From contig JACAEV010000165.1 of assembly GCA_013388645.1 (NCBI GenBank), positions 1-58,757 of the forward strand: a stretch of DNA of 58,757 nucleotides. Reading direction: 5' to 3'. This document shows positions 1-58,757 of the stretch, piece after piece. The notes beneath the pieces were generated by a model. It did no database searches and was not told the DNA's origin. It saw only the letters and a program-made list of their open reading frames with translations. This DNA comes from Syntrophaceae bacterium (GTDB lineage Bacteria; Desulfobacterota; BSN033; UBA1163). Made by a program: the position numbers and the translations under genes. Numbering within the stretch: the stretch's first letter is position 1; every line of letters starts with the position of its first letter.

Positions 1-72
1 GATCAATCACGAAGCCTTTGTTCTGAACTATCAAAAATGATAACGGGATTAATCAAATCTTTAAAGAGGTAA
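1..72 (+). CDS. Four-helix-bundle protein (23S rRNA intervening-sequence type), 3' end only
   Basis: The first 72 bases read in frame 1 as 23 codons plus a TAA stop, ending in SKMITGLIKSLKR. The same reading occurs at 4472-4543, where the full gene is present. Only 7 of 72 bases differ, so this is the tail of a second copy cut by the window edge. The similarity continues past the stop, because both copies are followed by ATGCT and CGAACT-type heptamers. At 80-136 this gives an 18-codon ORF starting MLRTTNSEL, close to the leader of the pilin that follows the second copy (MLRTTNYEL). The family forms small helical bundles and was first found in intervening sequences of 23S rRNA genes; its function is unknown. 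Confidence 0.8.
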   Translation, partial: DQSRSLCSELSKMITGLIKSLKR

Positions 73-83
73 TTGATAAATGC

Positions 84-185
84 TCCGAACTACGAACTCC
101 GAACTCATAGCTATAAAGAACGGCAAGGAGAAGTAAAAAATGAATAAATATTCCGAATTACGAATTCCGAAATCCGAAATCCGAG
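84..185 (+). repeat. Heptamer-periodic repeats (CCGAACT and TTCCGAA words)
   Basis: 84-107 reads as CCGAACT-type units (CTCCGAA CTACGAA CTCCGAA). 150-185 reads as a different word with the same 7-nt period (TTCCGAA TTACGAA TTCCGAA ATCCGAA ATCCGAG). The second block lies inside the next gene and supplies most of its first 16 codons. Confidence 0.75.
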
Positions 186-373
186 TAAGGGAGATACTGA
201 CCCCCCGTGAGGCGGCAGAATATTTGAGCGTCCATGTCCGAACCATCTACCGCTTGGCAAAACAAGGGGAGATTCCTGGTCGTAAGGTAGGGGGAAGCTG
301 GAGATTCAAAAAAGACGCTCTGGATGAATGGCTTTCTTGGAAGGTAAATCCCTCCTCCAACGGAAAAGGATAA
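140..373 (+). CDS. Small helix-turn-helix DNA-binding protein, excisionase/MerR-like fold
   Basis: This 77-residue protein has a winged-helix DNA-binding domain of the excisionase family from about residue 19: ILTPREAAEYLSVHVRTIYR, then GEIPGRKVGGSWRF and DALDEWL. That is the classic order of recognition helix, wing and last helix. The ATG at 140 has an AAGGAG ribosome-binding site about 9 bases upstream, so the odd N-terminus (MNKYSELRIPKSEIRVRE), which is encoded by heptamer repeats, is probably translated. The gene ends 3 bases before the hybrid histidine kinase and is likely co-transcribed with it. No integrase is nearby, so a regulatory role is more likely than phage excision; the target is unknown. 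Confidence 0.8.
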   Translation: MNKYSELRIPKSEIRVREILTPREAAEYLSVHVRTIYRLAKQGEIPGRKVGGSWRFKKDALDEWLSWKVNPSSNGKG

Positions 374-376
374 GAA

Positions 377-1930
377 ATGAACAACAGAATTTTAGTGGTG
401 GATGATGAAAAAGAGATCAGGGATTTCCTCTATAAGGCACTTAGCCGGATTGGCAAATTTCAGGTAGAGGTGGCCAGCTCCGGAGATGAAGCTCTTGAAA
501 AGTTAAAGAAAGAATCATTCGATCTTGTCCTAACAGATTTGAAAATGCCAAAGATGGATGGACTTCAACTCATAACGGAGATTGCCAAATTAAATGCGGA
601 CATCCTCACCATGATGATGACCGGCCATGGGACGATTGACTCGGCTTTAGAGGCTATGAAACGGGGAGCAAGTGATTATCTCATGAAGCCCCTCAGCCTG
701 GACGAGCTATTGGTTCGTATCCAGAAGGTTCTGGAAGAGAGACAACGTTTTGTCAGGCTTAAAGATTTCGCCGACCAACTGGAAAAGGCCAATCAGGAGT
801 TAAGAAAGATTGATGCGATGAAATCTGAGTTTGTCTCGGTTGCTTCTCATGAATTGAGAACTCCCCTCGCTGCCATCAAAAATGCGGTGCAATTGATGCT
901 GAGCGGAAAGACCGGCGAGATTAACGAACATCAATCAAAGTTTCTCTCCATGGCAGAGAGAAACATCAACCGCCTTACCAACATTCTCAACGATCTTTTA
1001 AACCTTTCAAGGATTGAGTCGGGAAAGGTTGAGCTAAAGTTTCAGAATTTAGAATTGGGAAAGGTCATCGAATTGACGACATCTGCTCTGAGACCCCAAG
1101 CTGATGCCAAATCAATTCAAATCGAGGTAGGGGTCCAGGAACCACTTCCAGAGGTCTATGGGGATCCAGAAAAAATTGAGCAAATTCTGACAAACCTGAT
1201 AGGAAATGCCATTAAATTTACACCCGAGGGGGGAAAAATCATCGTCAGCGCTACACCACTTCCGAAAGGAGATACAAGTGGATATGGGGACCAGGTCGTT
1301 GTCTCTGTAAAAGATACAGGCATAGGAATTCCATCGGAACATTTAGGTGCCATTTTCGAAAAATTTCATCAGGTGGAGGGTTCGCTTCATCGTTCCGTAA
1401 GTGGAACAGGGTTAGGATTGGCGATCACCAAGGGATTGGTAGAGGCCCATCAAGGTAAGATCTGGGTGGAAAGTGAGGTCGAAAAGGGGAGTACCTTTAC
1501 ATTCACCTTGCCTCTGGCAGAAGGGGAGAGAAGGGAACCTCATTTTCGTTACATCTTGGATAAGGAGTTCCAGCGGGCCCAAGAGAATAATGCGCCGCTC
1601 ACCCTCTTTCTGATCAAGGTATTAGGGGAAGATGGGGAAATAAAAGAAGTTCTCTTGGATCAATTAGAAGAAAAGGTAAAACAATGCCTCTGTCGGAAGG
1701 CTGACATTTTGTTGAGGCGAGAAAAAGAAAAGATTTTGGCTGCCCTTTGCGAGGCAACCCTTCAGGGAACTCAGGTGATTCGCCAACGGATTGAAGAGGA
1801 GATTCATGAGCATTTATTCAACGGCCAAGCCAAACCGGTGACTCTCAAAGTGGGGACGGCTACCTTCCCTGAGGAGGCCCTTTCAAAAGCAGAACTTTTC
1901 AGATTGGCCAAAGAAAGATTAGGAGGTTAA
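377..1930 (+). CDS. Hybrid response regulator/histidine kinase with a degenerate GGDEF-like tail
   Basis: The 517-residue protein is soluble, with no membrane segment. Residues 1-120 are a receiver domain with acidic pocket D9/D10, phospho-acceptor D54 and K104. A short coiled coil follows, then a HisKA dimerisation domain with SHELRTP (H158) and an HATPase_c domain with NLIGNAIKF, DTGIGIP and GTGLGLAI. The last ~130 residues look like a diguanylate cyclase fold (FRYILDKEFQRAQ, APLTLFLIKV, KVGTATFPEEA), but the position of the GG(D/E)EF signature reads RREKEK, so c-di-GMP synthesis is unlikely. A single receiver protein lies 3 bases downstream and is the obvious partner. The position just upstream of the pilus genes suggests control of pilus production or surface behaviour (inference). 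Confidence 0.88.
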   Translation: MNNRILVVDDEKEIRDFLYKALSRIGKFQVEVASSGDEALEKLKKESFDLVLTDLKMPKMDGLQLITEIAKLNADILTMMMTGHGTIDSALEAMKRGASDYLMKPLSLDELLVRIQKVLEERQRFVRLKDFADQLEKANQELRKIDAMKSEFVSVASHELRTPLAAIKNAVQLMLSGKTGEINEHQSKFLSMAERNINRLTNILNDLLNLSRIESGKVELKFQNLELGKVIELTTSALRPQADAKSIQIEVGVQEPLPEVYGDPEKIEQILTNLIGNAIKFTPEGGKIIVSATPLPKGDTSGYGDQVVVSVKDTGIGIPSEHLGAIFEKFHQVEGSLHRSVSGTGLGLAITKGLVEAHQGKIWVESEVEKGSTFTFTLPLAEGERREPHFRYILDKEFQRAQENNAPLTLFLIKVLGEDGEIKEVLLDQLEEKVKQCLCRKADILLRREKEKILAALCEATLQGTQVIRQRIEEEIHEHLFNGQAKPVTLKVGTATFPEEALSKAELFRLAKERLGG

Positions 1931-1933
1931 GCA

Positions 1934-2314
1934 ATGAGTCCGAAGAAGATTTTAATTGTCGACGATGAGGTGGATTTAGTCGAAACGGTCCGTTTCCCCT
2001 TGGAGATCGAGGGGTATGATACCCTCGTCTCTTATAATGGTGAAGATGCTTTGAACCAGGCAAGAAAAGAAAAACCGGACCTCATCATTCTTGATTTGAT
2101 GTTGCCTAAGCTGGATGGCTACAAGGTCTGTCGGCTGTTGAAGTTTGATGAGAGATACAAACATATTCCTATCTTAATGCTGACAGCCAAGACCCAGGAA
2201 AAGGATAAAATTCTCGGCAAAGAGACCGGTGCGGATGAATATATCACCAAACCCTTTGAAATGGATTATTTATTGGGAAAGGTGAAAGAATATCTAAAAA
2301 TTAGTTCGGAGTAA
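1934..2314 (+). CDS. Single-domain response regulator (CheY-like)
   Basis: This is a 126-residue stand-alone receiver domain. The acidic pair D10/D11, phosphorylation site D54 (LILDLMLPKLDG context), a conserved Thr in LTAKTQ and the Lys of ITKPFE are all present. There is no output domain, so it acts through protein-protein contact or as a phosphorelay intermediate. It starts 3 bases after the hybrid kinase and is probably its partner. Its last three codons (SSE) and stop lie within an AGTTCGGAGTAA heptamer repeat, so the native C-terminus has been set by the repeat. Confidence 0.88.
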   Translation: MSPKKILIVDDEVDLVETVRFPLEIEGYDTLVSYNGEDALNQARKEKPDLIILDLMLPKLDGYKVCRLLKFDERYKHIPILMLTAKTQEKDKILGKETGADEYITKPFEMDYLLGKVKEYLKISSE

Positions 2315-2379
2315 TGAGTTCGCAGTTCGGAGTCTTAAAAGGAAATTCTCCGAACTCCGAGCTCCGAACTCCGAACTTC
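2303..2379. repeat. Inverted CCGAACT-heptamer element between response regulator and mshG-like gene
   Basis: The left arm (2303-2333) is in the AGTTCGG orientation and the right arm (2348-2379) in the CCGAACT orientation, separated by a short A-rich loop. The arms could form a long hairpin. The left arm contains the stop codon of the upstream gene, and the right arm ends about 19 bases before the ATG of the next. Confidence 0.75.
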
Positions 2380-2397
2380 TTATTAGTGAGAGAAGTT

Positions 2398-3615
2398 ATG
2401 CCTACTTTTAGATACAGGGTAAGGGACAGATCAGGAAAGGCAATGGTGGGGACGATCGAGGCTCCGACGATTGAGGTGGCGGGAAATCATCTTTATCAGA
2501 CAGGGTATTTCCCCATCGCGATCGAGGAGGAAAGGACTTCCCTATCCCTTGACCTATCCGACCTTTGGAAACGATTTAGAAAAGTGACGCCTGAAGAATT
2601 GATTGTCTTTAGTCAACAGTTTTCTACTCTCTATAAAGCAGGATTGCCGTTGCTTCCAGGTTTGAGAAGTTTGAAAGAGCAAGCCTCCAACCCGAGGTTT
2701 AAAGAGGTACTGGAAGAGATCGGCCTCCAGATCGAAGGAGGAAATACACTTTTCGGAGCCATGTCCAAGTATCCGGATGTCTTTCCTGTGGTTTATATTA
2801 ATATGATCCGGGCAGGTGAGACCTCAGGAAAACTTGGAGAATCACTTGATCGCTATGTCACCCTGGCGGATCGGGAATTGAGAACTCGGCAGAGAGTCAA
2901 AGAGGCAACCCGTTATCCCAAAATTGTCATCTTCTCAGTGATCATCGCATTCGTCGTATTGCTCACCTTTGTGATTCCAAGGTTTGCCCAGATTTTTGCT
3001 CAATTCAATACTCCTCTTCCGTTGCCGACCAAAATAATGATCTGGACCAATAATATTTTTCAATCCTATTGGTATCTTGTGCTGGGAATACTGGTGCTCC
3101 TACCCATTCTGTTCAAGCGATATATCCAGACGGAAAAAGGAAGAATCTCCTGGGATAGGCTAAAGACAAGAGTCCCTGTATTTGGTCGGCTTTTCTTAAT
3201 CGCTGCCCTGTCCCGATTTACGCATACTTTCGTCATGCTAAATCGGAGTGGAATTCCCATCCTTCAAATCCTGGAGGTGACTTCTGGCACCATCAACAAT
3301 GTAATGCTTGCTCAGGCCATTGAAGAAATCAGCCGGAAGGTTAGAGAGGGAAGAAGTTTAACGGAGGCCATGAAGGAAAGTGGAAAATTTACACCCCTCG
3401 TCCTTCAAATGGTAGCCGTAGGAGAATCTTCAGGAACATTAGACGAGATGTTAGTCAGAATTACTGAGTATTATGACCTGGAGCTGGAAAATGCCGTTAA
3501 GAAAATGTCGACCTATATCGAACCGGTCTTGACGCTCTTTCTGGGAGTGGTGGTTCTTTTCTTGGCATTGGCCGTATTCTTGCCGTGGTGGAATATGGCC
3601 TCGTTGTTTAAATAA
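2398..3615 (+). CDS. mshG: Type IV pilus inner-membrane platform protein, PilC/GspF family (MshG-like)
   Basis: About 405 residues, the usual size for the GspF/PilC family. It has two homologous T2SSF domains (around 70-190 and 270-390), each followed by hydrophobic segments (IVIFSVIIAFVVLLTFVIP; the last near the C-terminus, TLFLGVVVLFLALAVF). It forms the inner-membrane platform that works with the assembly ATPase to polymerise pilins. The reading frame is open upstream to 2314, but that part only translates heptamer repeats (SSQFGV, PNSELRT). The ATG at 2398 opens the conserved start MPTFRYRVRDRSGK and has a GAGAGAAG-like site, so I chose it. It is the first gene of the pilus block proper. 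Confidence 0.87.
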   Translation: MPTFRYRVRDRSGKAMVGTIEAPTIEVAGNHLYQTGYFPIAIEEERTSLSLDLSDLWKRFRKVTPEELIVFSQQFSTLYKAGLPLLPGLRSLKEQASNPRFKEVLEEIGLQIEGGNTLFGAMSKYPDVFPVVYINMIRAGETSGKLGESLDRYVTLADRELRTRQRVKEATRYPKIVIFSVIIAFVVLLTFVIPRFAQIFAQFNTPLPLPTKIMIWTNNIFQSYWYLVLGILVLLPILFKRYIQTEKGRISWDRLKTRVPVFGRLFLIAALSRFTHTFVMLNRSGIPILQILEVTSGTINNVMLAQAIEEISRKVREGRSLTEAMKESGKFTPLVLQMVAVGESSGTLDEMLVRITEYYDLELENAVKKMSTYIEPVLTLFLGVVVLFLALAVFLPWWNMASLFK

Positions 3616-3617
3616 TT

Positions 3618-3730
3618 TGCGATGGACGATGAACGATGAACCTTGAACGATGGACGATGAACAATTGCAGAGTGCGGAATGCAGATTTCAGAGTGAAAAC
3701 TCCGAACTCTGAACTTCGAACTCCGAACTC
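3618..3730 (+). repeat. Three successive heptamer word families upstream of and inside a pilin gene
   Basis: 3620-3662 is built from GATGGAC/GATGAAC units, 3668-3695 from GCAGAGT/GCGGAAT/GCAGATT units, and 3699-3730 from CTCCGAA/CTCTGAA units. All have a 7-nt period. Every possible start codon of the following pilin lies within this block. Confidence 0.75.
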
Positions 3731-4148
3731 AAAAGGTCTTACTTTAATTGAAGTTATCGTCGTCCTGATCATCATTGGAATCTTGGCAGCGATTGCGTTA
3801 CCCAGAATTGATTTCGGGGGAACCTCCTCAAGTGCATCGGTGGGGGGAGCGGCAAATATGATTGCGTCGGATATTCGGTACGCACAGGAATTTGCAATGG
3901 CAAATAGACTTTCGAAAAGTGTCATTTTCACATCAGGGTCATCGGTCTATACATTTAACCCGACGAATAACTTCGACCCCTCAGGTCGACTTCCGTCTGG
4001 AGTGACGATTAGCAATAATTTCACGATTACCTTCAATTCTCTGGGAGAACCGACGACCGGTGGGGGTGGTTCGGTAACGATTACTGGAGGGGGACAGACG
4101 AAGACCATCAGTGTGGTGAATTATACGGGGAAGGTGAATATATCATAA
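3636..4148 (+). CDS. Minor pseudopilin, GspH/FimT-like, with repeat-encoded leader
   Basis: The product has the class III prepilin signature KG/LTLIEVIVVLIIIGILA: cleavage after Gly, Glu at mature position 5, then the hydrophobic helix. The mature part is about 130 residues. It is Ser/Thr/Gly-rich and ends in beta-strand-like segments, typical of GspH/FimT initiating pseudopilins. The leader is unusual: all in-frame starts (ATG 3636, ATG 3657, later GTGs) fall in heptamer repeats, giving a leader of up to ~42 residues that includes TPNSELRTPNS. I see no good ribosome-binding site, so the start is uncertain. It matches the mshC/mshD-type minor pilin position of the MSHA order. Confidence 0.78.
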   Translation: MNLERWTMNNCRVRNADFRVKTPNSELRTPNSKGLTLIEVIVVLIIIGILAAIALPRIDFGGTSSSASVGGAANMIASDIRYAQEFAMANRLSKSVIFTSGSSVYTFNPTNNFDPSGRLPSGVTISNNFTITFNSLGEPTTGGGGSVTITGGGQTKTISVVNYTGKVNIS

Positions 4149-4172
4149 CAGTTCGGAGTAGTGAGTTTGGAG
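4149..4172 (+). repeat. CCGAACT-type heptamers, reverse orientation
   Basis: GTTCGGA GTAGTGA GTTTGGA GG directly follows the pilin stop and supplies the GGAGG ribosome-binding site of the four-helix-bundle gene. Confidence 0.65.
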
Positions 4173-4180
4173 GATTGAAA

Positions 4181-4543
4181 ATGAATAATCAACATTTTGA
4201 TTTCGAAAATTCAAAAGTTTATCAGAAAGCATTGGAATATTTAGATCTTGTGTACAAGATGACAAAAAAATTTCCGAAAGCAGAACTCTTCTCGTTAACA
4301 GATCAATTCAAGCGAGCTTCAATATCTATTTGCCTTAATATTGCTGAAGGGAGTGGAGGAAGCAAGGTGGAGTTCAATCGATTTCTTAAAATAGCACGGA
4401 GATCGATAAGAGAATGTGTTGCAATTACCGAAATCTCTCATAGACAAGAATTTATTGGTAATGATTTGAAAGAACAATCACGAAGCTCCCGCTCTGAACT
4501 GTCAAAAATGATAACGGGATTAATCAAATCTTTAAAGAGGTAA
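4181..4543 (+). CDS. Four-helix-bundle protein of the 23S rRNA intervening-sequence (IVP) family
   Basis: About 120 residues, mainly helical, with family features in order: an N-terminal FENSKVYQKALEYLDLVY, FPKAELFSLTDQFKRASISI, the hallmark NIAEGSG, and FNRFLKIARRSIRE. These proteins are encoded in intervening sequences of 23S rRNA genes but are also scattered elsewhere in genomes; the biochemical role is unknown, and the related bAvd binds nucleic acid and reverse transcriptase. Here the gene sits alone between two pilin genes, flanked by inverted CCGAACT heptamers: AGTTCGG arms on the left and CGAACTA arms on the right. The left repeat gives its ribosome-binding site. A near-identical 3' end is at 1-72. 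It looks like an inserted cassette rather than a pilus gene. Confidence 0.85.
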   Translation: MNNQHFDFENSKVYQKALEYLDLVYKMTKKFPKAELFSLTDQFKRASISICLNIAEGSGGSKVEFNRFLKIARRSIRECVAITEISHRQEFIGNDLKEQSRSSRSELSKMITGLIKSLKR

Positions 4544-4550
4544 TGTTTTG

Positions 4551-4973
4551 ATGCTACGAACTACGAACTACGAACTCAAAACTTTAAATAGCAGGGGCTT
4601 TACCCTTATCGAGATTATCATATTGATCGTCATGGCTGGTATTCTTTTGCCAGCAATCATTGTGCCTTTTGCAACAGGTATAAAAGGAAGTGGAAAGCCG
4701 GAAATGGTAACGACGGCCATGTATCTTGCTCATCAAAAGATGGAAGAATTCATGAAGTTCAATTATAGCAATGCAGCTCTTAACCCCACTGGTCTTACTG
4801 CATATGTCAATTCGGGCATCCCAACCTATCAATGGCAGTGGGAAATTATTTATGTGGATAATAATTTTAATACGTCAGGGTCAGATGTCGGATACAAAAG
4901 AATTCTGGTCCGTGTGAAAGATCCTGAGAATGATGCGTACGAAATTTATTCAGTCGTAACAAATTTTCCATAA
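4551..4973 (+). CDS. Minor pilin (PilV/GspI-like) with repeat-encoded leader
   Basis: 140 residues. The prepilin site is SRG/FTLIEIIILIVMAGILL, with Glu at mature position 5, followed by ALNPTGLTAY and a globular domain. The region TTAMYLAHQKMEEFM resembles the helix end of PilV/GspI-type minor pilins. The ATG at 4551 is supported by AGAGGT about 9 bases upstream, inside the end of the previous gene, so the 16-residue leader MLRTTNYELKTLNSRG is well fixed. It is encoded by CTACGAA heptamers. Cleavage by a PilD-type prepilin peptidase is expected; no such peptidase is seen in this window. Confidence 0.78.
   Translation: MLRTTNYELKTLNSRGFTLIEIIILIVMAGILLPAIIVPFATGIKGSGKPEMVTTAMYLAHQKMEEFMKFNYSNAALNPTGLTAYVNSGIPTYQWQWEIIYVDNNFNTSGSDVGYKRILVRVKDPENDAYEIYSVVTNFP
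4553..4577 (+). repeat. CGAACTA heptamers encoding a prepilin leader
   Basis: Three units (GCTACGAACTACGAACTACG and onward) follow immediately after the start ATG at 4551. Confidence 0.7.
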
Positions 4974-4974
4974 T

Positions 4975-5077
4975 AGTTCGGAGTTATGAGTTAGGGGTTC
5001 GGAGAAAATGATGAAAAGAATTAAATCTTTAAGAAATGATGCTGAAAGGCTCCGAACTACGAACGCCGATCTCGACA
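4975..5077 (+). repeat. Heptamer repeats flanking and entering the third pilin gene
   Basis: 4975-5003 carries AGTTCGG AGTTATG AGTTAGG GGTTCGG AG, whose last GGAG serves as ribosome-binding site for the ATG at 5008. 5049-5077 carries the opposite orientation (CTCCGAA CTACGAA CGCCGAT CTCGACA) within the leader coding sequence. Confidence 0.7.
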
Positions 5078-5625
5078 CTTTGGGGAAAAGGGGTTTCACG
5101 TTAATCGAGGTAGTTATCGTAATCGCCATTTTGTCGATTGTTTCGGCAATCACGATCTACTTTTTGGTGAGTAACTTGATGGTCTATACGATGGTCTCCA
5201 ATCAAAAGACTCTTTTTGATGAAGGGAAATTGGCACTGGAGAGGATGTGTAGAGATATTCGGGATGCAAATCTCATCACATCGCCGACTGCAGGGAATTC
5301 AGGTAATCTGATCACTTTCAGAAGAACCAATAATACCGGTCCAAGCCAGGATACTGCCAATGAAACCATTACGTATCAGAAGACCGGAAGCAATTTGGAG
5401 AAGGTTAAAGCAGCTACCTCTTATGGGATAGCTGGAAATATTTCTACATTCACGGTAACACGAGACTCAGGAAACGAGATTCAGCTTTTCTTGGAACTCT
5501 CTTCGGTGAGCGCAGGCGTCACCTTAAAAGTGACGTTACAAACAAAGGTTTATCCAAAGAACATTACAAAAGATACAACCTATAAGAACTTCTTCCTAAA
5601 TTGGAAGGAGGAAATAAGCAGTTGA
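5008..5625 (+). CDS. Minor pilin (PilW/GspJ/MshO-like)
   Basis: 205 residues with prepilin motif KRG/FTLIEVVIVIAILSIVSA and Glu5. The sequence after the helix (FDEGKLALERMCRDIRDANLI) is typical of the GspJ/PilW/MshO group, which usually runs 190-220 residues. The leader is long (~29 residues), and its second half (ERLRTTNADLDTLG) comes from heptamer repeats. The stop overlaps the start of the next gene (TTGA). In the MSHA order this corresponds to mshO, followed by mshP. Confidence 0.8.
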   Translation: MMKRIKSLRNDAERLRTTNADLDTLGKRGFTLIEVVIVIAILSIVSAITIYFLVSNLMVYTMVSNQKTLFDEGKLALERMCRDIRDANLITSPTAGNSGNLITFRRTNNTGPSQDTANETITYQKTGSNLEKVKAATSYGIAGNISTFTVTRDSGNEIQLFLELSSVSAGVTLKVTLQTKVYPKNITKDTTYKNFFLNWKEEISS

Positions 5626-6419
5626 AAAAGCTTAAGGTTATGAATTCAAAAGGAATATCCGTCCTCTTCTTGGTCATTGCCATGCTGTTGATGGTCACAA
5701 TAGGCTATGTCTTCTCCTATTTGATCCCTACCAAACAGAAATCCGTAGTCTTTCCTATTCAATCCACTCAAGCATTCTTCATTGCCCAATCCGGAGTGGA
5801 ATTCGCTGTTCGATATGCTACTGACAACGGTTGGACCACTACGACTTTGCTTAATAATTTGAATGGTATTACAAGAAACCTTGGGAGTGGAAGATTTACC
5901 CTCACTTACAACTATGCAACTTACGGTGATAAACTCATTTCTATTGGAGAAGTCCCCAACGCCGGTGAAAGAAGGAGAATTAGTGTTTCAAGTTTTACTA
6001 GCTTTTTACCCCAAGGATTAGCCTTTGCTCCAGGTTATGATGCGCCTTGCTGGTGTTTGGGTACCCGACGGGCGAGGTTCTTCATTCAAAATGTTGGAAG
6101 TAGTGATATAACGATCAACGCCTTTTCTGCCACCTGGAATGACGTAGGTCAACCCAAAACCATTCAGCAAATTGATATGAACTTGGTTCAGAAATATGCG
6201 GGGAACTATTCGAGTGGGAGCCCCTTTGTAAATTTTAATAGAGGTGGCAATAGTCAGACGATTTCTGCGGGCCAGGTGCTCGAAATTGTAGTGTATTGGA
6301 GCGGCAATACCAATGGAAATAATATAGTTATCAATTTCCAGACCCCAGGAGGATCTATTTACACATTTAACTTGGACCCAGGAGGTGGTGGATTAGGTAG
6401 TTGCCCACATCCTTGTTAG
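5622..6419 (+). CDS. PilX/MshP-like pilus assembly protein
   Basis: About 265 residues. There is an N-terminal SKGISVLFLVIAMLLMVTIGYVFSYL helix start without the Glu5 of true pilins, then STQAFFIAQSGVEFAVRYA, the 'AxxAAxxGxE' type segment of PilX/MshP proteins. The rest is beta-rich and Gly/Asn-rich, and it ends in a Cys-containing tail (GSCPHPC). The likely start is TTG at 5622, with GGAAGGAGG 10 bases upstream and a 4-base overlap with the previous stop; ATG 5640 is an alternative. It probably forms part of the minor-pilin priming complex. Confidence 0.65.
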   Translation: MKKLKVMNSKGISVLFLVIAMLLMVTIGYVFSYLIPTKQKSVVFPIQSTQAFFIAQSGVEFAVRYATDNGWTTTTLLNNLNGITRNLGSGRFTLTYNYATYGDKLISIGEVPNAGERRRISVSSFTSFLPQGLAFAPGYDAPCWCLGTRRARFFIQNVGSSDITINAFSATWNDVGQPKTIQQIDMNLVQKYAGNYSSGSPFVNFNRGGNSQTISAGQVLEIVVYWSGNTNGNNIVINFQTPGGSIYTFNLDPGGGGLGSCPHPC

Positions 6420-6450
6420 AAATATATGTTGAAATTTTAAGGAGTTATTT

Positions 6451-8217
6451 ATGGCAGAAACAATCGGCTTAGACATTGGTTCTCATTCGATTAAGTTGGT
6501 CGGTATAAAGACGACTTCCAAAGGGCCTTTTCTCACCTGTGTGGGGCTGAAGGAAATCCCCCATGGGACCGACAAAGAGGATATGAACACTGTTATTGAA
6601 ACCCTTAGGTCCTTGGTTAGCGAAGTTGGCCTTAAGACCAAAAAGGTGAATCTGACTGTTTCAGGCTCGGGAGTTACCATCAAGCGAGTTTCAATTCCTT
6701 CTCTTCCTAAGGCGGAATTAAAAGAGGCTGTTCGCTGGGAAATTAAAGACTCCATCCCCTTCTCTGTTGAGAAAGCCCAAATTGATTTCCACGTCTTGAA
6801 TGAATATGTGGAAGATAACGTTAAGAAATTAGATATGATCACAGTCGCTTGTCCTAAAGAACTTGTTCACCGAACTGTCTCCATCGTTAAAGGGGCTGGA
6901 CTCCAGCCTGTCCATCTCGACGTGGGGCCTTTTGCCCTCTGGAATGCTCTAATGGCTTTAGATCAGATTAAAAAAGAGGAAACAGTTGCATTGATTGATA
7001 TGGGTGCCGAAAAAACAGGGATTTACCTTTTCAAAGACAGAACCCTGCAATTTACCCGGGAAGTCACTCCAGCCGGAGCGGACATCACGAACGCAATCAT
7101 AGAGGGGATTGGATCTTCTGGAAGTCCTGAGCTCCTTTACGAACGAGCCGAGAGCATAAAGGAAGAAATGGGTATTCCGTCAGAGGGTTATCAGGAGAAG
7201 GGAAGCGATCCATCTACCTCTCTATCCAAAATAATTTTCCTTATTCGCCCTGTGATGGAGAAAATGGTAGCCGAAATAGTGCGTTCCTTCGAATATTTTA
7301 GAAATTTATTTAATGTGGAAAAAATTGACAAGGTCCTTTTAACCGGTGGAAGCGCCAATTTAAAAAATATGGTCCCCTATCTTTCCAAGGAACTTCGATT
7401 GCCTGTTGAACATTTTAATCCGATGAAGAAGATTCTTTATGATTCAAAAAAAATAGACACTCCGTTTCTTAATCAAATGGGATTGAGCTTCGCCATTGCA
7501 ATAGGAATGGCGCTTCCTGAACCAAAACGAATCGAACTGCTTCCTAACCAAAAGCCATTCTTATCCGAAATCCAGATAGGAAAATGGTTACCAGTATGGA
7601 TTCCCTTGATCACACTTCTCCTCTTTTTAGGGATCATCTGGTATATGAGCAGCCAGGTCAACGGCCTCCAAAAAGAACGGGATACGAAGATGGCAAAAAT
7701 AGCAACCTACGAAGTACTTCAGGCTAAACTGAAACTGTTAAAAGAGAAAGATCTTCAGATTAAAGAAAAGCTTTCTCAATTCCCATCTTCAATGGTTATC
7801 CCTGTCCCCTATCGAAATATTCTGAGAGAGGTGAGTGGTATCCTGCCAGACAATGTCACCTTGACACACCTGTCGGTCCAACCGAAAGGGAAACCATTGA
7901 AGGGGGAATCCACAACCAATGAGGGAAGGGAACTTCACCTATCCGGTCTCACCTTCGGTAGTGACGTTCATTGTCTCACGGCCTTGGCCTCCATGCTTGA
8001 ACGGTTAGAGGGATCTCCTTTATTTAAAAATGTTAAGTTGATTTCAGCAGATGAAAATAAATTATATTCTCGACCTGGAGCTGGATTTGAGATCATCTGT
8101 GACATCAACCCCAATAATCCCGCATCTCCACCCTTTAATCCCCTCCCTTTATTAAAGGGGGGAAAGGAGGGGATTACCAAAGGGGGGTTGGGGGGATTAG
8201 GAGAGGAAAAACGATAA
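6451..8217 (+). CDS. mshI: PilM-PilN fusion, MshI-like pilus assembly protein
   Basis: 588 residues combining two usual pilus proteins. Residues 1-~355 are a PilM/actin-like ATPase fold (GLDIGSHSIKLVGI, ALIDMGAEKTGIYLF, VLLTGGSANLKNM). A single membrane helix (WIPLITLLLFLGIIWYM) then leads into a coiled coil and a PilN-like periplasmic domain (LREVSGILPDNVTLTHLSVQ). The product therefore joins the cytoplasmic ring and the alignment subcomplex in one chain. The last ~30 residues (NPLPLLKGGKEG, GGLGGLGEEKR) translate a purine-rich palindromic repeat and are probably not functional. The PilO-like gene follows after 3 bases. The order I-J-K-L-M-N-E from here on matches Vibrio MSHA clusters. Confidence 0.85.
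   Translation: MAETIGLDIGSHSIKLVGIKTTSKGPFLTCVGLKEIPHGTDKEDMNTVIETLRSLVSEVGLKTKKVNLTVSGSGVTIKRVSIPSLPKAELKEAVRWEIKDSIPFSVEKAQIDFHVLNEYVEDNVKKLDMITVACPKELVHRTVSIVKGAGLQPVHLDVGPFALWNALMALDQIKKEETVALIDMGAEKTGIYLFKDRTLQFTREVTPAGADITNAIIEGIGSSGSPELLYERAESIKEEMGIPSEGYQEKGSDPSTSLSKIIFLIRPVMEKMVAEIVRSFEYFRNLFNVEKIDKVLLTGGSANLKNMVPYLSKELRLPVEHFNPMKKILYDSKKIDTPFLNQMGLSFAIAIGMALPEPKRIELLPNQKPFLSEIQIGKWLPVWIPLITLLLFLGIIWYMSSQVNGLQKERDTKMAKIATYEVLQAKLKLLKEKDLQIKEKLSQFPSSMVIPVPYRNILREVSGILPDNVTLTHLSVQPKGKPLKGESTTNEGRELHLSGLTFGSDVHCLTALASMLERLEGSPLFKNVKLISADENKLYSRPGAGFEIICDINPNNPASPPFNPLPLLKGGKEGITKGGLGGLGEEKR
8127..8210 (+). repeat. Purine/pyrimidine-rich palindromic repeat inside the 3' end of the mshI-like gene
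   Basis: CCCCTCCCTTTATTAAAGGG forms a near-perfect hairpin, followed by GGAGGGGATTACCAAAGGGG and GGGGGGATTAGGAGAGG. Related sequences occur at 13628-13675 and, within a coding region, at 15795-15845. Confidence 0.75.
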
Positions 8218-8220
8218 ACC

Positions 8221-8826
8221 ATGAAACTAAAAAGTAGAGAAAAAATATTGGCTGGTTTGGCTGTCCTGGCCATGGCCATTTGGGCCTTCGATCATTTTTA
8301 TTATACCCCTCAAGCACGTAAAATCCAGATGCTTAAGGCGGAGATCAAGGAGGCCGATCTAAAATTAACTGAATATCAACAAATCGCACAAGGAGTAGAA
8401 TTCTTAGAATCTGAAATCCTCCGCAGGGAAGAAGAATTTAAAAAGGTGAGCCAGCGAATGTTGAGGGGTGAAGAATTTAGGACCTTCCTGAAACACTTAG
8501 CTGGAGAGAGTATGCCCCCCCAGATGAAGGTTATTTCTCTAATTCCTCAGGAAGAAATAGTACCCTCTTCTGAGGGAAAGAAGGAAATCTCTGGCTCCCA
8601 TTACAAAAAAGTGAATATTAAGATGGTTCTTTACTCAACTTTTTCCAAACTCGGAACTTATATGAAGGGGATTGAGGAGCTTCCTTTTCTCATCCATGTT
8701 GACAGCCTCCAAGTGGAAAAGAACGAAGAGGTTCATCCTCTTTTAAAGGTCACGATGGGATTGGGTATGTACGTTACTTTGGAAGGAACAGGGTACGAGG
8801 GTCCAAGGAATCAAAGGGTCCAGTAA
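8221..8826 (+). CDS. mshJ: PilO/GspM-like alignment subcomplex protein (MshJ position)
   Basis: 201 residues. There is one N-terminal membrane helix (ILAGLAVLAMAIWAFDHFYY), then a coiled coil (IQMLKAEIKEADLKLTEYQQ) and a ferredoxin-like periplasmic domain. This is the standard architecture of PilO/MshJ, which pairs with PilN between inner membrane and secretin. It starts 3 bases after the PilM-PilN fusion. Family assignment rests on architecture and position rather than on strong sequence motifs. Confidence 0.75.
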   Translation: MKLKSREKILAGLAVLAMAIWAFDHFYYTPQARKIQMLKAEIKEADLKLTEYQQIAQGVEFLESEILRREEEFKKVSQRMLRGEEFRTFLKHLAGESMPPQMKVISLIPQEEIVPSSEGKKEISGSHYKKVNIKMVLYSTFSKLGTYMKGIEELPFLIHVDSLQVEKNEEVHPLLKVTMGLGMYVTLEGTGYEGPRNQRVQ

Positions 8827-8892
8827 AGGAATTCAAATATATAGATAGTCGAAAGCATAAACTTTTTCGATAAATTTTTAAGGAGAAACCTC

Positions 8893-9510
8893 GTGAAGAG
8901 ATACAAAAAGATTATTTTAAACACAGCGTCATTAATTCCAACAAAGCATGCCATTCCTGCAAAAGCGGGAATCCAGGAAAACAATGGATTCCCCCGTGTC
9001 AAGCACAAGGCGGGCTTGGTTAAGCCCGGAATGACAAACCGGCTGACATTTATTTCGTCATGCATGGTTCTAAATTTAACCGTTATTTTTATCTCAATTG
9101 GCATCGCACTCACCGATCCGATCAAGGCTCATGGGCAACCCAAAGGGAAAGGTGCCCTATCTCAAGAGAGAGGGAGAGATCCCTTCCTGCTTCCTCCGGG
9201 GATCCATCTTCTTTCTAATAAAGAAGCCACGACAGGGACAAAGAATATCTCTTCAAAATTACCGAGCAACCTTAATGACGGAAATCCTTTGCCTTTGAAA
9301 GTCAAGGCGATTTTAATCAGCGATCATATCCGATTAGCCTTAATTGATCGCCACATCGTGACTGTCGGAGATTCCATTCAGGATGAAAAGGTGTTGGACA
9401 TTGCGAAGGACCGAGTCATCTTAGGGAAAAAAGATCAAACGAGGACCCTTCTTTTATCTCAAAGTCCTATTTTATTAACCGTTGGAGAAAAAAAAGGAGA
9501 ACAACGATGA
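8893..9510 (+). CDS. mshK: PilP/MshK-like periplasmic pilus protein carrying an inserted repeat
   Basis: 205 residues from a GTG start with AAGGAGA 6 bases upstream. The C-terminal half (RDPFLLPP, then NPLPLKVKAILISDHIRLAL and VTVGDSI) fits the PilP/GspC-HR/MshK type domain that links the alignment complex to the secretin. Residues ~20-48 (AIPAKAGIQENNGFP, LVKPGMT) are the in-frame translation of an 87-base dispersed CATTCC-type repeat. It sits before a hydrophobic segment (LNLTVIFISIGIAL), which would be the true signal anchor. The original start was probably closer to that helix. The stop overlaps the secretin ATG (ATGA). Confidence 0.7.
   Translation: MKRYKKIILNTASLIPTKHAIPAKAGIQENNGFPRVKHKAGLVKPGMTNRLTFISSCMVLNLTVIFISIGIALTDPIKAHGQPKGKGALSQERGRDPFLLPPGIHLLSNKEATTGTKNISSKLPSNLNDGNPLPLKVKAILISDHIRLALIDRHIVTVGDSIQDEKVLDIAKDRVILGKKDQTRTLLLSQSPILLTVGEKKGEQR
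8950..9036 (+). repeat. Dispersed CATTCC-type repeat (IPAKAGIQ-encoding), in-frame within a gene
   Basis: It begins CCATTCCTGCAAAAGCGGGA and ends GGAATGAC. Its length of 87 bases is a multiple of three, so the frame is preserved. Other copies are at 27417-27483, 49967-49990 (part, inside a MITE) and 58172-58200 (part). Confidence 0.8.
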
Positions 9511-11174
9511 AAACGAAAACCCTCTTTATATTCTTTTTCATTTCATTATGGAGCCTTGGGTGTGCCAATGTCCCTATAAAGGAGCGGTCTAAATTACCAC
9601 CTCAAAAGGAGGAGGCCCTCAAACCCCAACCCCCTCCTGAAGAGAAATTGAAAGAAATTTTGGTCCCTCAGATGGAAGAGGCCAAAAAGATACCGGATAG
9701 ACTTTTCTCTCTTTATGCGAGAGATTCAAACGTTCAAGATGTCCTTCTGGCCTTCTCAAAAGAGAGTGAGTTGAACATGGTTATCGATCCTGAACTGAGT
9801 GGGAAGGTCACCATTGACTTGAAAGGCGTGACTTTAAAAGAGGCCCTGGAAGCCATTCTCACTCCTTTAGGATGGGCCTATCGCGTTGATGGGAAATTTA
9901 TCAAGATATCAAGACCTCAAATGGAAACGCGAATGTTTACACTCAACTACATTGCTACCCGACGCGGGGGGAAAAGGGAGGTCTACGCAAGCACTAGCAC
10001 GGGAGGTGGTCTACAGACCAGTACCCTTCCCGGACAACAAACCGCGCTTAGCCCGGGAGGAACCAGGAGCGGATACACCGACCTCGTGAGTATAGATGAT
10101 ATGGATCTATGGAAGGAAATCCAAAAAGGATTGGAAGCCTACATTTTTGGGACGGTTGAAGAAAAAGAGGCTTCAACGGAGAAAGAACAAGTCACTTGGA
10201 CCAGGAGTGATGGAAAGGGTAAAAAGTTGGTGATCAACCGATCCACGGGCGTGATTCTGGTAACCGATTACCCTATCAATTTAAATAAAGTGGCTTCTTA
10301 TTTAGAGGTCATGGAAGGAAGTTCTCAGAGACAGGTAACCATTCATGCAAAGATCATGGAAGTGATCCTTTCCGATGAGCACAAAGAGGGAATTAATTGG
10401 AAGGTGATTGAAGGACTCCCGCGTTCAACCAATCTGGCCTGGGGGCTGACGAATAAAGCCGGGACGACAGGTTATCCTGGAAGCACCACTGGATATGTGG
10501 GCGGGGCTTCCACGACAGGGGGGACATCCGCCACCTCCATTGACACTCCAGGACTCTTTAAAATCAAACCTTATGGGGGGATTCTTGCCATTGGTGCAGG
10601 GGGAACAGAGGTTGCGCTTTCAGATATCATGCAGGCCATCTCGGAACAGGGAGATGTGAAGATTCTCTCCAGTCCCACTATCTCCACCCTCAATAATCAA
10701 AAGGCCATCATTCGAGTAGGGAATCAGGACGTTTTCTTTATCACGGGTGCTGTCGCCACGCAGACGACGGTCACTCAGATTATTCAACCCATGACCATTG
10801 ATATTGGGATCATTCTGGACGTCACTCCTCAAATCGCTGAAGATGGTACGATCATTATGAATATCCATCCCAGTATCACCGATAAGACGGGAGAGAAAAC
10901 GACTCCAGATGGGAAGTCGACCTTTCCACTCCTTAGTATTCGGGAGACGGACACGACCGTGAAAGTCAGAGATGGCCAAACGATCATCATCGCCGGCCTG
11001 ATTCAAGAAAAGAATGAGGAGTCCTACATCGGGGTTCCGATTTTGGATTCCGTTCCTCTATTAGGAGGGTTGTTCCGATATAAATCAAATAAGAAAAGAA
11101 ATTCAGAGTTAGTGATCATGATTACGCCTACTCTTCAAGTGGGCAAAAAAGTGGAGGACTTCACAAAAAGATAG
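9507..11174 (+). CDS. mshL: Outer-membrane secretin of MSHA-type pilus (MshL/PilQ family)
   Basis: 555 residues, the size of MshL. It has a lipoprotein signal with lipobox LWSLGC (lipidated Cys at ~19). An N-terminal STN-like domain follows (NVQDVLLAFSKESELNMVID, LKEALEAIL), then a Gly/Thr/Ser-rich stretch, an N1-type KH fold (VILVTDYPINLNKVASYLEV) and the secretin core with VPILDSVPLLGGLFRYKS near the C-terminus. It forms the multimeric outer-membrane channel for the pilus. The ATG overlaps the previous stop. Confidence 0.9.
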   Translation: MKTKTLFIFFFISLWSLGCANVPIKERSKLPPQKEEALKPQPPPEEKLKEILVPQMEEAKKIPDRLFSLYARDSNVQDVLLAFSKESELNMVIDPELSGKVTIDLKGVTLKEALEAILTPLGWAYRVDGKFIKISRPQMETRMFTLNYIATRRGGKREVYASTSTGGGLQTSTLPGQQTALSPGGTRSGYTDLVSIDDMDLWKEIQKGLEAYIFGTVEEKEASTEKEQVTWTRSDGKGKKLVINRSTGVILVTDYPINLNKVASYLEVMEGSSQRQVTIHAKIMEVILSDEHKEGINWKVIEGLPRSTNLAWGLTNKAGTTGYPGSTTGYVGGASTTGGTSATSIDTPGLFKIKPYGGILAIGAGGTEVALSDIMQAISEQGDVKILSSPTISTLNNQKAIIRVGNQDVFFITGAVATQTTVTQIIQPMTIDIGIILDVTPQIAEDGTIIMNIHPSITDKTGEKTTPDGKSTFPLLSIRETDTTVKVRDGQTIIIAGLIQEKNEESYIGVPILDSVPLLGGLFRYKSNKKRNSELVIMITPTLQVGKKVEDFTKR

Positions 11175-11280
11175 GGTTCAAGGGATCAAGGCGGCAAGGG
11201 TTCCAGAAAAGAGTTTAAAATATAGAAACTCGAACCCCTCCCTATAGCAGGCAAGAATCCTTGAACCCCGAACCCTTTAG
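11172..11280. repeat. Octamer-periodic inverted repeat in intergenic gap
   Basis: The left arm has GGGTTCAA GGGATCAA GGCGGCAA GGGTTCCA. The right arm (11255-11280) is the opposite strand version with CCTTGAAC CCCGAACC C. The 115-base gap holds no gene; the arms could pair. Confidence 0.55.
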
Positions 11281-11289
11281 GAAAAGACG

Positions 11290-12402
11290 ATGTACTTAGA
11301 TTTCTATGGTTTAAGAGAAAAGCCATTTTCGCTCACTCCTGACCCTCAATTTCTTTACCTGAGTGAGAGTCATCGGACAGCAATTGAATCGCTTCTTTAT
11401 GGAATTCAACAGAAAGAAGGATTTATGGTCGTGACTGGGGATATCGGGACAGGTAAAACGACCATTTGTAGGACCATATTAGGACGACTCAACAAGCAGG
11501 TGAGGACAGCAGTAATCTTTAATTCCCTTCTTAGCGAAGGAAAGCTATTGGAATCCATTCTCCGAGACTTTGGATATCCTTCCAAAGGAAGGACCAAACA
11601 TGATCAAATTAATGCTTTGAATGAATTTCTCCTTCAATTGTTATCTCGGGGTGAAAAGGCTGTTCTTATTATTGACGAGGCGCAGAATCTATCTATCCCT
11701 GTCCTTGAGCAAATCCGCATGCTCTCCAATCTTGAGACAGAAAAAGAGAAAATGCTTCAGATCATCCTATTTGGCCAATTAGAACTGGATCAGAAACTCC
11801 GGTCCCCTAAATTGAAACAACTCAATCAACGGATCTCCATTCGACATTGCCTCATGCCACTCACTCAGAGAGAAATGGAGTCCTATATCTCTCAGCGTTT
11901 AATGGTGGCTGGATCTCAGGGAAGCATTACCTTTTCAAAATCGGCTCTCCAAGAGATCTATAAATTATCGAAAGGAACCCCCAGACTCATTAATCTCCTT
12001 TGTGATCGAGCCTTATTGGGCGGTTTTGTTGAGCAAACCTTTCATATCGATAAGGCAATCATCCACAAGGCAAAAAATAGCCTCCAAGGAGAAGAAAGAC
12101 CCTCCCTGCCAATTTATTTTCGTCCCCAACCCCAAAAATTTATCCCATTACGTATCGCCCTTTGGAGTCTCTTTATATTTTTAATGATGAGCTTAATCAT
12201 CCTGGACCGAAATTATTTCTCCCTTCTTCAAAATGCGAAACACTTCATCTGGAATGGAATTCCAAAAACCTATACCCAAATCTTTGGCACCCCTTCTCCT
12301 TCTGCTTCAACGATTCAAATCCATGAGGGGAGGGCTCAGCGCATGATGAACATTATATCTGGAAAAGACCTTGAAAAGGAATCTCAGGAGAGTTCAAAAT
12401 GA
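11290..12402 (+). CDS. mshM: AAA+ ATPase, ExeA/MshM-like
   Basis: 370 residues. The N-terminus MYLDFYGLREKPFSLTPDP is the standard opening of the ExeA/GspA/MshM group. Walker A is GDIGTGKTT, Walker B is VLIIDEAQNL, and sensor-like motifs follow. After the ATPase domain (to ~270) comes one membrane helix (ALWSLFIFLMMSLIIL) and a short periplasmic tail. These ATPases, with their GspB/MshN partner, help place secretins through the cell wall. The start of the next gene overlaps its stop by 4 bases, consistent with a paired complex. Confidence 0.87.
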   Translation: MYLDFYGLREKPFSLTPDPQFLYLSESHRTAIESLLYGIQQKEGFMVVTGDIGTGKTTICRTILGRLNKQVRTAVIFNSLLSEGKLLESILRDFGYPSKGRTKHDQINALNEFLLQLLSRGEKAVLIIDEAQNLSIPVLEQIRMLSNLETEKEKMLQIILFGQLELDQKLRSPKLKQLNQRISIRHCLMPLTQREMESYISQRLMVAGSQGSITFSKSALQEIYKLSKGTPRLINLLCDRALLGGFVEQTFHIDKAIIHKAKNSLQGEERPSLPIYFRPQPQKFIPLRIALWSLFIFLMMSLIILDRNYFSLLQNAKHFIWNGIPKTYTQIFGTPSPSASTIQIHEGRAQRMMNIISGKDLEKESQESSK

Positions 12403-13625
12403 GTCTGATCATGGAGGCCCTCAAAAAGGGACAACAACTCCAATCGGAAGAATCCGGAAGCCCCCCTATTTTGAAACAATCACATTCAAATAAAAAAAGG
12501 GAAAGGCAATCTCAAAAACAATGGATCTTTGTGGGAACCGGACTTGTTTTTCTCAGCGTTGGTTTGCTGATTCTCATAAAGCCAGGGTCTCCGCCAATGG
12601 CCACTCAATTCAATCAGACTCAGGTTCTTATGGATCATAAATTCTCTGCTCCTGCAATAGATAAAATATCAACAGAGTTTCCCAAGGAGATTTCTATTTC
12701 ATTAAAAGAGGCGGAATCAACATCTTCTGCTCAACCTTTGGACCATACGAGTTCAAGGTACACCTCGCACCATTCTGATTCAGGAAAGGTAGGCGAAGAG
12801 GGATTCTCTTTCTCAAGAAAGGAAGTTAGGGAGCAAACCTCTTTGGTAAGCAAGCGAGCGATGAATAAAAATAATATAGAATTACCAATCGCACAAAGCT
12901 CAGAAAAGGAAAGATTAGAACCCTACGGAAAGGTCTTAGAGGAAAAGAATCCTCCCCCTTCTCCCATACAAAAAGAGGCCTCTCTTTCTAAATCAATCGA
13001 GGTGGAAGAGAAGCAGGGAAAAGATCGCCCATTGGTTACGGAAATCCTTCACCATTTCAATTCAGGGGTGGCTCTCTATCACCAGAAGGAATTTTCAAAA
13101 GCAATTCAAGCTTACCAAAAGGTCATCCAATTGGATCCGGCCCATGTCGAGGCCTACAACAATTTGGGAATTATCTATCAAGCATTAGGGGAGATGGAAA
13201 GGGCTTTTGAAGCTTTTCAGAAATCCATCGAAATCAACCCGAAGTATGAGAAAGGTTATAACAATCTTGGGATTCTCCTTTTTCTGAAGGGGCGTTATGA
13301 ACAAGCCCAAGAGGTTTTTGAAAAGGGCCTTGCCATCAATCCAAATAACGTGGATAGTTACCTCCACCTCGGAATCCTTTTTAAGAAAAAAGGGGAATGG
13401 GAAAAGGCAATCGAATCATATCAGAAGGCATTGGGTATTCAGCCTCTGCACAGCGAAACACATTACAATATTGCACTCCTATACGAACAATTAGAAAACC
13501 CGGAAATGGCGATCACCCATTATCAGCAATTTATCCGTCTCTCTTCAAAATCTTATCCGGAATTGGTTTTGAAAGTACAAAGGCATTTAGATACTTTGGT
13601 AAGGATAAAAGGGAACAGAAAATAA
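12399..13625 (+). CDS. mshN: TPR-repeat membrane protein, MshN/GspB-like
   Basis: 408 residues. The short cytoplasmic start MSLIMEALKKGQ is typical of GspB/MshN partners of ExeA-type ATPases. A membrane helix near 45-62 (IFVGTGLVFLSVGLLILI) follows, then a long low-complexity Ser/Glu-rich linker and at least four TPR units from ~215 (SGVALYHQKEFSKAIQAYQK, AYNNLGIIYQALGEMERAFE, and so on). It would lie in the periplasm and bridge to pilus or cell-wall components. Confidence 0.82.
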   Translation: MSLIMEALKKGQQLQSEESGSPPILKQSHSNKKRERQSQKQWIFVGTGLVFLSVGLLILIKPGSPPMATQFNQTQVLMDHKFSAPAIDKISTEFPKEISISLKEAESTSSAQPLDHTSSRYTSHHSDSGKVGEEGFSFSRKEVREQTSLVSKRAMNKNNIELPIAQSSEKERLEPYGKVLEEKNPPPSPIQKEASLSKSIEVEEKQGKDRPLVTEILHHFNSGVALYHQKEFSKAIQAYQKVIQLDPAHVEAYNNLGIIYQALGEMERAFEAFQKSIEINPKYEKGYNNLGILLFLKGRYEQAQEVFEKGLAINPNNVDSYLHLGILFKKKGEWEKAIESYQKALGIQPLHSETHYNIALLYEQLENPEMAITHYQQFIRLSSKSYPELVLKVQRHLDTLVRIKGNRK

Positions 13626-13627
13626 AA

Positions 13628-13675
13628 ATTGCTTCTCTCTCCCTTGGTTAAAGGGGGTTGGGAGGATTAAGAGAA
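13628..13675 (+). repeat. Purine-rich palindromic repeat, second copy
   Basis: CTCTCCCTTGGTTAAAGGGG followed by GTTGGGAGGATTAAGAGA matches the distal half of the 8127-8210 element. It lies between the mshN-like and mshE-like genes. Confidence 0.65.
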
Positions 13676-13689
13676 AGGGTTTGGTCATC

Positions 13690-15414
13690 ATGGAAGAGAA
13701 AAAAAGTTTTGGTGATTTTTTGATAGGGTTGGGTGTCATCACTGCCGAACAATTAAAGAAGGCGTCCCAGGAACAGAGACAGAAAGGGGAGCGTTTGGAA
13801 CAGACGATCGTGCGGTTGGGCTTTGCCAAAGAAGAATTGGTTCTTCACTGTCTGGCCGATTATTTTAACCTCCCTTATGTGGATTTGGACACCTATCTCA
13901 TTGACGAAAAGGTGGTCAAAACGATATCGGAGGAGATGGCACGGCGCCATACATTAATTCCTCTTTTCAAAATCGGAAACACCTTGACCATAGCGATGAC
14001 CAATCCCCTCAATCTCCTCGCCTTGGATGAGTTGAGAAACAAGGTGAAGACTGAAGTAGAGATTGCCATCAGCACAGAGAAGAAGATTAAAAAGGCGATT
14101 GAACAACACTATGGAGCAGCAACAGCTGGTCTTGAACAAACCCTTCAGAATTTAATGAAAGGAAATTTTACAGCTTCTTCTGAAGAACCTTCCGACTATA
14201 AAAAGACTTATGACCTTGTCATGAAGGAGATGCCCACTGGGCCAATCGATGAAGCCCCGGCAGCTCGGATGCTCGATTTGGTCGTGATGCAGGCGATTCG
14301 AGACCGAGCCAGTGATATTCACTTCGAACCCGATGAAAAGGCCTTGCGGGTTCGGTTCAGAATCGATGGTTTTTTATATGAGTCGCTCACTTTGCCAAAG
14401 CAGATTCATCCAGCTCTTACCTCGAGAATAAAGATTTTGGCAGAGATGGATATCGCGGAGACCAGACTCCCTCAAGATGGGAATTTCAATGTCAAAATGG
14501 AGAAGAGGGGTTTTGAAATCAGGGTGTCCACGTTCCCTACGATCTATGGAGAAAATGTGGTTCTCCGAATCCTCGATCAAACCAGCCCGCTCTTCCAATT
14601 GGAGGAATTGGGTTTCTCTGAAGAAACATTGGGCCATTTCAAACAACTCGTTCGGAAAACAAGCGGGATTATCCTGGTCACGGGTCCCACGGGGAGCGGG
14701 AAAACAACTACCCTCTACGCCCTTCTCAATATGATCAACTCGAAAGAGAAAAATATCATTACCATTGAAGATCCTGTTGAGTATCGATTAGCCTTGATCA
14801 GACAAACCCAGATCAACCCCAAGGCAGGAATCAACTTTGCCACAGGATTGAGGTCCATTCTCCGTCAGGATCCCGACATCATCATGATTGGAGAGATTCG
14901 TGATTTAGAGACCTCTGAAATTGCCATGCAGGCAGCCCTGACAGGCCATTTGGTTTTAAGCACACTTCATACCAATGATGCGCCAGAAGCCATCTCTCGA
15001 TTGGTCGATATCGGCGTGGAACCTTACCTCATCGCTTCATGTGTCGTTGGAGTTCTTGCACAGCGGCTGGTTCGAACCATCTGCCCAGATTGTAAAACTC
15101 CCTATCAGGCTGACCCAGCCACCTTCAATGATCTTAATGGGGAGGGAGGATCATCAAAAGAGCCCTTGACCCTCTACCGAGGGAAGGGGTGCAAACATTG
15201 TAAGCATTCTGGATATTGGGGACGAACGGGTATCTATGAACTCCTTTTGGTGAACGAGGAAATCAAAAAACTCATATCCGAAAAAGCCTCTACTCAAGTG
15301 ATTCGAGAGGTGGCAAGAAAAACAGCAGGATTAGTCCCATTAAGGTTAGATGGTCTACAAAAAGTTCTAAAAGGGATTACCACGCTCGATGAAGTGGATC
15401 GGGTGGCTAATTAA
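13690..15414 (+). CDS. mshE: Pilus assembly ATPase, PilB/MshE family
   Basis: 574 residues. The N-terminal MshEN domain (FGDFLIGLGVITAEQLKKA; this family can bind c-di-GMP) is followed by the ATPase core with Walker A GPTGSGKTTTLY, Asp box, Walker B (QDPDIIMIGEIRDLET) and His box (LTGHLVLSTLHTND). A zinc tetracysteine follows (CPDC and CKHC, spaced as in PilB). It powers pilus extension with the PilC-like platform at 2398-3615. No PilT-type retraction ATPase is present. The ATG at 13690 is preferred over a TTG at 13681. The stop overlaps the convergent gene by 4 bases. Confidence 0.92.
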   Translation: MEEKKSFGDFLIGLGVITAEQLKKASQEQRQKGERLEQTIVRLGFAKEELVLHCLADYFNLPYVDLDTYLIDEKVVKTISEEMARRHTLIPLFKIGNTLTIAMTNPLNLLALDELRNKVKTEVEIAISTEKKIKKAIEQHYGAATAGLEQTLQNLMKGNFTASSEEPSDYKKTYDLVMKEMPTGPIDEAPAARMLDLVVMQAIRDRASDIHFEPDEKALRVRFRIDGFLYESLTLPKQIHPALTSRIKILAEMDIAETRLPQDGNFNVKMEKRGFEIRVSTFPTIYGENVVLRILDQTSPLFQLEELGFSEETLGHFKQLVRKTSGIILVTGPTGSGKTTTLYALLNMINSKEKNIITIEDPVEYRLALIRQTQINPKAGINFATGLRSILRQDPDIIMIGEIRDLETSEIAMQAALTGHLVLSTLHTNDAPEAISRLVDIGVEPYLIASCVVGVLAQRLVRTICPDCKTPYQADPATFNDLNGEGGSSKEPLTLYRGKGCKHCKHSGYWGRTGIYELLLVNEEIKKLISEKASTQVIREVARKTAGLVPLRLDGLQKVLKGITTLDEVDRVAN

Positions 15415-17963
15415 TGTTGGGAGTTCAGGGGAGGGGCTTCCCTACACTTGCACCCAGCAACCAATAAATAAACGATACAAATGAAGATCCCCAGAAGACT
15501 CACTCCCGCACCTAATTTAAAACTTAAAGGATCATAAATAAATTCTATACGGTGCGTCCCCGTGTTAAGGGGGATTGCCCGAAAGGCATAATTCGCCTGA
15601 TAAATTTTTTGGACCTTCCCATCGACCATTGCTTTCCATCCTGGATAATAGCTATCGCTCAATACCAACATTACCTTTTCATCAGTCCCCACCTGAAGAA
15701 TAAGTCGGTTATTTGTCTCAGAGATAAACTCTATCTTATTTTGAGGGCCAGAGAGGGGTTCTTTGATTTCCTCCGGTTCCACTTTGGGGATTCCCTCTTT
15801 TCCTTCATTTAATAGGTAGGGAGTGGGAGGATTTATCCACTCGGGTTTTTCTTCAAGGAGTACCTCTCGACCAGGATTAAATTCAATCTTTGCCATCTCG
15901 GTAAGGATCGCTTTAGAATTCATGATCTTAAAATCTTTTACAAGCCATGCCCTCGGAAAAGGGTTTCGGTGTTTATATAATTTAATCGTATTTTCCTTGA
16001 GAAGGTCTTCCCTTTCCCCCTGAAGTCCTTCGATTCTTGCATAAATCAATTCAAAGCGAGAGATTTCATCAATAGGAGTCATCGAAATGATATATTTGAT
16101 ACCGAATAGGTCAATAAGTTGAGTTGCAGAAATCGATGGGGCTCCGATCATCGCATGATAGAGTTCATCGATTCTTCTCAACCGAATCACATCCAGACCC
16201 CAGATATTATGCAGTTGATATAGCAGCGTCATAGAGGGTAAATGTTTTTCCTTAAAGGCATCGAGAGGAGAGGCCTCTGCAATGAGAACAGGAGTATCGA
16301 GCGAAATCGTCTTCCCTGTTGAGAATATTCTAAAATTCCCTTGATCGGATAAGATTCTCTCAATGATCCTGGTCTTCTGAAAGTAGTCTACGGTCTTTTC
16401 TTTTCCATAGAATCCCAAATTTCCAAAAAGGTCGGCTACCAAGAAAACAAGTAGTAAAACTGTCACCCAAACTTTCCATTTCAACTCATACCCTACTCTT
16501 AACAGGAGAAAGAAAATGGCAAGATAGAACAAGAATCTTTTGGCATGATGAAGATTAACAGAAAGGTAATTAAAATTTGGAACATCTACCCCCTTTCCCT
16601 TCAGGAAGTGTTCGAAACTGTGATGACCGATCACCATCCATAGAAGGAGAAGACCGGATATCAGCGAGAAGATGATGAACAGATTCTTTTGACGTTTCCC
16701 CCATCCCCTCGCTGGCCATTCGATCCATCTCTGGAATCCCAAACCGGCTGTGATCGATGTCACCAGAATAAAGATGTAAAGGAATTTGACTGGATATCGG
16801 ATCCCATTAAAAAAAGGGACATATTTAAATACAAACAGGTAAAGAGGATTATATTGTCCGAGAGATAAAAAGAGGGAAAGGAGGACTAAGATAAAATAGA
16901 ATATTCGGTTTTCTTGCAATCTATTCATTGCCTTCCCCCCTTCTGAGGGAAAAGAGCTGCGACGAGATGGAAGAAAGAAGAGGAGGCTTAAAATGAAAGG
17001 GAGCCCACCGGTATAAAGAGTCTTAAGCCAGCATTGGGTCATCCAATATTTTTTCATGTCCAAGAAATATCCATAGGCATCTGGAAGAAAGAATAAGAGG
17101 AAATCTTTAGGCGCAAAACTCCATATGGTGGCTTCCTGATAGGAAATTCCGTTCCCCCTAATAGAGTAGTGGAACAACTCGATAAAAGGAAGTAATTGAA
17201 CGGCAGAGAGAAGTAAGAACAAGGCAGAAACAATACAGAGGGTTTTTATTCGTCCCCAATAAATAGGGACGTTATGAATGAATCTGTAGCGTCTGGGTTT
17301 ATCCCCGACGGATTTAATACATGGGGAAGGCAGGAAGGCCACCATTATCAAGAGGATTAAAAAATTTCCATAGACGATTTCAATTCCACCTCCCAAAAAA
17401 GAGAGGGTGATCAATAGGGCGGTAAAGATTTCGTTTTTAAAACCCCTTCCAAGAATCGCTCTCCTGAAAAACATCATGATCAAAGGTGTCCAGACGCTGG
17501 ATAAAAGAATCGTCAGGAGGCTGTGGACAGATAATAAGTATCCACTGAGCATAAAGATCAGACCGGAGATCAAAGCCCCAGGAGGGCGAACCTTTAGGTC
17601 TCGAACAAAGAAATAGGTAAAAAGTCCTCCAAGGAAAAAATGAAAGATGATAATGACATTGAACGCCACATCGAAAGGCAGAAGAAAAAACAGTCCATTG
17701 AAGGGGTAGAGAATCGCATGTTGAGGATTAGCAAAAAATGGGTGACCGCAAAATTGGTATGGATTCCAGAGAGGGAAATCGCCTTGCTTGATGCTTTCAA
17801 CCCAGAAGAATCGTGGTGGAATAAAATAAGGACCTAAATCCCTTTCTGTGAGAAGAAATCTTCCCTCAAATAGGTCAACAAAGAAAAGGGAGGAGACAAA
17901 AAAAAGAAAGAAAAAAGGGGACAGGCTACTTTTTTGTTTGGGATTAAACCTTTGGAAAACCAT
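15411..17963 (-). CDS. Large polytopic membrane protein, YfhO family
   Basis: About 850 residues with many membrane segments and the YfhO-family layout: a GT-C-like N-terminal membrane part with the acidic loop ERDLGPYFIP and GDFPLWNPYQFCGHPFFANP, and a soluble domain near the C-terminus containing VLSDSYYPGWKAMVDGK. A last membrane helix follows. YfhO-like proteins are thought to transfer sugars to cell-surface polymers, so modification of pilins or surface polymer is possible (inference). A longer reading from TTG 18029 only translates an inverted repeat; the ATG at 17963 avoids it but has no clear ribosome-binding site. Residues near 714 (PPTPYLLNEGKEGIPK) come from a palindromic repeat inserted in frame. 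Confidence 0.8.
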   Translation of the reverse strand: MVFQRFNPKQKSSLSPFFFLFFVSSLFFVDLFEGRFLLTERDLGPYFIPPRFFWVESIKQGDFPLWNPYQFCGHPFFANPQHAILYPFNGLFFLLPFDVAFNVIIIFHFFLGGLFTYFFVRDLKVRPPGALISGLIFMLSGYLLSVHSLLTILLSSVWTPLIMMFFRRAILGRGFKNEIFTALLITLSFLGGGIEIVYGNFLILLIMVAFLPSPCIKSVGDKPRRYRFIHNVPIYWGRIKTLCIVSALFLLLSAVQLLPFIELFHYSIRGNGISYQEATIWSFAPKDFLLFFLPDAYGYFLDMKKYWMTQCWLKTLYTGGLPFILSLLFFLPSRRSSFPSEGGKAMNRLQENRIFYFILVLLSLFLSLGQYNPLYLFVFKYVPFFNGIRYPVKFLYIFILVTSITAGLGFQRWIEWPARGWGKRQKNLFIIFSLISGLLLLWMVIGHHSFEHFLKGKGVDVPNFNYLSVNLHHAKRFLFYLAIFFLLLRVGYELKWKVWVTVLLLVFLVADLFGNLGFYGKEKTVDYFQKTRIIERILSDQGNFRIFSTGKTISLDTPVLIAEASPLDAFKEKHLPSMTLLYQLHNIWGLDVIRLRRIDELYHAMIGAPSISATQLIDLFGIKYIISMTPIDEISRFELIYARIEGLQGEREDLLKENTIKLYKHRNPFPRAWLVKDFKIMNSKAILTEMAKIEFNPGREVLLEEKPEWINPPTPYLLNEGKEGIPKVEPEEIKEPLSGPQNKIEFISETNNRLILQVGTDEKVMLVLSDSYYPGWKAMVDGKVQKIYQANYAFRAIPLNTGTHRIEFIYDPLSFKLGAGVSLLGIFICIVYLLVAGCKCREAPPLNSQH
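15795..15845 (-). repeat. Palindromic purine-rich repeat embedded in the YfhO-like coding sequence
   Basis: On the minus strand it reads CCTCCCACTCCCTACCTATT, then AAATGAAGGAAAAGAGGGAA. This parallels the element at 8127-8210 and encodes a similar peptide (PPTPYLLNEGKEGI versus PPFNPLPLLKGGKEGI). Confidence 0.65.
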
Positions 17964-18015
17964 TGTGGCATAAACGAACGAATTGTAAAAAAAGTAGCCT
18001 GTCCCCTTTTTTTTT
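17911..18015. repeat. 25-nt perfect inverted repeat doublet (REP-like)
   Basis: The left arm 17911-17935 has GGGGACAGGCTAC flanked by six A and six T. The right arm 17988-18012 is its exact reverse complement, with 52 bases between them. It spans the junction between the YfhO-like start and the pilin stop codon at 18016. Similar GGGGACAGGCTAC palindromes flank REP-associated transposases in other genomes (recalled, not checked); no transposase is present here. Confidence 0.8.
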
Positions 18016-18414
18016 CTACCATGTGGCAAATGTTCCTACGCCTGCGGTAATAGACCCATAAGTAGTAGGAGCTTGGGGAGTTGGAGTCAGCGTAAAAGTA
18101 TAAACATACCCTCCTGCTGTCATCACAAAAGTGGTCGCACCATTGGTCCATGTAAATCCTCTTAATTCACCCATCCCTGTGGTCCCGGCAATGTCGCCCA
18201 TGGTATAGGTGGCTGTCGTATTACCGAGGATGCGTTGACCGAATAGCATGGCATTAGCACTCCTGAGTGAACCTAAGACCGCCCGAGCAGTACCATCTGC
18301 TGCACTCCTGGCTAAATCAAGATATCTGGGAATAGCGACAGCTGCAAGGATTCCAATAATGACAATGATCACAATCAATTCAATTAAAGTAAAACCTCCC
18401 TTTTTTTTAAACAT
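18016..18414 (-). CDS. Type IV pilin, MshA-like (second of a tandem pair)
   Basis: 132 residues with short leader MFKKKGG/FTLIELIVIIVIIGILAA, cleavage after Gly and Glu5. The mature protein has AVLGSLRSANAMLF, similar in place to the segment after the helix in MshA-type pilins, and a Gly/Thr-rich C-terminal domain ending GTFATW. It resembles its upstream neighbour at 18450-18833 throughout (TATYTMGDI versus GTYTMGDI; shared ATW end), which points to gene duplication. Unlike many major pilins it has no cysteine pair. The 35-base gap contains GGAGGAG before the ATG. It is probably a major or co-major pilin of the adjacent MSHA-type machine. Confidence 0.85.
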   Translation of the reverse strand: MFKKKGGFTLIELIVIIVIIGILAAVAIPRYLDLARSAADGTARAVLGSLRSANAMLFGQRILGNTTATYTMGDIAGTTGMGELRGFTWTNGATTFVMTAGGYVYTFTLTPTPQAPTTYGSITAGVGTFATW

Positions 18415-18449
18415 CGTTTTTCTCCTCCATTAGATTTATGAAACCTATT

Positions 18450-18833
18450 TTACCAAGTGGCTGTTGAGGCATAAACCGTTCCGATGGTAGTTGGAACAGT
18501 CCCAATGGTAAGACTGAAAGTGTAAGTATACCCACCTGGCACAACGATGGTCACCGAGTTCGAAGCTGCCGCTCCAACCGTCACCCCCTGAATCTGGGCC
18601 CCGCTCACGATATCGCCCATGGTATACGTACCAGGTGTATTTGCAATGAGACGTTGAGCAAAGACAAGACTATTTGCTCCTCTCAGGGCCGCCAATACCC
18701 CTCTTGCAGTAGCATTGGCAGCATCCTGTGTTAAGTCGATATACTTTGGAATTGCCACAGCGGCCAGAATACCAATGATGACGATTATGATGATTAACTC
18801 AATTAATGTAAAACCCTTCTGATTTCTCCGCAT
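18450..18833 (-). CDS. Type IV pilin, MshA-like (first of a tandem pair)
   Basis: 127 residues with leader MRRNQKG/FTLIELIIIIVIIGILA, Glu5 and a strongly hydrophobic helix. The segment LAALRGANSLVFAQRL matches the conserved place in MshA-like pilins. The C-terminal half is Val/Thr/Gly-rich beta structure without cysteines. It has an AAAGGAGG ribosome-binding site and a good sigma-70-type promoter (18874-18902), whereas the other pilin genes have none as clear. This suggests strong expression and so the major subunit role (inference). Confidence 0.86.
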   Translation of the reverse strand: MRRNQKGFTLIELIIIIVIIGILAAVAIPKYIDLTQDAANATARGVLAALRGANSLVFAQRLIANTPGTYTMGDIVSGAQIQGVTVGAAASNSVTIVVPGGYTYTFSLTIGTVPTTIGTVYASTATW

Positions 18834-18873
18834 TTAGATGCCTCCTTTATTGAGATGATTTTAATTTTTCAGC

Positions 18874-18902
18874 TTTTTATCAAACTCATATTTTTTTGTC
18901 AA
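18874..18902 (-). promoter_or_regulatory. Sigma-70-type promoter for the tandem pilin genes
   Basis: On the minus strand TTGACA (18897-18902) is followed after 17 bases by TAAAAA (18874-18879). The leader is about 35 bases long and ends in AAAGGAGG. Confidence 0.55.
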
Positions 18903-19208
18903 GTTTTTTCTTATTATTTAATAAGTTACAAACCAAAGTTGAATTAGATTTAATTAAGAGCATTTTTTATGCCAAAAAAAATAATAATTAAAAATCGAAG
19001 AGTAATTCAAAATATCAAATGAATTCAAGTGATTATCTAAATTGACTTACACTATTTAACAGTTCTTTATTATATTTAATAAAACGATGGACAATTTTGG
19101 TCCAATGTGAGTAAAATTTGTCCATTTTTAAAAACAGGGAAGCAAATATATAAACAAGTGAATGAATAAATCTGATCTATCCCCTTTTGAGAAAAGTATT
19201 TGATTTTA

Positions 19209-19237
19209 TTGTAAGGATTTCAGAGCTATTTTATAAT
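19209..19237 (+). promoter_or_regulatory. Sigma-70-type promoter for der
   Basis: TTGTAA (19209-19214), a 17-base spacer and a perfect TATAAT (19232-19237), about 39 bases before the der ATG. Confidence 0.55.
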
Positions 19238-19275
19238 AAAAATGTTTATGAATTAATGATCCTCTTTTTTGGTTT

Positions 19276-20595
19276 ATGAGACCTATTGTTGCCATTGTTG
19301 GAAGACCGAACGTGGGGAAATCTACCCTCTTTAATCGCATTGCAAGGGGGAAGAAAGCCATTGTCTGGGATGAGCCCGGGGTGACCCGGGATCGGAATTA
19401 TGCGGATGTGGAGTGGGAGGAAAGTTGTTTTGCCTTGATTGATACAGGTGGATTTGAACCTGTTTCGAAGGATCGAATCTTTATCCAGATGCGAGAGCAA
19501 TGCCAATTGGCGATGGACGAGGCGGATGTGATCCTCTTTATGATGGATGGGAGGGAAGGATTAACCCCTTCGGATAAAGAAATTACTGATATTCTTAGAA
19601 AATTGAATAAACCTGTGTTTTACGTCGTCAATAAGATCGATGGACCAAAACATGAGGAGAAAGCCTTTGAATTTTATGGATTGGGCATTGAACCCATCTA
19701 TTCTATCTCGGCAGAACACGGATATGGTGTCAATGGATTGATGGAGGAAGTGCTGAAAGCCCTTCCAAGTGTGACTGAGAAAAAGTGGGATCGAGAAATC
19801 ACTAAGGTAGCGGTAGTCGGAAGGCCGAATGTGGGGAAATCCTCCTTGATTAACCGATTATTAGGATATAAGAGGGTGCTGGTGGATGAAGTTCCTGGAA
19901 CAACTCGAGATGCGATTGATACTCTTTTCGAGAGAGATGGGAAAAGATATGTTCTCATTGATACAGCAGGGATCCGGAGGAAGAGCCGGATCAGTTTACG
20001 ACTTGAGAAGTACAGTATTGTGGAAGCACTTCGTACCATTGATCGATCGGATGTCGCCCTTCTCTTGTTGGATTCAAAAGAGGGGGTGACGGACCAGGAT
20101 GCACGAATCGGTGGGTTCATCCACGAGAAAGGGAAGGGGTGCATTCTTGTCGTGAACAAATGGGATCTTATTGAAAAGGATTCTCAGACAATGATTCATT
20201 ATGAAAGAGAGATGAGAGATCATCTCAAGTATCTCTCTTATGCCCCCATCCTTTTTATTTCAGCTCTGACGGGTCAAAGGATTAAAAAAGTTCTAAAGGT
20301 CGTTGACCATGTCTCAGAGGAAGCGAAGAAGAGGATTTCTACTTCTCAATTAAATAAATATTTTGGGAAATGGGTTGAAAAATCTCCTCCTCCACTTTAT
20401 AAAGGCCGTAGTGTGAAGCTAAACTATATCACCCAGGTCTCCGTCGCTCCTCCAACCTTTGTGATCTATACCAATATCCCAGAGGGAATTCATTTTTCAT
20501 ACGAGCGTTATTTACAAAACCAGATCAGGGAGGCTTTCCGCTTTGAGGGGGTTCCCATTCGTTTTCGGTTTAGAAAGAAAGGGAAGGAAAAATAA
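19276..20595 (+). CDS. der: GTPase Der (EngA), ribosome assembly
   Basis: 439 residues, the normal length. It has two tandem GTPase domains, each with its own G1 (GRPNVGKSTLFNRI near residue 9 and GRPNVGKSSLINRL near 183), G3 (DTGGF; DTAGI) and G4 (NKID; NKWD). A C-terminal KH-like domain ends in the basic RFRFRKKGKEK. Der acts in maturation of the 50S ribosomal subunit and is nearly universal in bacteria. The ribosome-binding site is weak. The efflux adaptor gene starts just after the stop, so the two may be co-transcribed. Confidence 0.97.
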   Translation: MRPIVAIVGRPNVGKSTLFNRIARGKKAIVWDEPGVTRDRNYADVEWEESCFALIDTGGFEPVSKDRIFIQMREQCQLAMDEADVILFMMDGREGLTPSDKEITDILRKLNKPVFYVVNKIDGPKHEEKAFEFYGLGIEPIYSISAEHGYGVNGLMEEVLKALPSVTEKKWDREITKVAVVGRPNVGKSSLINRLLGYKRVLVDEVPGTTRDAIDTLFERDGKRYVLIDTAGIRRKSRISLRLEKYSIVEALRTIDRSDVALLLLDSKEGVTDQDARIGGFIHEKGKGCILVVNKWDLIEKDSQTMIHYEREMRDHLKYLSYAPILFISALTGQRIKKVLKVVDHVSEEAKKRISTSQLNKYFGKWVEKSPPPLYKGRSVKLNYITQVSVAPPTFVIYTNIPEGIHFSYERYLQNQIREAFRFEGVPIRFRFRKKGKEK

Positions 20596-20596
20596 G

Positions 20597-22192
20597 ATGG
20601 TCAATAAAAGAAATAAAATTCTGATAGCGATTCTGGTGATCATCATCATTTTGGTCGCGGGATATTTGATCTACTCAGCAATAAGCCCGAAGGGGACGGA
20701 TCAGAAGTTTCGTTTGGCAAAGGTCGAACGAGGAGATATCGCATTTGTCGTGACAGCTACCGGAACGATCAATCCTGTCATCACCGTCTTAGTCGGAAGT
20801 CAAGTCTCAGGCACCATCAAAGCGCTTTACGCCGATTATAATTCTCGTGTCAAAGAGGGACAGGTCATTGCTCAGATCGACCCTGCCATCTTCGAAGCTC
20901 AGGTTGAGCAGGGAAGGGCAAGTGTGCTAAGCGCTCAAGCCAATCTATTAAATGCCCAATCCAATCTTGAAAATGCCAAAGCCAATCTTATCAAGGCGGA
21001 AGTCACTGTCTCGGATACGAAGAGGACCCTTGATCGCAACAAACCACTTTTGGAAAGAAACGTCATTGCCCAGGCGACCCTGGATACGGCTCAGGTAAAT
21101 TATGATACAGCCGTCGCCCAGAGAGACGTGGCCAGAGCGCAGGTCGAATCTGCAAAATCTCAGGTAGAATCTTCGAAGGCTCAGATCGCCCAGGCAAAGG
21201 CATCGTTGAAGGTGGCAGAAACTAATTTGAGATATACGACCATCCGGTCCCCGGTCAATGGGACGGTGATTTCGAGAAATGTCGATGTCGGTCAAACCGT
21301 CGCTGCGAGCCTGCAGGCCCCCACTCTTTTTACCATCGCGAAAGATCTTACTCAGATGCAGGTGGATACCAATGTAAGCGAAGCCGATGTGGGTCGCATC
21401 GAAGTTGGACAGGGAGCAATTTTTACAGTAGATGCCTATCCGGAGAAAACCTTTCATGGAAAGGTTTCAGAAATTCGCAATGCACCGATTACGGTTCAAA
21501 ATGTGGTGACCTATGATGTCGTCATCCAAGTAGACAATAAGGATTTAAAATTGAAACCCGGGATGACAGCGAATGTCTCTGTTCAAATTGAACATAAGGA
21601 AGGGGTCCTGAGGATTCCTAACGCCGCCTTAAGGTTCCGGCCGGAGTTTGCAAAGGCAGCCGCAAGCAATGGAATTGTAAAGAAGAATGAAGGATTTCAA
21701 AAGAGAGAAGCTACTGCTGAGAGGGGGACAAGCGGACAGCAGGGGAGGATATTGGTGGAGCGATTGACTGAGGGATTAAGTCTCACACCGGAGCAGAAAT
21801 CAAAGGTGGAGATGATATTGAAGTCTTCCCGGCAAGAGATTCAAGAGATAAGGGAAAAATTAAAACCAGAGGAGGCGACCAAAAAGATACAGAGCCTGTT
21901 ACGGCAGAAAATCATGGGTGTGCTAACAGAAGAGCAAAGACGTAAGTATATTGAAATGGTAACATCCTCTTCGCAAGAAGAACAGGGGAGCCCAGGCAGG
22001 GTGTGGGTCCTTTCTTCGGAAAAAAAACCGGTTCCAATTTCTATTGTCCTTGGAATCACGGATGGTAGTTTCAGTGAGGTAAAATCAGGGGAACTTAAAG
22101 AAGGGATGGAAGTCATTATTGAGGAGATCTCAAACAAGAAAGGACCGACCAAGAGCGGTAGTCCATCTTTTATGGGAACTCCCAGAAGGTGA
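20597..22192 (+). CDS. MacA-like periplasmic adaptor with an inserted LTxxQ-type helical segment
   Basis: 531 residues from ATG 20597 (an upstream frame overlapping der is ignored). There is an N-terminal membrane helix (ILIAILVIIIILVAGYLIYS). Biotinyl-lipoyl halves (VGSQVSGTIKALYADYNSRV and RSPVNGTVISRNVDVGQTV) flank a long alpha-helical hairpin rich in Ala/Gln, and a beta-barrel follows (VDTNVSEADVGRIEVGQ). Near residues 390-455 an extra segment contains LTPEQKSKVEMILKSS and GVLTEEQRRKYIEM, the paired LTxxQ motifs of Spy/CpxP-like proteins. It lies between the barrel and the membrane-proximal domain. The MacB-type ATPase and permease genes follow, making a tripartite efflux or lipid/peptide export system. 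Confidence 0.87.
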   Translation: MVNKRNKILIAILVIIIILVAGYLIYSAISPKGTDQKFRLAKVERGDIAFVVTATGTINPVITVLVGSQVSGTIKALYADYNSRVKEGQVIAQIDPAIFEAQVEQGRASVLSAQANLLNAQSNLENAKANLIKAEVTVSDTKRTLDRNKPLLERNVIAQATLDTAQVNYDTAVAQRDVARAQVESAKSQVESSKAQIAQAKASLKVAETNLRYTTIRSPVNGTVISRNVDVGQTVAASLQAPTLFTIAKDLTQMQVDTNVSEADVGRIEVGQGAIFTVDAYPEKTFHGKVSEIRNAPITVQNVVTYDVVIQVDNKDLKLKPGMTANVSVQIEHKEGVLRIPNAALRFRPEFAKAAASNGIVKKNEGFQKREATAERGTSGQQGRILVERLTEGLSLTPEQKSKVEMILKSSRQEIQEIREKLKPEEATKKIQSLLRQKIMGVLTEEQRRKYIEMVTSSSQEEQGSPGRVWVLSSEKKPVPISIVLGITDGSFSEVKSGELKEGMEVIIEEISNKKGPTKSGSPSFMGTPRR

Positions 22193-22213
22193 AAGACCAT
22201 AGATCTGAGAGGG

Positions 22214-22957
22214 ATGATGAGAGTTAACAAAATGGATCCTTTGATTCAGGTTCATGATTTGGTGAAAATTTACAGTTTAGGGGAAGTAGAGGTTCACGCT
22301 CTGAGAGGGGTTTCTTTATCCATCGATCGCGGTGAATTCGTTGCCATCATGGGCGCTTCAGGCTCTGGAAAATCTACTTTCATGAATATCTTGGGATTCC
22401 TGGATCAACCCACAAGCGGTCAATATCTATTAGAAGGCATCAACGGTGAGAATCTTTCGAGGGATGAATTGGCGGAAATTCGAAACCGGAAGATCGGTTT
22501 TGTTTTTCAAGGGTTTAATCTCCTGTCCAGAACGGCCGCCATAGAAAATGTTGAACTTCCTCTCATTTATGCAGGAGCTTCCGCTTCAAAACGAAGGGAA
22601 AGGGCACAGAAAGCTCTTGCTGCAGTCGGCTTGAAAGGGCGAGAATATCATCAACCCAATCAGCTCTCAGGGGGTGAACAGCAACGGGTGGCCATCGCCA
22701 GAGCCTTGGTGAACGAACCTTCCATTCTCTTAGCGGATGAACCCACAGGTAATCTGGATACCAAAACGAGTGAAGAGATCATGAAGATCTTTCAACGCCT
22801 GAATCAAGAGATGAGCATTACCATCATTATGATCACCCATGAATCGGACATTGCCAGCTTTGGGAAGAGGGTGATCCTATTTCGGGATGGACAGGTACTT
22901 CATGATCGGATGAATTTAACAACTACGGTTTTTATGAAGCCAGGGGAAAATGCATGA
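22214..22957 (+). CDS. MacB/LolD-type ABC transporter ATPase
   Basis: 247 residues. Walker A is GASGSGKST, the signature is [15 protein letters not shown], Walker B is [12 protein letters not shown] and the H-loop lies in ITHESD. This is the MacB/LolD/FtsE-type clade that works with FtsX-like permeases. Unlike E. coli MacB, the ATPase is a separate protein. The start could also be ATG 22232; ATG 22214 directly follows GAGAGGG, which is too close to be ideal. The permease start overlaps the stop (ATGA). Confidence 0.9.
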
Positions 22958-24183
22958 CCAGACTCCTCGCAAGTTTTCGAATTGCCTTAAGGGCACTCAT
23001 GGTTAACAAAATGCGTTCTGCCCTGACGATGTTAGGCATCATCATTGGGGTGGGAGCGGTGATTGCCATGGTCGCAGTGGGTTCAGGAGCGAAGCAAAGG
23101 ATCGCAGATCAGATCGCAAGTATGGGTTCAAATATGCTGATTGTTTTATCAGGGAGCTCCACCAGCGGCGGGCTCCGGTTTGGGACAGGAACGGTTCCAA
23201 CGCTGAAAGTAGACGATGCAAAGGCTATCTTAGCAGAAATCCCGTCAGTCAAGTATGTCGCCCCAAGCATTGGCGGTGTCGCCCAAATCGTTTTTGGAAA
23301 TCAAAACTGGTCCACCATTGTCAATGGGACGACCCCTGAAATTCTTGAAATTAGGGATTGGCCCCTTGCTTCAGGACGACCTTTTACACAGCAGGACGTG
23401 GATGGAGCGACAAAGGTATGCCTCTTAGGAAAAACAGTAGTGGAAAATCTGTTTGGTGGGATTGATCCAATTGGCCAGATTATACGTATCAAAAAAGTTC
23501 CCTTTACCGTCGTCGGGGTCTTGGCTTCCAAAGGACAATCCACCTATGGACAGGATCAAGACGATACCATTATGGTCCCTTTGACAACCGCTCAAAAAAG
23601 ACTCTTCGGGATGCAATTTCCAGGAATGGTCAGGGTCATTGCCGTGCAGGCAAGAAGTCTTGAAGTCATGAGTGAGGCAGAAAATCAAATTACCGAACTC
23701 CTTCGACAGAGACATCGTATTCCACCCGGCCAGGATAATGATTTTTCAGTTCGAAACCTCACGGAGATTGCATCCAGCGCTGAGCAGTCAGCCCAAGTGA
23801 TGTCCCTTCTCCTGGGCGCCATCGCCTCCATTTCCCTCATTGTGGGCGGAATTGGGATTATGAACATCATGCTCGTTTCGGTCACGGAACGGACTAGGGA
23901 GATCGGCATCCGAATCGCTGTGGGAGCAAAAGGGCGAGATATCCTCTTCCAGTTTTTGATCGAGTCGTTGGTCCTCAGTCTGATCGGTGGAACCATGGGA
24001 ATCGGGATAGGGATTTTAGGAACCCTGGTCTTATCTGAATTTACGGAATGGCCCATCCTTTTCTCCATTCAGGCGATCCTGTTGGCTTTTCTCTTTTCCG
24101 GGTCCGTTGGTGTTTTCTTTGGATTCTACCCAGCCCGTAAAGCATCGATGCTTAACCCGATTGAAGCCCTACGGTATGAATAG
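22954..24183 (+). CDS. MacB-type ABC permease (FtsX domain)
   Basis: 409 residues. The N-terminal helix RIALRALMVNKMRSALTMLGIIIGVGAVIA is followed by a large periplasmic MacB-PCD domain (~50-240) and three helices near the C-terminus. The signature is MLVSVTERTREIGIRIAVGA, and it ends in GFYPARKASMLNPIEALRYE, which is diagnostic for MacB-like permeases. It works with the adaptor and ATPase encoded just upstream; an outer-membrane TolC partner is not in this window. Confidence 0.92.
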   Translation: MTRLLASFRIALRALMVNKMRSALTMLGIIIGVGAVIAMVAVGSGAKQRIADQIASMGSNMLIVLSGSSTSGGLRFGTGTVPTLKVDDAKAILAEIPSVKYVAPSIGGVAQIVFGNQNWSTIVNGTTPEILEIRDWPLASGRPFTQQDVDGATKVCLLGKTVVENLFGGIDPIGQIIRIKKVPFTVVGVLASKGQSTYGQDQDDTIMVPLTTAQKRLFGMQFPGMVRVIAVQARSLEVMSEAENQITELLRQRHRIPPGQDNDFSVRNLTEIASSAEQSAQVMSLLLGAIASISLIVGGIGIMNIMLVSVTERTREIGIRIAVGAKGRDILFQFLIESLVLSLIGGTMGIGIGILGTLVLSEFTEWPILFSIQAILLAFLFSGSVGVFFGFYPARKASMLNPIEALRYE

Positions 24184-24262
24184 CAGAGCGGAGAGGGCAT
24201 AGGGCATAGAGTAAATTAGTTTAAGGTTGAGGTTGAGGTTAAGAAATCTCAACCTGAGCCTG
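24183..24262 (+). repeat. Short-period word repeats after macB-like gene
   Basis: 24194-24208 holds GGGCATA GGGCATA GAG (period 7). 24221-24262 holds AGGTTG/AGGTTA hexamers and their inverted form TCAACCTGAGCC. The frame open through them would extend the next gene upstream with RLRLRNLNLSL, which is not a credible N-terminus. Confidence 0.55.
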
Positions 24263-24280
24263 GACCTTGGCCTATATGAT

Positions 24281-25093
24281 ATGACGCTGATCGATTTTCT
24301 ATTTTTCGTTTTGACTGGATGCGTTGTCGGTTTTCTCGCAGGTCTGTTCGGTGTGGGCGGTGGGTTCGTGATGGTCCCGATTCTGATATTCAGTTATGAA
24401 CATTCTGGCGTTTCCCCGACTGTTCTAACTCATCTTGCCATCGGAACCAGTCTTTTCGTGGTCGTTTTTGCCTCAATGACCAGCGCCTATCAGCATCGAA
24501 AACAGAAGACCATCCATTGGCGTTCGGTTTTTTTGATAGGATTTTCAAGTGCCTTGACCGCTTTCGCAACGGCTCGGCTCGCGGCGGAATTGAGTGGAAG
24601 GCATTTACAAATAGCCTTTGCTATCATCGTGATTGCTGCCGCCATAAGAATGTTGACCGAAAGCGAGACTCAAGCTGAGAAGAAACTTGAGTTGTCATCG
24701 ATGCCGAGCACAAGCGGTCTGGTGGGGGTCGGGGTGGCTGCCGGCGTGGTTTCAGCATTAGCTGGGATTGGGGGAGGCCTCTTCACCATCCCCCTCATGT
24801 ACAACTTTCTTAAAATGCCGCTGAAATTGTCCATTGGGACATCCAGCGCCGCCATCGTGATCACCGCTTTTTTTGCAGTGATCGGTTACATTGTAAGTGG
24901 GATCGGCCGGTTGGGTCTCCCAGAATGGGGTGTTGGATTTGTTGATCTTCAGCGTGGAGTGGCTCTTGCTATTGGATCTGTCTTTTTAGCAAGGGTAGGG
25001 GCTTATGTTTCTTTCAAGACCCATCCCTTTCGTCTGAAAAAACTCTTTGCCCTTTTTGTCATCCTCATCTCACTCTATATCCTTCTCAAGTAA
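24281..25093 (+). CDS. TauE/SafE (sulfite exporter-like) membrane permease
   Basis: 270 residues with about eight membrane helices and the two TauE/SafE Gly-rich repeats (VGFLAGLFGVGGGFVMVPIL near the start and GVVSALAGIGGGLFTIPLMY in the middle). Family members move organosulfonates, sulfite or related small anions; the substrate here cannot be told. I chose ATG 24281 because the upstream frame to TTG 24227 is only hexamer repeat. It stands apart from the efflux genes and converges on the GntR gene. Confidence 0.85.
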   Translation: MTLIDFLFFVLTGCVVGFLAGLFGVGGGFVMVPILIFSYEHSGVSPTVLTHLAIGTSLFVVVFASMTSAYQHRKQKTIHWRSVFLIGFSSALTAFATARLAAELSGRHLQIAFAIIVIAAAIRMLTESETQAEKKLELSSMPSTSGLVGVGVAAGVVSALAGIGGGLFTIPLMYNFLKMPLKLSIGTSSAAIVITAFFAVIGYIVSGIGRLGLPEWGVGFVDLQRGVALAIGSVFLARVGAYVSFKTHPFRLKKLFALFVILISLYILLK

Positions 25094-25155
25094 AGGGCTT
25101 GTCCAATTACCCCTCCCGAACCAAGGGGACCGCGGGTTTTCCCCCTGGGGCTCCG

Positions 25156-25842
25156 TTAGGACGCTTCCCCGAAAAGAGATTGTAGGGCGTCGTCCTTGGC
25201 TTCTCGGATATGTTCCCGCATGACCCGTTCACAGAGATCTGGATCTCTCAGTCGTAAAGCCATGAGAATCTTTCGATGTCCTTCGACCGCCCTTCTTCCC
25301 CCGTCGGGATATCGAAGGGTATGCTGACGATGTCTCAATACATATTTTCTCATGTTGACGATCAAGCGGTGGAGACGGGTCTTATTCGCTACCAATTCAT
25401 GAAGGGTATCATGAAATCGGGTGTTCCATTTGAAAACATCTTCAATTTTTTTTCTTCTTAGTGCCTCTTCAGCATGTTCAATAGATTTTTCGAGTTGATG
25501 AAGGATTTCTTCTGAGATACTCTCAGAAATGGCTCTTAACGTATAGCCTTCGAGGATAGAGCGAAGCTCAAAAAGTTCTTCTACCTCCTCCCTTGAATCC
25601 CTGGAGACAATAAATCCTCTTTTCCTGCGGGTTTTTATGAGACCCTCTGATTCCAGTTTGTGGAGAGCTTCTCTCACAGGGGTACGACTGACTCCCAATG
25701 TTTTGGCGAGATGTTCTTCGGTTAGTTTTTCACCAGGGTTCAAATGACCGGAGAGAATGGATGACTTAATGTATTCATAGACTTTTTCTCTGGCGGGGAT
25801 GGAATGTTTAGTTTTGATTGTTGGAAGAGGAATATTTTTCAT
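25156..25842 (-). CDS. GntR-family regulator, FCD (FadR-like) subgroup
   Basis: 228 residues. The N-terminal winged helix is TEEHLAKTLGVSRTPVREAL followed by LESEGLIKTRRKRGFIV. The C-terminal FCD all-helical ligand-binding domain begins ELFELRSILEGYTLRAI and carries a metal-binding-type set of His and Asp (TRFHDTLHELV, HRKILMALRLRD). It lies next to the TctABC genes on the same strand, so it probably controls carboxylate uptake. FCD regulators of this type often bind TTGTATACAA-like palindromes; such sites exist at 35472-35485 and 47041-47048, but I see none at the tct genes. Confidence 0.88.
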   Translation of the reverse strand: MKNIPLPTIKTKHSIPAREKVYEYIKSSILSGHLNPGEKLTEEHLAKTLGVSRTPVREALHKLESEGLIKTRRKRGFIVSRDSREEVEELFELRSILEGYTLRAISESISEEILHQLEKSIEHAEEALRRKKIEDVFKWNTRFHDTLHELVANKTRLHRLIVNMRKYVLRHRQHTLRYPDGGRRAVEGHRKILMALRLRDPDLCERVMREHIREAKDDALQSLFGEAS

Positions 25843-25899
25843 TCCAGAAACTCGGTTTCTAAATGGCCATGGCGTTTGTCGGGGCGACGTTCATCGATA

Positions 25900-27387
25900 T
25901 CAGTCCTCTTCTATCACCTTAGGCTTTTTTCTAATCACACTATAAAGGATTGAAACGATTGCGATCAAAAGAATCACTCCGGCGATGGGACGGAATAAAA
26001 AGGCAGAAAGATTATAATCCGCCATCCTCATTCCCCGTCGCAGGGAGATCTCTGTCAGGTTTCCTAATACCAAACCGATGATCATCGGCGCAATGGGGTA
26101 ATTATATTTCTTCATGAAGTAGCCCACCACACCGAAGAAGAACATAATCCAGAGATCCGTCACATCATTCCGAATCCCGTAAGAACCGATGGACGCGAAG
26201 ATAAAGATACAGGGACCGAGAATGGAGTAACGGATTCTTCTAAAGTTGGAGAAGAGTTTTGCCACGCCCAATCCTGCGAAAAGCATCAGGACATTGGCGA
26301 GGAACATGGCGATGAAAATGGAATACATTAATTTAGGCTGATTCATGAAGAGCATGGGACCTGGTTGAAGACCGTGGACAAGAAATCCTCCGATGATGAC
26401 TGCGGTCGTGGCACTCCCTGGAATTCCAAGAGTGAGAAGTGGAACCATGGCCCCTCCGGTGGCGGCGTTATTTGCTGTCTCAGGTCCCGCGATTCCTTCC
26501 GGAATTCCGGTTCCAAATTTTTCAGGATGCTTTGACCAGCGAACAGCCTCTGCATAACCCACAAACGCAGCGGTTGTGGCTCCTACCCCTGGCAAAATTC
26601 CAATCCATGTCCCAATGATGGCAGAGCGGAGAACGAGCCACTTCATCTTAAGAATTTCCTTTATCCGGGGTAATTTGGTTGAGATTTTTGAAAGAAAGAC
26701 CTCTTTTTTCTCGGTTTTACTCTCTGATCTTGCAAGGATTTCTCCCACGGCAAAGGCTCCGATAATCGCAGGGATAAAATTAATTCCTCCAATGAGGGCC
26801 TTTCCCCCGAAGGTGAAACGGGGATCACTGGTCATCGGATCAATTCCTACCGTGGCCATCAGAAGACCAAAGACGCCTGCAATGGCAGCTTTCTTTAACC
26901 CCTTTCCACCCAGTGAGGCAATTAGAGTAAGTGCTGTAATAGCCAAAGCGAAATATTCAGGCTGGGAGAAAGTCAAGGCAACTCCTGCCAAAAGGGGAGA
27001 GATCAATGTCATGATCACAACGCTGAACAATCCACCGATACAGGAGCAGATGACGGCATAGCCCAGGGCGTGGGCCGCCTTCCCTTTTTTAGCCATTTCA
27101 TAACCGTCGAAGACCGTTGCTGAAGCTTCGGGAGCACCAGGAACATTAAATAGGATAGCTGAAATAGAGCCACCGTATGTTCCTCCACAATAGACGGCTG
27201 ATAACAATGCCAGGCCATTCACCGGGCTCATCGCAAAAGTGAATGGAATGAGAAGTGCTGTTCCCATGGTGGAATTGAGGCCCGGAACAGAACCCAATAT
27301 TACCCCAAGAAGGACTCCACCCCAAATGATAAGGAGAGTGGTGAGATTGAATATATTTTGTATTGCCCCTAACCAGATATCCAGCAT
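25900..27387 (-). CDS. tctA: Tripartite tricarboxylate transporter, large permease TctA
   Basis: About 495 residues with ten or more membrane helices and the TctA hallmarks GVLLGVILGSVPGLNSTMGTAL, YCGGTYGGSISAILFNVPGAP and LPGVGATTAAFVGYAEA. It ends the tctC-tctB-tctA group. It imports a carboxylate at the expense of an ion gradient after capture by the periplasmic TctC protein. ATG 27387 has TGAGGT 5 bases upstream and is preferred to GTG 27399. Confidence 0.93.
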   Translation of the reverse strand: MLDIWLGAIQNIFNLTTLLIIWGGVLLGVILGSVPGLNSTMGTALLIPFTFAMSPVNGLALLSAVYCGGTYGGSISAILFNVPGAPEASATVFDGYEMAKKGKAAHALGYAVICSCIGGLFSVVIMTLISPLLAGVALTFSQPEYFALAITALTLIASLGGKGLKKAAIAGVFGLLMATVGIDPMTSDPRFTFGGKALIGGINFIPAIIGAFAVGEILARSESKTEKKEVFLSKISTKLPRIKEILKMKWLVLRSAIIGTWIGILPGVGATTAAFVGYAEAVRWSKHPEKFGTGIPEGIAGPETANNAATGGAMVPLLTLGIPGSATTAVIIGGFLVHGLQPGPMLFMNQPKLMYSIFIAMFLANVLMLFAGLGVAKLFSNFRRIRYSILGPCIFIFASIGSYGIRNDVTDLWIMFFFGVVGYFMKKYNYPIAPMIIGLVLGNLTEISLRRGMRMADYNLSAFLFRPIAGVILLIAIVSILYSVIRKKPKVIEED

Positions 27388-27416
27388 AATCGACCTCACG
27401 ACAAAACCAAAAGGAG

Positions 27417-27483
27417 GTCATTCCCGTGAAAACGGGAATCCAGACAAGGATAACAAATGGATTCCTGCTTTCGCAGGAATGAC
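27417..27483. repeat. Dispersed CATTCC-type inverted repeat
   Basis: GTCATTCCCGTGAAAACGGG at the left end and CTGCTTTCGCAGGAATGAC at the right end are inverted, with about 27 bases between. It fills the gap between tctB and tctA. Confidence 0.8.
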
Positions 27484-27500
27484 TTAGTTAATGCGAGTAG

Positions 27501-27992
27501 TTAATAGAAAATGTGGCTAAAATCGAGAAAGATCCATTGGCCTCGGGGGAGAGGGACATACATGGCTTTTGTAAAGACCCAGACGATTAAAATGGTTAAC
27601 CCGATTGAGACACCAAATATCCATTTCTTTTTTCTCTCACCCAAGAGATACATAAAGGCGATTAGAAAAAAAGGGGTGAGGAGGATGAAACCCAAGACCT
27701 GCATTAATATGAAATAGAGTACAATAAAGCCAATGGCCAGGAAGAGTCTCACCTTTCCGCTTTCAGATTTTTGCGTTCCCTCTTTTTCAGCTTCCCTCTT
27801 TTTTCTTCCGCGGATGGCGTCCACTGCCACCAGAAAGCTAAGAATCATCAGACAAATAAGAAGAAACTTGGGCCAGTAAGCAGGCCCAAGTTTCCCATAA
27901 ACTTCATGTCCCTCAAATTTCATGGATTCGAAATAGAGGTATAGGGAACCAAAAAAAACAACAACACTGATCAGGATTTCCCCTTTCAGCAT
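27501..27992 (-). CDS. tctB: Tripartite tricarboxylate transporter, small permease TctB
   Basis: 163 residues with four predicted membrane helices (ISVVVFFGSLYLYFES, FLLICLMILSFLVAV, LFLAIGFIVLYFIL and IGLTILIVWVFTKAMYV), the shape and size of TctB. The motif PRGQWIFLDF at the C-terminus is often seen in this family. It lies between tctC and tctA. It forms the membrane unit together with TctA. Confidence 0.86.
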   Translation of the reverse strand: MLKGEILISVVVFFGSLYLYFESMKFEGHEVYGKLGPAYWPKFLLICLMILSFLVAVDAIRGRKKREAEKEGTQKSESGKVRLFLAIGFIVLYFILMQVLGFILLTPFFLIAFMYLLGERKKKWIFGVSIGLTILIVWVFTKAMYVPLPRGQWIFLDFSHIFY

Positions 27993-28010
27993 CTCCTCGC
28001 TCTCCCTATT

Positions 28011-28994
28011 TCATTTCTTTTTAAGATAGCCGAGTTCATCAAAGATCTCTTTATACCGGACATATTCCTCTTCCCAGAATTTCCCGTATTCTTCCGGCCC
28101 CTTCCAGCCAGGGCGAAGATCCAGGAGGTTGGCTTTTTCTATAGCCTTGTAGGAAGGATCTTGAGAACACTTTTTAAAGACATCCGCAAGGTAGTTGATA
28201 ACCTCCTGGGGAGTTCCCTTTTTTACACAGAGTCCCCTCCAACGGCCCATCGTGATGTCATATCCCAATTCTCTGCCTGTCGGGACATCCGGAAATTTAT
28301 CCAGCCTCTTCTCAGTAAAGGCAATCAGGGGGCGGAGCTTCTTCGCCTCAATGAGAGACATGATCACCCCTGGCTCTTCATGGAGGATATCAATATGACC
28401 CCCTAAGACAGCCGCATGGGTTTCAGGAGCGGCATCGAAGGGAATGTATTTCACTTTAATCCCGGCTTTCTTGGCGAAGAGCATGATGATGACCTCATCC
28501 GGACTGGCTGCGGTGGTCCCTGTGAACTGAAGTTTTCCGGGGTTTTCCTTAGCATACTTGATGACATCCTGGATTGTTTTAAAAGGGCTCTCTGCTCTTA
28601 CATAAAAGATGCTCTGATCCTGCTGAACCATACAGAGGGGGGCAAATTCCTTATAATTCTCCCGACCGAAAATCGTATTGATGAGCTGCTCCGGACTGAA
28701 ATTATAAATCGTATAACCGTCTGCAGGTTGAGAAAGCACATAAGTGGAAGCTTTCACCCCTGCTCCTCCGGTCAGGTTCGTGACATTGATAGGGACTTTC
28801 AGTTGCGATCTGGCAGGCATCATCAAACTTCTCACAAAGATATCGCTTCCGCCGCCTGCTCCATATTGAACCACCACTTCAATTGCCCGGGTTGGGTAAT
28901 CTTTGGGTTTAGGGGCTTGACTCCATGCGAAACTCATGAAACACAAAGTGACCAATGTTAAAACGAAAAATGGGGTGATCAAATTCCTCTTCAT
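28011..28994 (-). CDS. TctC/Bug-family periplasmic substrate-binding protein
   Basis: 327 residues with a signal peptide (LITPFFVLTLVTLCFMSFAWSQA). The Bug fold motifs are YPTRAIEVVVQYGAGGGSD near the start, TGGAGVKASTYV, and the C-terminal domain with GTPQEVINYLADVFKK and GYLKKK. These proteins bind di- or tricarboxylates or aromatic acids and deliver them to TctAB. The gene begins the transporter group and lies 42 bases after the aminotransferase stop, so all four may share a transcript. Confidence 0.92.
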   Translation of the reverse strand: MKRNLITPFFVLTLVTLCFMSFAWSQAPKPKDYPTRAIEVVVQYGAGGGSDIFVRSLMMPARSQLKVPINVTNLTGGAGVKASTYVLSQPADGYTIYNFSPEQLINTIFGRENYKEFAPLCMVQQDQSIFYVRAESPFKTIQDVIKYAKENPGKLQFTGTTAASPDEVIIMLFAKKAGIKVKYIPFDAAPETHAAVLGGHIDILHEEPGVIMSLIEAKKLRPLIAFTEKRLDKFPDVPTGRELGYDITMGRWRGLCVKKGTPQEVINYLADVFKKCSQDPSYKAIEKANLLDLRPGWKGPEEYGKFWEEEYVRYKEIFDELGYLKKK

Positions 28995-29036
28995 AAGCTT
29001 TCTCCTTTCTTATTCATAAAATGAACCTCTTTTTTA

Positions 29037-30203
29037 TCACTGGCTTGAAAGATAATCAAGGGCTTCTGTGACACCTCCTTTCGAAAAGGGCACGTTGGCG
29101 AGGGAAAGACCCATTTCAATGCCACTCAATGTGCCAGCGAGCATCAACCCATTGAAATCACCCAGGTGTCCAATACGAAATAATTTACCCTTCCATTTGC
29201 CGAGGCCAGTGCCGAGAGACATATTAAACTTCTTTAGAATCAATTCACGAAATTCATCCGCATTGAATCCGTTGGGCATCAACACAGCGGTGAGGGATTG
29301 ACTATATTCATTCGGATTTGAGCAAAGAAGTTCAAGACCCCATGTCCTGACGGCTCGACGTGTTGCTTCCCCAAAACGATAATGGCGGGTAAAGACATTT
29401 TCCAACCCCTCTTCGAATAACATGCTAATAGACTCACGGAGACCGTAAAGAAGATTGGTCGCAGGCGTATAAGGGAAAAAACCAGACTGATTATCGTGGA
29501 TTATGACCTCCCAACCCCAGTAAGATTTAGGGAGTCGAGCGGAGTTCGATGCAGCCAGCGCCTTATCGCTAATGGCATTAAATCCAAGGCCGGGCGGTAG
29601 CATTAAACCTTTTTGAGAGCAACCGATCGTGACATCCACCCCCCACTCATCGTGCCGATAATCCATCGAAGCGAGGGAAGAGATGGTATCGACCATCAAT
29701 AAGGCTGGATGTCCAACTCGGTCAATGGCGTTTCGAACTTCGGGAACACGGCTGGTCACCCCTGTGGACGTTTCATTATGGACGATTGCAATCGCTTTGA
29801 TGAGCTGTTTTTTGTCTTCAGAAAGCCTTTTCTCGACCAAAAGAGGATCCACCCCATGGCGCCAGTCTCCGGGAATAAAATCGACATGGAGCCCTAACTT
29901 GATCGCCATATTTCGCCAGAGGGTTGCGAAATACCCTGTTTCAAACATCAATATCTTATCTTCGGGTGAAAGAGTGTTAACCAGAGCTGCTTCCCATGCT
30001 CCGGTTCCAGAAGAAGGGTAAATGACCACCGTCCCGGAGGTTTTGAAAATCTTTTTCATCCCATCCATGATGTCTTTGGTAAGTTTCGCAAATTCCGGTC
30101 CACGGTGGTCAATTGTTGGTTGGGACATGGCCCTTAAAACACGGTCAGGGACGTTCGTGGGTCCAGGAATTTGTAGAAAATGCCTTCCACTTTGATAGAT
30201 CAT
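29037..30203 (-). CDS. Class V aminotransferase, serine/alanine-glyoxylate type
   Basis: About 388 residues. FLQIPGPTNVPDRVLRAM is the standard opening of alanine- and serine-glyoxylate aminotransferases, and CSQKGLMLPPGLGF contains the PLP-binding Lys. MVDTISSLASMDYRHDEWGVD supplies the PLP-pocket Asp. I prefer ATG 30203 (MIYQSGRHFL), which fits the family start and has CGGAGAA upstream; ATG 30242 would add 13 residues. It is encoded upstream of tctC on the same strand, so the imported acid may be linked to glyoxylate or amino-acid metabolism (inference). Confidence 0.88.
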   Translation of the reverse strand: MIYQSGRHFLQIPGPTNVPDRVLRAMSQPTIDHRGPEFAKLTKDIMDGMKKIFKTSGTVVIYPSSGTGAWEAALVNTLSPEDKILMFETGYFATLWRNMAIKLGLHVDFIPGDWRHGVDPLLVEKRLSEDKKQLIKAIAIVHNETSTGVTSRVPEVRNAIDRVGHPALLMVDTISSLASMDYRHDEWGVDVTIGCSQKGLMLPPGLGFNAISDKALAASNSARLPKSYWGWEVIIHDNQSGFFPYTPATNLLYGLRESISMLFEEGLENVFTRHYRFGEATRRAVRTWGLELLCSNPNEYSQSLTAVLMPNGFNADEFRELILKKFNMSLGTGLGKWKGKLFRIGHLGDFNGLMLAGTLSGIEMGLSLANVPFSKGGVTEALDYLSSQ

Positions 30204-30260
30204 AAAGAAGCTTTTCTCCGATTTAAACTCATTTCTCTTCACTTTATATGAGCGATTTTC

Positions 30261-30285
30261 TTAACCTTAACCTCAGCCTCAACCT
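30261..30285. repeat. AACCTT/AACCTC hexamer repeat
   Basis: TTAACCTTAACCTCAGCCTC plus AACCT between the CooS-like and aminotransferase genes. The same word occurs at 24221-24262 and 37663-37691. Confidence 0.55.
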
Positions 30286-30290
30286 TTTTT

Positions 30291-32006
30291 CTATTTCCAC
30301 GGCTTCCCGCTTAAACCAAACCCTTCTTCACCCTTAAGCGCCTTTAGCACCAGACTTGCCTTTGTCCGAGCATCTATCTTTTTATCGGTAGTGATATTCA
30401 GCTTTGATCCAAACTTCTCAAAACAAAACGTCGTGAGCGCCTCCATCGTTTGTTGACTTCCGGTAACAGGTAATGCAGGCCAGAAGTAAGTTGAAATTCC
30501 CATCGCCACCGTCCACATCGCCTCTGTCACCTCTGAACTTCGATGCGCTTCTGGAAAGACAGCGACCATGGGTAGACTCCTCATTTCTTTTTTTCCCGCT
30601 TTGGCAATCTCAAAGAGGAAATCAACCGTATCCCCACTTCCAAAATCGAGGATCGAAGGGATATCTTTTCCTAAGGATGAAAGAATCTCTGAAAATATTT
30701 TATTGCAATGTTTTTCTCTTTGGGCGGGATTAAGGAGTCCATATTTAGCTAAGGCAACGCTTGCCTGACCATTCGAGATACATAGAAGATCATTTTTTAA
30801 GAATTCCTGTGCCATTGTAAGCAACTCGTGGTCCTGGGTGTACTTGACGTTGTTACTTCCTGAAAGGATGACGATCCCGTTCACCTGGCCTTTATTTAAG
30901 GCTGCCATCACTTTTTTGGGATCCACCTGCTCTCGGGAAAATCCCATGACGGCTACCTCTGTTGGTTCCGGGATATCTCTTGCGATATTTCGGCGGAAAT
31001 CGAAGGATTTTTTAGCCTTTTCAACAATCTGCCTCGCCCATTGGTTGGGGTCTTTCCCTCTTTTCAATCCCTCAGATAGAAGGATGGGTACCTCCCATTC
31101 TTTGGCAATCCTGGTCAGTGAGGGATTGACCCATTCGTTTCCCACCACGATGAGATCAACAGCTCCTGTCATGATGGGAATTTCTTGGGATCCGTAATTG
31201 GTGACTTGAGGAAAGCAGAATGGTGGTATCAAAGGGTCGGTACAAACGCCTGCAACATGAGCCCCTTTCTTTTTTGCTTCTTCGGCGATTTTTCGTTTCA
31301 GAATGGGGGAGACGTATCCATAAATAAGGAGGTTGGGGGCATCTTCTTTTAGGACACCCAAACTGACTTCTACCCTGGTTGGAATAAAATCTCCAAAGAC
31401 TGATTTTTTTAAATTTCCGTACAGCCGTTTGGCCAACCCTCCCAGGAGAGAGGCTTTGAATGACCACAGGAGTGTTTCTTCAACTCCTCCCATTCCACCC
31501 TCGAGATTTTGAGAAGCTTTGAAGAGATCTCTTGCAATCCCTTCCGGAGCAATGCCCGCTTCTTCCCATCGGCGCATCAAAGATTTTGGAAATTCTTTTT
31601 TAAGCTGATCTCCTCCGTGGTGAATGAGGCTTTGAATTGCTTTTAGAATTTGATCTGTCTTTTCCTTATTTTTGGGTTTGACTCCCTTCGATTCTATCCC
31701 ATAGGCAAAGTCATTCAATTGATCGAGGTACACCATGGTCCCTTTTAGGACAAGTCTCAGTAACGATTGAGCCGCAAGGATATTTTTATCTTTTCCACAC
31801 ACGCCCTGTTTACTTGAGTCTCGAAAGGGATGGCTGATACAAGGGCCTTGCAAGCAGTCCCGACAACTTAATCCCGTTTCACAGAAACCGCATTCAGGAA
31901 GCTGCCCTTCATAACGATCCCATACCAAAGACAGTTCGCCTTCTGCGGCTTTTGGCAAAAAAAATTCTACCGCTCTGTCGATCGTTTTCTTCTGAATAAA
32001 TTCCAT
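30291..32006 (-). CDS. CO dehydrogenase (CooS)-like protein lacking most C-cluster ligands
   Basis: 571 residues, shorter than usual CooS (~630). The N-terminus keeps CGFCETGLSCRDCLQGPC with C39, C42, C48, C51, C56 and C70, the D- and B-cluster ligands; the CX2C spacing is like Desulfovibrio CODH. The fold is recognisable throughout (NYGSQEIPIMTGAVDLIVVG, VKYTQDHELLTMAQEFLKND, AMWTVAMGISTYF). Yet the Ni-Fe-S C-cluster positions, aligned by eye, are changed: Y231 for the His, W292 for the VQC Cys, S384 in SGSNN for GCNN, Q414 in SNGQAS for TGC, and G458 in FGSGD for GSC. C255 may be the one remaining ligand. CO oxidation is therefore unlikely. It may carry electrons or bind a different ligand or cofactor. 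Genes for a CooF-like ferredoxin and an FAD oxidoreductase lie upstream, as in CooS-CooF-FNOR clusters. Confidence 0.85.
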   Translation of the reverse strand: MEFIQKKTIDRAVEFFLPKAAEGELSLVWDRYEGQLPECGFCETGLSCRDCLQGPCISHPFRDSSKQGVCGKDKNILAAQSLLRLVLKGTMVYLDQLNDFAYGIESKGVKPKNKEKTDQILKAIQSLIHHGGDQLKKEFPKSLMRRWEEAGIAPEGIARDLFKASQNLEGGMGGVEETLLWSFKASLLGGLAKRLYGNLKKSVFGDFIPTRVEVSLGVLKEDAPNLLIYGYVSPILKRKIAEEAKKKGAHVAGVCTDPLIPPFCFPQVTNYGSQEIPIMTGAVDLIVVGNEWVNPSLTRIAKEWEVPILLSEGLKRGKDPNQWARQIVEKAKKSFDFRRNIARDIPEPTEVAVMGFSREQVDPKKVMAALNKGQVNGIVILSGSNNVKYTQDHELLTMAQEFLKNDLLCISNGQASVALAKYGLLNPAQREKHCNKIFSEILSSLGKDIPSILDFGSGDTVDFLFEIAKAGKKEMRSLPMVAVFPEAHRSSEVTEAMWTVAMGISTYFWPALPVTGSQQTMEALTTFCFEKFGSKLNITTDKKIDARTKASLVLKALKGEEGFGLSGKPWK

Positions 32007-32083
32007 TTCCTACTCCTTTCTACCTTCTCTCAATTGATAAAATTCAACATTCCATCCTTCCAGTATTCCAACCGTTTTTTTCA

Positions 32084-32536
32084 TCAGAATGCTTTTGTTC
32101 GGTAATCCTTTCTCTCCTCCAATTTGATGGCTTGAGTCGGGCAGACCTCTGCACAGATGGGATAACCCATATGCCGGCATCGATCGCATTTGATAGCGAC
32201 TTTCATGGAAGCAGAGGGATTAATGATTCCAAAAGGGCAAACCATCACACACATCCAGCAGGCGATACAGGTGGGTTCATTCACATAAACCAATCCGGTC
32301 TCTGGATCCCTTCGCATTGTTCCATTGGGACAGGCTTCGATGCACGGGGCTTCCTCGCAATGGCGACATTGGAGGGCAAAATCTTTCCCCTCGACATAGA
32401 CTCTTGGAATCGGGTGGGGCTCTTCACGGATGGCCTGATAGAGTTCTTTGGAGACCGAGGCGATTTCGGTGCCGCACCAGAGTTCACATTGATGGCATCC
32501 CGTACACTTATTTTTATCAACCACTAAGATTTTCAA
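32084..32536 (-). CDS. CooF/HycB-like ferredoxin with four [4Fe-4S] motifs
   Basis: About 150 residues from TTG 32536, which has GGAGGG directly upstream; a GTG at 32557 is the alternative. The Cys motifs are CTGCHQCELWC, CRHCEEAPCIEACP, CIACWMCVMVCPFG and CDRCRHMGYPICAEVCP, ending PTQAIKLEE. This is the four-cluster pattern of CooF and of small subunits of molybdo- and hydrogenase complexes. It is probably the electron carrier between the CooS-like protein and the FAD oxidoreductase encoded on either side. Confidence 0.88.
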   Translation of the reverse strand: MKILVVDKNKCTGCHQCELWCGTEIASVSKELYQAIREEPHPIPRVYVEGKDFALQCRHCEEAPCIEACPNGTMRRDPETGLVYVNEPTCIACWMCVMVCPFGIINPSASMKVAIKCDRCRHMGYPICAEVCPTQAIKLEERKDYRTKAF

Positions 32537-32557
32537 TTTTCCCTCCTGGTTTAGCAC

Positions 32558-32620
32558 AGCCTGAAGGCTGCGGCTACAAATTTTTTTCGTTTATCCTTAT
32601 AACTTGCAACTTGAAACTTT
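32558..32620. repeat. Palindrome plus CTTGCAA-type heptamers
   Basis: AGCCTGAAGGCT at about 32568-32580 is a small dyad. 32594-32617 holds CTTATAA CTTGCAA CTTGAAA CTTTTAT, again of period 7. No gene. Confidence 0.5.
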
Positions 32621-32622
32621 TA

Positions 32623-33930
32623 TTACAACCCCGTATCCATGATCTCTTTATATTCCGTCTCTGTAAATCGATCCGCGTTTCGTCTGATCAGTGGCAGGAT
32701 ATCCATGAAATTAAGGTTCCTGCTCATCAAAACGGGAATATACTCCGAGACATCGATCTGTTTCTTCAAGAGAATTTGATACAGGCCAGCCTTCTGAGTT
32801 TGGCCCACGAGGATGACTCCTGCCAGCCGACCCTTTTTAATGATCAGTTTCTTATAGGCATCTTTGGTTCTCCTCTTGATTTCCTGAAAGGATTCCCCTG
32901 CTTCGCAGGTCGAACAGGTTTCAGCACGGGTCAGCCCCATGGAGATGGCAGGGACACCAATAAAATTTCCAATGGAGTTTCTTCGAAAAGAGCCGATATA
33001 AAGCGTCTTTTTTCCTGCCATGTTGAGTCCAGCCACACGGCCCTGTTCAACGGCACAGGGCCAGATCGCATTAATCCAGCTGGACTCTCGGGTGATATCA
33101 AACGTTTCAGCGACATCTCCAGCAGAATAGATATCCTGAACATTTGTCATCATCTCGGCATTGACCTTGATGCCTTCCAATGAACCAATTTCTATGCCAA
33201 CCTTTTTAGCCAGTTCAATAGCGGGCTTTACGCCGACGGCCAAGACGACCATTTCACATTTGATTTCCCTCGACTCGGTTACCACACTTTCTACGTGTCC
33301 ATTTCCAGAAAATTGAATCGCCTTTTCTCCAGTTACCGTTTTAATCCCGAGATCCTCGATTCGTTTCTGAATCATCGAGGCCGCCTCTTCATCAAAAACG
33401 GTTGGCAGAACATGTCCTAATTGTTCAAGCAGGGTCACTTCCATCCCTCTTTTTCTCAAGCTGATACAGGATTCGACCCCCACGCTTCCCGCTCCGATCA
33501 CGACTGCTCTTTTGCCTTTCCATTGGTAGATTTTTTCTGCATCTGCCATCGTTTTCAGAGTGGAAATTCCTTCTTTCTGAATCCCTTGAATGGGAGGGAT
33601 GATAGGATTTCCTCCGGTGGCCAAGAGAAGTTTGTCAAAAGGGTAGGCTTCCCCGTTCTCGGCTGTCACAGTGTTAGATTCCGAAGAGATCTCTTTAATT
33701 CTCACCCCGAGGTGGGAGGTTATTTTGTTCTGTTCAAAGAAGTCCGAAGATCGGAAGTTCAGGAGGGGTTTCGAAAGCTCCTCTGCAATATAGTAGGGCA
33801 GGAGAACCCTTGAAAAGAGTGGGGTAGCTTCATCACTAAAAAGTTCAATCTGGGATTCACGATCAATGGAGCGAATCGCTTCTATGGCACTGATGGCTGC
33901 CGCACTCCCTCCGATGATGACGTATCGCAT
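32623..33930 (-). CDS. FAD/NAD(P)-dependent pyridine nucleotide-disulfide oxidoreductase family
   Basis: 435 residues. ATG 33930 is chosen for its AAGGAGA site and the direct start MRYVIIGGSAAAISAIEAI, an FAD-binding Rossmann motif. A second dinucleotide motif (VVIGAGSVGVESCISLRKRG) binds NAD(P)H, and IYSAGDVAET is the FAD-contacting GD motif. The C-terminal part (from ~320) carries CSTCEAGESF and GRLAGVILVGQT, as in NirB-like or FNOR proteins found with CooS/CooF. It likely exchanges electrons between NAD(P)H and the CooF-like ferredoxin. Confidence 0.87.
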   Translation of the reverse strand: MRYVIIGGSAAAISAIEAIRSIDRESQIELFSDEATPLFSRVLLPYYIAEELSKPLLNFRSSDFFEQNKITSHLGVRIKEISSESNTVTAENGEAYPFDKLLLATGGNPIIPPIQGIQKEGISTLKTMADAEKIYQWKGKRAVVIGAGSVGVESCISLRKRGMEVTLLEQLGHVLPTVFDEEAASMIQKRIEDLGIKTVTGEKAIQFSGNGHVESVVTESREIKCEMVVLAVGVKPAIELAKKVGIEIGSLEGIKVNAEMMTNVQDIYSAGDVAETFDITRESSWINAIWPCAVEQGRVAGLNMAGKKTLYIGSFRRNSIGNFIGVPAISMGLTRAETCSTCEAGESFQEIKRRTKDAYKKLIIKKGRLAGVILVGQTQKAGLYQILLKKQIDVSEYIPVLMSRNLNFMDILPLIRRNADRFTETEYKEIMDTGL

Positions 33931-33950
33931 GGTTTTCTCCTTGTCAGTAA

Positions 33951-34028
33951 GCATGGAGCATAGGGTATAGAGTGATTATTGTTGCGATAGAAAAATTCTA
34001 TGCTCCATGCTCTTTGCTCTCTGCGAAT
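33951..34028. repeat. GCATAGG/TCTATGC heptamer inverted arms
   Basis: The left arm is AGCATGGAGCATAGGGTATA (33951-33970). The right arm (33997-34026) is TCTATGC TCCATGC TCTTTGC TCTCTGC. The arms are inverted and have period 7. A close relative occurs at 48346-48380. Confidence 0.65.
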
Positions 34029-34675
34029 TAGTATAGACTATGAACCATATATAACGGCAACAATTCTTTAAAGAGCCTAATTCCACGAGTCAAATTATAA
34101 TTGCCACAAGTACAGCACTTGGCCATTTCCAGACATGCCTCCTCAACGGTTCTCCGCCCCCGCTTGACATCCCGCACCAATTTCCGGATCAGATCCGCTC
34201 CAATCATGGCATGGCCGCACATGGTATGGGTCTTCAGAATCTCAAACTCGGGCAGCAATTCCGTTTTCCCCCACGTGCCCAGGGAATATTCAATGGTATG
34301 GATGCGCCCCAGCCCGGCTTCTTCCATACATTGCTGGACGATGTCGCTGACCCCTGATATGATGACCGAGATGCCGGGTCTTTTTTCCTTCAGGTCTTTT
34401 AAGAGGGAAACGATTTTCTCTCGGTTGTCAAATGTACACTGAACGATCGTCCCATCCGTGACATGGCTCAGGATATCATCCATGGTGGTATTGTAAATAT
34501 TTCCTGTCTTCATATCGCCGAGATTGATGGGGCCGTTTTTATAACAAATGCTTAAAAACTTCTGGGTCTTGGGTGCTGACCCTGCTTTATTAATTCCCGT
34601 AGCCGGACATCCTAAAACGACAAAATCATCTTTTAGGTCCTCAAGGTTTCCTCTTCGATGAAGACTATGGGTCAT
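34028..34675 (-). CDS. Unrecognised cysteine-rich protein in the CooS-like operon
   Basis: 215 residues, soluble, with no family I can name. It has ten cysteines, including CYKNGPINLGD and the C-terminal KCCTCGNYNLTRG. Regions such as ISVIISGVSDIVQQCMEEAG and THTMCGHAMIGADLIRKLV look like an alpha/beta domain. ATG 34675 has GAGGAGGAAC just upstream and the stop of the [4Fe-4S] protein gene lies 12 bases before it, so they are one operon. The Cys set suggests an iron-sulfur or metal site. Its association with the C-cluster-less CooS suggests a role specific to that system (inference). Confidence 0.6.
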   Translation of the reverse strand: MTHSLHRRGNLEDLKDDFVVLGCPATGINKAGSAPKTQKFLSICYKNGPINLGDMKTGNIYNTTMDDILSHVTDGTIVQCTFDNREKIVSLLKDLKEKRPGISVIISGVSDIVQQCMEEAGLGRIHTIEYSLGTWGKTELLPEFEILKTHTMCGHAMIGADLIRKLVRDVKRGRRTVEEACLEMAKCCTCGNYNLTRGIRLFKELLPLYMVHSLY

Positions 34676-34687
34676 GATGTTCCTCCT

Positions 34688-35440
34688 CTATTTCTCTTCG
34701 TAAAACCTGAAGGCCGGTTCTCCCAGTCCCATGTTGTTTTTAGTATTGATGGAATACCAATATCCCAATCTTTCAAGGATGGGTTTGATGGGAATTTCTC
34801 CCACCGGAGGGACCTTGGTAATCACCTCGACTGTAAAAACAGAGCTAACCTTTTGGGCAGCCCGCTTCACTGCTTCCAGAATAACAGGGAGGTTCTCCAA
34901 TTTGCATTTCCCCTCGACGATGGCAGAGGTCGCCTTTTCATTAAGAATATCATCCCTGAGTTTCCCGGTCTTTTTGTCTTTCATAAAATGGGTAATCGGA
35001 TTTTCCTCGGCAAACTCATATCCTAAGGGAGCAAGTTCCATCGCAACGATCTCAACATCCTTAAAATAGGCTCCTACCCCGGGTCTTCCCAATTCAATGC
35101 CCACTCCGACTTCCCCAGGACGGAATCGGCCTGAAACGTCATTCGTTTTCATCTCCTCCGTTCCTCGGCCTGGGACCTGTGACCCTTTAAATTCAATAAG
35201 GGGATTGCTCAGGATGCCCCGGACTTCACGTGGCCAGAGCATTTCAGGTTGATAAAGGGCTTTAACAGGACAGATATTGGCACGCAGGCAAACACCGCAG
35301 TCCGTGCACTTCTCCTGGTCTATTTCGATGAAAAATCTTCCAGGGATCTTTTCATGCCGTTTGACCGTCTGAATTCTTCCCATGGGACAATAAGGGAAAC
35401 ATCTCTTACAGGCAATACATTTATCCTGATCCGCCTTCAT
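34688..35440 (-). CDS. Iron-sulfur protein with N-terminal 2x[4Fe-4S] ferredoxin domain
   Basis: 250 residues. Residues 1-65 hold CIACKRCFPYCPMGRI and CTDCGVCLRANICPVKAL, two [4Fe-4S] motifs; the second has an extra residue before its last Cys. The remaining ~180 residues (RPGEVGVGIELGRPGVGAYF, NEKATSAIVEGKCKLENLPV) match nothing I can name. It is the first gene of the minus-strand operon, with TAGGAGG before the ATG and a perfect AATTGTATACAATT palindrome about 32 bases upstream. It may be an electron donor or a dedicated enzyme of this locus. Confidence 0.7.
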   Translation of the reverse strand: MKADQDKCIACKRCFPYCPMGRIQTVKRHEKIPGRFFIEIDQEKCTDCGVCLRANICPVKALYQPEMLWPREVRGILSNPLIEFKGSQVPGRGTEEMKTNDVSGRFRPGEVGVGIELGRPGVGAYFKDVEIVAMELAPLGYEFAEENPITHFMKDKKTGKLRDDILNEKATSAIVEGKCKLENLPVILEAVKRAAQKVSSVFTVEVITKVPPVGEIPIKPILERLGYWYSINTKNNMGLGEPAFRFYEEK

Positions 35441-35471
35441 AAAACCTCCTACTTCACGCCCTGCTTTTATA

Positions 35472-35485
35472 AATTGTATACAATT
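35472..35485. promoter_or_regulatory. GntR/FCD-type operator palindrome
   Basis: AATTGTATACAATT is a perfect 14-base palindrome lying between the predicted promoter and the ATG of the iron-sulfur operon, where a repressor would block transcription. FCD-type GntR regulators are known to bind TTGTATACAA-like sites. A shorter match (TGTATACA) lies before the diheme cytochrome gene. Confidence 0.6.
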
Positions 35486-35512
35486 TTTATTTTGAATTAA
35501 CTTAAAAAATTT

Positions 35513-35539
35513 TTTATAATATTGTTATGATATTGTCAA
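35513..35539 (-). promoter_or_regulatory. Promoter of the CooS-like iron-sulfur operon
   Basis: On the minus strand TTGACA (35534-35539) is followed by TATAAA after 15 bases or TAAAAA after 17. The operator at 35472-35485 lies just downstream. Confidence 0.45.
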
Positions 35540-35766
35540 GAGAAAAATTGAGTTAAAATATTTTTGATATTTCAATAGATTATATCTATTTTCCGTTTGA
35601 AGGATCAGGAGGATGGGAAGCGAGCCGGCTCATTTCCCGTGGCGGATAAATTAAAAAATTGGATACAATTATTAGATGATCGGGCTTGACCAGATGAATC
35701 CAAACCATTATGAGAAGATAGGCTTTTTTACGGGGAATCCGTTCACGAGGGAGGAGATTTTTGAAA

Positions 35767-36003
35767 ATGGCTTTTGAGGTAATCGTTCACTCAGAAAAAT
35801 GTAAAGGTTGTGAGGAGTGTCTGGAAGTCTGCACCGTGAATGTGTTTAAGATGCAAGAGGGTAAATCGGTCCCTGTGAATGTTAAAGAGTGTCTTGGCTG
35901 TCGGAGCTGCGTGGAAGTTTGTACAGAGGAAGCCATTACCGTGAAAGAGTTAGAACCGGAAATGTCAGAAATCGCCCGGATGCTCTTAAAGGATATCCTT
36001 TGA
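35767..36003 (+). CDS. Small 2x[4Fe-4S] ferredoxin
   Basis: 78 residues with CKGCEECLEVCTVNVF and CLGCRSCVEVCTEEAI. In both motifs the residue after the fourth Cys is Thr instead of the usual Pro, an unusual shared feature. ATG 35767 is about 10 bases after GGAGGAG; a TTG at 35761 is nearer than ideal. It is divergent from the iron-sulfur operon and may share its regulation through the operator sequences between them. Confidence 0.82.
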   Translation: MAFEVIVHSEKCKGCEECLEVCTVNVFKMQEGKSVPVNVKECLGCRSCVEVCTEEAITVKELEPEMSEIARMLLKDIL

Positions 36004-36037
36004 TCTCCTTTTAATCCCCCTTTCTTCGATGAATGGG

Positions 36038-36952
36038 TCAATCGGTCTCTGGATAGGGTTCAGGATGGACAACCACATCCGCCTTAGGGACTAATTTCTG
36101 GATCGTTTGCTCAATCTGTTCCGTGAGAGTATGAGCATCCTTTAAAGTTTGGTTCCCGTCGATCAGTACATGAATATCTACAAAGAGCTGTGGTCCTGAA
36201 TAACGTATGCGGACATCATGGCAATTGTTTACGCCTGGCAAGGCTTCAACGGCCATGGTGATTTTTTTCCTCAGGCCGATCGGGGCAACATCGAGTAAGG
36301 CCTGAATGGTGCGCAAAATGAGTTGTCCACTGATATAGACGACAATCAAAGCCACCCCAATCGCTGCAACTGCATCAGCATGGTGTAGAAAGGAAAGGGT
36401 GGGAATTCGTTTGCCCACCAACACACAAATTAACCCTAAAATGACGACCGAGGAACTCCATATATCGGTGCTAAAATGAAGCGCATCGGCCTCAAGGGCT
36501 TGGCTCTGGAATTGACGAGCAACCCGGTATAAGGCACGGGAACGGGAAATATCAACCACAATGGATATCCCCATCACCAGGAATGCCCAAACATTGATTT
36601 CCAAATGAATTTGATGAAAGACAAGTCGGTGAATCGCCTCGTAAACGATCCAGGCGCAGGTCACTAATAAAAGAAGCGTTTCAAAGAGAGCTGAGAGATT
36701 TTCTACCTTGCCATGTCCATAATGATGGGTATGATCCGCAGGCCTTCCAGAAATTCGCACCGCTAAGAAAGTCATTAAAGTAGCGACGAGGTCCAGACCG
36801 GAATGTGCTGCTTCAGCTAAGATTCCCAAACTGCCCGTCGTCACACCGACGATCATTTTCAATACAGTGAGGCCGACGGCTGCGAGGACAGAGGTCAATG
36901 CAACAGATCGTTTTTCATGTTCTCCGCGTTGGGAGATTTCATCATTTACCAT
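36038..36952 (-). CDS. Cation diffusion facilitator (CDF) metal exporter
   Basis: 304 residues. It has six membrane helices, the metal-site pairs HSGLD and HTHHYGHGKVE (an extra His compared with the usual DHxHxxGHGK), and HFSTDIWSS in helix V. A C-terminal ferredoxin-like cytoplasmic domain follows (LPGVNNCHDVRIRYSGPQLF, VDIHVLID). It exports divalent cations such as Zn, Fe, Co or Mn in exchange for protons. The ATG lies 4 bases after the stop of the YjbQ gene. Confidence 0.92.
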   Translation of the reverse strand: MVNDEISQRGEHEKRSVALTSVLAAVGLTVLKMIVGVTTGSLGILAEAAHSGLDLVATLMTFLAVRISGRPADHTHHYGHGKVENLSALFETLLLLVTCAWIVYEAIHRLVFHQIHLEINVWAFLVMGISIVVDISRSRALYRVARQFQSQALEADALHFSTDIWSSSVVILGLICVLVGKRIPTLSFLHHADAVAAIGVALIVVYISGQLILRTIQALLDVAPIGLRKKITMAVEALPGVNNCHDVRIRYSGPQLFVDIHVLIDGNQTLKDAHTLTEQIEQTIQKLVPKADVVVHPEPYPETD

Positions 36953-36956
36953 ATTT

Positions 36957-37376
36957 TTATTCGCCGAGGATATGGATCAAAATACCCCGTTCTCTTTTTC
37001 GGTTATCAAAATCGATGAAAACAATCTGTTGCCATGTCCCCAAGGTCAGCCTTGCACCAATGAGGGGAATGGTGAGAGAAGGTTTCATCAGTGCAGCCCT
37101 CACATGGGAGAAGCCATTGCCATCACCCCAGCGTTGATCATGCTCGTAAGGGATATTTGACGGAGCGATCTTTTCAATCGTTCTTTGCAAGTCCCTAAGC
37201 ACCCCTGATTCGTACTCGATCGTCGTTACTGCTCCTGTTGACCCAGGGCAAAATACTGTGACCAAACCATTTTTTATTCCAGATCGGCCGATGACCGCTT
37301 TCACGTGAGGGGTGATATCCAGGATATCGCTAAACCCTTTTGTACTTAAGGAAATGGTTTCCGAAAAGATCCTCAT
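36957..37376 (-). CDS. YjbQ family (UPF0047) protein
   Basis: 139 residues, the normal family length. Hallmarks are the N-terminal TKGFSDILDIT, FCPGSTGAVTTIEYESGV, the GDGNGFSHVRAALM His motif, LGTWQQIVFIDFDNR and a C-terminal basic end. Members have weak thiamine-phosphate synthase activity, but the true role is unknown. It is probably co-transcribed with the CDF exporter, whose start follows 4 bases later. Confidence 0.88.
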   Translation of the reverse strand: MRIFSETISLSTKGFSDILDITPHVKAVIGRSGIKNGLVTVFCPGSTGAVTTIEYESGVLRDLQRTIEKIAPSNIPYEHDQRWGDGNGFSHVRAALMKPSLTIPLIGARLTLGTWQQIVFIDFDNRKRERGILIHILGE

Positions 37377-37688
37377 TTACCTCCTCCATCGACCATGAAA
37401 CGAATTTGTTTAAAAGACCAATGTCTACAGCCGACAGGTTAGGGCAAAGATGCCAGTTCTGTCTTAAGGCGATGTCATTAGTCTTTAAATCTTTATCCAT
37501 AACCCTTTAACTTTAGGGAACCTCTAATAATTCCTAATTTGTCACTTCCGCCCCGTATCAAGTACGGGGTAAACTCCAGCGGCAGTCCAGTAATTTCAAA
37601 AGTTTATGGATTCCTGCTTTAGAGGTTGCCTTTAGACTAAACGGGCGTCCTCACCCTCACCGTTAACACCTTAACCTTAACCTTAACC
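37377..37688. other. Intergenic region with MITE and hexamer repeat
   Basis: No gene is seen in these 312 bases. They hold one copy of a MITE-like element (37512-37635) and a run of AACCTT hexamers (37663-37691) that supplies the stop codon of the DUF169 gene. Confidence 0.6.
37512..37635. mobile_element. MITE-like element, copy 1
   Basis: It starts TTTAGGGAACCTCTAATAAT and ends TTTAGAGGTTGCCTTTA, so the ends are inverted (AACCTCTAA/TTAGAGGTT). The interior matches the reverse complement of 49947-50088 closely, apart from a gap of about 16 bases in this copy. It encodes nothing, so movement would need a transposase in trans. Confidence 0.7.
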
Positions 37689-37691
37689 TTA
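37663..37691. repeat. AACCTT hexamer repeat
   Basis: Four AACCTT-type units at the 3' end of the DUF169 gene. The minus-strand TAA stop (37689-37691) falls in the repeat. Confidence 0.6.
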
Positions 37692-38438
37692 TTGTTTCTG
37701 AATCCTCTGAAGAACTTTCTTCCAACTCTCCGTTTGGAGGAAACTTCCTGACACATTTTCTAATAATTTTAGAAATACGGAGTATGGCATGGCAAGGGTG
37801 AGGACTTCTTTTTCAACTATGGGCCTTGCAGAGACATCAAACATTCCAAGAATGGCGTGAGACTGTTCTTTTACAGCCTCCTTCAAAGGATAGGTGAGAA
37901 TCGTTCCACATCCGGAGCCAAAGGGTGCATAAACAGCATCCGTGCGTTCCAGGGCGTAGTTCGTCAACGTGAAGAGGCCTGAAAGGATATCCGGTGGAGC
38001 GAAGAAAGCAACTACCTCTGGCTCCAAGCCATTCTGAAATTGCTCAAGGGGCTTAAAGACACAATAAGTGGCAGGGGCTCGTCTTGGTATCATCTTGGCG
38101 AAGTATTCCCTGGCCCGTTCCGGTGTTTTGATATAACGTTCTCCCTCCATTTCACCGGGAATCCCACAGGAGAGAAAATATTCGATATCGGGCCTTGGGG
38201 ATTCAAAAAAACCCATGTAGTAAGCCCCTCCGGGGCATCCGAAGTGAGCCTTATCGAAATAAACAGTCTTTCCTTTCTTCCTCGCATTCTGAAGAAGTCC
38301 GATCATGCAGCCCTGGATTCCTTCTTTTGGGGTGATCCCTTCGGGTTTTTCATTTGTATAATAGATTCCCAAAGGTGATTCCTTTAATCCAAGGACTTCT
38401 TTAAGTTGATTCCATGACACTTCAGAAAAAAGACTCAT
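37689..38438 (-). CDS. DUF169 family protein
   Basis: 249 residues. Features of the DUF169 group are KESPLGIYYTNEKPEG near the start, CPGGAYYMGF, FFAPPDILSGLFTLTNYA and FGSGCGTI. Three to five cysteines (GCMIGLL, FGCPGG, GSGCGT) suggest a metal or cofactor site. The function is not established. Such genes often lie near corrinoid or methanogenesis-type genes in anaerobes, which fits the island upstream. It is on the same strand as the PocR-AraC regulator. Confidence 0.75.
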   Translation of the reverse strand: MSLFSEVSWNQLKEVLGLKESPLGIYYTNEKPEGITPKEGIQGCMIGLLQNARKKGKTVYFDKAHFGCPGGAYYMGFFESPRPDIEYFLSCGIPGEMEGERYIKTPERAREYFAKMIPRRAPATYCVFKPLEQFQNGLEPEVVAFFAPPDILSGLFTLTNYALERTDAVYAPFGSGCGTILTYPLKEAVKEQSHAILGMFDVSARPIVEKEVLTLAMPYSVFLKLLENVSGSFLQTESWKKVLQRIQKQ

Positions 38439-38493
38439 CTTAATCTCCTTTCATCATCGGCCAGATAGATCATATCCTGCCTATTTCTAATGA

Positions 38494-39882
38494 TTATGAC
38501 ATAGTTTCTGAGGGAGGGGAGGGCTCAATCGGTTCAAAATCTAATAATTTTTTTCTATACTCAGAGGGATGAACTCCTTCCCTTTTCTTAAAAACCTTGG
38601 CAAAGTGACTTGGATCCTGATAACCGATTTCAAGACAGACCTCCAAGGCGGTCATAGAAGTTTCTTTCAGAAGGCGCTTGGCAATGGAAAGCCTGACCGA
38701 AGTGAGATACTCCAAAAAAGTAATGCCCATCTCCTTCCGGAAGAGATGGCTGAGATAATAAGGACTAATTCCTACAGCCTTCGCTGCCTTCTTTAAAGAT
38801 ATCTCCTGGTTGTAGTTGGCCCAGATAAAATCCTTTGCCTTAATAAAGATTCGGGGGTGCAGGATATTCCGATTTTGATAAATACATTTACATAGCTGAT
38901 CGAAGGCATTCAGAAGGCAGTAATAAAGGTTTTCTTGGGAGTCATCTTTGGAGAGGTCTTGAAAGAAATGGTATTTGTATCCTAAGATTTCTTCGAGATT
39001 TGCCCCGGCTTCGACTGCGGCTCTCGCAATGATGACGATGATCTCGAGCATTCTGGCTTTTAAAATCCCGATATGTTCATGGCTTCTAAATAGCACTGTC
39101 CCGAGGAGCTCATCTAACAGAACTCTCGCTTTTTTCTTGTCTCCCCTTTTAATCAACTCAATCAGTTCATTCTCTTTAAAAAAATCCTCCCTTGGGTGAG
39201 TAGAAGTTACCTGAAATTTTTTCAAACTATTTTCCGATTCTTTCCTCATATAAAGTTCTTCAGCCAATCGAGCTTGTTCCATGGAGATTTCACGTTGCTG
39301 TTTCTGAAAGATCCAATCGACCTTTGAGAAATAATTTGCCATTGCAAACAAGAGATCGGAGGCAGCTTGAACCCTCCTTTCAGAGAACACAAGCACTTCG
39401 GAGAGGGACTTCAAGAGTAACGATTTGTCAAGGGGAAGATCATGAATTCTTCTGAGGATGTTCTTTTCTAAGGAAGTGTCGTAGGGTCTCAACAAAACGG
39501 GTCCACAGACTAAGGCATAATTAAGATGGCCTCCATCGAGAATGGCTGCGGCACATTCAATCATATCTGCATGGCACTGGAAAATGTAAGGTTCCCCAGT
39601 TTTAATGGACATTTTGGTTGCCCGGATGATTTCTTTGAGACAACGCTTCCTCCCCGCAGAGCAGCTCTGAACTATTCTACAGAATGCAGGGCCCTCTCCG
39701 TTAGTCAGGTGAGGGAACTCCTTCCCCTTCATTTGAACGAAGCGGACTCGAAGTTTCGTTGCCTCTTGGAAAGAATCGATGATTCGGCAGAGTAGATTAT
39801 TCTCGGGTGGTTTCTGGAAAATTTGGCGAGGAATCCTTTGTTCACCAAAAGAGGTGATGATGTTTTTACCTTTTTCCGACAT
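38494..39882 (-). CDS. PocR-domain AraC-family transcriptional regulator
   Basis: 462 residues from ATG 39882 (a frame further upstream overlaps the corrinoid gene and is not needed). A PocR sensory domain (~20-190) has FCRIVQSCSAGRKRCLKEI, FQCHADMIECAAAIL and YALVCGPVLL, with a Cys set that often binds an Fe-S or hydrocarbon/alcohol signal. A helical region follows. The C-terminal AraC DNA-binding domain is ISLKKAAKAVGISPYYLSHL plus SMTALEVCLEIGYQDPSHFA. In family members this architecture controls alcohol or methanogenic-type substrate use. Here it is encoded in the corrinoid island and overlaps the corrinoid gene by 17 bases, so it probably regulates that island. Confidence 0.9.
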   Translation of the reverse strand: MSEKGKNIITSFGEQRIPRQIFQKPPENNLLCRIIDSFQEATKLRVRFVQMKGKEFPHLTNGEGPAFCRIVQSCSAGRKRCLKEIIRATKMSIKTGEPYIFQCHADMIECAAAILDGGHLNYALVCGPVLLRPYDTSLEKNILRRIHDLPLDKSLLLKSLSEVLVFSERRVQAASDLLFAMANYFSKVDWIFQKQQREISMEQARLAEELYMRKESENSLKKFQVTSTHPREDFFKENELIELIKRGDKKKARVLLDELLGTVLFRSHEHIGILKARMLEIIVIIARAAVEAGANLEEILGYKYHFFQDLSKDDSQENLYYCLLNAFDQLCKCIYQNRNILHPRIFIKAKDFIWANYNQEISLKKAAKAVGISPYYLSHLFRKEMGITFLEYLTSVRLSIAKRLLKETSMTALEVCLEIGYQDPSHFAKVFKKREGVHPSEYRKKLLDFEPIEPSPPSETMS

Positions 39883-40510
39883 CAAGCAGTTCCTTGGCCT
39901 TTCTAACCCCCTCCATGGCATCCATTCCAAATCCATCGGCACCAATACTGTCTGCAAACTCCTGGGTAATTGGGGCACCACCGATAATGGTTTTCACCTT
40001 CCCCCTCAATCCTGCTTTTTTCAATGCAATAAGGGTGTCCTCCATGGCGTGCATGGTTAATGTATATAGACATGAAAGAAGAAGGAGATGAGGCTTCTCC
40101 TTCTTAACCGTCCTGACGAAAGTTTCGGGAGTGACATCGACCCCCAAATCAATCACTTCAAATCCCCCTGCTTCCATAAACATGACAACAATATTCTTAC
40201 CAATATCGTGAATATCTCCTTCGACCGTTCCCGCTACCGCCTTCCCAATATATTGACGGCCATGAGTTTTCAGCAAAGGGTAGATCCAGTTTAAGCATAG
40301 TTTAGTGGCCATTGCAGAGACAAGAACATTAGGTATAAAATATTCGTATTCCTTCCACTTTTTCTCTACCTCCTCCATAGCTTTTAAAACTCCTTTTTCG
40401 ATAATCTCAGAAGGAAGAAACCCATCCTTTAGGCATCTATTCATGATGGCATTGATATTTTTAATATCCCCTTTAATAATAGCAGATTCTAACTGGCGAA
40501 TCGGATTCAT
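39866..40510 (-). CDS. Corrinoid (B12-binding) methyl-carrier protein, copy 2
   Basis: 214 residues. An N-terminal helical cap domain (B12-binding 2) is followed by the Rossmann-like B12 domain with GTVEGDIHDIGKNIV, whose H101 is the lower cobalt ligand. Further motifs are LLLSCLYTL and IIGGAPITQEFADSIGADGF. It is the MtaC/MtmC/MtbC type. It overlaps the RACo-like gene by 4 bases and the regulator by 17. It differs clearly from the copy at 45933-46568, so it may serve a different methyl donor. Confidence 0.92.
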   Translation of the reverse strand: MNPIRQLESAIIKGDIKNINAIMNRCLKDGFLPSEIIEKGVLKAMEEVEKKWKEYEYFIPNVLVSAMATKLCLNWIYPLLKTHGRQYIGKAVAGTVEGDIHDIGKNIVVMFMEAGGFEVIDLGVDVTPETFVRTVKKEKPHLLLLSCLYTLTMHAMEDTLIALKKAGLRGKVKTIIGGAPITQEFADSIGADGFGMDAMEGVRKAKELLDVGKR

Positions 40511-42369
40511 AGGGAATGAGATCCGTCTCTTTTTAGTAAAGGAAAGGCCATCCCTTTGATATACTCGTTTTGGAAGTCGGAATGTTTGGCCAGCTCAATA
40601 TATTCAATTTTTTGAGCGATCCGGTTTGCCTCTTCACGCTTTTTTAATGAAAGCAACGCCATCTTTGCTCCTGACCCTGCTGCATTTCCAACGGGTGTAA
40701 TCTTTGTTTTTTTAAAATAGGGGAGCAATCCGATGTGAATCGCGCTTTCAGGTTTTACATAGTTTCCAAAGGCTCCTGCTAAAAAGACTTCATTTATCTC
40801 CATCAGTGGGATTCCTATTGTTCCCGCCAAAATTTGGATCCCTGCCCATATTGCACTTTTTGCTAATTGAAGTTGCCGGACATCTTTTTGGGTGATCAGG
40901 ATATTCTGACCCTGATTACGGTTGCCCTTTTCTTGATAGAGAAGAAACGCTTCTTGGCTATCTGTCCTGATCATACGGCTGGCAAGGTTCCTATTGCCAA
41001 TTTCCTCTTTATTGAGCAACCGACCATCCTGATTAATCATTCTTTCTCTTATCATCTCAGAGATGGCGTCCACCAGGCCTGATCCGCAAATACCTAATGG
41101 GGGCAAGCCATCGATGGTATGAATACGAATTTGCCCCCTACTGTCGATGGCCATCCCATCAATGGCACCACTTGTGCCAGGCATTCCATATTGAATTTGT
41201 CCCCCTTCGAAGGCTGGTCCTGCAGCGCAAGAGGCAGCGACCATTCGATCACAATTCCCCAGCACGATCTCACCATTGGTACCGATATCGATTGCGAGGT
41301 TGACATGCTTGCTCTTGTGGAGTCCGGTGGAGAGGACGACCCCCACGGTATCACTTCCCATAAACCCTGAGATGAGAGGAAGGAGATAGAATTGTCCATC
41401 CGGATGAATGGAGACCCCAATCTCTTTCGCGGGGAATGAAAAAGCTTCTCGAATGGTGGGGGTATAAGGGAAATGGGTAAGGTTCGAAGGGCAAAGACCC
41501 AATAAAAGATGGTGCATGGTAGTATTTCCAACTGCACAAATCTCATAAATCTGTTTGTTCAAAATTCCTGTTTTTTTAGAAACTTCTTGGATGATTTCAT
41601 TCAAGGCACCTATCACTGCGTCCTGAAGTTCCCTCAGCCCATTAGGTGCTGAAGTGGCGTGAAGAATTCGTGACACCACATCGCCACCGAACTTTGTCTG
41701 AGGATTCATTATGGCTGAGAGAGACAACTGGTTTCCCGATGTGAGGTCGTGGAGATATCCAACGATCGTCGTTGTCCCAATGTCGAAAGCCATACCATAG
41801 AGGTGATAACCGGTGCCTGCACCTTTCTCCATATCAAGGCATCGTTGACTCATTAAAATACAGGACAGGCGACCTTCCTTGATGTTCCCATTTTCCGAAA
41901 GCTGTTTGAGAAAGTGTAGGGTAGGATATGATTCCAATCTATTTTTGGATCCCATTTGGGATCGAATTGCTTCCCAACTCAGATCCCTTTTTAAACTTTG
42001 AGAAGAAATCCGGATTTCTTTCTTTTTAACCGATGGATTAAGTTTTAACTCCTTTAAAGAGCCCTCCACTAATATTTTGATCCGACGCTCCATGGAAGTT
42101 TGGGGTATATGTACCTCAGTTGATTTTAAAACTTTGGACTGGCAGGCTAATCGAACTCCTTTCTGAATGTTCTTAGCACCAATGATTTTCATTTCAGATT
42201 CATTCGGAGGTGTGAGACCATCAGCGCAAAGAACCCTGCACTTTCCACATCGGCCGACCCCTCCGCATTCATTCCTAAGATGAATTCCTGCGGAAGCAAG
42301 AGCGGATAAGAGATTTGTTCCCTTGGGGACGTTCAGGTCCTTTTCAAAAGATTGAATCCTCAATCTCAT
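40507..42369 (-). CDS. Reductive activator of corrinoid proteins (RACo-like), with [2Fe-2S] domain
   Basis: 620 residues. Residues 1-~90 form a plant-type [2Fe-2S] ferredoxin domain (CGGVGRCGKCRVLC then ACQSKV). A linker follows, then a large ASKHA-type domain (AFDIGTTTIVGYLHDL, LAIDIGTNGEIVLG, AGPAFEGGQIQYGMPG, EVFLAGAFGNYVKPESAIHI). RACo-type proteins use ATP to reduce inactive Co(II) corrinoids back to Co(I). It is encoded with its likely client, the corrinoid protein at 39866-40510. Confidence 0.92.
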   Translation of the reverse strand: MRLRIQSFEKDLNVPKGTNLLSALASAGIHLRNECGGVGRCGKCRVLCADGLTPPNESEMKIIGAKNIQKGVRLACQSKVLKSTEVHIPQTSMERRIKILVEGSLKELKLNPSVKKKEIRISSQSLKRDLSWEAIRSQMGSKNRLESYPTLHFLKQLSENGNIKEGRLSCILMSQRCLDMEKGAGTGYHLYGMAFDIGTTTIVGYLHDLTSGNQLSLSAIMNPQTKFGGDVVSRILHATSAPNGLRELQDAVIGALNEIIQEVSKKTGILNKQIYEICAVGNTTMHHLLLGLCPSNLTHFPYTPTIREAFSFPAKEIGVSIHPDGQFYLLPLISGFMGSDTVGVVLSTGLHKSKHVNLAIDIGTNGEIVLGNCDRMVAASCAAGPAFEGGQIQYGMPGTSGAIDGMAIDSRGQIRIHTIDGLPPLGICGSGLVDAISEMIRERMINQDGRLLNKEEIGNRNLASRMIRTDSQEAFLLYQEKGNRNQGQNILITQKDVRQLQLAKSAIWAGIQILAGTIGIPLMEINEVFLAGAFGNYVKPESAIHIGLLPYFKKTKITPVGNAAGSGAKMALLSLKKREEANRIAQKIEYIELAKHSDFQNEYIKGMAFPLLKRDGSHSL

Positions 42370-42440
42370 GGGTGAGTTTTAAATGATCATTTGCAAAAGA
42401 CAAAATTTTGAAAATTAATATAGCAGAAGTTCCCAAATAT

Positions 42441-42468
42441 GAAAAGGGGGGAGTATTTCATCCCCCCC
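42441..42468 (-). terminator. Intrinsic terminator after the MFS transporter gene
   Basis: The minus strand reads GGGGGGATGAAATACTCCCC plus CC followed by TTTTC. This is a seven-base-pair stem (42446-42452 with 42461-42467) with an 8-base loop, lying between the MFS gene end and the RACo gene start. Confidence 0.6.
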
Positions 42469-42510
42469 TCAAATTAAAGTGAAGATAAGGTGCTATCCTT
42501 TCTAATGATT

Positions 42511-43878
42511 TTAGAGATATTTTCCTGGAGGTGGTTTATACGACCAGAGGCCGAAGCAGATGGCAGAGGAAAGAAAGGCAGCAATGATCCAAAACCAGAA
42601 GGCTGCCCCCCATCCCCAGGCATCGGTCAGCACGCCGCTGAAAACCCCTGCCATGCCGGCACCGATGTAACCGAAGAAATCGATGAAACCGGCTGCTGAG
42701 CCTGCAGCTTTACGGGTTCCGAAATCCATGGGCACCGCTCCGATGAGGATGACCTGAGTACCCAGAACACAGAAGCCGATCAATCCCAAAACGATAAAGC
42801 CCAACAGCCACGCATCTTTCGGGACGCCATAGTAGAAAAAAATAGCCAGAAATCCCAAGGCACCCATAAGTAGCGCCGAGATTGGGGCTCTTCGAGATTG
42901 GAAGAACTTGTCGCTTGCCCAACCCGAAAAGATGGCTCCGGCAATCCCGAAAAGAGGGATGGCGACAACTTTATAGGCCGTTTTGTCAATGGCCGCTTTC
43001 TGAACTTCGAAGAGGTAGGTGGGGGCCCAGAGGAGAAATCCATACCGGATGATGTCGACAAAGAAGAAGGCCCATGAAACAGCCCAGACCCTCGGGTTTC
43101 CTACAGTTTGCTTCAGTGTGAAAGCGAATCCGGCGTGTTCCTCCTTCTCCGTTTTCGGCTTGATCGTAGCTTTGATCTGTTCTATGGTCATCCCCGAAAA
43201 CTCACCATACCGCTCATAAACCTCGATGGGTGGGAGATTAACCTCTTCCGGCCTGTTCTTAAGGAAGAGGAGCGGGAGGAAACCGATCACTGCAAAAATT
43301 AAGGCGGGGATCCAAAACCCTGCCCGCCAACCGTAGCTGGCGATGACGCTTCCTGCCAGAAGCCAGGACAAGGTGTTCCCCACTTGATAACAGGCCCCAT
43401 AGTATCCCATCCGTTTTCCACGGGCTTTGGGAGGAAACCATTGGGAAAGGGTCTTGATACAGTTGGACCAGCCGCCTGCCTGGAAGAACCCGTTTAGGGT
43501 CCAGACAACACCCATCAGGAAGATTCCTACTGCCGCAATAGGCCCCATCAGAAAGTTCATCAGGGCGGAGAGAATGATCACGGTGAAGAGATAGTGTTTC
43601 GATGAGAATCGTTCCGCAAATTGACCGTGGATGAACTGCCCCGCCGCATATGCCCAAAAGAGAGCTGTTCCGATCGCTCCCAGTTGGGTTTTTGACCAGC
43701 CGAATTCCTTCATGATCCCCGGAATGGCGATGGAAAAATTGACCCGACAGAGGTAAAACGCTCCGTAAGTGATCCAGAGGATAATGAAGACCTGGTTACG
43801 CCAACGGTTATAGTCTTTGTCCCAAAACTCCCACTGAGCTCTTTCCTCTTTCTTCAATCCTGAATAATCCCGCTCCAT
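42511..43878 (-). CDS. MFS transporter, OPA (GlpT/UhpT)-like
   Basis: 455 residues with 12 predicted membrane helices. Family features are WITYGAFYLCRVNFSIAIPG in helix 1, GWSKTQLGAIGTALFWAYAAGQFIHGQ, GWSNCIKTLSQWFPPKARGK and the matching second half. The general set-up is that of the organophosphate:phosphate antiporter group, but the substrate cannot be inferred from motifs. Being inside the methyltransfer island, between the methyltetrahydrofolate methyltransferase gene and the activator gene, it may import the methylated substrate. A terminator follows it. Confidence 0.87.
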   Translation of the reverse strand: MERDYSGLKKEERAQWEFWDKDYNRWRNQVFIILWITYGAFYLCRVNFSIAIPGIMKEFGWSKTQLGAIGTALFWAYAAGQFIHGQFAERFSSKHYLFTVIILSALMNFLMGPIAAVGIFLMGVVWTLNGFFQAGGWSNCIKTLSQWFPPKARGKRMGYYGACYQVGNTLSWLLAGSVIASYGWRAGFWIPALIFAVIGFLPLLFLKNRPEEVNLPPIEVYERYGEFSGMTIEQIKATIKPKTEKEEHAGFAFTLKQTVGNPRVWAVSWAFFFVDIIRYGFLLWAPTYLFEVQKAAIDKTAYKVVAIPLFGIAGAIFSGWASDKFFQSRRAPISALLMGALGFLAIFFYYGVPKDAWLLGFIVLGLIGFCVLGTQVILIGAVPMDFGTRKAAGSAAGFIDFFGYIGAGMAGVFSGVLTDAWGWGAAFWFWIIAAFLSSAICFGLWSYKPPPGKYL

Positions 43879-43916
43879 AATTCCCCTCCTTCATTTTTAA
43901 TTTTGATTCGATTGAT

Positions 43917-44717
43917 CTATCCCAATTTTCCATTTCTAAAGGCCTCGATGTATCTTAGACAAAAGGGATCCTTGTTCAAAAAGGCCTCGGTACTATGAAC
44001 CAGCGCCATCAGATTCTTATCCATTGGGTTGAGGATAGCTGCATCCAGCCCGGCTTCAAGAGACAGGACGAGAAAAGACTGATTAATCAAGGTCCTTTTC
44101 GGAAGTCCGAAGGAGATATTACTAAGTCCGGAGACCGTCCTGACTTCTGGAAATAGTCGTTTGATCTCTTTGAGGGTGTTGATGAAGAGGAGACCATTTT
44201 GGGTATTTGATGAGATGGGAAGGACCAAAGGGTCGAAATAAAGTCGGCTGGCAACAATTCCCTCCTTGGCAACGCCTTCGATGATTCGCTCCGCGACCTT
44301 GATCCTTTCGGTAACGGTCGAAGGAATTCCCTTTCGATCTGATGGTAAGGCAATGAGGTCACATCCGAACTGTTTGGCCACGGGGAGAATCTCCTTCCAT
44401 CGATCTATATCTCCACTGATCGAATTGATAATCGCTTTTCCATGATGTAACCTTAAAGCCCTTTCCAGAACGAGTCCATGGGCTGTATCGATGCAGAGGG
44501 GAAGCCCGGTGGCCCTCTGTATCAAGGGGACCATCCATTCCAAGTCCGCTGCTTCCTCTTCCGGCGAGACTCGAAGGCCTGAATTCACCTCCAAATAATC
44601 GGCTCCGCCGAGTTTTTGGTTTTGGGCAAGATTCTCGATTAAGGATTCATTTCGTACGAGAACTGCCTCCTTGACATCTTTGATCGAGGTATTAATCTTT
44701 TCTCCGATAATGAGCAT
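43917..44717 (-). CDS. Methyltetrahydrofolate methyltransferase (MtrH/AcsE-like)
   Basis: 266 residues with a TIM-barrel pterin-binding domain: LIIGEKINTSIKDVKEA at the start, GGADYLEVNSG, LPLCIDTAHGLVLERAL, IINSISGD, LYFDPLVLPIS, TVSGLSNISFGLP and NPMDKNL. This is the AcsE/MeTr or MtrH group that moves methyl groups between a corrinoid protein and tetrahydrofolate (or an analogue). With the UroD-like methyltransferase and corrinoid protein it would feed the methyl group into C1 metabolism. Confidence 0.9.
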   Translation of the reverse strand: MLIIGEKINTSIKDVKEAVLVRNESLIENLAQNQKLGGADYLEVNSGLRVSPEEEAADLEWMVPLIQRATGLPLCIDTAHGLVLERALRLHHGKAIINSISGDIDRWKEILPVAKQFGCDLIALPSDRKGIPSTVTERIKVAERIIEGVAKEGIVASRLYFDPLVLPISSNTQNGLLFINTLKEIKRLFPEVRTVSGLSNISFGLPKRTLINQSFLVLSLEAGLDAAILNPMDKNLMALVHSTEAFLNKDPFCLRYIEAFRNGKLG

Positions 44718-44738
44718 GGCGTATTCTTTTTATCCAAT

Positions 44739-45899
44739 TTAATATTTTCCGTACTCATGATAGGCTTCAAAAAGGGCCACCACGTTTTCAATAGGAGTAT
44801 CCACCTGGATATTATGAGCCGTGCAGATGATGTATCCCCCTCCTTTCTTTGCCGAATCAATGGCATATTTGACCATTGAACGAACATCCTCGGGCTTCCC
44901 GAGGGGTAAGATGTGCTGGATGTCCATCCCTCCCTGGAAGGCAAGGTGTTTACCGAATTCCTGTTTTAATCGCTTGATATCCATGTTGGTTGCTTTGGGT
45001 TGGAGAGACTGGAGGATGTCGAGACCACATTCAATGAAGTCTGGGATGAGCTTATAAACATCACCGCAGGTGTGATACATGACTGGGATTCCGTACTGGT
45101 GGGCGATGTCGATATAGGTCTTAAATCCCTTTTTAAAAAATCGCCTCCAAGCGTCCAGGCTGAGTAAAGGTCCAGTCTGACCGCCCATATCATCTCCCAT
45201 CATGAAGATGTCGATCTCCCCATCGGCTGCTTTAAAAACACGATGATTATATTCGATGAAATATTGGATAATATGATCCCGGATCGCTTCAATGATTTTG
45301 GGATTTAGGGCCAAATCGATGAACGTTTGCTGGATTCCCCTGAGATACATGATCGGTTTTAACTGAGCAGTCCGATCCAGACGGTCTCCAACATTGATGA
45401 CACAGTAATGGGGATGATAGACCTTACATTCAGCCTTGAGCTTGGAATAATCCCACCAATCTGCGCTGGCCCAATGATCGTACTTCTCAATCTCTTCGAT
45501 TGTTTTTAGCTTTTCGAGGGGGGATTCAGCCACTTCTGAAAAACTGCCCTGATGAGGAGTGCCTTTTCCATATACCACGGTTTTTCGCTTAACTCCCCAG
45601 AGATCCTCGACGGTTCCATCAGGATGTTTTTTGAAGGTTTGGCCCACATAGCTCGGCCCGTAGTTATTTCGGAAATCAACCCCTAAAAAGTCGAGGAGTT
45701 CGTCATAGTCGTCGCATCCGAAATATTCCATGGTCTTGCTTTTGATCTCCGGCACCATCCAATTATCAATAGGAATCCGGTCGGGTTCCTGGTGTTTCAC
45801 TGCCATCAACGCCCTGTCCCGACAGGTCATCCTCTCGTTTTTGGCTCGAAGTTCATTGATTCGAGATCTTCTTTCCTGAAATATCTTATCGTCTTTCAT
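44739..45899 (-). CDS. UroD-family corrinoid methyltransferase (MtaA/MtbA-like)
   Basis: 386 residues. The uroporphyrinogen decarboxylase fold is used by substrate or coenzyme methyltransferases. It opens with CRDRALMAVKHQEPDRIPID. The zinc-binding set is YHTCGDVYKLIPDF and, near the C-terminus, YIICTAHNIQVDTP, as in MtaA-like enzymes. True HemE lacks this zinc site and has an Arg-rich start. It probably transfers a methyl group from an uncharacterised methoxy, methylamine or methylthiol compound to the corrinoid protein encoded 33 bases upstream. Confidence 0.88.
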   Translation of the reverse strand: MKDDKIFQERRSRINELRAKNERMTCRDRALMAVKHQEPDRIPIDNWMVPEIKSKTMEYFGCDDYDELLDFLGVDFRNNYGPSYVGQTFKKHPDGTVEDLWGVKRKTVVYGKGTPHQGSFSEVAESPLEKLKTIEEIEKYDHWASADWWDYSKLKAECKVYHPHYCVINVGDRLDRTAQLKPIMYLRGIQQTFIDLALNPKIIEAIRDHIIQYFIEYNHRVFKAADGEIDIFMMGDDMGGQTGPLLSLDAWRRFFKKGFKTYIDIAHQYGIPVMYHTCGDVYKLIPDFIECGLDILQSLQPKATNMDIKRLKQEFGKHLAFQGGMDIQHILPLGKPEDVRSMVKYAIDSAKKGGGYIICTAHNIQVDTPIENVVALFEAYHEYGKY

Positions 45900-45932
45900 A
45901 GATCCCTCTCTCCTTTCGCTTTAGGTTGCCAT

Positions 45933-46568
45933 TCATTTGCCCAACCAGCCCATCACCTTTTTGACGCCAGAGGGTGGATCGGGAGCGTAACCGTCTGCAC
46001 CAATTAAGTCCGCAAAATTCTGGTCGATTGGTGCCCCGCCGATGATGATCTTTACCTTGTTGCGCAGTTTCTTCTGTTTGAGCATCTGGATGACATCCTT
46101 CATAGCAAGACGGGTTGGAGTATAGAGGCAAGAGAGGGCAAGGACGTCGGGTTTTTCCTTTTCAACGGCATCCACAAATCTCTCCGCAGCCACATCGAGT
46201 CCCAGATCTGTGACCTGAAAGCCGGATCCTGTAAATACCATTGAGACAATATTTTTCCCCACATCGTGAACATCCCCGGCGACGGTCCCGATGACCATCT
46301 TCCCTACCGGAGGAACATCGCTCTTTTCGAGGTGAGGTTTTAGCAGAGTCAGGGCTTCTTTCATGGCCATGCCCGCTAACATGAGTTCCGGCACAAAAAT
46401 TTCCTGAGATTCATAAAGTTTACCGATAGTGTCCAACCCTTTGATGAGAGCTTTGTTTAGGATATCCTCAGGAGAAATCTTCTGATCAAGAGCCTTTTGG
46501 GTTAATTCCTTCACCTCATTGAGGCTCCTCTTGACCAATGCGTCTTCAATGCTTTTTAAGATTTCCAT
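45933..46568 (-). CDS. Corrinoid (B12-binding) methyl-carrier protein, copy 1
   Basis: 211 residues. Cap domain residues ~1-85 (IFVPELMLAGMAMKEALTLL) precede a B12 domain with GTVAGDVHDVGKNIV (H101, the lower cobalt ligand), ALSCLYTPTRLAMKDVIQML and IIIGGAPIDQNFADLIGADGY. It is the first gene of the island and is followed by the UroD-like methyltransferase gene, the standard pairing of a substrate methyltransferase with its carrier. Confidence 0.93.
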   Translation of the reverse strand: MEILKSIEDALVKRSLNEVKELTQKALDQKISPEDILNKALIKGLDTIGKLYESQEIFVPELMLAGMAMKEALTLLKPHLEKSDVPPVGKMVIGTVAGDVHDVGKNIVSMVFTGSGFQVTDLGLDVAAERFVDAVEKEKPDVLALSCLYTPTRLAMKDVIQMLKQKKLRNKVKIIIGGAPIDQNFADLIGADGYAPDPPSGVKKVMGWLGK

Positions 46569-46622
46569 ATTCCCCCCTTATAGTGATCAACTGGTTTTTT
46601 GTAGGCCAGATAGATTGAGGAT

Positions 46623-47009
46623 TTATGGGGTCATGACTGCTTGCATAAAGTCGATCCATTTTTCAATCTTTTTCAAGTCGTCCTTACTGAGGTTGGCATG
46701 GGGCTTTCCTTCCATTACTTTGAGGACCTGGTTCCATTCTTCAGCGGATCTCTTCTTGGAAAAGAGGCGATCGAGGCTGTGGCACTTGGAGCATTTCTCC
46801 ACAAAGGTCTTTTTCATTTTCTTGTCGCTGAGGTTCACCTTGATGGAGTGACATTTAATACATTTTTCAAGGAATGGGGTCATTTCCTTTTTATGAAGTT
46901 TCATGAAGGGATCTTCTTCTTTTGTTTGGGCCTGGAGGGAAGTGACTGAGTAGAAGAAGACAAACAAAAATCCGAACATCAGTATTATCACTAAAGCATT
47001 TTTTTTCAT
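46623..47009 (-). CDS. Small periplasmic diheme c-type cytochrome
   Basis: 128 residues. A signal peptide (ALVIILMFGFLFVFFYSVTSLQAQ) is followed by two haem motifs, CIKCH (~50) and CSKCH (~75). The rest is Lys-rich helix with SAEEWNQVLKVMEGK, as in cytochrome c domains of respiratory electron carriers. The ribosome-binding site is AAGGAGGT. A TGTATACA palindrome lies about 32 bases before the ATG, suggesting control by the same GntR-type regulator as the iron-sulfur operon. Confidence 0.85.
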   Translation of the reverse strand: MKKNALVIILMFGFLFVFFYSVTSLQAQTKEEDPFMKLHKKEMTPFLEKCIKCHSIKVNLSDKKMKKTFVEKCSKCHSLDRLFSKKRSAEEWNQVLKVMEGKPHANLSKDDLKKIEKWIDFMQAVMTP

Positions 47010-47040
47010 TTGAACTACCTCCTTGTCATTTTTTAGTATC

Positions 47041-47048
47041 TGTATACA
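47041..47048. promoter_or_regulatory. Operator-like TGTATACA palindrome before cytochrome gene
   Basis: TGTATACA within CTGTATACAAAG is an 8-base core identical to the larger palindrome at 35472-35485. Eight bases can occur by chance. Confidence 0.35.
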
Positions 47049-47149
47049 AAGCCATTTTTTTTGTCTATGGCAATATTGCTAAAATCATGAATTTTTTGCT
47101 ATAAAATTTGGGTAGAATGAAAAAGAGGGTATTTTGGAGAGGGATCCGT

Positions 47150-47641
47150 TCATCCCTGGCCGCATTCTGAAGGATCGCCCATCAGTTTGGATAAAGCATG
47201 AGGAAGGGCGGGCAGGATGACACTGAGATTTTCTTTTACACCTTTTGGGCTTCCAGGCAAATTCACAATCAAGCTCGAACCCCGAATTCCTGTGATAGCC
47301 CTGGAGATCATGGCATGAGGGGTCTTTTTTAAACTCTCAGCCCTCATCGCTTCAGAAAATCCAGGGACTTCTTTTTGAATGACCTCGAGTGTTGCATCCG
47401 GTGTCACGTCTCGCGGGCTCAAACCCGTTCCTCCTGTGGTGAGGATGAGGTCCGCCTTTAACTGGTCAGAACTCTTTTTCAAAGCCTCCATGATTTTCTC
47501 TTTCTCATCCGGAATGATTTCATAGTGAATTACTTCCGCAGGCAATCCCTTCACCATCTCTCGAATGAGCGGGCCACTCGAATCTTCTCGCTCACCCTTG
47601 GAACCTCGATCACTGATGGTTAAGATGACAACTTTGAACAT
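47150..47641 (-). CDS. mogA: MogA/MoaB-type molybdopterin adenylyltransferase
   Basis: 163 residues from ATG 47641 (GAGGT upstream); a frame starting at 47665 adds 8 residues. Motifs are VVILTISDRGSKGEREDSSG at the start, LILTTGGTGLSPRDVTPDAT with the MPT-binding GGTG, and SLIVNLPGSPKGVKENL. It activates molybdopterin by adenylation before metal insertion. It belongs to the moaA-moaC-MOSC group on the same strand. Confidence 0.92.
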   Translation of the reverse strand: MFKVVILTISDRGSKGEREDSSGPLIREMVKGLPAEVIHYEIIPDEKEKIMEALKKSSDQLKADLILTTGGTGLSPRDVTPDATLEVIQKEVPGFSEAMRAESLKKTPHAMISRAITGIRGSSLIVNLPGSPKGVKENLSVILPALPHALSKLMGDPSECGQG

Positions 47642-47647
47642 ATATAC

Positions 47648-47830
47648 CTCAGTTATAAAATCCAATAACCAAATTCCAAGCTCCCAATAAGTTCCAATTA
47701 CTCAATATCCAATAACCAAAACAAATTGAAAATTTACAAAACTGGGTCATTGAAATTTTGGTTATTATTTGGTGCTTGGTTATTGGTCATTGATCATTGA
47801 CAAGTGACCATTGGTTACTGGTCAATGATT
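47648..47830. repeat. Heptamer element with CCAATAA and GGTTATT inverted arms
   Basis: The left arm (47653-47725) is built from CCAATAA, CCAAATT, CCAAGCT and like units. The right arm (47757-47828) has GGTTATT GGTCATT GATCATT GACAAGT GACCATT GGTTACT GGTCAAT. Both have period 7 and are inverted to each other. The right arm reaches the stop codon of the MOSC gene (protein end IIIDQ). Confidence 0.7.
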
Positions 47831-48264
47831 ATTTCATCTCCCACTTTTACCATGCCTTCATTTATTACTTCAGCAAAGATCCCTTCTTTGGGCATCACAC
47901 AATCCCCTGCCTGGTAATAGATGGCACACCGTTCATGACACTCTTTTCCGATTTGAGTCACGCGCAGAATGACAGAATTTCCAATATGGATTTCTGCCCC
48001 GATGGGAAGATGAACGAGATCAATGCCTTCTGTTGTAAGATTTTCTGCAAAATCGCCATACCCAACACTTAACCCCTTCCTTCTCATTTTCTCAATGGAT
48101 TCGTTTGCCAAAAGACTGACCTGGCGATGCCAGGGACCTCCATGGGCATCACCCTTTAAGCCAACGTCTTTCAGGAGAGCGCAGGATCGAATATTGGTCT
48201 TCTTCGTCCCCTTGTCTTCGCTGATATTAACCGCAAGTACTTTACCTTTCTGCATCGATTTCAT
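47815..48264 (-). CDS. MOSC-domain protein
   Basis: 149 residues. The single MOSC domain has KDVGLKGDAHGGPWHRQVSL, YGDFAENLTTEGIDL, LPIGAEIHIGNSVILRVTQ and the catalytic-type Cys in GKECHERCAIY, ending with GMVKVGDEI. MOSC domains handle the sulfur of molybdenum cofactor or bind molybdopterin; the short stand-alone type is common next to mogA/moaC. Three to four of its last codons overlap a heptamer element. Confidence 0.9.
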   Translation of the reverse strand: MKSMQKGKVLAVNISEDKGTKKTNIRSCALLKDVGLKGDAHGGPWHRQVSLLANESIEKMRRKGLSVGYGDFAENLTTEGIDLVHLPIGAEIHIGNSVILRVTQIGKECHERCAIYYQAGDCVMPKEGIFAEVINEGMVKVGDEIIIDQ

Positions 48265-48289
48265 TATAATCTCCCTACAGGATGGACTG

Positions 48290-48380
48290 GGTGGTTTGTA
48301 GCTCAGGGCTTTAGCCCTGATTCATCAGCCCTAAAGGGCTGAGTACCACGCTATGCGTTATGCTCTATGCCCTCTGCGAA
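48290..48380. repeat. GGGCT palindrome and GTTATGC/TCTATGC heptamers
   Basis: 48303-48343 is a nested dyad (CAGGGCTTTAGCCCTG, then CAGCCCTAAAGGGCTG). 48346-48380 carries GCTATGC GTTATGC TCTATGC CCTCTGC, period 7, and enters the 3' end of moaC. Confidence 0.65.
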
Positions 48381-48849
48381 GTTGGTACGTTCCACTTTTT
48401 CCCCCTGCTTTTTTGACGAGATGAATATTGGAAAGCACCATCCCCCGATCAATCGCTTTGCACATGTCATAGATGGTCAAGCCAGCGGTGGCCACAGCAA
48501 CGAATCCTTCCATCTCCACACCTGTTTGTGCCTTAATCCTGACTTTTGCCTCAATATCAATCCTGCTCTCTTTTTTAAAAGGATAAAAATTGACCTCCAC
48601 ATGGGAAAGATTGAGTGGGTGACACATGGGAATGATTTCTGATGTCCTTTTGGCTGCCATGATTCCAGCCACTTTGGCGACCGCCAGCACATCACCCTTT
48701 GCAATCTGGCCTGACATTATCCTCCTGAAGGTCTTCGGATTCATCAAGACAGACCCTCGAACCACAGCTTCTCTCAAGGTCTCTTTTTTTTGGCTGACAT
48801 CCACCATCTTTGCCAGCCCTTTTTTATCGAAATGAGTAAGCCTTGCCAT
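48358..48849 (-). CDS. moaC: Cyclic pyranopterin monophosphate synthase MoaC
   Basis: 163 residues. The start is LTHFDKKGLAKMVDVSQKKE; active-site motifs are IPMCHPL and GVEMEGFVAVATAGLTIYDM, with CKAIDRGM and the GGKSG end. It converts the MoaA product to cPMP. The usual family C-terminus (KSGxf) is replaced by TYQLRRGHRA, read from a heptamer repeat, without harm to known catalytic residues. MoaA is encoded upstream. Confidence 0.95.
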   Translation of the reverse strand: MARLTHFDKKGLAKMVDVSQKKETLREAVVRGSVLMNPKTFRRIMSGQIAKGDVLAVAKVAGIMAAKRTSEIIPMCHPLNLSHVEVNFYPFKKESRIDIEAKVRIKAQTGVEMEGFVAVATAGLTIYDMCKAIDRGMVLSNIHLVKKAGGKSGTYQLRRGHRA

Positions 48850-48871
48850 AGCACCTCCTTAGACAATGACC

Positions 48872-48946
48872 TATTCTTCGTCAGGCGTGAGGCGTAAAGA
48901 GCAAGGTGTTTACTCCTAACCCCTTGCGCCTTGCACCTTACGGATT
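48872..48946. repeat. GTGAGGC/CCTTGCG heptamer inverted arms
   Basis: The left arm (48876-48902) is CAGGC GTGAGGC GTAAAGA GCAAGGT. The right arm (48917-48946) is CCCCTTGC GCCTTGC ACCTTAC. Period 7, inverted, filling the moaA-moaC gap. Confidence 0.6.
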
Positions 48947-48949
48947 TAG

Positions 48950-49936
48950 TTATCCTCCAATGGCTGACATATTCCTCTGGCATTTTTTAAATTGATGCGT
49001 GTTGATGGGATGTCTTTCTGGCTTTTTTTTGATAGCGATCAGAAGCTTTTCTTTTAAATCATGGTCAGCCCCCCCATTTCTGAGGAGCTCTTTTACATCA
49101 ATCTCCTCGTCAGAAAAGAGGCAGGTCCTAATTTTACCATCAGGGGTCAGCCGAAGACGATTACAATCATCACAGAAATGGTTGCTGATCGCTCCGATCA
49201 ATCCAATTTCTCCGATGGCTCTTTCGATCCGGAATCTCTTCGCCGGGCCGTCCCATGGACCCTGAGGAACAGGGGTCAACTTGCCCAATTTTTCAATCCG
49301 ATTCATTATTTGTGGAACAGTGAGGAGGTCGCTTCCCCTCCATTCCTCTCCATTACCAGAAGGCATGTATTCAATATATCGAACGACGAGGGGAAGGCGG
49401 AGGGTTAATTCAGCAAAGGATTCGATTTCATCATCATTGAGCCCTTTCATGGCAACCATATTAATTTTGATAGGAGAGAACCCCACTCTTAAGGCCTCTT
49501 CGATTCCTTCCCATACCCTCTCAAAATCGTCCTTTCGAGTAATTTGGGAAAATCTTTCTTTTTTTAAAGAATCCAGACTGATGTTGATTCTCTTTAAGCC
49601 AGCCTTTTTGAGGTCATGGGCAAACTCTTTTAAGAGGACCCCATTGGTGGTCAGCGTTAAATCTTTAATTTCCTTGATTTGCGACAAACTGGAGATAAAA
49701 TGGACGATCCCTTTTCTCACCAAGGGTTCTCCTCCTGTCAATCTCACCTTAGAAATTCCTTCAGCGGCAAAAACGCGGACCAACCTTAATATCTCTTCGT
49801 AAGATAGAATTTCTTCATGAGGAATAATTTGAAGCCCCTCCTCTGGCATGCAATAGCGGCATCGGAGGTTGCATCGGTCTGTAATTGAAATTCGAAGGTA
49901 ATTGATTTTTCGCTTAAAAGGGTCGAGTAACATCAT
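48950..49936 (-). CDS. moaA: GTP 3',8-cyclase MoaA (radical SAM)
   Basis: 328 residues, the normal size. The radical-SAM cluster is CNLRCRYCMPEEG, with RLTGGEPLVR, TTNGVLL and NISLDSL following. The second C-terminal [4Fe-4S] site is FCDDCNRLRLTPDGKIRTCL. The protein ends in SAIGG, the conserved Gly-Gly tail needed for activity. It makes 3',8-cH2GTP, the first step to molybdenum cofactor. A possible structured RNA lies 214-330 bases upstream of its ATG. Confidence 0.97.
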   Translation of the reverse strand: MMLLDPFKRKINYLRISITDRCNLRCRYCMPEEGLQIIPHEEILSYEEILRLVRVFAAEGISKVRLTGGEPLVRKGIVHFISSLSQIKEIKDLTLTTNGVLLKEFAHDLKKAGLKRINISLDSLKKERFSQITRKDDFERVWEGIEEALRVGFSPIKINMVAMKGLNDDEIESFAELTLRLPLVVRYIEYMPSGNGEEWRGSDLLTVPQIMNRIEKLGKLTPVPQGPWDGPAKRFRIERAIGEIGLIGAISNHFCDDCNRLRLTPDGKIRTCLFSDEEIDVKELLRNGGADHDLKEKLLIAIKKKPERHPINTHQFKKCQRNMSAIGG

Positions 49937-49946
49937 CTATTTCAGA

Positions 49947-50088
49947 TTTAAGGCAACCTCTAAAAATGTCATTCCTGCGGAAGCATGAATCCATAAACTT
50001 TTGAAATTACTGGACTCCCGCTGGAGTTTACCCCGTACTTGATATGGGGCGGGAGTGACGAATTAGGAATTATTAGAGGTTCCCTTAA
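49947..50088. mobile_element. MITE-like element, copy 2
   Basis: The left end is TTTAAGGCAACCTCTAAAAA and the right end is TATTAGAGGTTCCCTTAA; the ends are inverted repeats of about 20 bases. The interior is the near-identical reverse complement of 37512-37635 and includes a CATTCC-type repeat start (GTCATTCCTGCGGAAGC). It has no coding capacity. Confidence 0.72.
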
Positions 50089-50147
50089 GATTTTAGATTT
50101 GAGATTTTAATAATCTGAAATCTAAAATCTACAATCTCAAACTAAAA
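50089..50147. repeat. GATTTTA/ATCTAAA heptamer inverted arms
   Basis: GATTTTA GATTTGA GATTTTA, a short centre, then ATCTGAA ATCTAAA ATCTACA ATCTCAA. Period 7, inverted. It directly abuts the MITE. Confidence 0.7.
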
Positions 50148-50149
50148 AA

Positions 50150-50265
50150 GCCGATTCCCGTGTTGAGGAAGCGGCCCTTTAATTTCTTCCATCTCCTTTC
50201 CAAACACGGGAGGTATGTCCGTTTCCAGCCATACCCTAACGGCCCATTTCCATTTCCCGCTTCTT
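50150..50265 (-). ncRNA. Candidate structured leader RNA upstream of moaA (possible Moco-type riboswitch)
   Basis: On the minus strand these pairings are visible: GAAGCGG (50263-50257) with CCGCTTC (50174-50168); GGTATG (50235-50230) with CATACC (50217-50212), closing a GGAAACGG-containing loop; and CCCGTGTT (50210-50203) with AACACGGG (50164-50157). The first and third helices cross, so they would form a pseudoknot. A TTTTTTA run follows. Position before moaA and the GGAAAC/CCTCCC elements recall the molybdenum-cofactor RNA motif, but I cannot confirm the match. Direction is inferred from moaA. Confidence 0.4.
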
Positions 50266-50396
50266 ATGTCCTCTCCCCTTGGGGGAGAGGGGTAGAGTGA
50301 GGGGCAAGATTTAGGAAAAGGGCTCGGAGATATATATCACTTGTATAATTGAATTTTCAGTGAAAGTCAATAAGTGGATTTTTGATTCAAATGACC

Positions 50397-50425
50397 TTGA
50401 CATCTTATGTGACTCTATATATTAT
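50397..50425 (+). promoter_or_regulatory. Sigma-70-type promoter of the phosphorus cluster
   Basis: A perfect TTGACA (50397-50402), a 17-base spacer and TATTAT (50420-50425). It leaves a leader of about 105 bases before the phosphatase ATG, in which a GGGAGGG site lies 8 bases upstream. I see no clear Pho box. Confidence 0.6.
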
Positions 50426-50537
50426 TTAAATCGCTTACTTCAATTTTATCGAAGGGGGTGATAAAAAAGTTTTGAGGTAGTATGAATAGGCTAAAAATAA
50501 AAATAGTTAAAAATGAAATAGAAGGGAGGGTTTTCTA

Positions 50538-51596
50538 ATGAAGGGTTCAAAAATTTTAAGTATGGCAGTAATTATTTCATTGATCCTTTTCACCTTTAGT
50601 TTGGCTTTTGCATTTGATAAGGTTAAGTTTGCAGTGATTTCCGATCCACACATTTCCATTCCTCAGCAAAAAGGTGTTTCAGACGGTTATAAGCTTGGCC
50701 TGAAGACAGTCATGCTGACAGAGAATGCGATTGCGGAAATTAACAAGATTCCTGATCTTAATTTTGTTCTTGTAGCTGGAGATTTAACCCAGGATGCAGA
50801 GCCATGGAACATTGATGAATTAAGGAAAATACTCGATGGACTCAAGGTTCCATACTTTGTCGTTTTGGGAAATCATGACATCAGTCTGGTTCCCCACGAA
50901 AAGAAAGATCAACCGATCAGCCTTTCAAAATATTCAGTGGCAGGGGCTTTTATCGGTAGGTCGGGAGGAATGGTTCCGGGGATGACCTATTATGCTCACG
51001 AGGTAGCAAAGGATCTTGTCCTGGTTGGATTTGATACCTCAAGGGCCCAAGTTTTTGTTCCTGAGGCTGGATTAAATGATTTTGGAGGCAGAATTGATGC
51101 AGGTCAGATGAGATGGTTGGAGTCAGTCCTGAAGAAAAATCAGAATAAGACCGTCATCATTCTGACCCACCATAGTCTCGTCCCCTGGCATGAGGGAGAT
51201 AGGACCAATCATAATTATTGGCGGTGGTTCTGGATCGATAATGCTGAAGAGGTCAGGGCACTCCTCAAGAAATATGGTGTCAAACTTGTTTTTTCAGGCC
51301 ATCGGCACATCTCCACTCGTTATCAGAAAGTGGATGATATCTATCATTTTATTACCCCTCCCATTTCTACCTATCCCATGAGATATGTCGTTTATGAAAT
51401 GACCCCAAAAAGCTTAAAATGGGAGGTGAAAGACGTACCCGCATCCCAAGAAGTATGGGATTTAGCAAGAAAAAACTTCCTTGCCAATAAGTGGTGGAGG
51501 GGGCCTGACCACTTAGAAACTCCTGAAGGAGACAAAAAATATTTAGAGTTCTATGAGAGCAATTGGACCATGAAAGGTGATTTGACCTTTAAATAA
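50538..51596 (+). CDS. Secreted calcineurin-like metallophosphoesterase
   Basis: 352 residues. A signal peptide (ILSMAVIISLILFTFSLAFA) precedes the metallophosphatase motifs: FAVISDPHIS (D, H), VAGDLTQD (D), VLGNHD (N, H), ILTHHSLVPWH (H) and SGHRH (H). These would hold the two-metal centre. The fold is that of the CpdA/Icc or purple-acid-phosphatase type. It acts in the periplasm, probably releasing phosphate from an organophosphate. It starts a plus-strand cluster of transport and phosphatase genes. Confidence 0.9.
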   Translation: MKGSKILSMAVIISLILFTFSLAFAFDKVKFAVISDPHISIPQQKGVSDGYKLGLKTVMLTENAIAEINKIPDLNFVLVAGDLTQDAEPWNIDELRKILDGLKVPYFVVLGNHDISLVPHEKKDQPISLSKYSVAGAFIGRSGGMVPGMTYYAHEVAKDLVLVGFDTSRAQVFVPEAGLNDFGGRIDAGQMRWLESVLKKNQNKTVIILTHHSLVPWHEGDRTNHNYWRWFWIDNAEEVRALLKKYGVKLVFSGHRHISTRYQKVDDIYHFITPPISTYPMRYVVYEMTPKSLKWEVKDVPASQEVWDLARKNFLANKWWRGPDHLETPEGDKKYLEFYESNWTMKGDLTFK

Positions 51597-51623
51597 TTTT
51601 TTCAACAGAGAGGAGGATTTGAG

Positions 51624-52751
51624 ATGAAACGAATCATAGTTTTATTGACAGTTTTATTAATGGGGTTCTTATGTTTTGGAGGGATATCCTTTGGGCAGGC
51701 CATTGAGAATGAACTTTATCTCATTACCCCTGTTTCCAAAGATGTCCATGACCCTGCATTAAAGGCGTTTGCCGAATATGCAAAGAAAAAGTGGAACATC
51801 GATGTTAAGACGAGCGCTATTCCGAAAGGAACGCCAGTGGCCTATGGACAGATTTTGGAATGGAAGGGCAGACCTCAAGCCGATGTCTTTTGGGGAGGTG
51901 AAGGGACACTTTTTGATAATTTGGCGGCAGAAGGTCTTCTTGAGCAAGTAAAAATTCCCCAGAAGATGTGGGATGAGATTCCAGCCACGATAGGGAAACC
52001 CGTAGGCTTACCCCTGAAAGATCCAAAGAAGTTCTGGGTTGGGACTACGTTGGAGCCCTATGGACTCATTTACCAGCCGAAATTACTTCAGCGCTTAGGG
52101 GTTACCATCAAAGACTGGGATGACCTGCTCAATCCAAAACTGAAAGGCCAGATTGCCCAATGCACACCCGATCGATCGAGCTCCAGCCATGCAAGCTATG
52201 AAGTGATACTCGCCATGTATGGATGGGAGAAAGGTTGGGAGTGGCTGAAAAAATTGGCAGCCAATACCGGAATTTTTACAGCCCGCTCACGTGACGTTCC
52301 CAATGTAGTGGCAAAGGGGGAATTTGCCGTCGGTTTTGCTGTTCCGAGCTATATGGCGTTTGCAGAGGTCTTGGCGGGGTATGATGTGATGTTTGTCTAT
52401 CCAAGTAATGCATATGTTACCCCTGAACCGATGGCGGTATTGAAGGGTGCGCCTCATCCTAAGGCAGCCCATGCCTTTATTGAATTTCTTTTAACGGAAG
52501 AGGGACAAAAGCTCTTCGCAGGGTTGGGACTTTACCCTATTACCCCGAAATTTAAGGTTCAGGGTCCTCCAGGGTCGAATCTGGAGAAAACAGTTCAATT
52601 TACAGCAGGTATCAGGTCTTTTTATGACATTCAGGTGGGAAATGTATATGACGATAAGATAGCAGGACCGAAAAAGAGAATCGAGGAAGTCAACTCCTAC
52701 TTCCGAAAAGAGATTGCGGAAAAGCATAAGGAGATCATTAAAGAGAAGTAA
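51624..52751 (+). CDS. ABC transporter periplasmic substrate-binding protein (FbpA/PotD-like family 1)
   Basis: 375 residues. A signal peptide (VLLTVLLMGFLCFGGISFGQA) is followed by a type II binding fold: AFAEYAKKKWNIDVKTSAIP, DVFWGGEGTLFDNLAAEGLL, GTTLEPYGLIYQPKLLQRLG and PHPKAAHAFIEFLLTEEGQK. The group includes iron(III) and 2-aminoethylphosphonate binding proteins. The surrounding phosphatase genes favour an organophosphorus ligand, but no Tyr pair typical of FbpA can be assigned by eye. A strong terminator hairpin follows. Confidence 0.87.
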   Translation: MKRIIVLLTVLLMGFLCFGGISFGQAIENELYLITPVSKDVHDPALKAFAEYAKKKWNIDVKTSAIPKGTPVAYGQILEWKGRPQADVFWGGEGTLFDNLAAEGLLEQVKIPQKMWDEIPATIGKPVGLPLKDPKKFWVGTTLEPYGLIYQPKLLQRLGVTIKDWDDLLNPKLKGQIAQCTPDRSSSSHASYEVILAMYGWEKGWEWLKKLAANTGIFTARSRDVPNVVAKGEFAVGFAVPSYMAFAEVLAGYDVMFVYPSNAYVTPEPMAVLKGAPHPKAAHAFIEFLLTEEGQKLFAGLGLYPITPKFKVQGPPGSNLEKTVQFTAGIRSFYDIQVGNVYDDKIAGPKKRIEEVNSYFRKEIAEKHKEIIKEK

Positions 52752-52809
52752 AACAGTTTGGAATGATGGGGTGATGGGGATACGAACATCCTGTTATTTT
52801 TCAAAATTT

Positions 52810-52872
52810 AAGAGAGGGTAGGGGAGGCCTTAGCCTCCCCTTTTTAAGGGCGACTCAAGTCGCCCCTACCCC
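52810..52872. repeat. Nested palindromic element between binding protein and ATPase genes
   Basis: GGGTAGGGG (52816-52824) pairs with CCCCTACCC at the far end (52864-52872). Inside are two hairpins, GGGGAGGC/GCCTCCCC and GGGCGACT/AGTCGCCC, so the whole could form a cruciform. Confidence 0.7.
52821..52845 (+). terminator. Intrinsic terminator between binding-protein and ATPase genes
   Basis: GGGGAGGC, a CTTA loop and GCCTCCCC form a perfect 8-bp stem, followed by TTTTT. It probably limits read-through so that the binding protein is made in excess of the membrane components. Confidence 0.7.
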
Positions 52873-52894
52873 GTTCCATGACCGGGTCAGACTT

Positions 52895-53977
52895 ATGGAG
52901 ATTCAATTAAAGGACATTGTAAAACGCTTTGGCACTCTGGAAGCCGTGAGCCATGTTTCCCTCGAAATCCAAGATGGTGAGCTTTTTACACTTCTTGGGC
53001 CTTCAGGTTGTGGGAAAACGACGATCCTTCGCCTCATCGGAGGATTTCACAAGCCTGATGTGGGAGAGATCTACTTTGATGGAAAGCCCGTGACTTCGAT
53101 CCCGCCCTATGAACGAAATATCGGGATGGTTTTCCAAAACTATGCTCTCTGGCCACACATGACGATTTCCAATAACATTACCTATGGGCTCAAATTGAAG
53201 AAAATTTCAAAAGATGAGATTGTAAAAAAAGTTACCCATGTATTGAAGTTGGTAAATCTAACGGGCCTTGAAAATCGATACCCGGGACAATTGTCGGGAG
53301 GACAACAGCAGCGTGTGGCTCTTGCGAGAGCGCTTGTATTGAATCCAGACGTTCTTCTTTTGGATGAGCCATTGAGCAACTTGGATGCGAAGATTCGCAT
53401 TCAGGTTCGTGCTGAGATTCGTAAACTCCAGAAAGAACTCGCTATCACCACCATCTATGTGACCCATGACCAAGAAGAGGCCCTCACCCTGTCAGATCGT
53501 ATCGCCGTCATCAATCACGGCAAATTAATGCAGATCGGAACTCCACGGGATCTCTACGATCGACCTCATAATCCCTTTGTTGCAGATTTTATTGGAATCA
53601 ATAATTTGATTCCGGGGAATGTGAAAGAGGTCCATCCCTCAAAAAAATGGATGAAAATACAGACCGAAATTGGGTCATTGATTTGTACCCCAGAAGAGAT
53701 CTTTAAACCCGGAGACCGATGTATGATCACGGTTCGGCCAGAGACGGCCTCGATCAGTCAGTCAGGAGAAGTGCAAGAAGGATTCAATTGTATTGCTGGG
53801 AATGTCAGCTTTGCTTATTACATTGGGAATACGATTCGCTACGATGTGGAGGTGAATAGCGGGCTCTTGTTTAAAGTAGATATTCAAAACCCAATAGAGC
53901 ACAAACCCTTCTCCATAGGAGAGAAGGTTTATGTTAGTTTCCCTGTGAAAACCACATTAGGTATTCCGGTGACATAA
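52895..53977 (+). CDS. ABC transporter ATPase, PotA/FbpC type
   Basis: 360 residues. Walker A is GPSGCGKTT, the signature is LSGGQQQRVALARAL, Walker B is VLLLDEPLSNLD and the H-loop lies in VTHDQEEA. The C-terminal TOBE-type regulatory domain (MITVRPETASI) is present. This is the CUT1/iron/polyamine importer clade. It is followed by the double permease after 3 bases. Confidence 0.93.
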   Translation: MEIQLKDIVKRFGTLEAVSHVSLEIQDGELFTLLGPSGCGKTTILRLIGGFHKPDVGEIYFDGKPVTSIPPYERNIGMVFQNYALWPHMTISNNITYGLKLKKISKDEIVKKVTHVLKLVNLTGLENRYPGQLSGGQQQRVALARALVLNPDVLLLDEPLSNLDAKIRIQVRAEIRKLQKELAITTIYVTHDQEEALTLSDRIAVINHGKLMQIGTPRDLYDRPHNPFVADFIGINNLIPGNVKEVHPSKKWMKIQTEIGSLICTPEEIFKPGDRCMITVRPETASISQSGEVQEGFNCIAGNVSFAYYIGNTIRYDVEVNSGLLFKVDIQNPIEHKPFSIGEKVYVSFPVKTTLGIPVT

Positions 53978-53980
53978 GAG

Positions 53981-55699
53981 ATGGCCACTCCCAATGAATC
54001 AACGATGGCTTTAAGTCAACCTCGGGTTTGGGCTCGAGCCAATATTGGCGGGTTGCTTGGTTATGCTGCGATCTGGGCTTTCTTTGCCATCTTTTTGATC
54101 TATCCCCTGATCCGCCTCTTTTACGATGCCTTCACAACCGACCAAGGTGTCTTTACCCTGGTGAACTTTTACGATTTTTTTACGGATTCCTATTATCTGA
54201 AATCACTCATGAACTCACTTCTCCTTGGCGTGGGGACCGTCATCACCACTTCCGTTCTTGGCATTGCCATTGCCTTTCTTCTTCTGCGTTATGAATTTCC
54301 GGGGAGAAATCTTTTTTCGTATCTCACCATTATTCCCATGATCATGCCTCCCCTTGTCGGAGTCATGGGATTCGTGTTCATTATGGGTAGGGCCGGGACA
54401 GTCAATGTCATCCTGATGGACTACCTTGGATTTTCGAAACCCATCAATTTTATGTATGGGATTCATGGAGTACTGCTTGTCGAGACCCTTCACCTCTTTC
54501 CCCTCATGACCCTGAGCATTGTGGATGCCCTTGGGAAAATTGACCCTTCACTGGATGAGGCGGCGGAAAGCATTGGGTCTCGAGGTCTGAGGAAGTTTTG
54601 GGATATTACTTTTCCGCTCACCACTCCTGGTTATGTCTCTGGCGCACTTTTGGTTTTTATTTGGACCTTTGCCGACTTCGCCACTCCACTGGTAGTGGGA
54701 GTTGATAATCTCCTTGCCTCCCAGGCCTATCTGAATATCGTCCAGTTTGTGGATCGAAGGCTCTTCAAGATGGGAATCGTCATCTCTGCGATTATGGTCA
54801 TCTTGGCCATTGTATTTTTAATCATTGCAAAACAATATGTGGCCATTAAGGATTATAGCTCCCTCTCTTATTCAAAGATTGAAAGAAAAAAACTTTCACC
54901 CTGGAGCAGAACAGGGGTACTTGTTTTCCTGGTCGTAGTTCTTGTCTTCGCGTTTATTCCTTATTTCGGTATTGCCCTGGATTCTTTTGGGAAAGGTTGG
55001 GCGCTTACGCCCATTCCAGTCAAATATACCTTGCGCTATTTTGAACGGGTTTCTATCGAGACACCCAAATTTATCATTAATAGTTTGCTCTACTCGGGTC
55101 TTACAGTATTCATCTGTATCGCCGTTGGAGTTCCAGTGGGGTGGATCATGGCGAGGACCAAGGTGCCAGGGCGAGATCTTTTGGATTCACTGACGACACT
55201 GATCTTAGCTCTTCCCGGGACGGGAATTGGTATTGCATACCTTCGTGCTTTCAGGGAACCCCTACCATTCCTTAACACCGCCCTCATTGGGATATGGATC
55301 GTCATTCCACTTGTCCTCGGAGTGAGACGCCTACCCTATACTGTTCGTGGAACCTTTGCTTCTCTTTTGATCGTCCATAAATCTTTTGAAGAGGCTGCCG
55401 AAAGTGTAGGGGCTACAAAAATGACGACCTTTAAAGATGTCACCCTTCCCTTGATCTGGAAAGGGGTTCTGGTGGGGTCCCTCTATTCTTTCATCCTTGC
55501 TCTTCAGGAAGCTTCGGCAACGCTCCTTTTGGTGGTCCCAGGACATGAGATGATGACTGTAGGAATTTTTAACTTCTATATCGGAGGCTCTGTGAATGAG
55601 GCAGCTGCCCTGGGTTTAATCTTAATTATTCTTGGGGCAGTTTGTCTGTTTGCCATCAGCAAGATTGCCGGGACCAAAATGGGAGGAGTATTTGGGTAA
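53981..55699 (+). CDS. ABC transporter permease, fused double subunit (FbpB type)
   Basis: 572 residues with about 12 membrane helices in two similar halves. Each half has an EAA loop: DEAAESIGSRGLRKFWDITF and FEEAAESVGATKMTTFKDVT. One protein thus replaces two permease subunits, as in FbpB- and ThiP-like transporters. The stop codon shares its last base with the ATG of the phosphate transporter gene (TAATG), so they are co-translated. Confidence 0.93.
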   Translation: MATPNESTMALSQPRVWARANIGGLLGYAAIWAFFAIFLIYPLIRLFYDAFTTDQGVFTLVNFYDFFTDSYYLKSLMNSLLLGVGTVITTSVLGIAIAFLLLRYEFPGRNLFSYLTIIPMIMPPLVGVMGFVFIMGRAGTVNVILMDYLGFSKPINFMYGIHGVLLVETLHLFPLMTLSIVDALGKIDPSLDEAAESIGSRGLRKFWDITFPLTTPGYVSGALLVFIWTFADFATPLVVGVDNLLASQAYLNIVQFVDRRLFKMGIVISAIMVILAIVFLIIAKQYVAIKDYSSLSYSKIERKKLSPWSRTGVLVFLVVVLVFAFIPYFGIALDSFGKGWALTPIPVKYTLRYFERVSIETPKFIINSLLYSGLTVFICIAVGVPVGWIMARTKVPGRDLLDSLTTLILALPGTGIGIAYLRAFREPLPFLNTALIGIWIVIPLVLGVRRLPYTVRGTFASLLIVHKSFEEAAESVGATKMTTFKDVTLPLIWKGVLVGSLYSFILALQEASATLLLVVPGHEMMTVGIFNFYIGGSVNEAAALGLILIILGAVCLFAISKIAGTKMGGVFG

Positions 55700-56709
55700 T
55701 GTGGTTTGCCGTTGTCATTATCTCCCTCGCTCTTTTCTTCGATTTTTCAAATGGTTTTCATGATGCTGCAAACGTCGTAGCAACAATTATTATCACCCGG
55801 GCTCTCTCTCCGAGGAAAGCTCTGATATTAGCCTCAATTTGTGAATTTATCGGCCCCTTTCTTTTCGGAACGGCTGTGGCTCACATGATCGGGGAGAATA
55901 TCATCGACCTCTCCGCTTTTGATCCGGGGGCATTGGATATTTCAGTACTCCTCATCATCGCGGCTCTTATCGGGGCAATCCTGTGGAACCTGATCACTTG
56001 GTTTTTTGGTTTACCTTCGAGTTCTTCCCATGCGTTGATTGGAGGCATGGTAGGGGCTGTGCTGGTTGCTTACGGACCGGATAAAATTCTGTGGAAAGGT
56101 CTTATTTTTGTGATTGGCTCGTTAGTCATTTCTCCTCTATTGGGTTTATTGGTAGGTTGGCTTTTTCTCCGAATAACTTTCCGTCTCACTCGGGATGCCA
56201 CTCCCAAAATAAATTATTTCTTCAACCGAATGCAGATTCCTGCCTCGATAGCCCTTGCTTTGAGTCACGGTGCAAATGATGCCCAGAAATCGATGGGTTT
56301 GATCGCGCTCTCTCTCGTCATCCTTGGGTTCTCGGCCAGCTTTCATGTCCCGTGGTGGGTGGTGGCCAGCTGTGCAACAGCGATTGCTCTTGGAACAGCC
56401 AGCGGAGGGTGGAAAATCATCAAGACCATGGGTTCAAAAATTTATCGCCTAAGGTCCGTTCATGCCTTCTGTGCCCAAACATCCTCGGCAGCCGTCATCT
56501 TAGGAGCGGCATTAGCTGGAGGACCTGTCTCTACGACTCATGTCGTTTCTTCGAGTATCATGGGTGTAGGGGTGGGTCAGAGGATCAAAGCTGTTCGATG
56601 GGGGGTGGCCAAGAATATCATCTTGGCTTGGTTTATCACCATCCCAGCCTCGGCAGTGATGGCTGGAATCAGTTTTTATTTGATTCAAAAGATTCTTATT
56701 TATTTCTAA
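55699..56709 (+). CDS. PiT-family inorganic phosphate transporter
   Basis: 336 residues from ATG 55699 (a frame starting at 55642 inside the permease gene is not used). The PiT signatures are DFSNGFHDAANVVATIIITR and, in the second half, LSHGANDAQKSMGLIALSL. GLPSSSSHALIGGMVG and GPVSTTHVVSSSIMGVG are repeated loop motifs. It imports phosphate with a cation. Its coupling to the ABC importer and phosphatases implies that phosphate freed outside the membrane is taken up. Confidence 0.95.
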   Translation: MWFAVVIISLALFFDFSNGFHDAANVVATIIITRALSPRKALILASICEFIGPFLFGTAVAHMIGENIIDLSAFDPGALDISVLLIIAALIGAILWNLITWFFGLPSSSSHALIGGMVGAVLVAYGPDKILWKGLIFVIGSLVISPLLGLLVGWLFLRITFRLTRDATPKINYFFNRMQIPASIALALSHGANDAQKSMGLIALSLVILGFSASFHVPWWVVASCATAIALGTASGGWKIIKTMGSKIYRLRSVHAFCAQTSSAAVILGAALAGGPVSTTHVVSSSIMGVGVGQRIKAVRWGVAKNIILAWFITIPASAVMAGISFYLIQKILIYF

Positions 56710-56769
56710 AGAGGGTAGGAACAGATGGAAAGGGTCTTGAAAATTTTTAATTAAAAGGGGTGCAAGAAG

Positions 56770-58134
56770 ATGGATAAGGTTAAAAAAATAATTCTCTTTC
56801 ATCTCATCGTTTTCACTTTTATTCTCTCCTGTTCCGTCCTTTCCTTTGCAGCACAAGCCAAGAATATTATCCTGATGATTGGCGATGGGATGGGACCTGC
56901 CCACATCCACATTACATGGCTTTATGCCACAAGGCAGTTGGGGAAGAATCTTGTGATGACCGAAGTGATGGACAAGGGGCGAACGGCCTATATGATCAAT
57001 GATACAGCGGACAGCACCGTAACAGAATCCGCAGCAGCAGCCACCCAGATGGCAACCGGGGTAAAAGTCCTTGCAAAATCGATTGGTATTGGGCCGGATG
57101 GCAAAGCATTGAAGACCATTCTTGAGATGGCTAAAGAAAAAGGAAAGGCAACGGGTTTGGTGACCACTTCTGGGATCACCGATGCAACTCCAGCAGGGTT
57201 TATCGCTCATGTCGCACAACGATCAGAGGAAGAGAAAATTGCAGAGCAACTGGTTAAATCGGATGTCAATATCTTATTTGGAGGGAGAAAGAATTTTTTT
57301 CTTCCTGAGGACGAAAAGGGCAAGAGAAAAGACGGGAAAAATCTCTTAAATGAAGCAAGAGAAAAAGGATACGTGGTGGTGGAAACAGCTGAAGAAATGA
57401 ACAAAACCCAGGGGCAGAAAATCCTTGGATTATTCAATATGGGTAACATGGTCTATGAGATCGATCGGAAGGGAAGCACAGAACCAAGCCTCGCTGAAAT
57501 GACCCAGAAGGCATTAGAAATTCTTAGTCAGGAAAAAGAAGGATTCTTTCTTATGGTCGAGGCGGGGAGAATCGATCACGCTGCCCATGTTCATGACATT
57601 GGTGCTGTGATCTGGGACACCCTCGCTTTTGATGAGGCGATTGAGGTTGCTTATGAATTCCAAAAAACCAATCCAGACACCCTGCTGATCATTACAGCAG
57701 ACCATGAAACCGGAGGGCTTGCTGTGCTTCCTTATAGTCTTACCGGTAAAGAATACGAGGGGATCAATCTTGAGGCGATTTCAAAGATCAAAGGCTCATC
57801 CGAAAAAAGAAATAAGGAATTGGGTGAAGATCCATCTCCCGAGAAAATTAAGGAGGTGATGAAAAAATATTATGATATTGATTTGACAGAGGAGCAGATC
57901 AAAGCCATTCGGGAGAATCCTCTCAAACAGCTGGACCCCAGGCATTTCCATTATGGCCGAAATGGAATCATTGCATTTGTCCTCAGGCTTTATCATAGGA
58001 TCGGTTGGGCAACCGATACTCATTCTGCCACGCCTCTGTTTCTTTGGGGGATCGGTCCTGCCTCTGAAAAGATAAAAGGTTGGAGACACAATACAGATGT
58101 GTTCTTGATGATGAAAGAGGCTTATGGTTTCTGA
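56770..58134 (+). CDS. Periplasmic alkaline phosphatase (PhoA family)
   Basis: 454 residues. A signal peptide (LIVFTFILSCSVLSFAAQA) precedes NIILMIGDGMGPAHIH, the metal site Asp. The nucleophile segment reads TVTESAAAATQMATG: the Ser is present but the residue before it is Glu instead of the usual Asp. GRIDHAAHVHD and ITADHETGG are the other metal ligands. It ends with THSATPLFLWGIGP. It should hydrolyse phosphomonoesters outside the cytoplasm. Confidence 0.93.
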   Translation: MDKVKKIILFHLIVFTFILSCSVLSFAAQAKNIILMIGDGMGPAHIHITWLYATRQLGKNLVMTEVMDKGRTAYMINDTADSTVTESAAAATQMATGVKVLAKSIGIGPDGKALKTILEMAKEKGKATGLVTTSGITDATPAGFIAHVAQRSEEEKIAEQLVKSDVNILFGGRKNFFLPEDEKGKRKDGKNLLNEAREKGYVVVETAEEMNKTQGQKILGLFNMGNMVYEIDRKGSTEPSLAEMTQKALEILSQEKEGFFLMVEAGRIDHAAHVHDIGAVIWDTLAFDEAIEVAYEFQKTNPDTLLIITADHETGGLAVLPYSLTGKEYEGINLEAISKIKGSSEKRNKELGEDPSPEKIKEVMKKYYDIDLTEEQIKAIRENPLKQLDPRHFHYGRNGIIAFVLRLYHRIGWATDTHSATPLFLWGIGPASEKIKGWRHNTDVFLMMKEAYGF

Positions 58135-58171
58135 GGTAATAGCGTATTTTTTGATGTAATTGTAAAAAGTC

Positions 58172-58200
58172 GTCATTCCCGTGGAAAAGGGAATCCAGAG
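58172..58200. repeat. Partial CATTCC-type dispersed repeat
   Basis: GTCATTCCCGTGGAAAAGGG and AATCCAGAG match the start of the 27417-27483 element; the other arm is missing. Confidence 0.6.
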
Positions 58201-58241
58201 AAAGTTGCTTTTTTAGAATAAAAAGGAAGGAATACTATTCA

Positions 58242-58757
58242 ATGTTCAAGGGATTTATTTTCGATTTGGATGGAACCGTTTATCTCAGCGATTCCCTCAT
58301 TCCAGGAGCAGATAGGGTGATTCGTCTTCTAAGAGAGAAAGGAAGAAAGGTCGTTTTCCTTTCCAATAAACCCATCCAGACTCGGGAGGATTACGCCTCG
58401 AAACTGACCCGGCTCGGCATTCCAACTCAACCTGATGAAGTGATCAATTCCACGTTCGTGATGATCAATTATCTGAAAAAGATTGCCCCAGGGGCTAGGC
58501 TTTTTGTGGTAGGGGAGACCCCTTTTATAGAGGAACTGAAAAGGGCTGCTTTTACCGTCTCCGAGGAACCTAAAGAAATCGATTATGTCGTAGTCGCATT
58601 TGATCGGACATTTGATTATCGAAAACTGAACATCGCCTACCAGGCCATTAAGCTCGGGGCCCATCTTGTTGCCACCAATCCCGACCGGACCTGTCCGGTG
58701 GAGGGGGGAGAAATTCCCGATTGTGCTGGGATGATTGCCGCCATTGAGGCAGTAACA
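58242..58757 (+). CDS. HAD-superfamily phosphatase, NagD/PGP-like (partial, cut by window end)
   Basis: At least 172 codons run open to the window edge, with no stop. The start MFKGFIFDLDGTVYLSDS has the HAD motif I DxD, the NagD-type loop follows, and FLSNKPIQTRE is motif II. FDRTFDYRKLNIAYQAIKLG and VATNPDRTCPVEGG are typical of the NagD/4-nitrophenylphosphatase group. It is cytoplasmic. The ribosome-binding site AAGGAAGG is 9-12 bases upstream. It completes the phosphate cluster, perhaps acting on a sugar or glycerol phosphate. Confidence 0.9.
   Translation, partial: MFKGFIFDLDGTVYLSDSLIPGADRVIRLLREKGRKVVFLSNKPIQTREDYASKLTRLGIPTQPDEVINSTFVMINYLKKIAPGARLFVVGETPFIEELKRAAFTVSEEPKEIDYVVVAFDRTFDYRKLNIAYQAIKLGAHLVATNPDRTCPVEGGEIPDCAGMIAAIEAVT

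Follow-up and report, generated by a model that had tools for sequence, protein, structure and literature searches.

CooS', encoded in the 58,757-nt stretch of DNA that we analyzed (the window; contig JACAEV010000165.1 of the Syntrophaceae bacterium assembly GCA_013388645.1, with all coordinates given on the forward strand), is a protein predicted to have the CO dehydrogenase (CODH) fold without the ligands of the C-cluster, which confirms the observation made in the initial annotation of this region. In a group of anaerobic bacteria, a former enzyme seems to have become a component for moving electrons. CO oxidation by CooS' is a function lacking any activity data, and its loss is judged here from the ligand columns of the alignments.

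The cooS' gene (30291 to 32006, minus strand) is an intact open reading frame of 571 amino acids. Its product belongs to the Pfam Prismane/CODH superfamily (PF03063; E value of 6e-47, 160.8 bits against a gathering cutoff of 27) and scores 214 bits against the NCBIfam CODH equivalog TIGR01702, below the cutoff of 478 bits. The PDB sequence matches included CODH-IV (6elq; E value of 5e-64) and CODH-II (E value of about 3e-54), with most of the length of CooS' aligned. The AlphaFold2 model (mean pLDDT of 74.6 and pTM of 0.80) could be superimposed on CODH-II over 517 residues (VIA Z score of 39.7 and rmsd of 3.0), and Foldseek also supported a CODH/prismane fold (E value of 2e-30 and TM score of 0.80). 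Residues 1 to 71 were modeled with low confidence; the B- and D-clusters fall within this N-terminal part, and no dimer geometry was derived from the model.

In CODH-II numbering, the C-cluster is held by one His and five Cys residues (H261, C295, C333, C446, C476, and C526). The alignments place Y231, W292, S384, Q414, and G458 of CooS' in the columns of H261, C333, C446, C476, and C526, respectively, the very residues that had been read by eye, and none of them puts a His or a Cys in these columns. That reading had omitted C255, the cysteine adjoining the C295 position (C255-T256 stand at C294/C295), which is retained and invariant in 19/19 aligned sequences. Neither acid-base catalyst is kept, as Y93 is found at the position of His93 and S491 at that of Lys563. 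The six N-terminal cysteines of the initial annotation are all present: C48, C51, C56, and C70 are those of the B-cluster [4Fe-4S], while C39 and C42 form a CX2C D-cluster (C39-x2-C42, with S47 replacing C47) of type III, the [2Fe-2S] form, and not CX7C.

Homologous loci were gathered in two overlapping sets, ten from related genomes (the window included) and eighteen from GTDB contigs, and the final alignment comprised 19 sequences, 15 of them ligand-less (full-length or near-full-length) and four ligand-bearing (L043, L044, L045, and L048). The search for homologs with the same substitutions and neighbors was successful, with 15 genes in one clade accompanied, wherever enough upstream DNA is available, by the same four partners in the same order. 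No member of the ligand-less clade (0/15) has a Cys at the positions of C333, C446, C476, or C526, and all 15 conserve the six N-terminal B- and D-cluster cysteines. The ligand-bearing sequences carry H, T, C, C, C, C, and K at the C-cluster columns. In the maximum-likelihood tree, the 15 ligand-less sequences formed a single clade with 91% bootstrap support; the four ligand-bearing ones were its sister group, and the two were jointly separated from ordinary CODHs (99/99).

Clade G-1, for which a single protein (OGP75751) was known in 2019, has a signature of type III D-cluster, Tyr at His93, His, Thr at Cys1, four Cys, and Lys, and was reported together with FNOR and CooF (PMC6344411). Our four ligand-bearing sequences show this signature in full, although OGP75751 was not compared letter by letter. 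CooS' shares with clade G-1 the type III D-cluster and Y93, but of the C-cluster part of the signature (His, Thr, four Cys, and Lys) it keeps only Thr256; within the ligand-less clade, all members have lost the four Cys, nearly all the Lys, and most the His. Because the 15 sequences form one clade sister to the ligand-bearing group, the simplest account is a single loss of the C-cluster in a clade-G-like ancestor, after which the protein was retained.

The operon is read from the minus strand and starts with FDX250 (34688 to 35440), in which a 2×[4Fe-4S] ferredoxin domain is joined to a conserved domain without Pfam family that contains the motif GRGTEEMKTNDV...ELGRPGVGAYF. It is followed by the CCTCG protein (34028 to 34675; 215 amino acids), of an uncharacterized family in which the motifs MCGH and C-x-C-G are invariant, and by FNOR (32623 to 33954), an FAD/NAD(P)-dependent oxidoreductase with a Pyr_redox_2 domain whose best NCBIfam relative is PadH (278 bits, below the PadH cutoff). 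Between FNOR and CooS' lies the CooF-like polyferredoxin (32084 to 32557; 157 amino acids), a conserved neighbor with Pfam Fer4 domains and 16 Cys residues that make up four [4Fe-4S] motifs. The co-directional unit runs beyond its previously drawn edge at 30291, with the class V aminotransferase AT5 (29037 to 30242; nearest to the L-aspartate:glyoxylate aminotransferase BhcA, with 435 bits against a cutoff of 650), the tripartite tricarboxylate transporter components TctC (the periplasmic receptor, 28011 to 28994), TctB (27501 to 27992), and TctA (25900 to 27399), up to the gene for a GntR/FCD regulator (25156 to 25842), all on the minus strand. The operon proposed in the initial annotation holds for CooF, FNOR, CCTCG, and FDX250, but its other ferredoxin, the 80-amino-acid FDX80 (35761 to 36003, with an alternative ATG at 35767; 2×[4Fe-4S]), lies on the plus strand, divergent from the operon and outside it. 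Most relatives have FDX80 in the same divergent position.

Directly upstream of the operon, the palindrome noticed earlier is real, as the operator-like AAATTGTATACAATTT (35471 to 35486) is a perfect palindrome conserved in four relatives (L035, L036, L037, and L050). The same four keep a second operator-like site, imperfect and weaker (TTGGATACAA on the plus strand, 35659 to 35668), at a distance of about 185 bp; neither site is conserved in more distant loci. In several distant loci, the DNA immediately upstream of FDX250 reads as the 3' end of a GntR/FCD gene resembling the one at 25156, and in L101 (the contig of L048) a full GntR-like open reading frame precedes the operon. The GntR regulator is a candidate binder of TTGTATACAA sites and may control the operon through the palindromes, which is a weaker inference.

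The order FDX250-CCTCG-FNOR-CooF-CooS is the same in every locus whose contig extends far enough. The operon often continues into the aminotransferase and TctCBA, and an organic-acid importer is usually near. AT5 comes directly after CooS' in most of the ligand-less loci with room for it (L035, L038 to L042, and L046), further downstream in L050, and not after CooS' in L036 or L047; in the four ligand-bearing loci it is absent beside CooS, and TctC is immediately next.

Within the phylum, 25/297 genomes contained the CCTCG family, one of them with as many as nine matches. The protein had no PDB sequence match and no Pfam or NCBIfam family, only weak, chance-level Pfam matches, and its model (moderate, pLDDT of 75) gave no Foldseek match at an E value of ≤0.001 and no VIA Z score of ≥5. 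A link of FDX250 to 6-hydroxynicotinate reductase is at most a suggestion, on which the papers found shed no light. We read twenty CCTCG regions, picked for variety and not as a random sample. In eight of them (L083 to L086, L092, L094, L095, and L100), the FDX250-CCTCG pair adjoins short CooS-like proteins of 489 to 526 amino acids, which keep the four B-cluster cysteines, are without C-cluster ligands, and in 7/8 cases lack the first D-cluster Cys; CooF is beside them except in L085, and FNOR except in L100. In at least a dozen places, the pair was found without CooS, CooF, and FNOR, near TctABC or TRAP transporters together with PdxA, altronate-type dehydratase, CoA-transferase III, AFOR, and TPP enzymes. 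As CooF, FNOR, and FDX250-CCTCG (FNOR missing once) accompany CooS proteins of all three kinds, those with a C-cluster, those without one, and those with the B-cluster only, we can assume that the shared function needs no C-cluster, and since the pair also occurs by itself, it looks like the core of the system. Judged from gene content alone, FDX250-CCTCG looks like the constant part, to which CooS, CooF, and FNOR would be an add-on that works whichever of the three sets of clusters CooS has kept.

The loss of the catalytic residues could also mean that this CODH gene is decaying and that selection on it has been relaxed, a reading to which we give almost no weight and which the data already contradict: the 15 ligand-less genes, spread over several families, have no internal stops (one is truncated by the end of its contig), their operon is fixed, and the pairwise dN/dS within the clade, for pairs with unsaturated dS, is 0.10 to 0.20 (0.01 to 0.13 for residues 1 to 100, which hold the B- and D-clusters), i.e., purifying selection. 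The initial annotation had argued against random decay, and the sharing of the substitutions by all 15 genes, together with these values, bears this out. The strong overall similarity to CODHs would also fit a working Ni-CODH that was simply misaligned, which we regard as even less credible, as all of the ligand columns fall within conserved motifs (HGH, DYQC, GCNN, GC, GSC, and EK), independent aligners agree, and no spare conserved cysteines are available as replacements in the aligned sequences. Both explanations are rejected by the alignments, the tree, and the dN/dS values.

The fate of the emptied pocket is a different matter. The C476 position is occupied by E, D, or Q in 15/15 ligand-less members and the C446 position always by a small residue (S, T, or G), and the mean entropy around the lost ligands is 0.94, versus 1.27 in the rest of the C-terminal part, which hints that the pocket may not be merely vestigial. 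As the flanks of the lost ligands and the C446 and C476 columns stay conserved, a new role for it cannot be dismissed. It might have been reused as a new active or binding site, for an organic substrate, a metal ion, or another cofactor, by means of the acidic or amide residue at the C476 position, and CooS' would then be a new kind of catalytic subunit. Besides these conserved columns, it speaks for such a site that 6/8 of the short CooS-like proteins also have an acid in the C476 column and that there is a precedent for the scaffold changing both cluster and chemistry in CooS-V of Carboxydothermus hydrogenoformans (clade D-1, PDB 7b7q), which is not a CO dehydrogenase and has a C295E exchange and an Fe-S-O hybrid cluster (PMC9311411). 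However, the positions of H261 (Y, S, H, P, R, T, or F), C333, C526 (with deletions), and K563 vary widely, which is unusual in active sites, and the short proteins, B-cluster-only and in the same context, differ at most of these columns, so we consider this reuse unlikely, if by no means negligible. More doubtful still is that C255, Q/E/D414, and S/T384 serve as ligands of an unusual Fe or Fe-S-O cluster in CooS', which would make it an extreme version of CooS-V. The invariance of C255 in all aligned sequences would agree with it, as would the [4Fe-3S-nO] cluster that CooS-V holds after swapping one Cys for Glu (PMC9311411), but at most one of the six pocket ligands is still Cys, His261 is gone in most members, and CooS-V (group D-1) retains the His and four Cys at its C-cluster (PMC6344411). 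CooS-V resembles CooS' in its CODH fold and altered active-site ligands, but only one Cys is changed there (Glu at C295, the others kept), whereas in CooS' the ligand set is missing, and the two are distant (E value of 1e-20 for 7b7q versus 5e-64 for CODH-IV).

We favor, with modest confidence, the view that CooS' is a CODH-derived Fe-S subunit without an active site, an electron relay or scaffold linking FNOR and CooF to FDX250-CCTCG. CooS' is inferred to dimerize via its D-cluster, as in CODH. FNOR would exchange electrons with NAD(P)H, and these would pass between FNOR, CooF with its 16 Cys, the D- and B-clusters of CooS', FDX250 with its two ferredoxin clusters, and CCTCG; the complex, the relay role, and the direction of flow are all inferred. 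The presumed catalytic unit would be FDX250-CCTCG, and as a weaker inference, which extends to both substrate and reaction, it may oxidize or reduce an organic acid imported by TctABC, with AT5 perhaps handling a glyoxylate-like product. Support for the link to acids comes from the genes that recur in the vicinity, for TctA/TctC or TRAP transporters and for acid catabolism. The initial annotation had suggested either electron transfer without CO chemistry or a different bound ligand, which is favored by the clade-wide ligand loss, the selection, and the conserved partners; the choice between the two is undecided. Electron transfer is only deduced from the clusters and the neighboring genes, and the emptied pocket could still harbor a new ligand or substrate. 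Only tentatively, as a possibility short of an expectation, we can propose that the five proteins together make up a novel class of Fe-S oxidoreductase, linked to NAD(P)H and acting on imported organic acids, in which the stripped CODH scaffold would serve as dimeric wiring or as a new substrate-binding subunit and FDX250-CCTCG as an undescribed catalytic core.

Compared with known systems, the hybrid cluster proteins belong to the same Prismane/CODH superfamily, and those of class III (PDB 7e0l) are homodimers, but their structural match to CooS' is weaker (Z score of 24.6 versus 39.7), and the Cys positions common to them and CODH are lost in CooS'. By the usual correspondence of their ligands with those of CODH, CooS' does not have the hybrid-cluster set (His, Glu, and Cys). 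CODH-CooF-FNOR operons (e.g., clades C, D, and G; PMC6344411) likewise combine a CooS-type protein with CooF and an FAD/NAD(P) oxidoreductase, and the window locus differs from them by having no C-cluster, the additional FDX250 and CCTCG, a carboxylate transporter, and an aminotransferase. The mini-CooS of Thermosinus carboxydivorans (Techtmann 2012, as cited in PMC8776680) was reported to belong to clade G and to have a complete metal-cluster motif. The short CooS-like proteins found here are comparable in being short but keep only the B-cluster, no direct sequence comparison having been made.

CODH is regarded as being among the oldest enzymes, and in its known departures a metal cluster still occupies the active site. 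A lineage that has stably lost the cluster site but kept the wiring would show that the CODH scaffold is usable as an electron-transfer part. Surveys of 2022, 2024, and 2026 discarded sequences whose C-cluster residues were altered (including PMC13240472 and PMC8776680), and a 2026 eLife context study excluded clades G and H. As such sequences were removed by design, the ligand-less branch has so far been invisible, and we found no description of it in the open-access literature (subscription papers were mostly outside the search). Databases may also miscall these genes as CO dehydrogenases, and FDX250 and CCTCG represent two uncharacterized protein families that recur in acid-catabolism loci.

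No relatives were found in the viral contigs searched, nor any homolog of FDX250 or CCTCG in the plasmids searched. Recoding of an in-frame TAG in two relatives was considered and rejected, as this TAG simply terminates the gene in the ordinary way. The hosts are uncultured Deltaproteobacteria (Syntrophaceae, Syntrophales, Syntrophobacterales, Desulfohalobiaceae, and an Olavius symbiont); counting both ligand-less and ligand-bearing types, the family is present in 10/23 genomes of the class to which the window belongs and in 7/395 genomes sampled across the phylum. Last, the genome of the window also codes elsewhere for a separate CdhA-type CODH, in which all ligand motifs can be read by eye, so its CO chemistry is independent of the cooS' gene.

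Loss of clusters is taken one step further in short CooS-like proteins of 489 to 526 aa (ORFs L083_1, L084_5, L085_6, L086_6, L092_5, L094_6, L095_13, and L100_11), which have, of the cluster cysteines, only those of the B-cluster and for which we found no published description. Their genes adjoin the FDX250-CCTCG pair (a ferredoxin-domain protein and an uncharacterised family), with CooF and the oxidoreductase FNOR mostly present too.

The clade-G-like CODHs of the ligand-bearing sister group (loci L043, L044, L045, and L048) retain the His and four Cys, with C295 replaced by Thr, and their genes are adjoined by the tricarboxylate transporter TctABC and, where the contig shows it, FDX250-CCTCG. 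With these neighbors, they may not be CO dehydrogenases either. The genome of the window codes for a separate CdhA-type CODH (locus L001, contig G000:C159:7826-9544, open frame of 768 aa), whose motifs for the C-cluster ligands can be made out by eye.

FDX250-CCTCG pairs are strongly multiplied in some genomes (G047, with nine CCTCG matches, G236, G040, G077, and G140), adjoining acid transporters and catabolic genes; the function of the pair is unknown. The YjbQ-family (36957-37376, minus strand) and DUF169 (37689-38438, minus strand) genes of the window recur close to the operon in relatives L035, L048, and L050, and DUF169 alone is also found near it in L036, L037, and L045. Positions 38494-46568 (minus strand) hold a gene group for corrinoid methyl transfer, comprising a PocR/AraC regulator, two B12-binding corrinoid proteins, a RACo-type reductive activator, and pterin-binding and URO-D-type methyltransferases.
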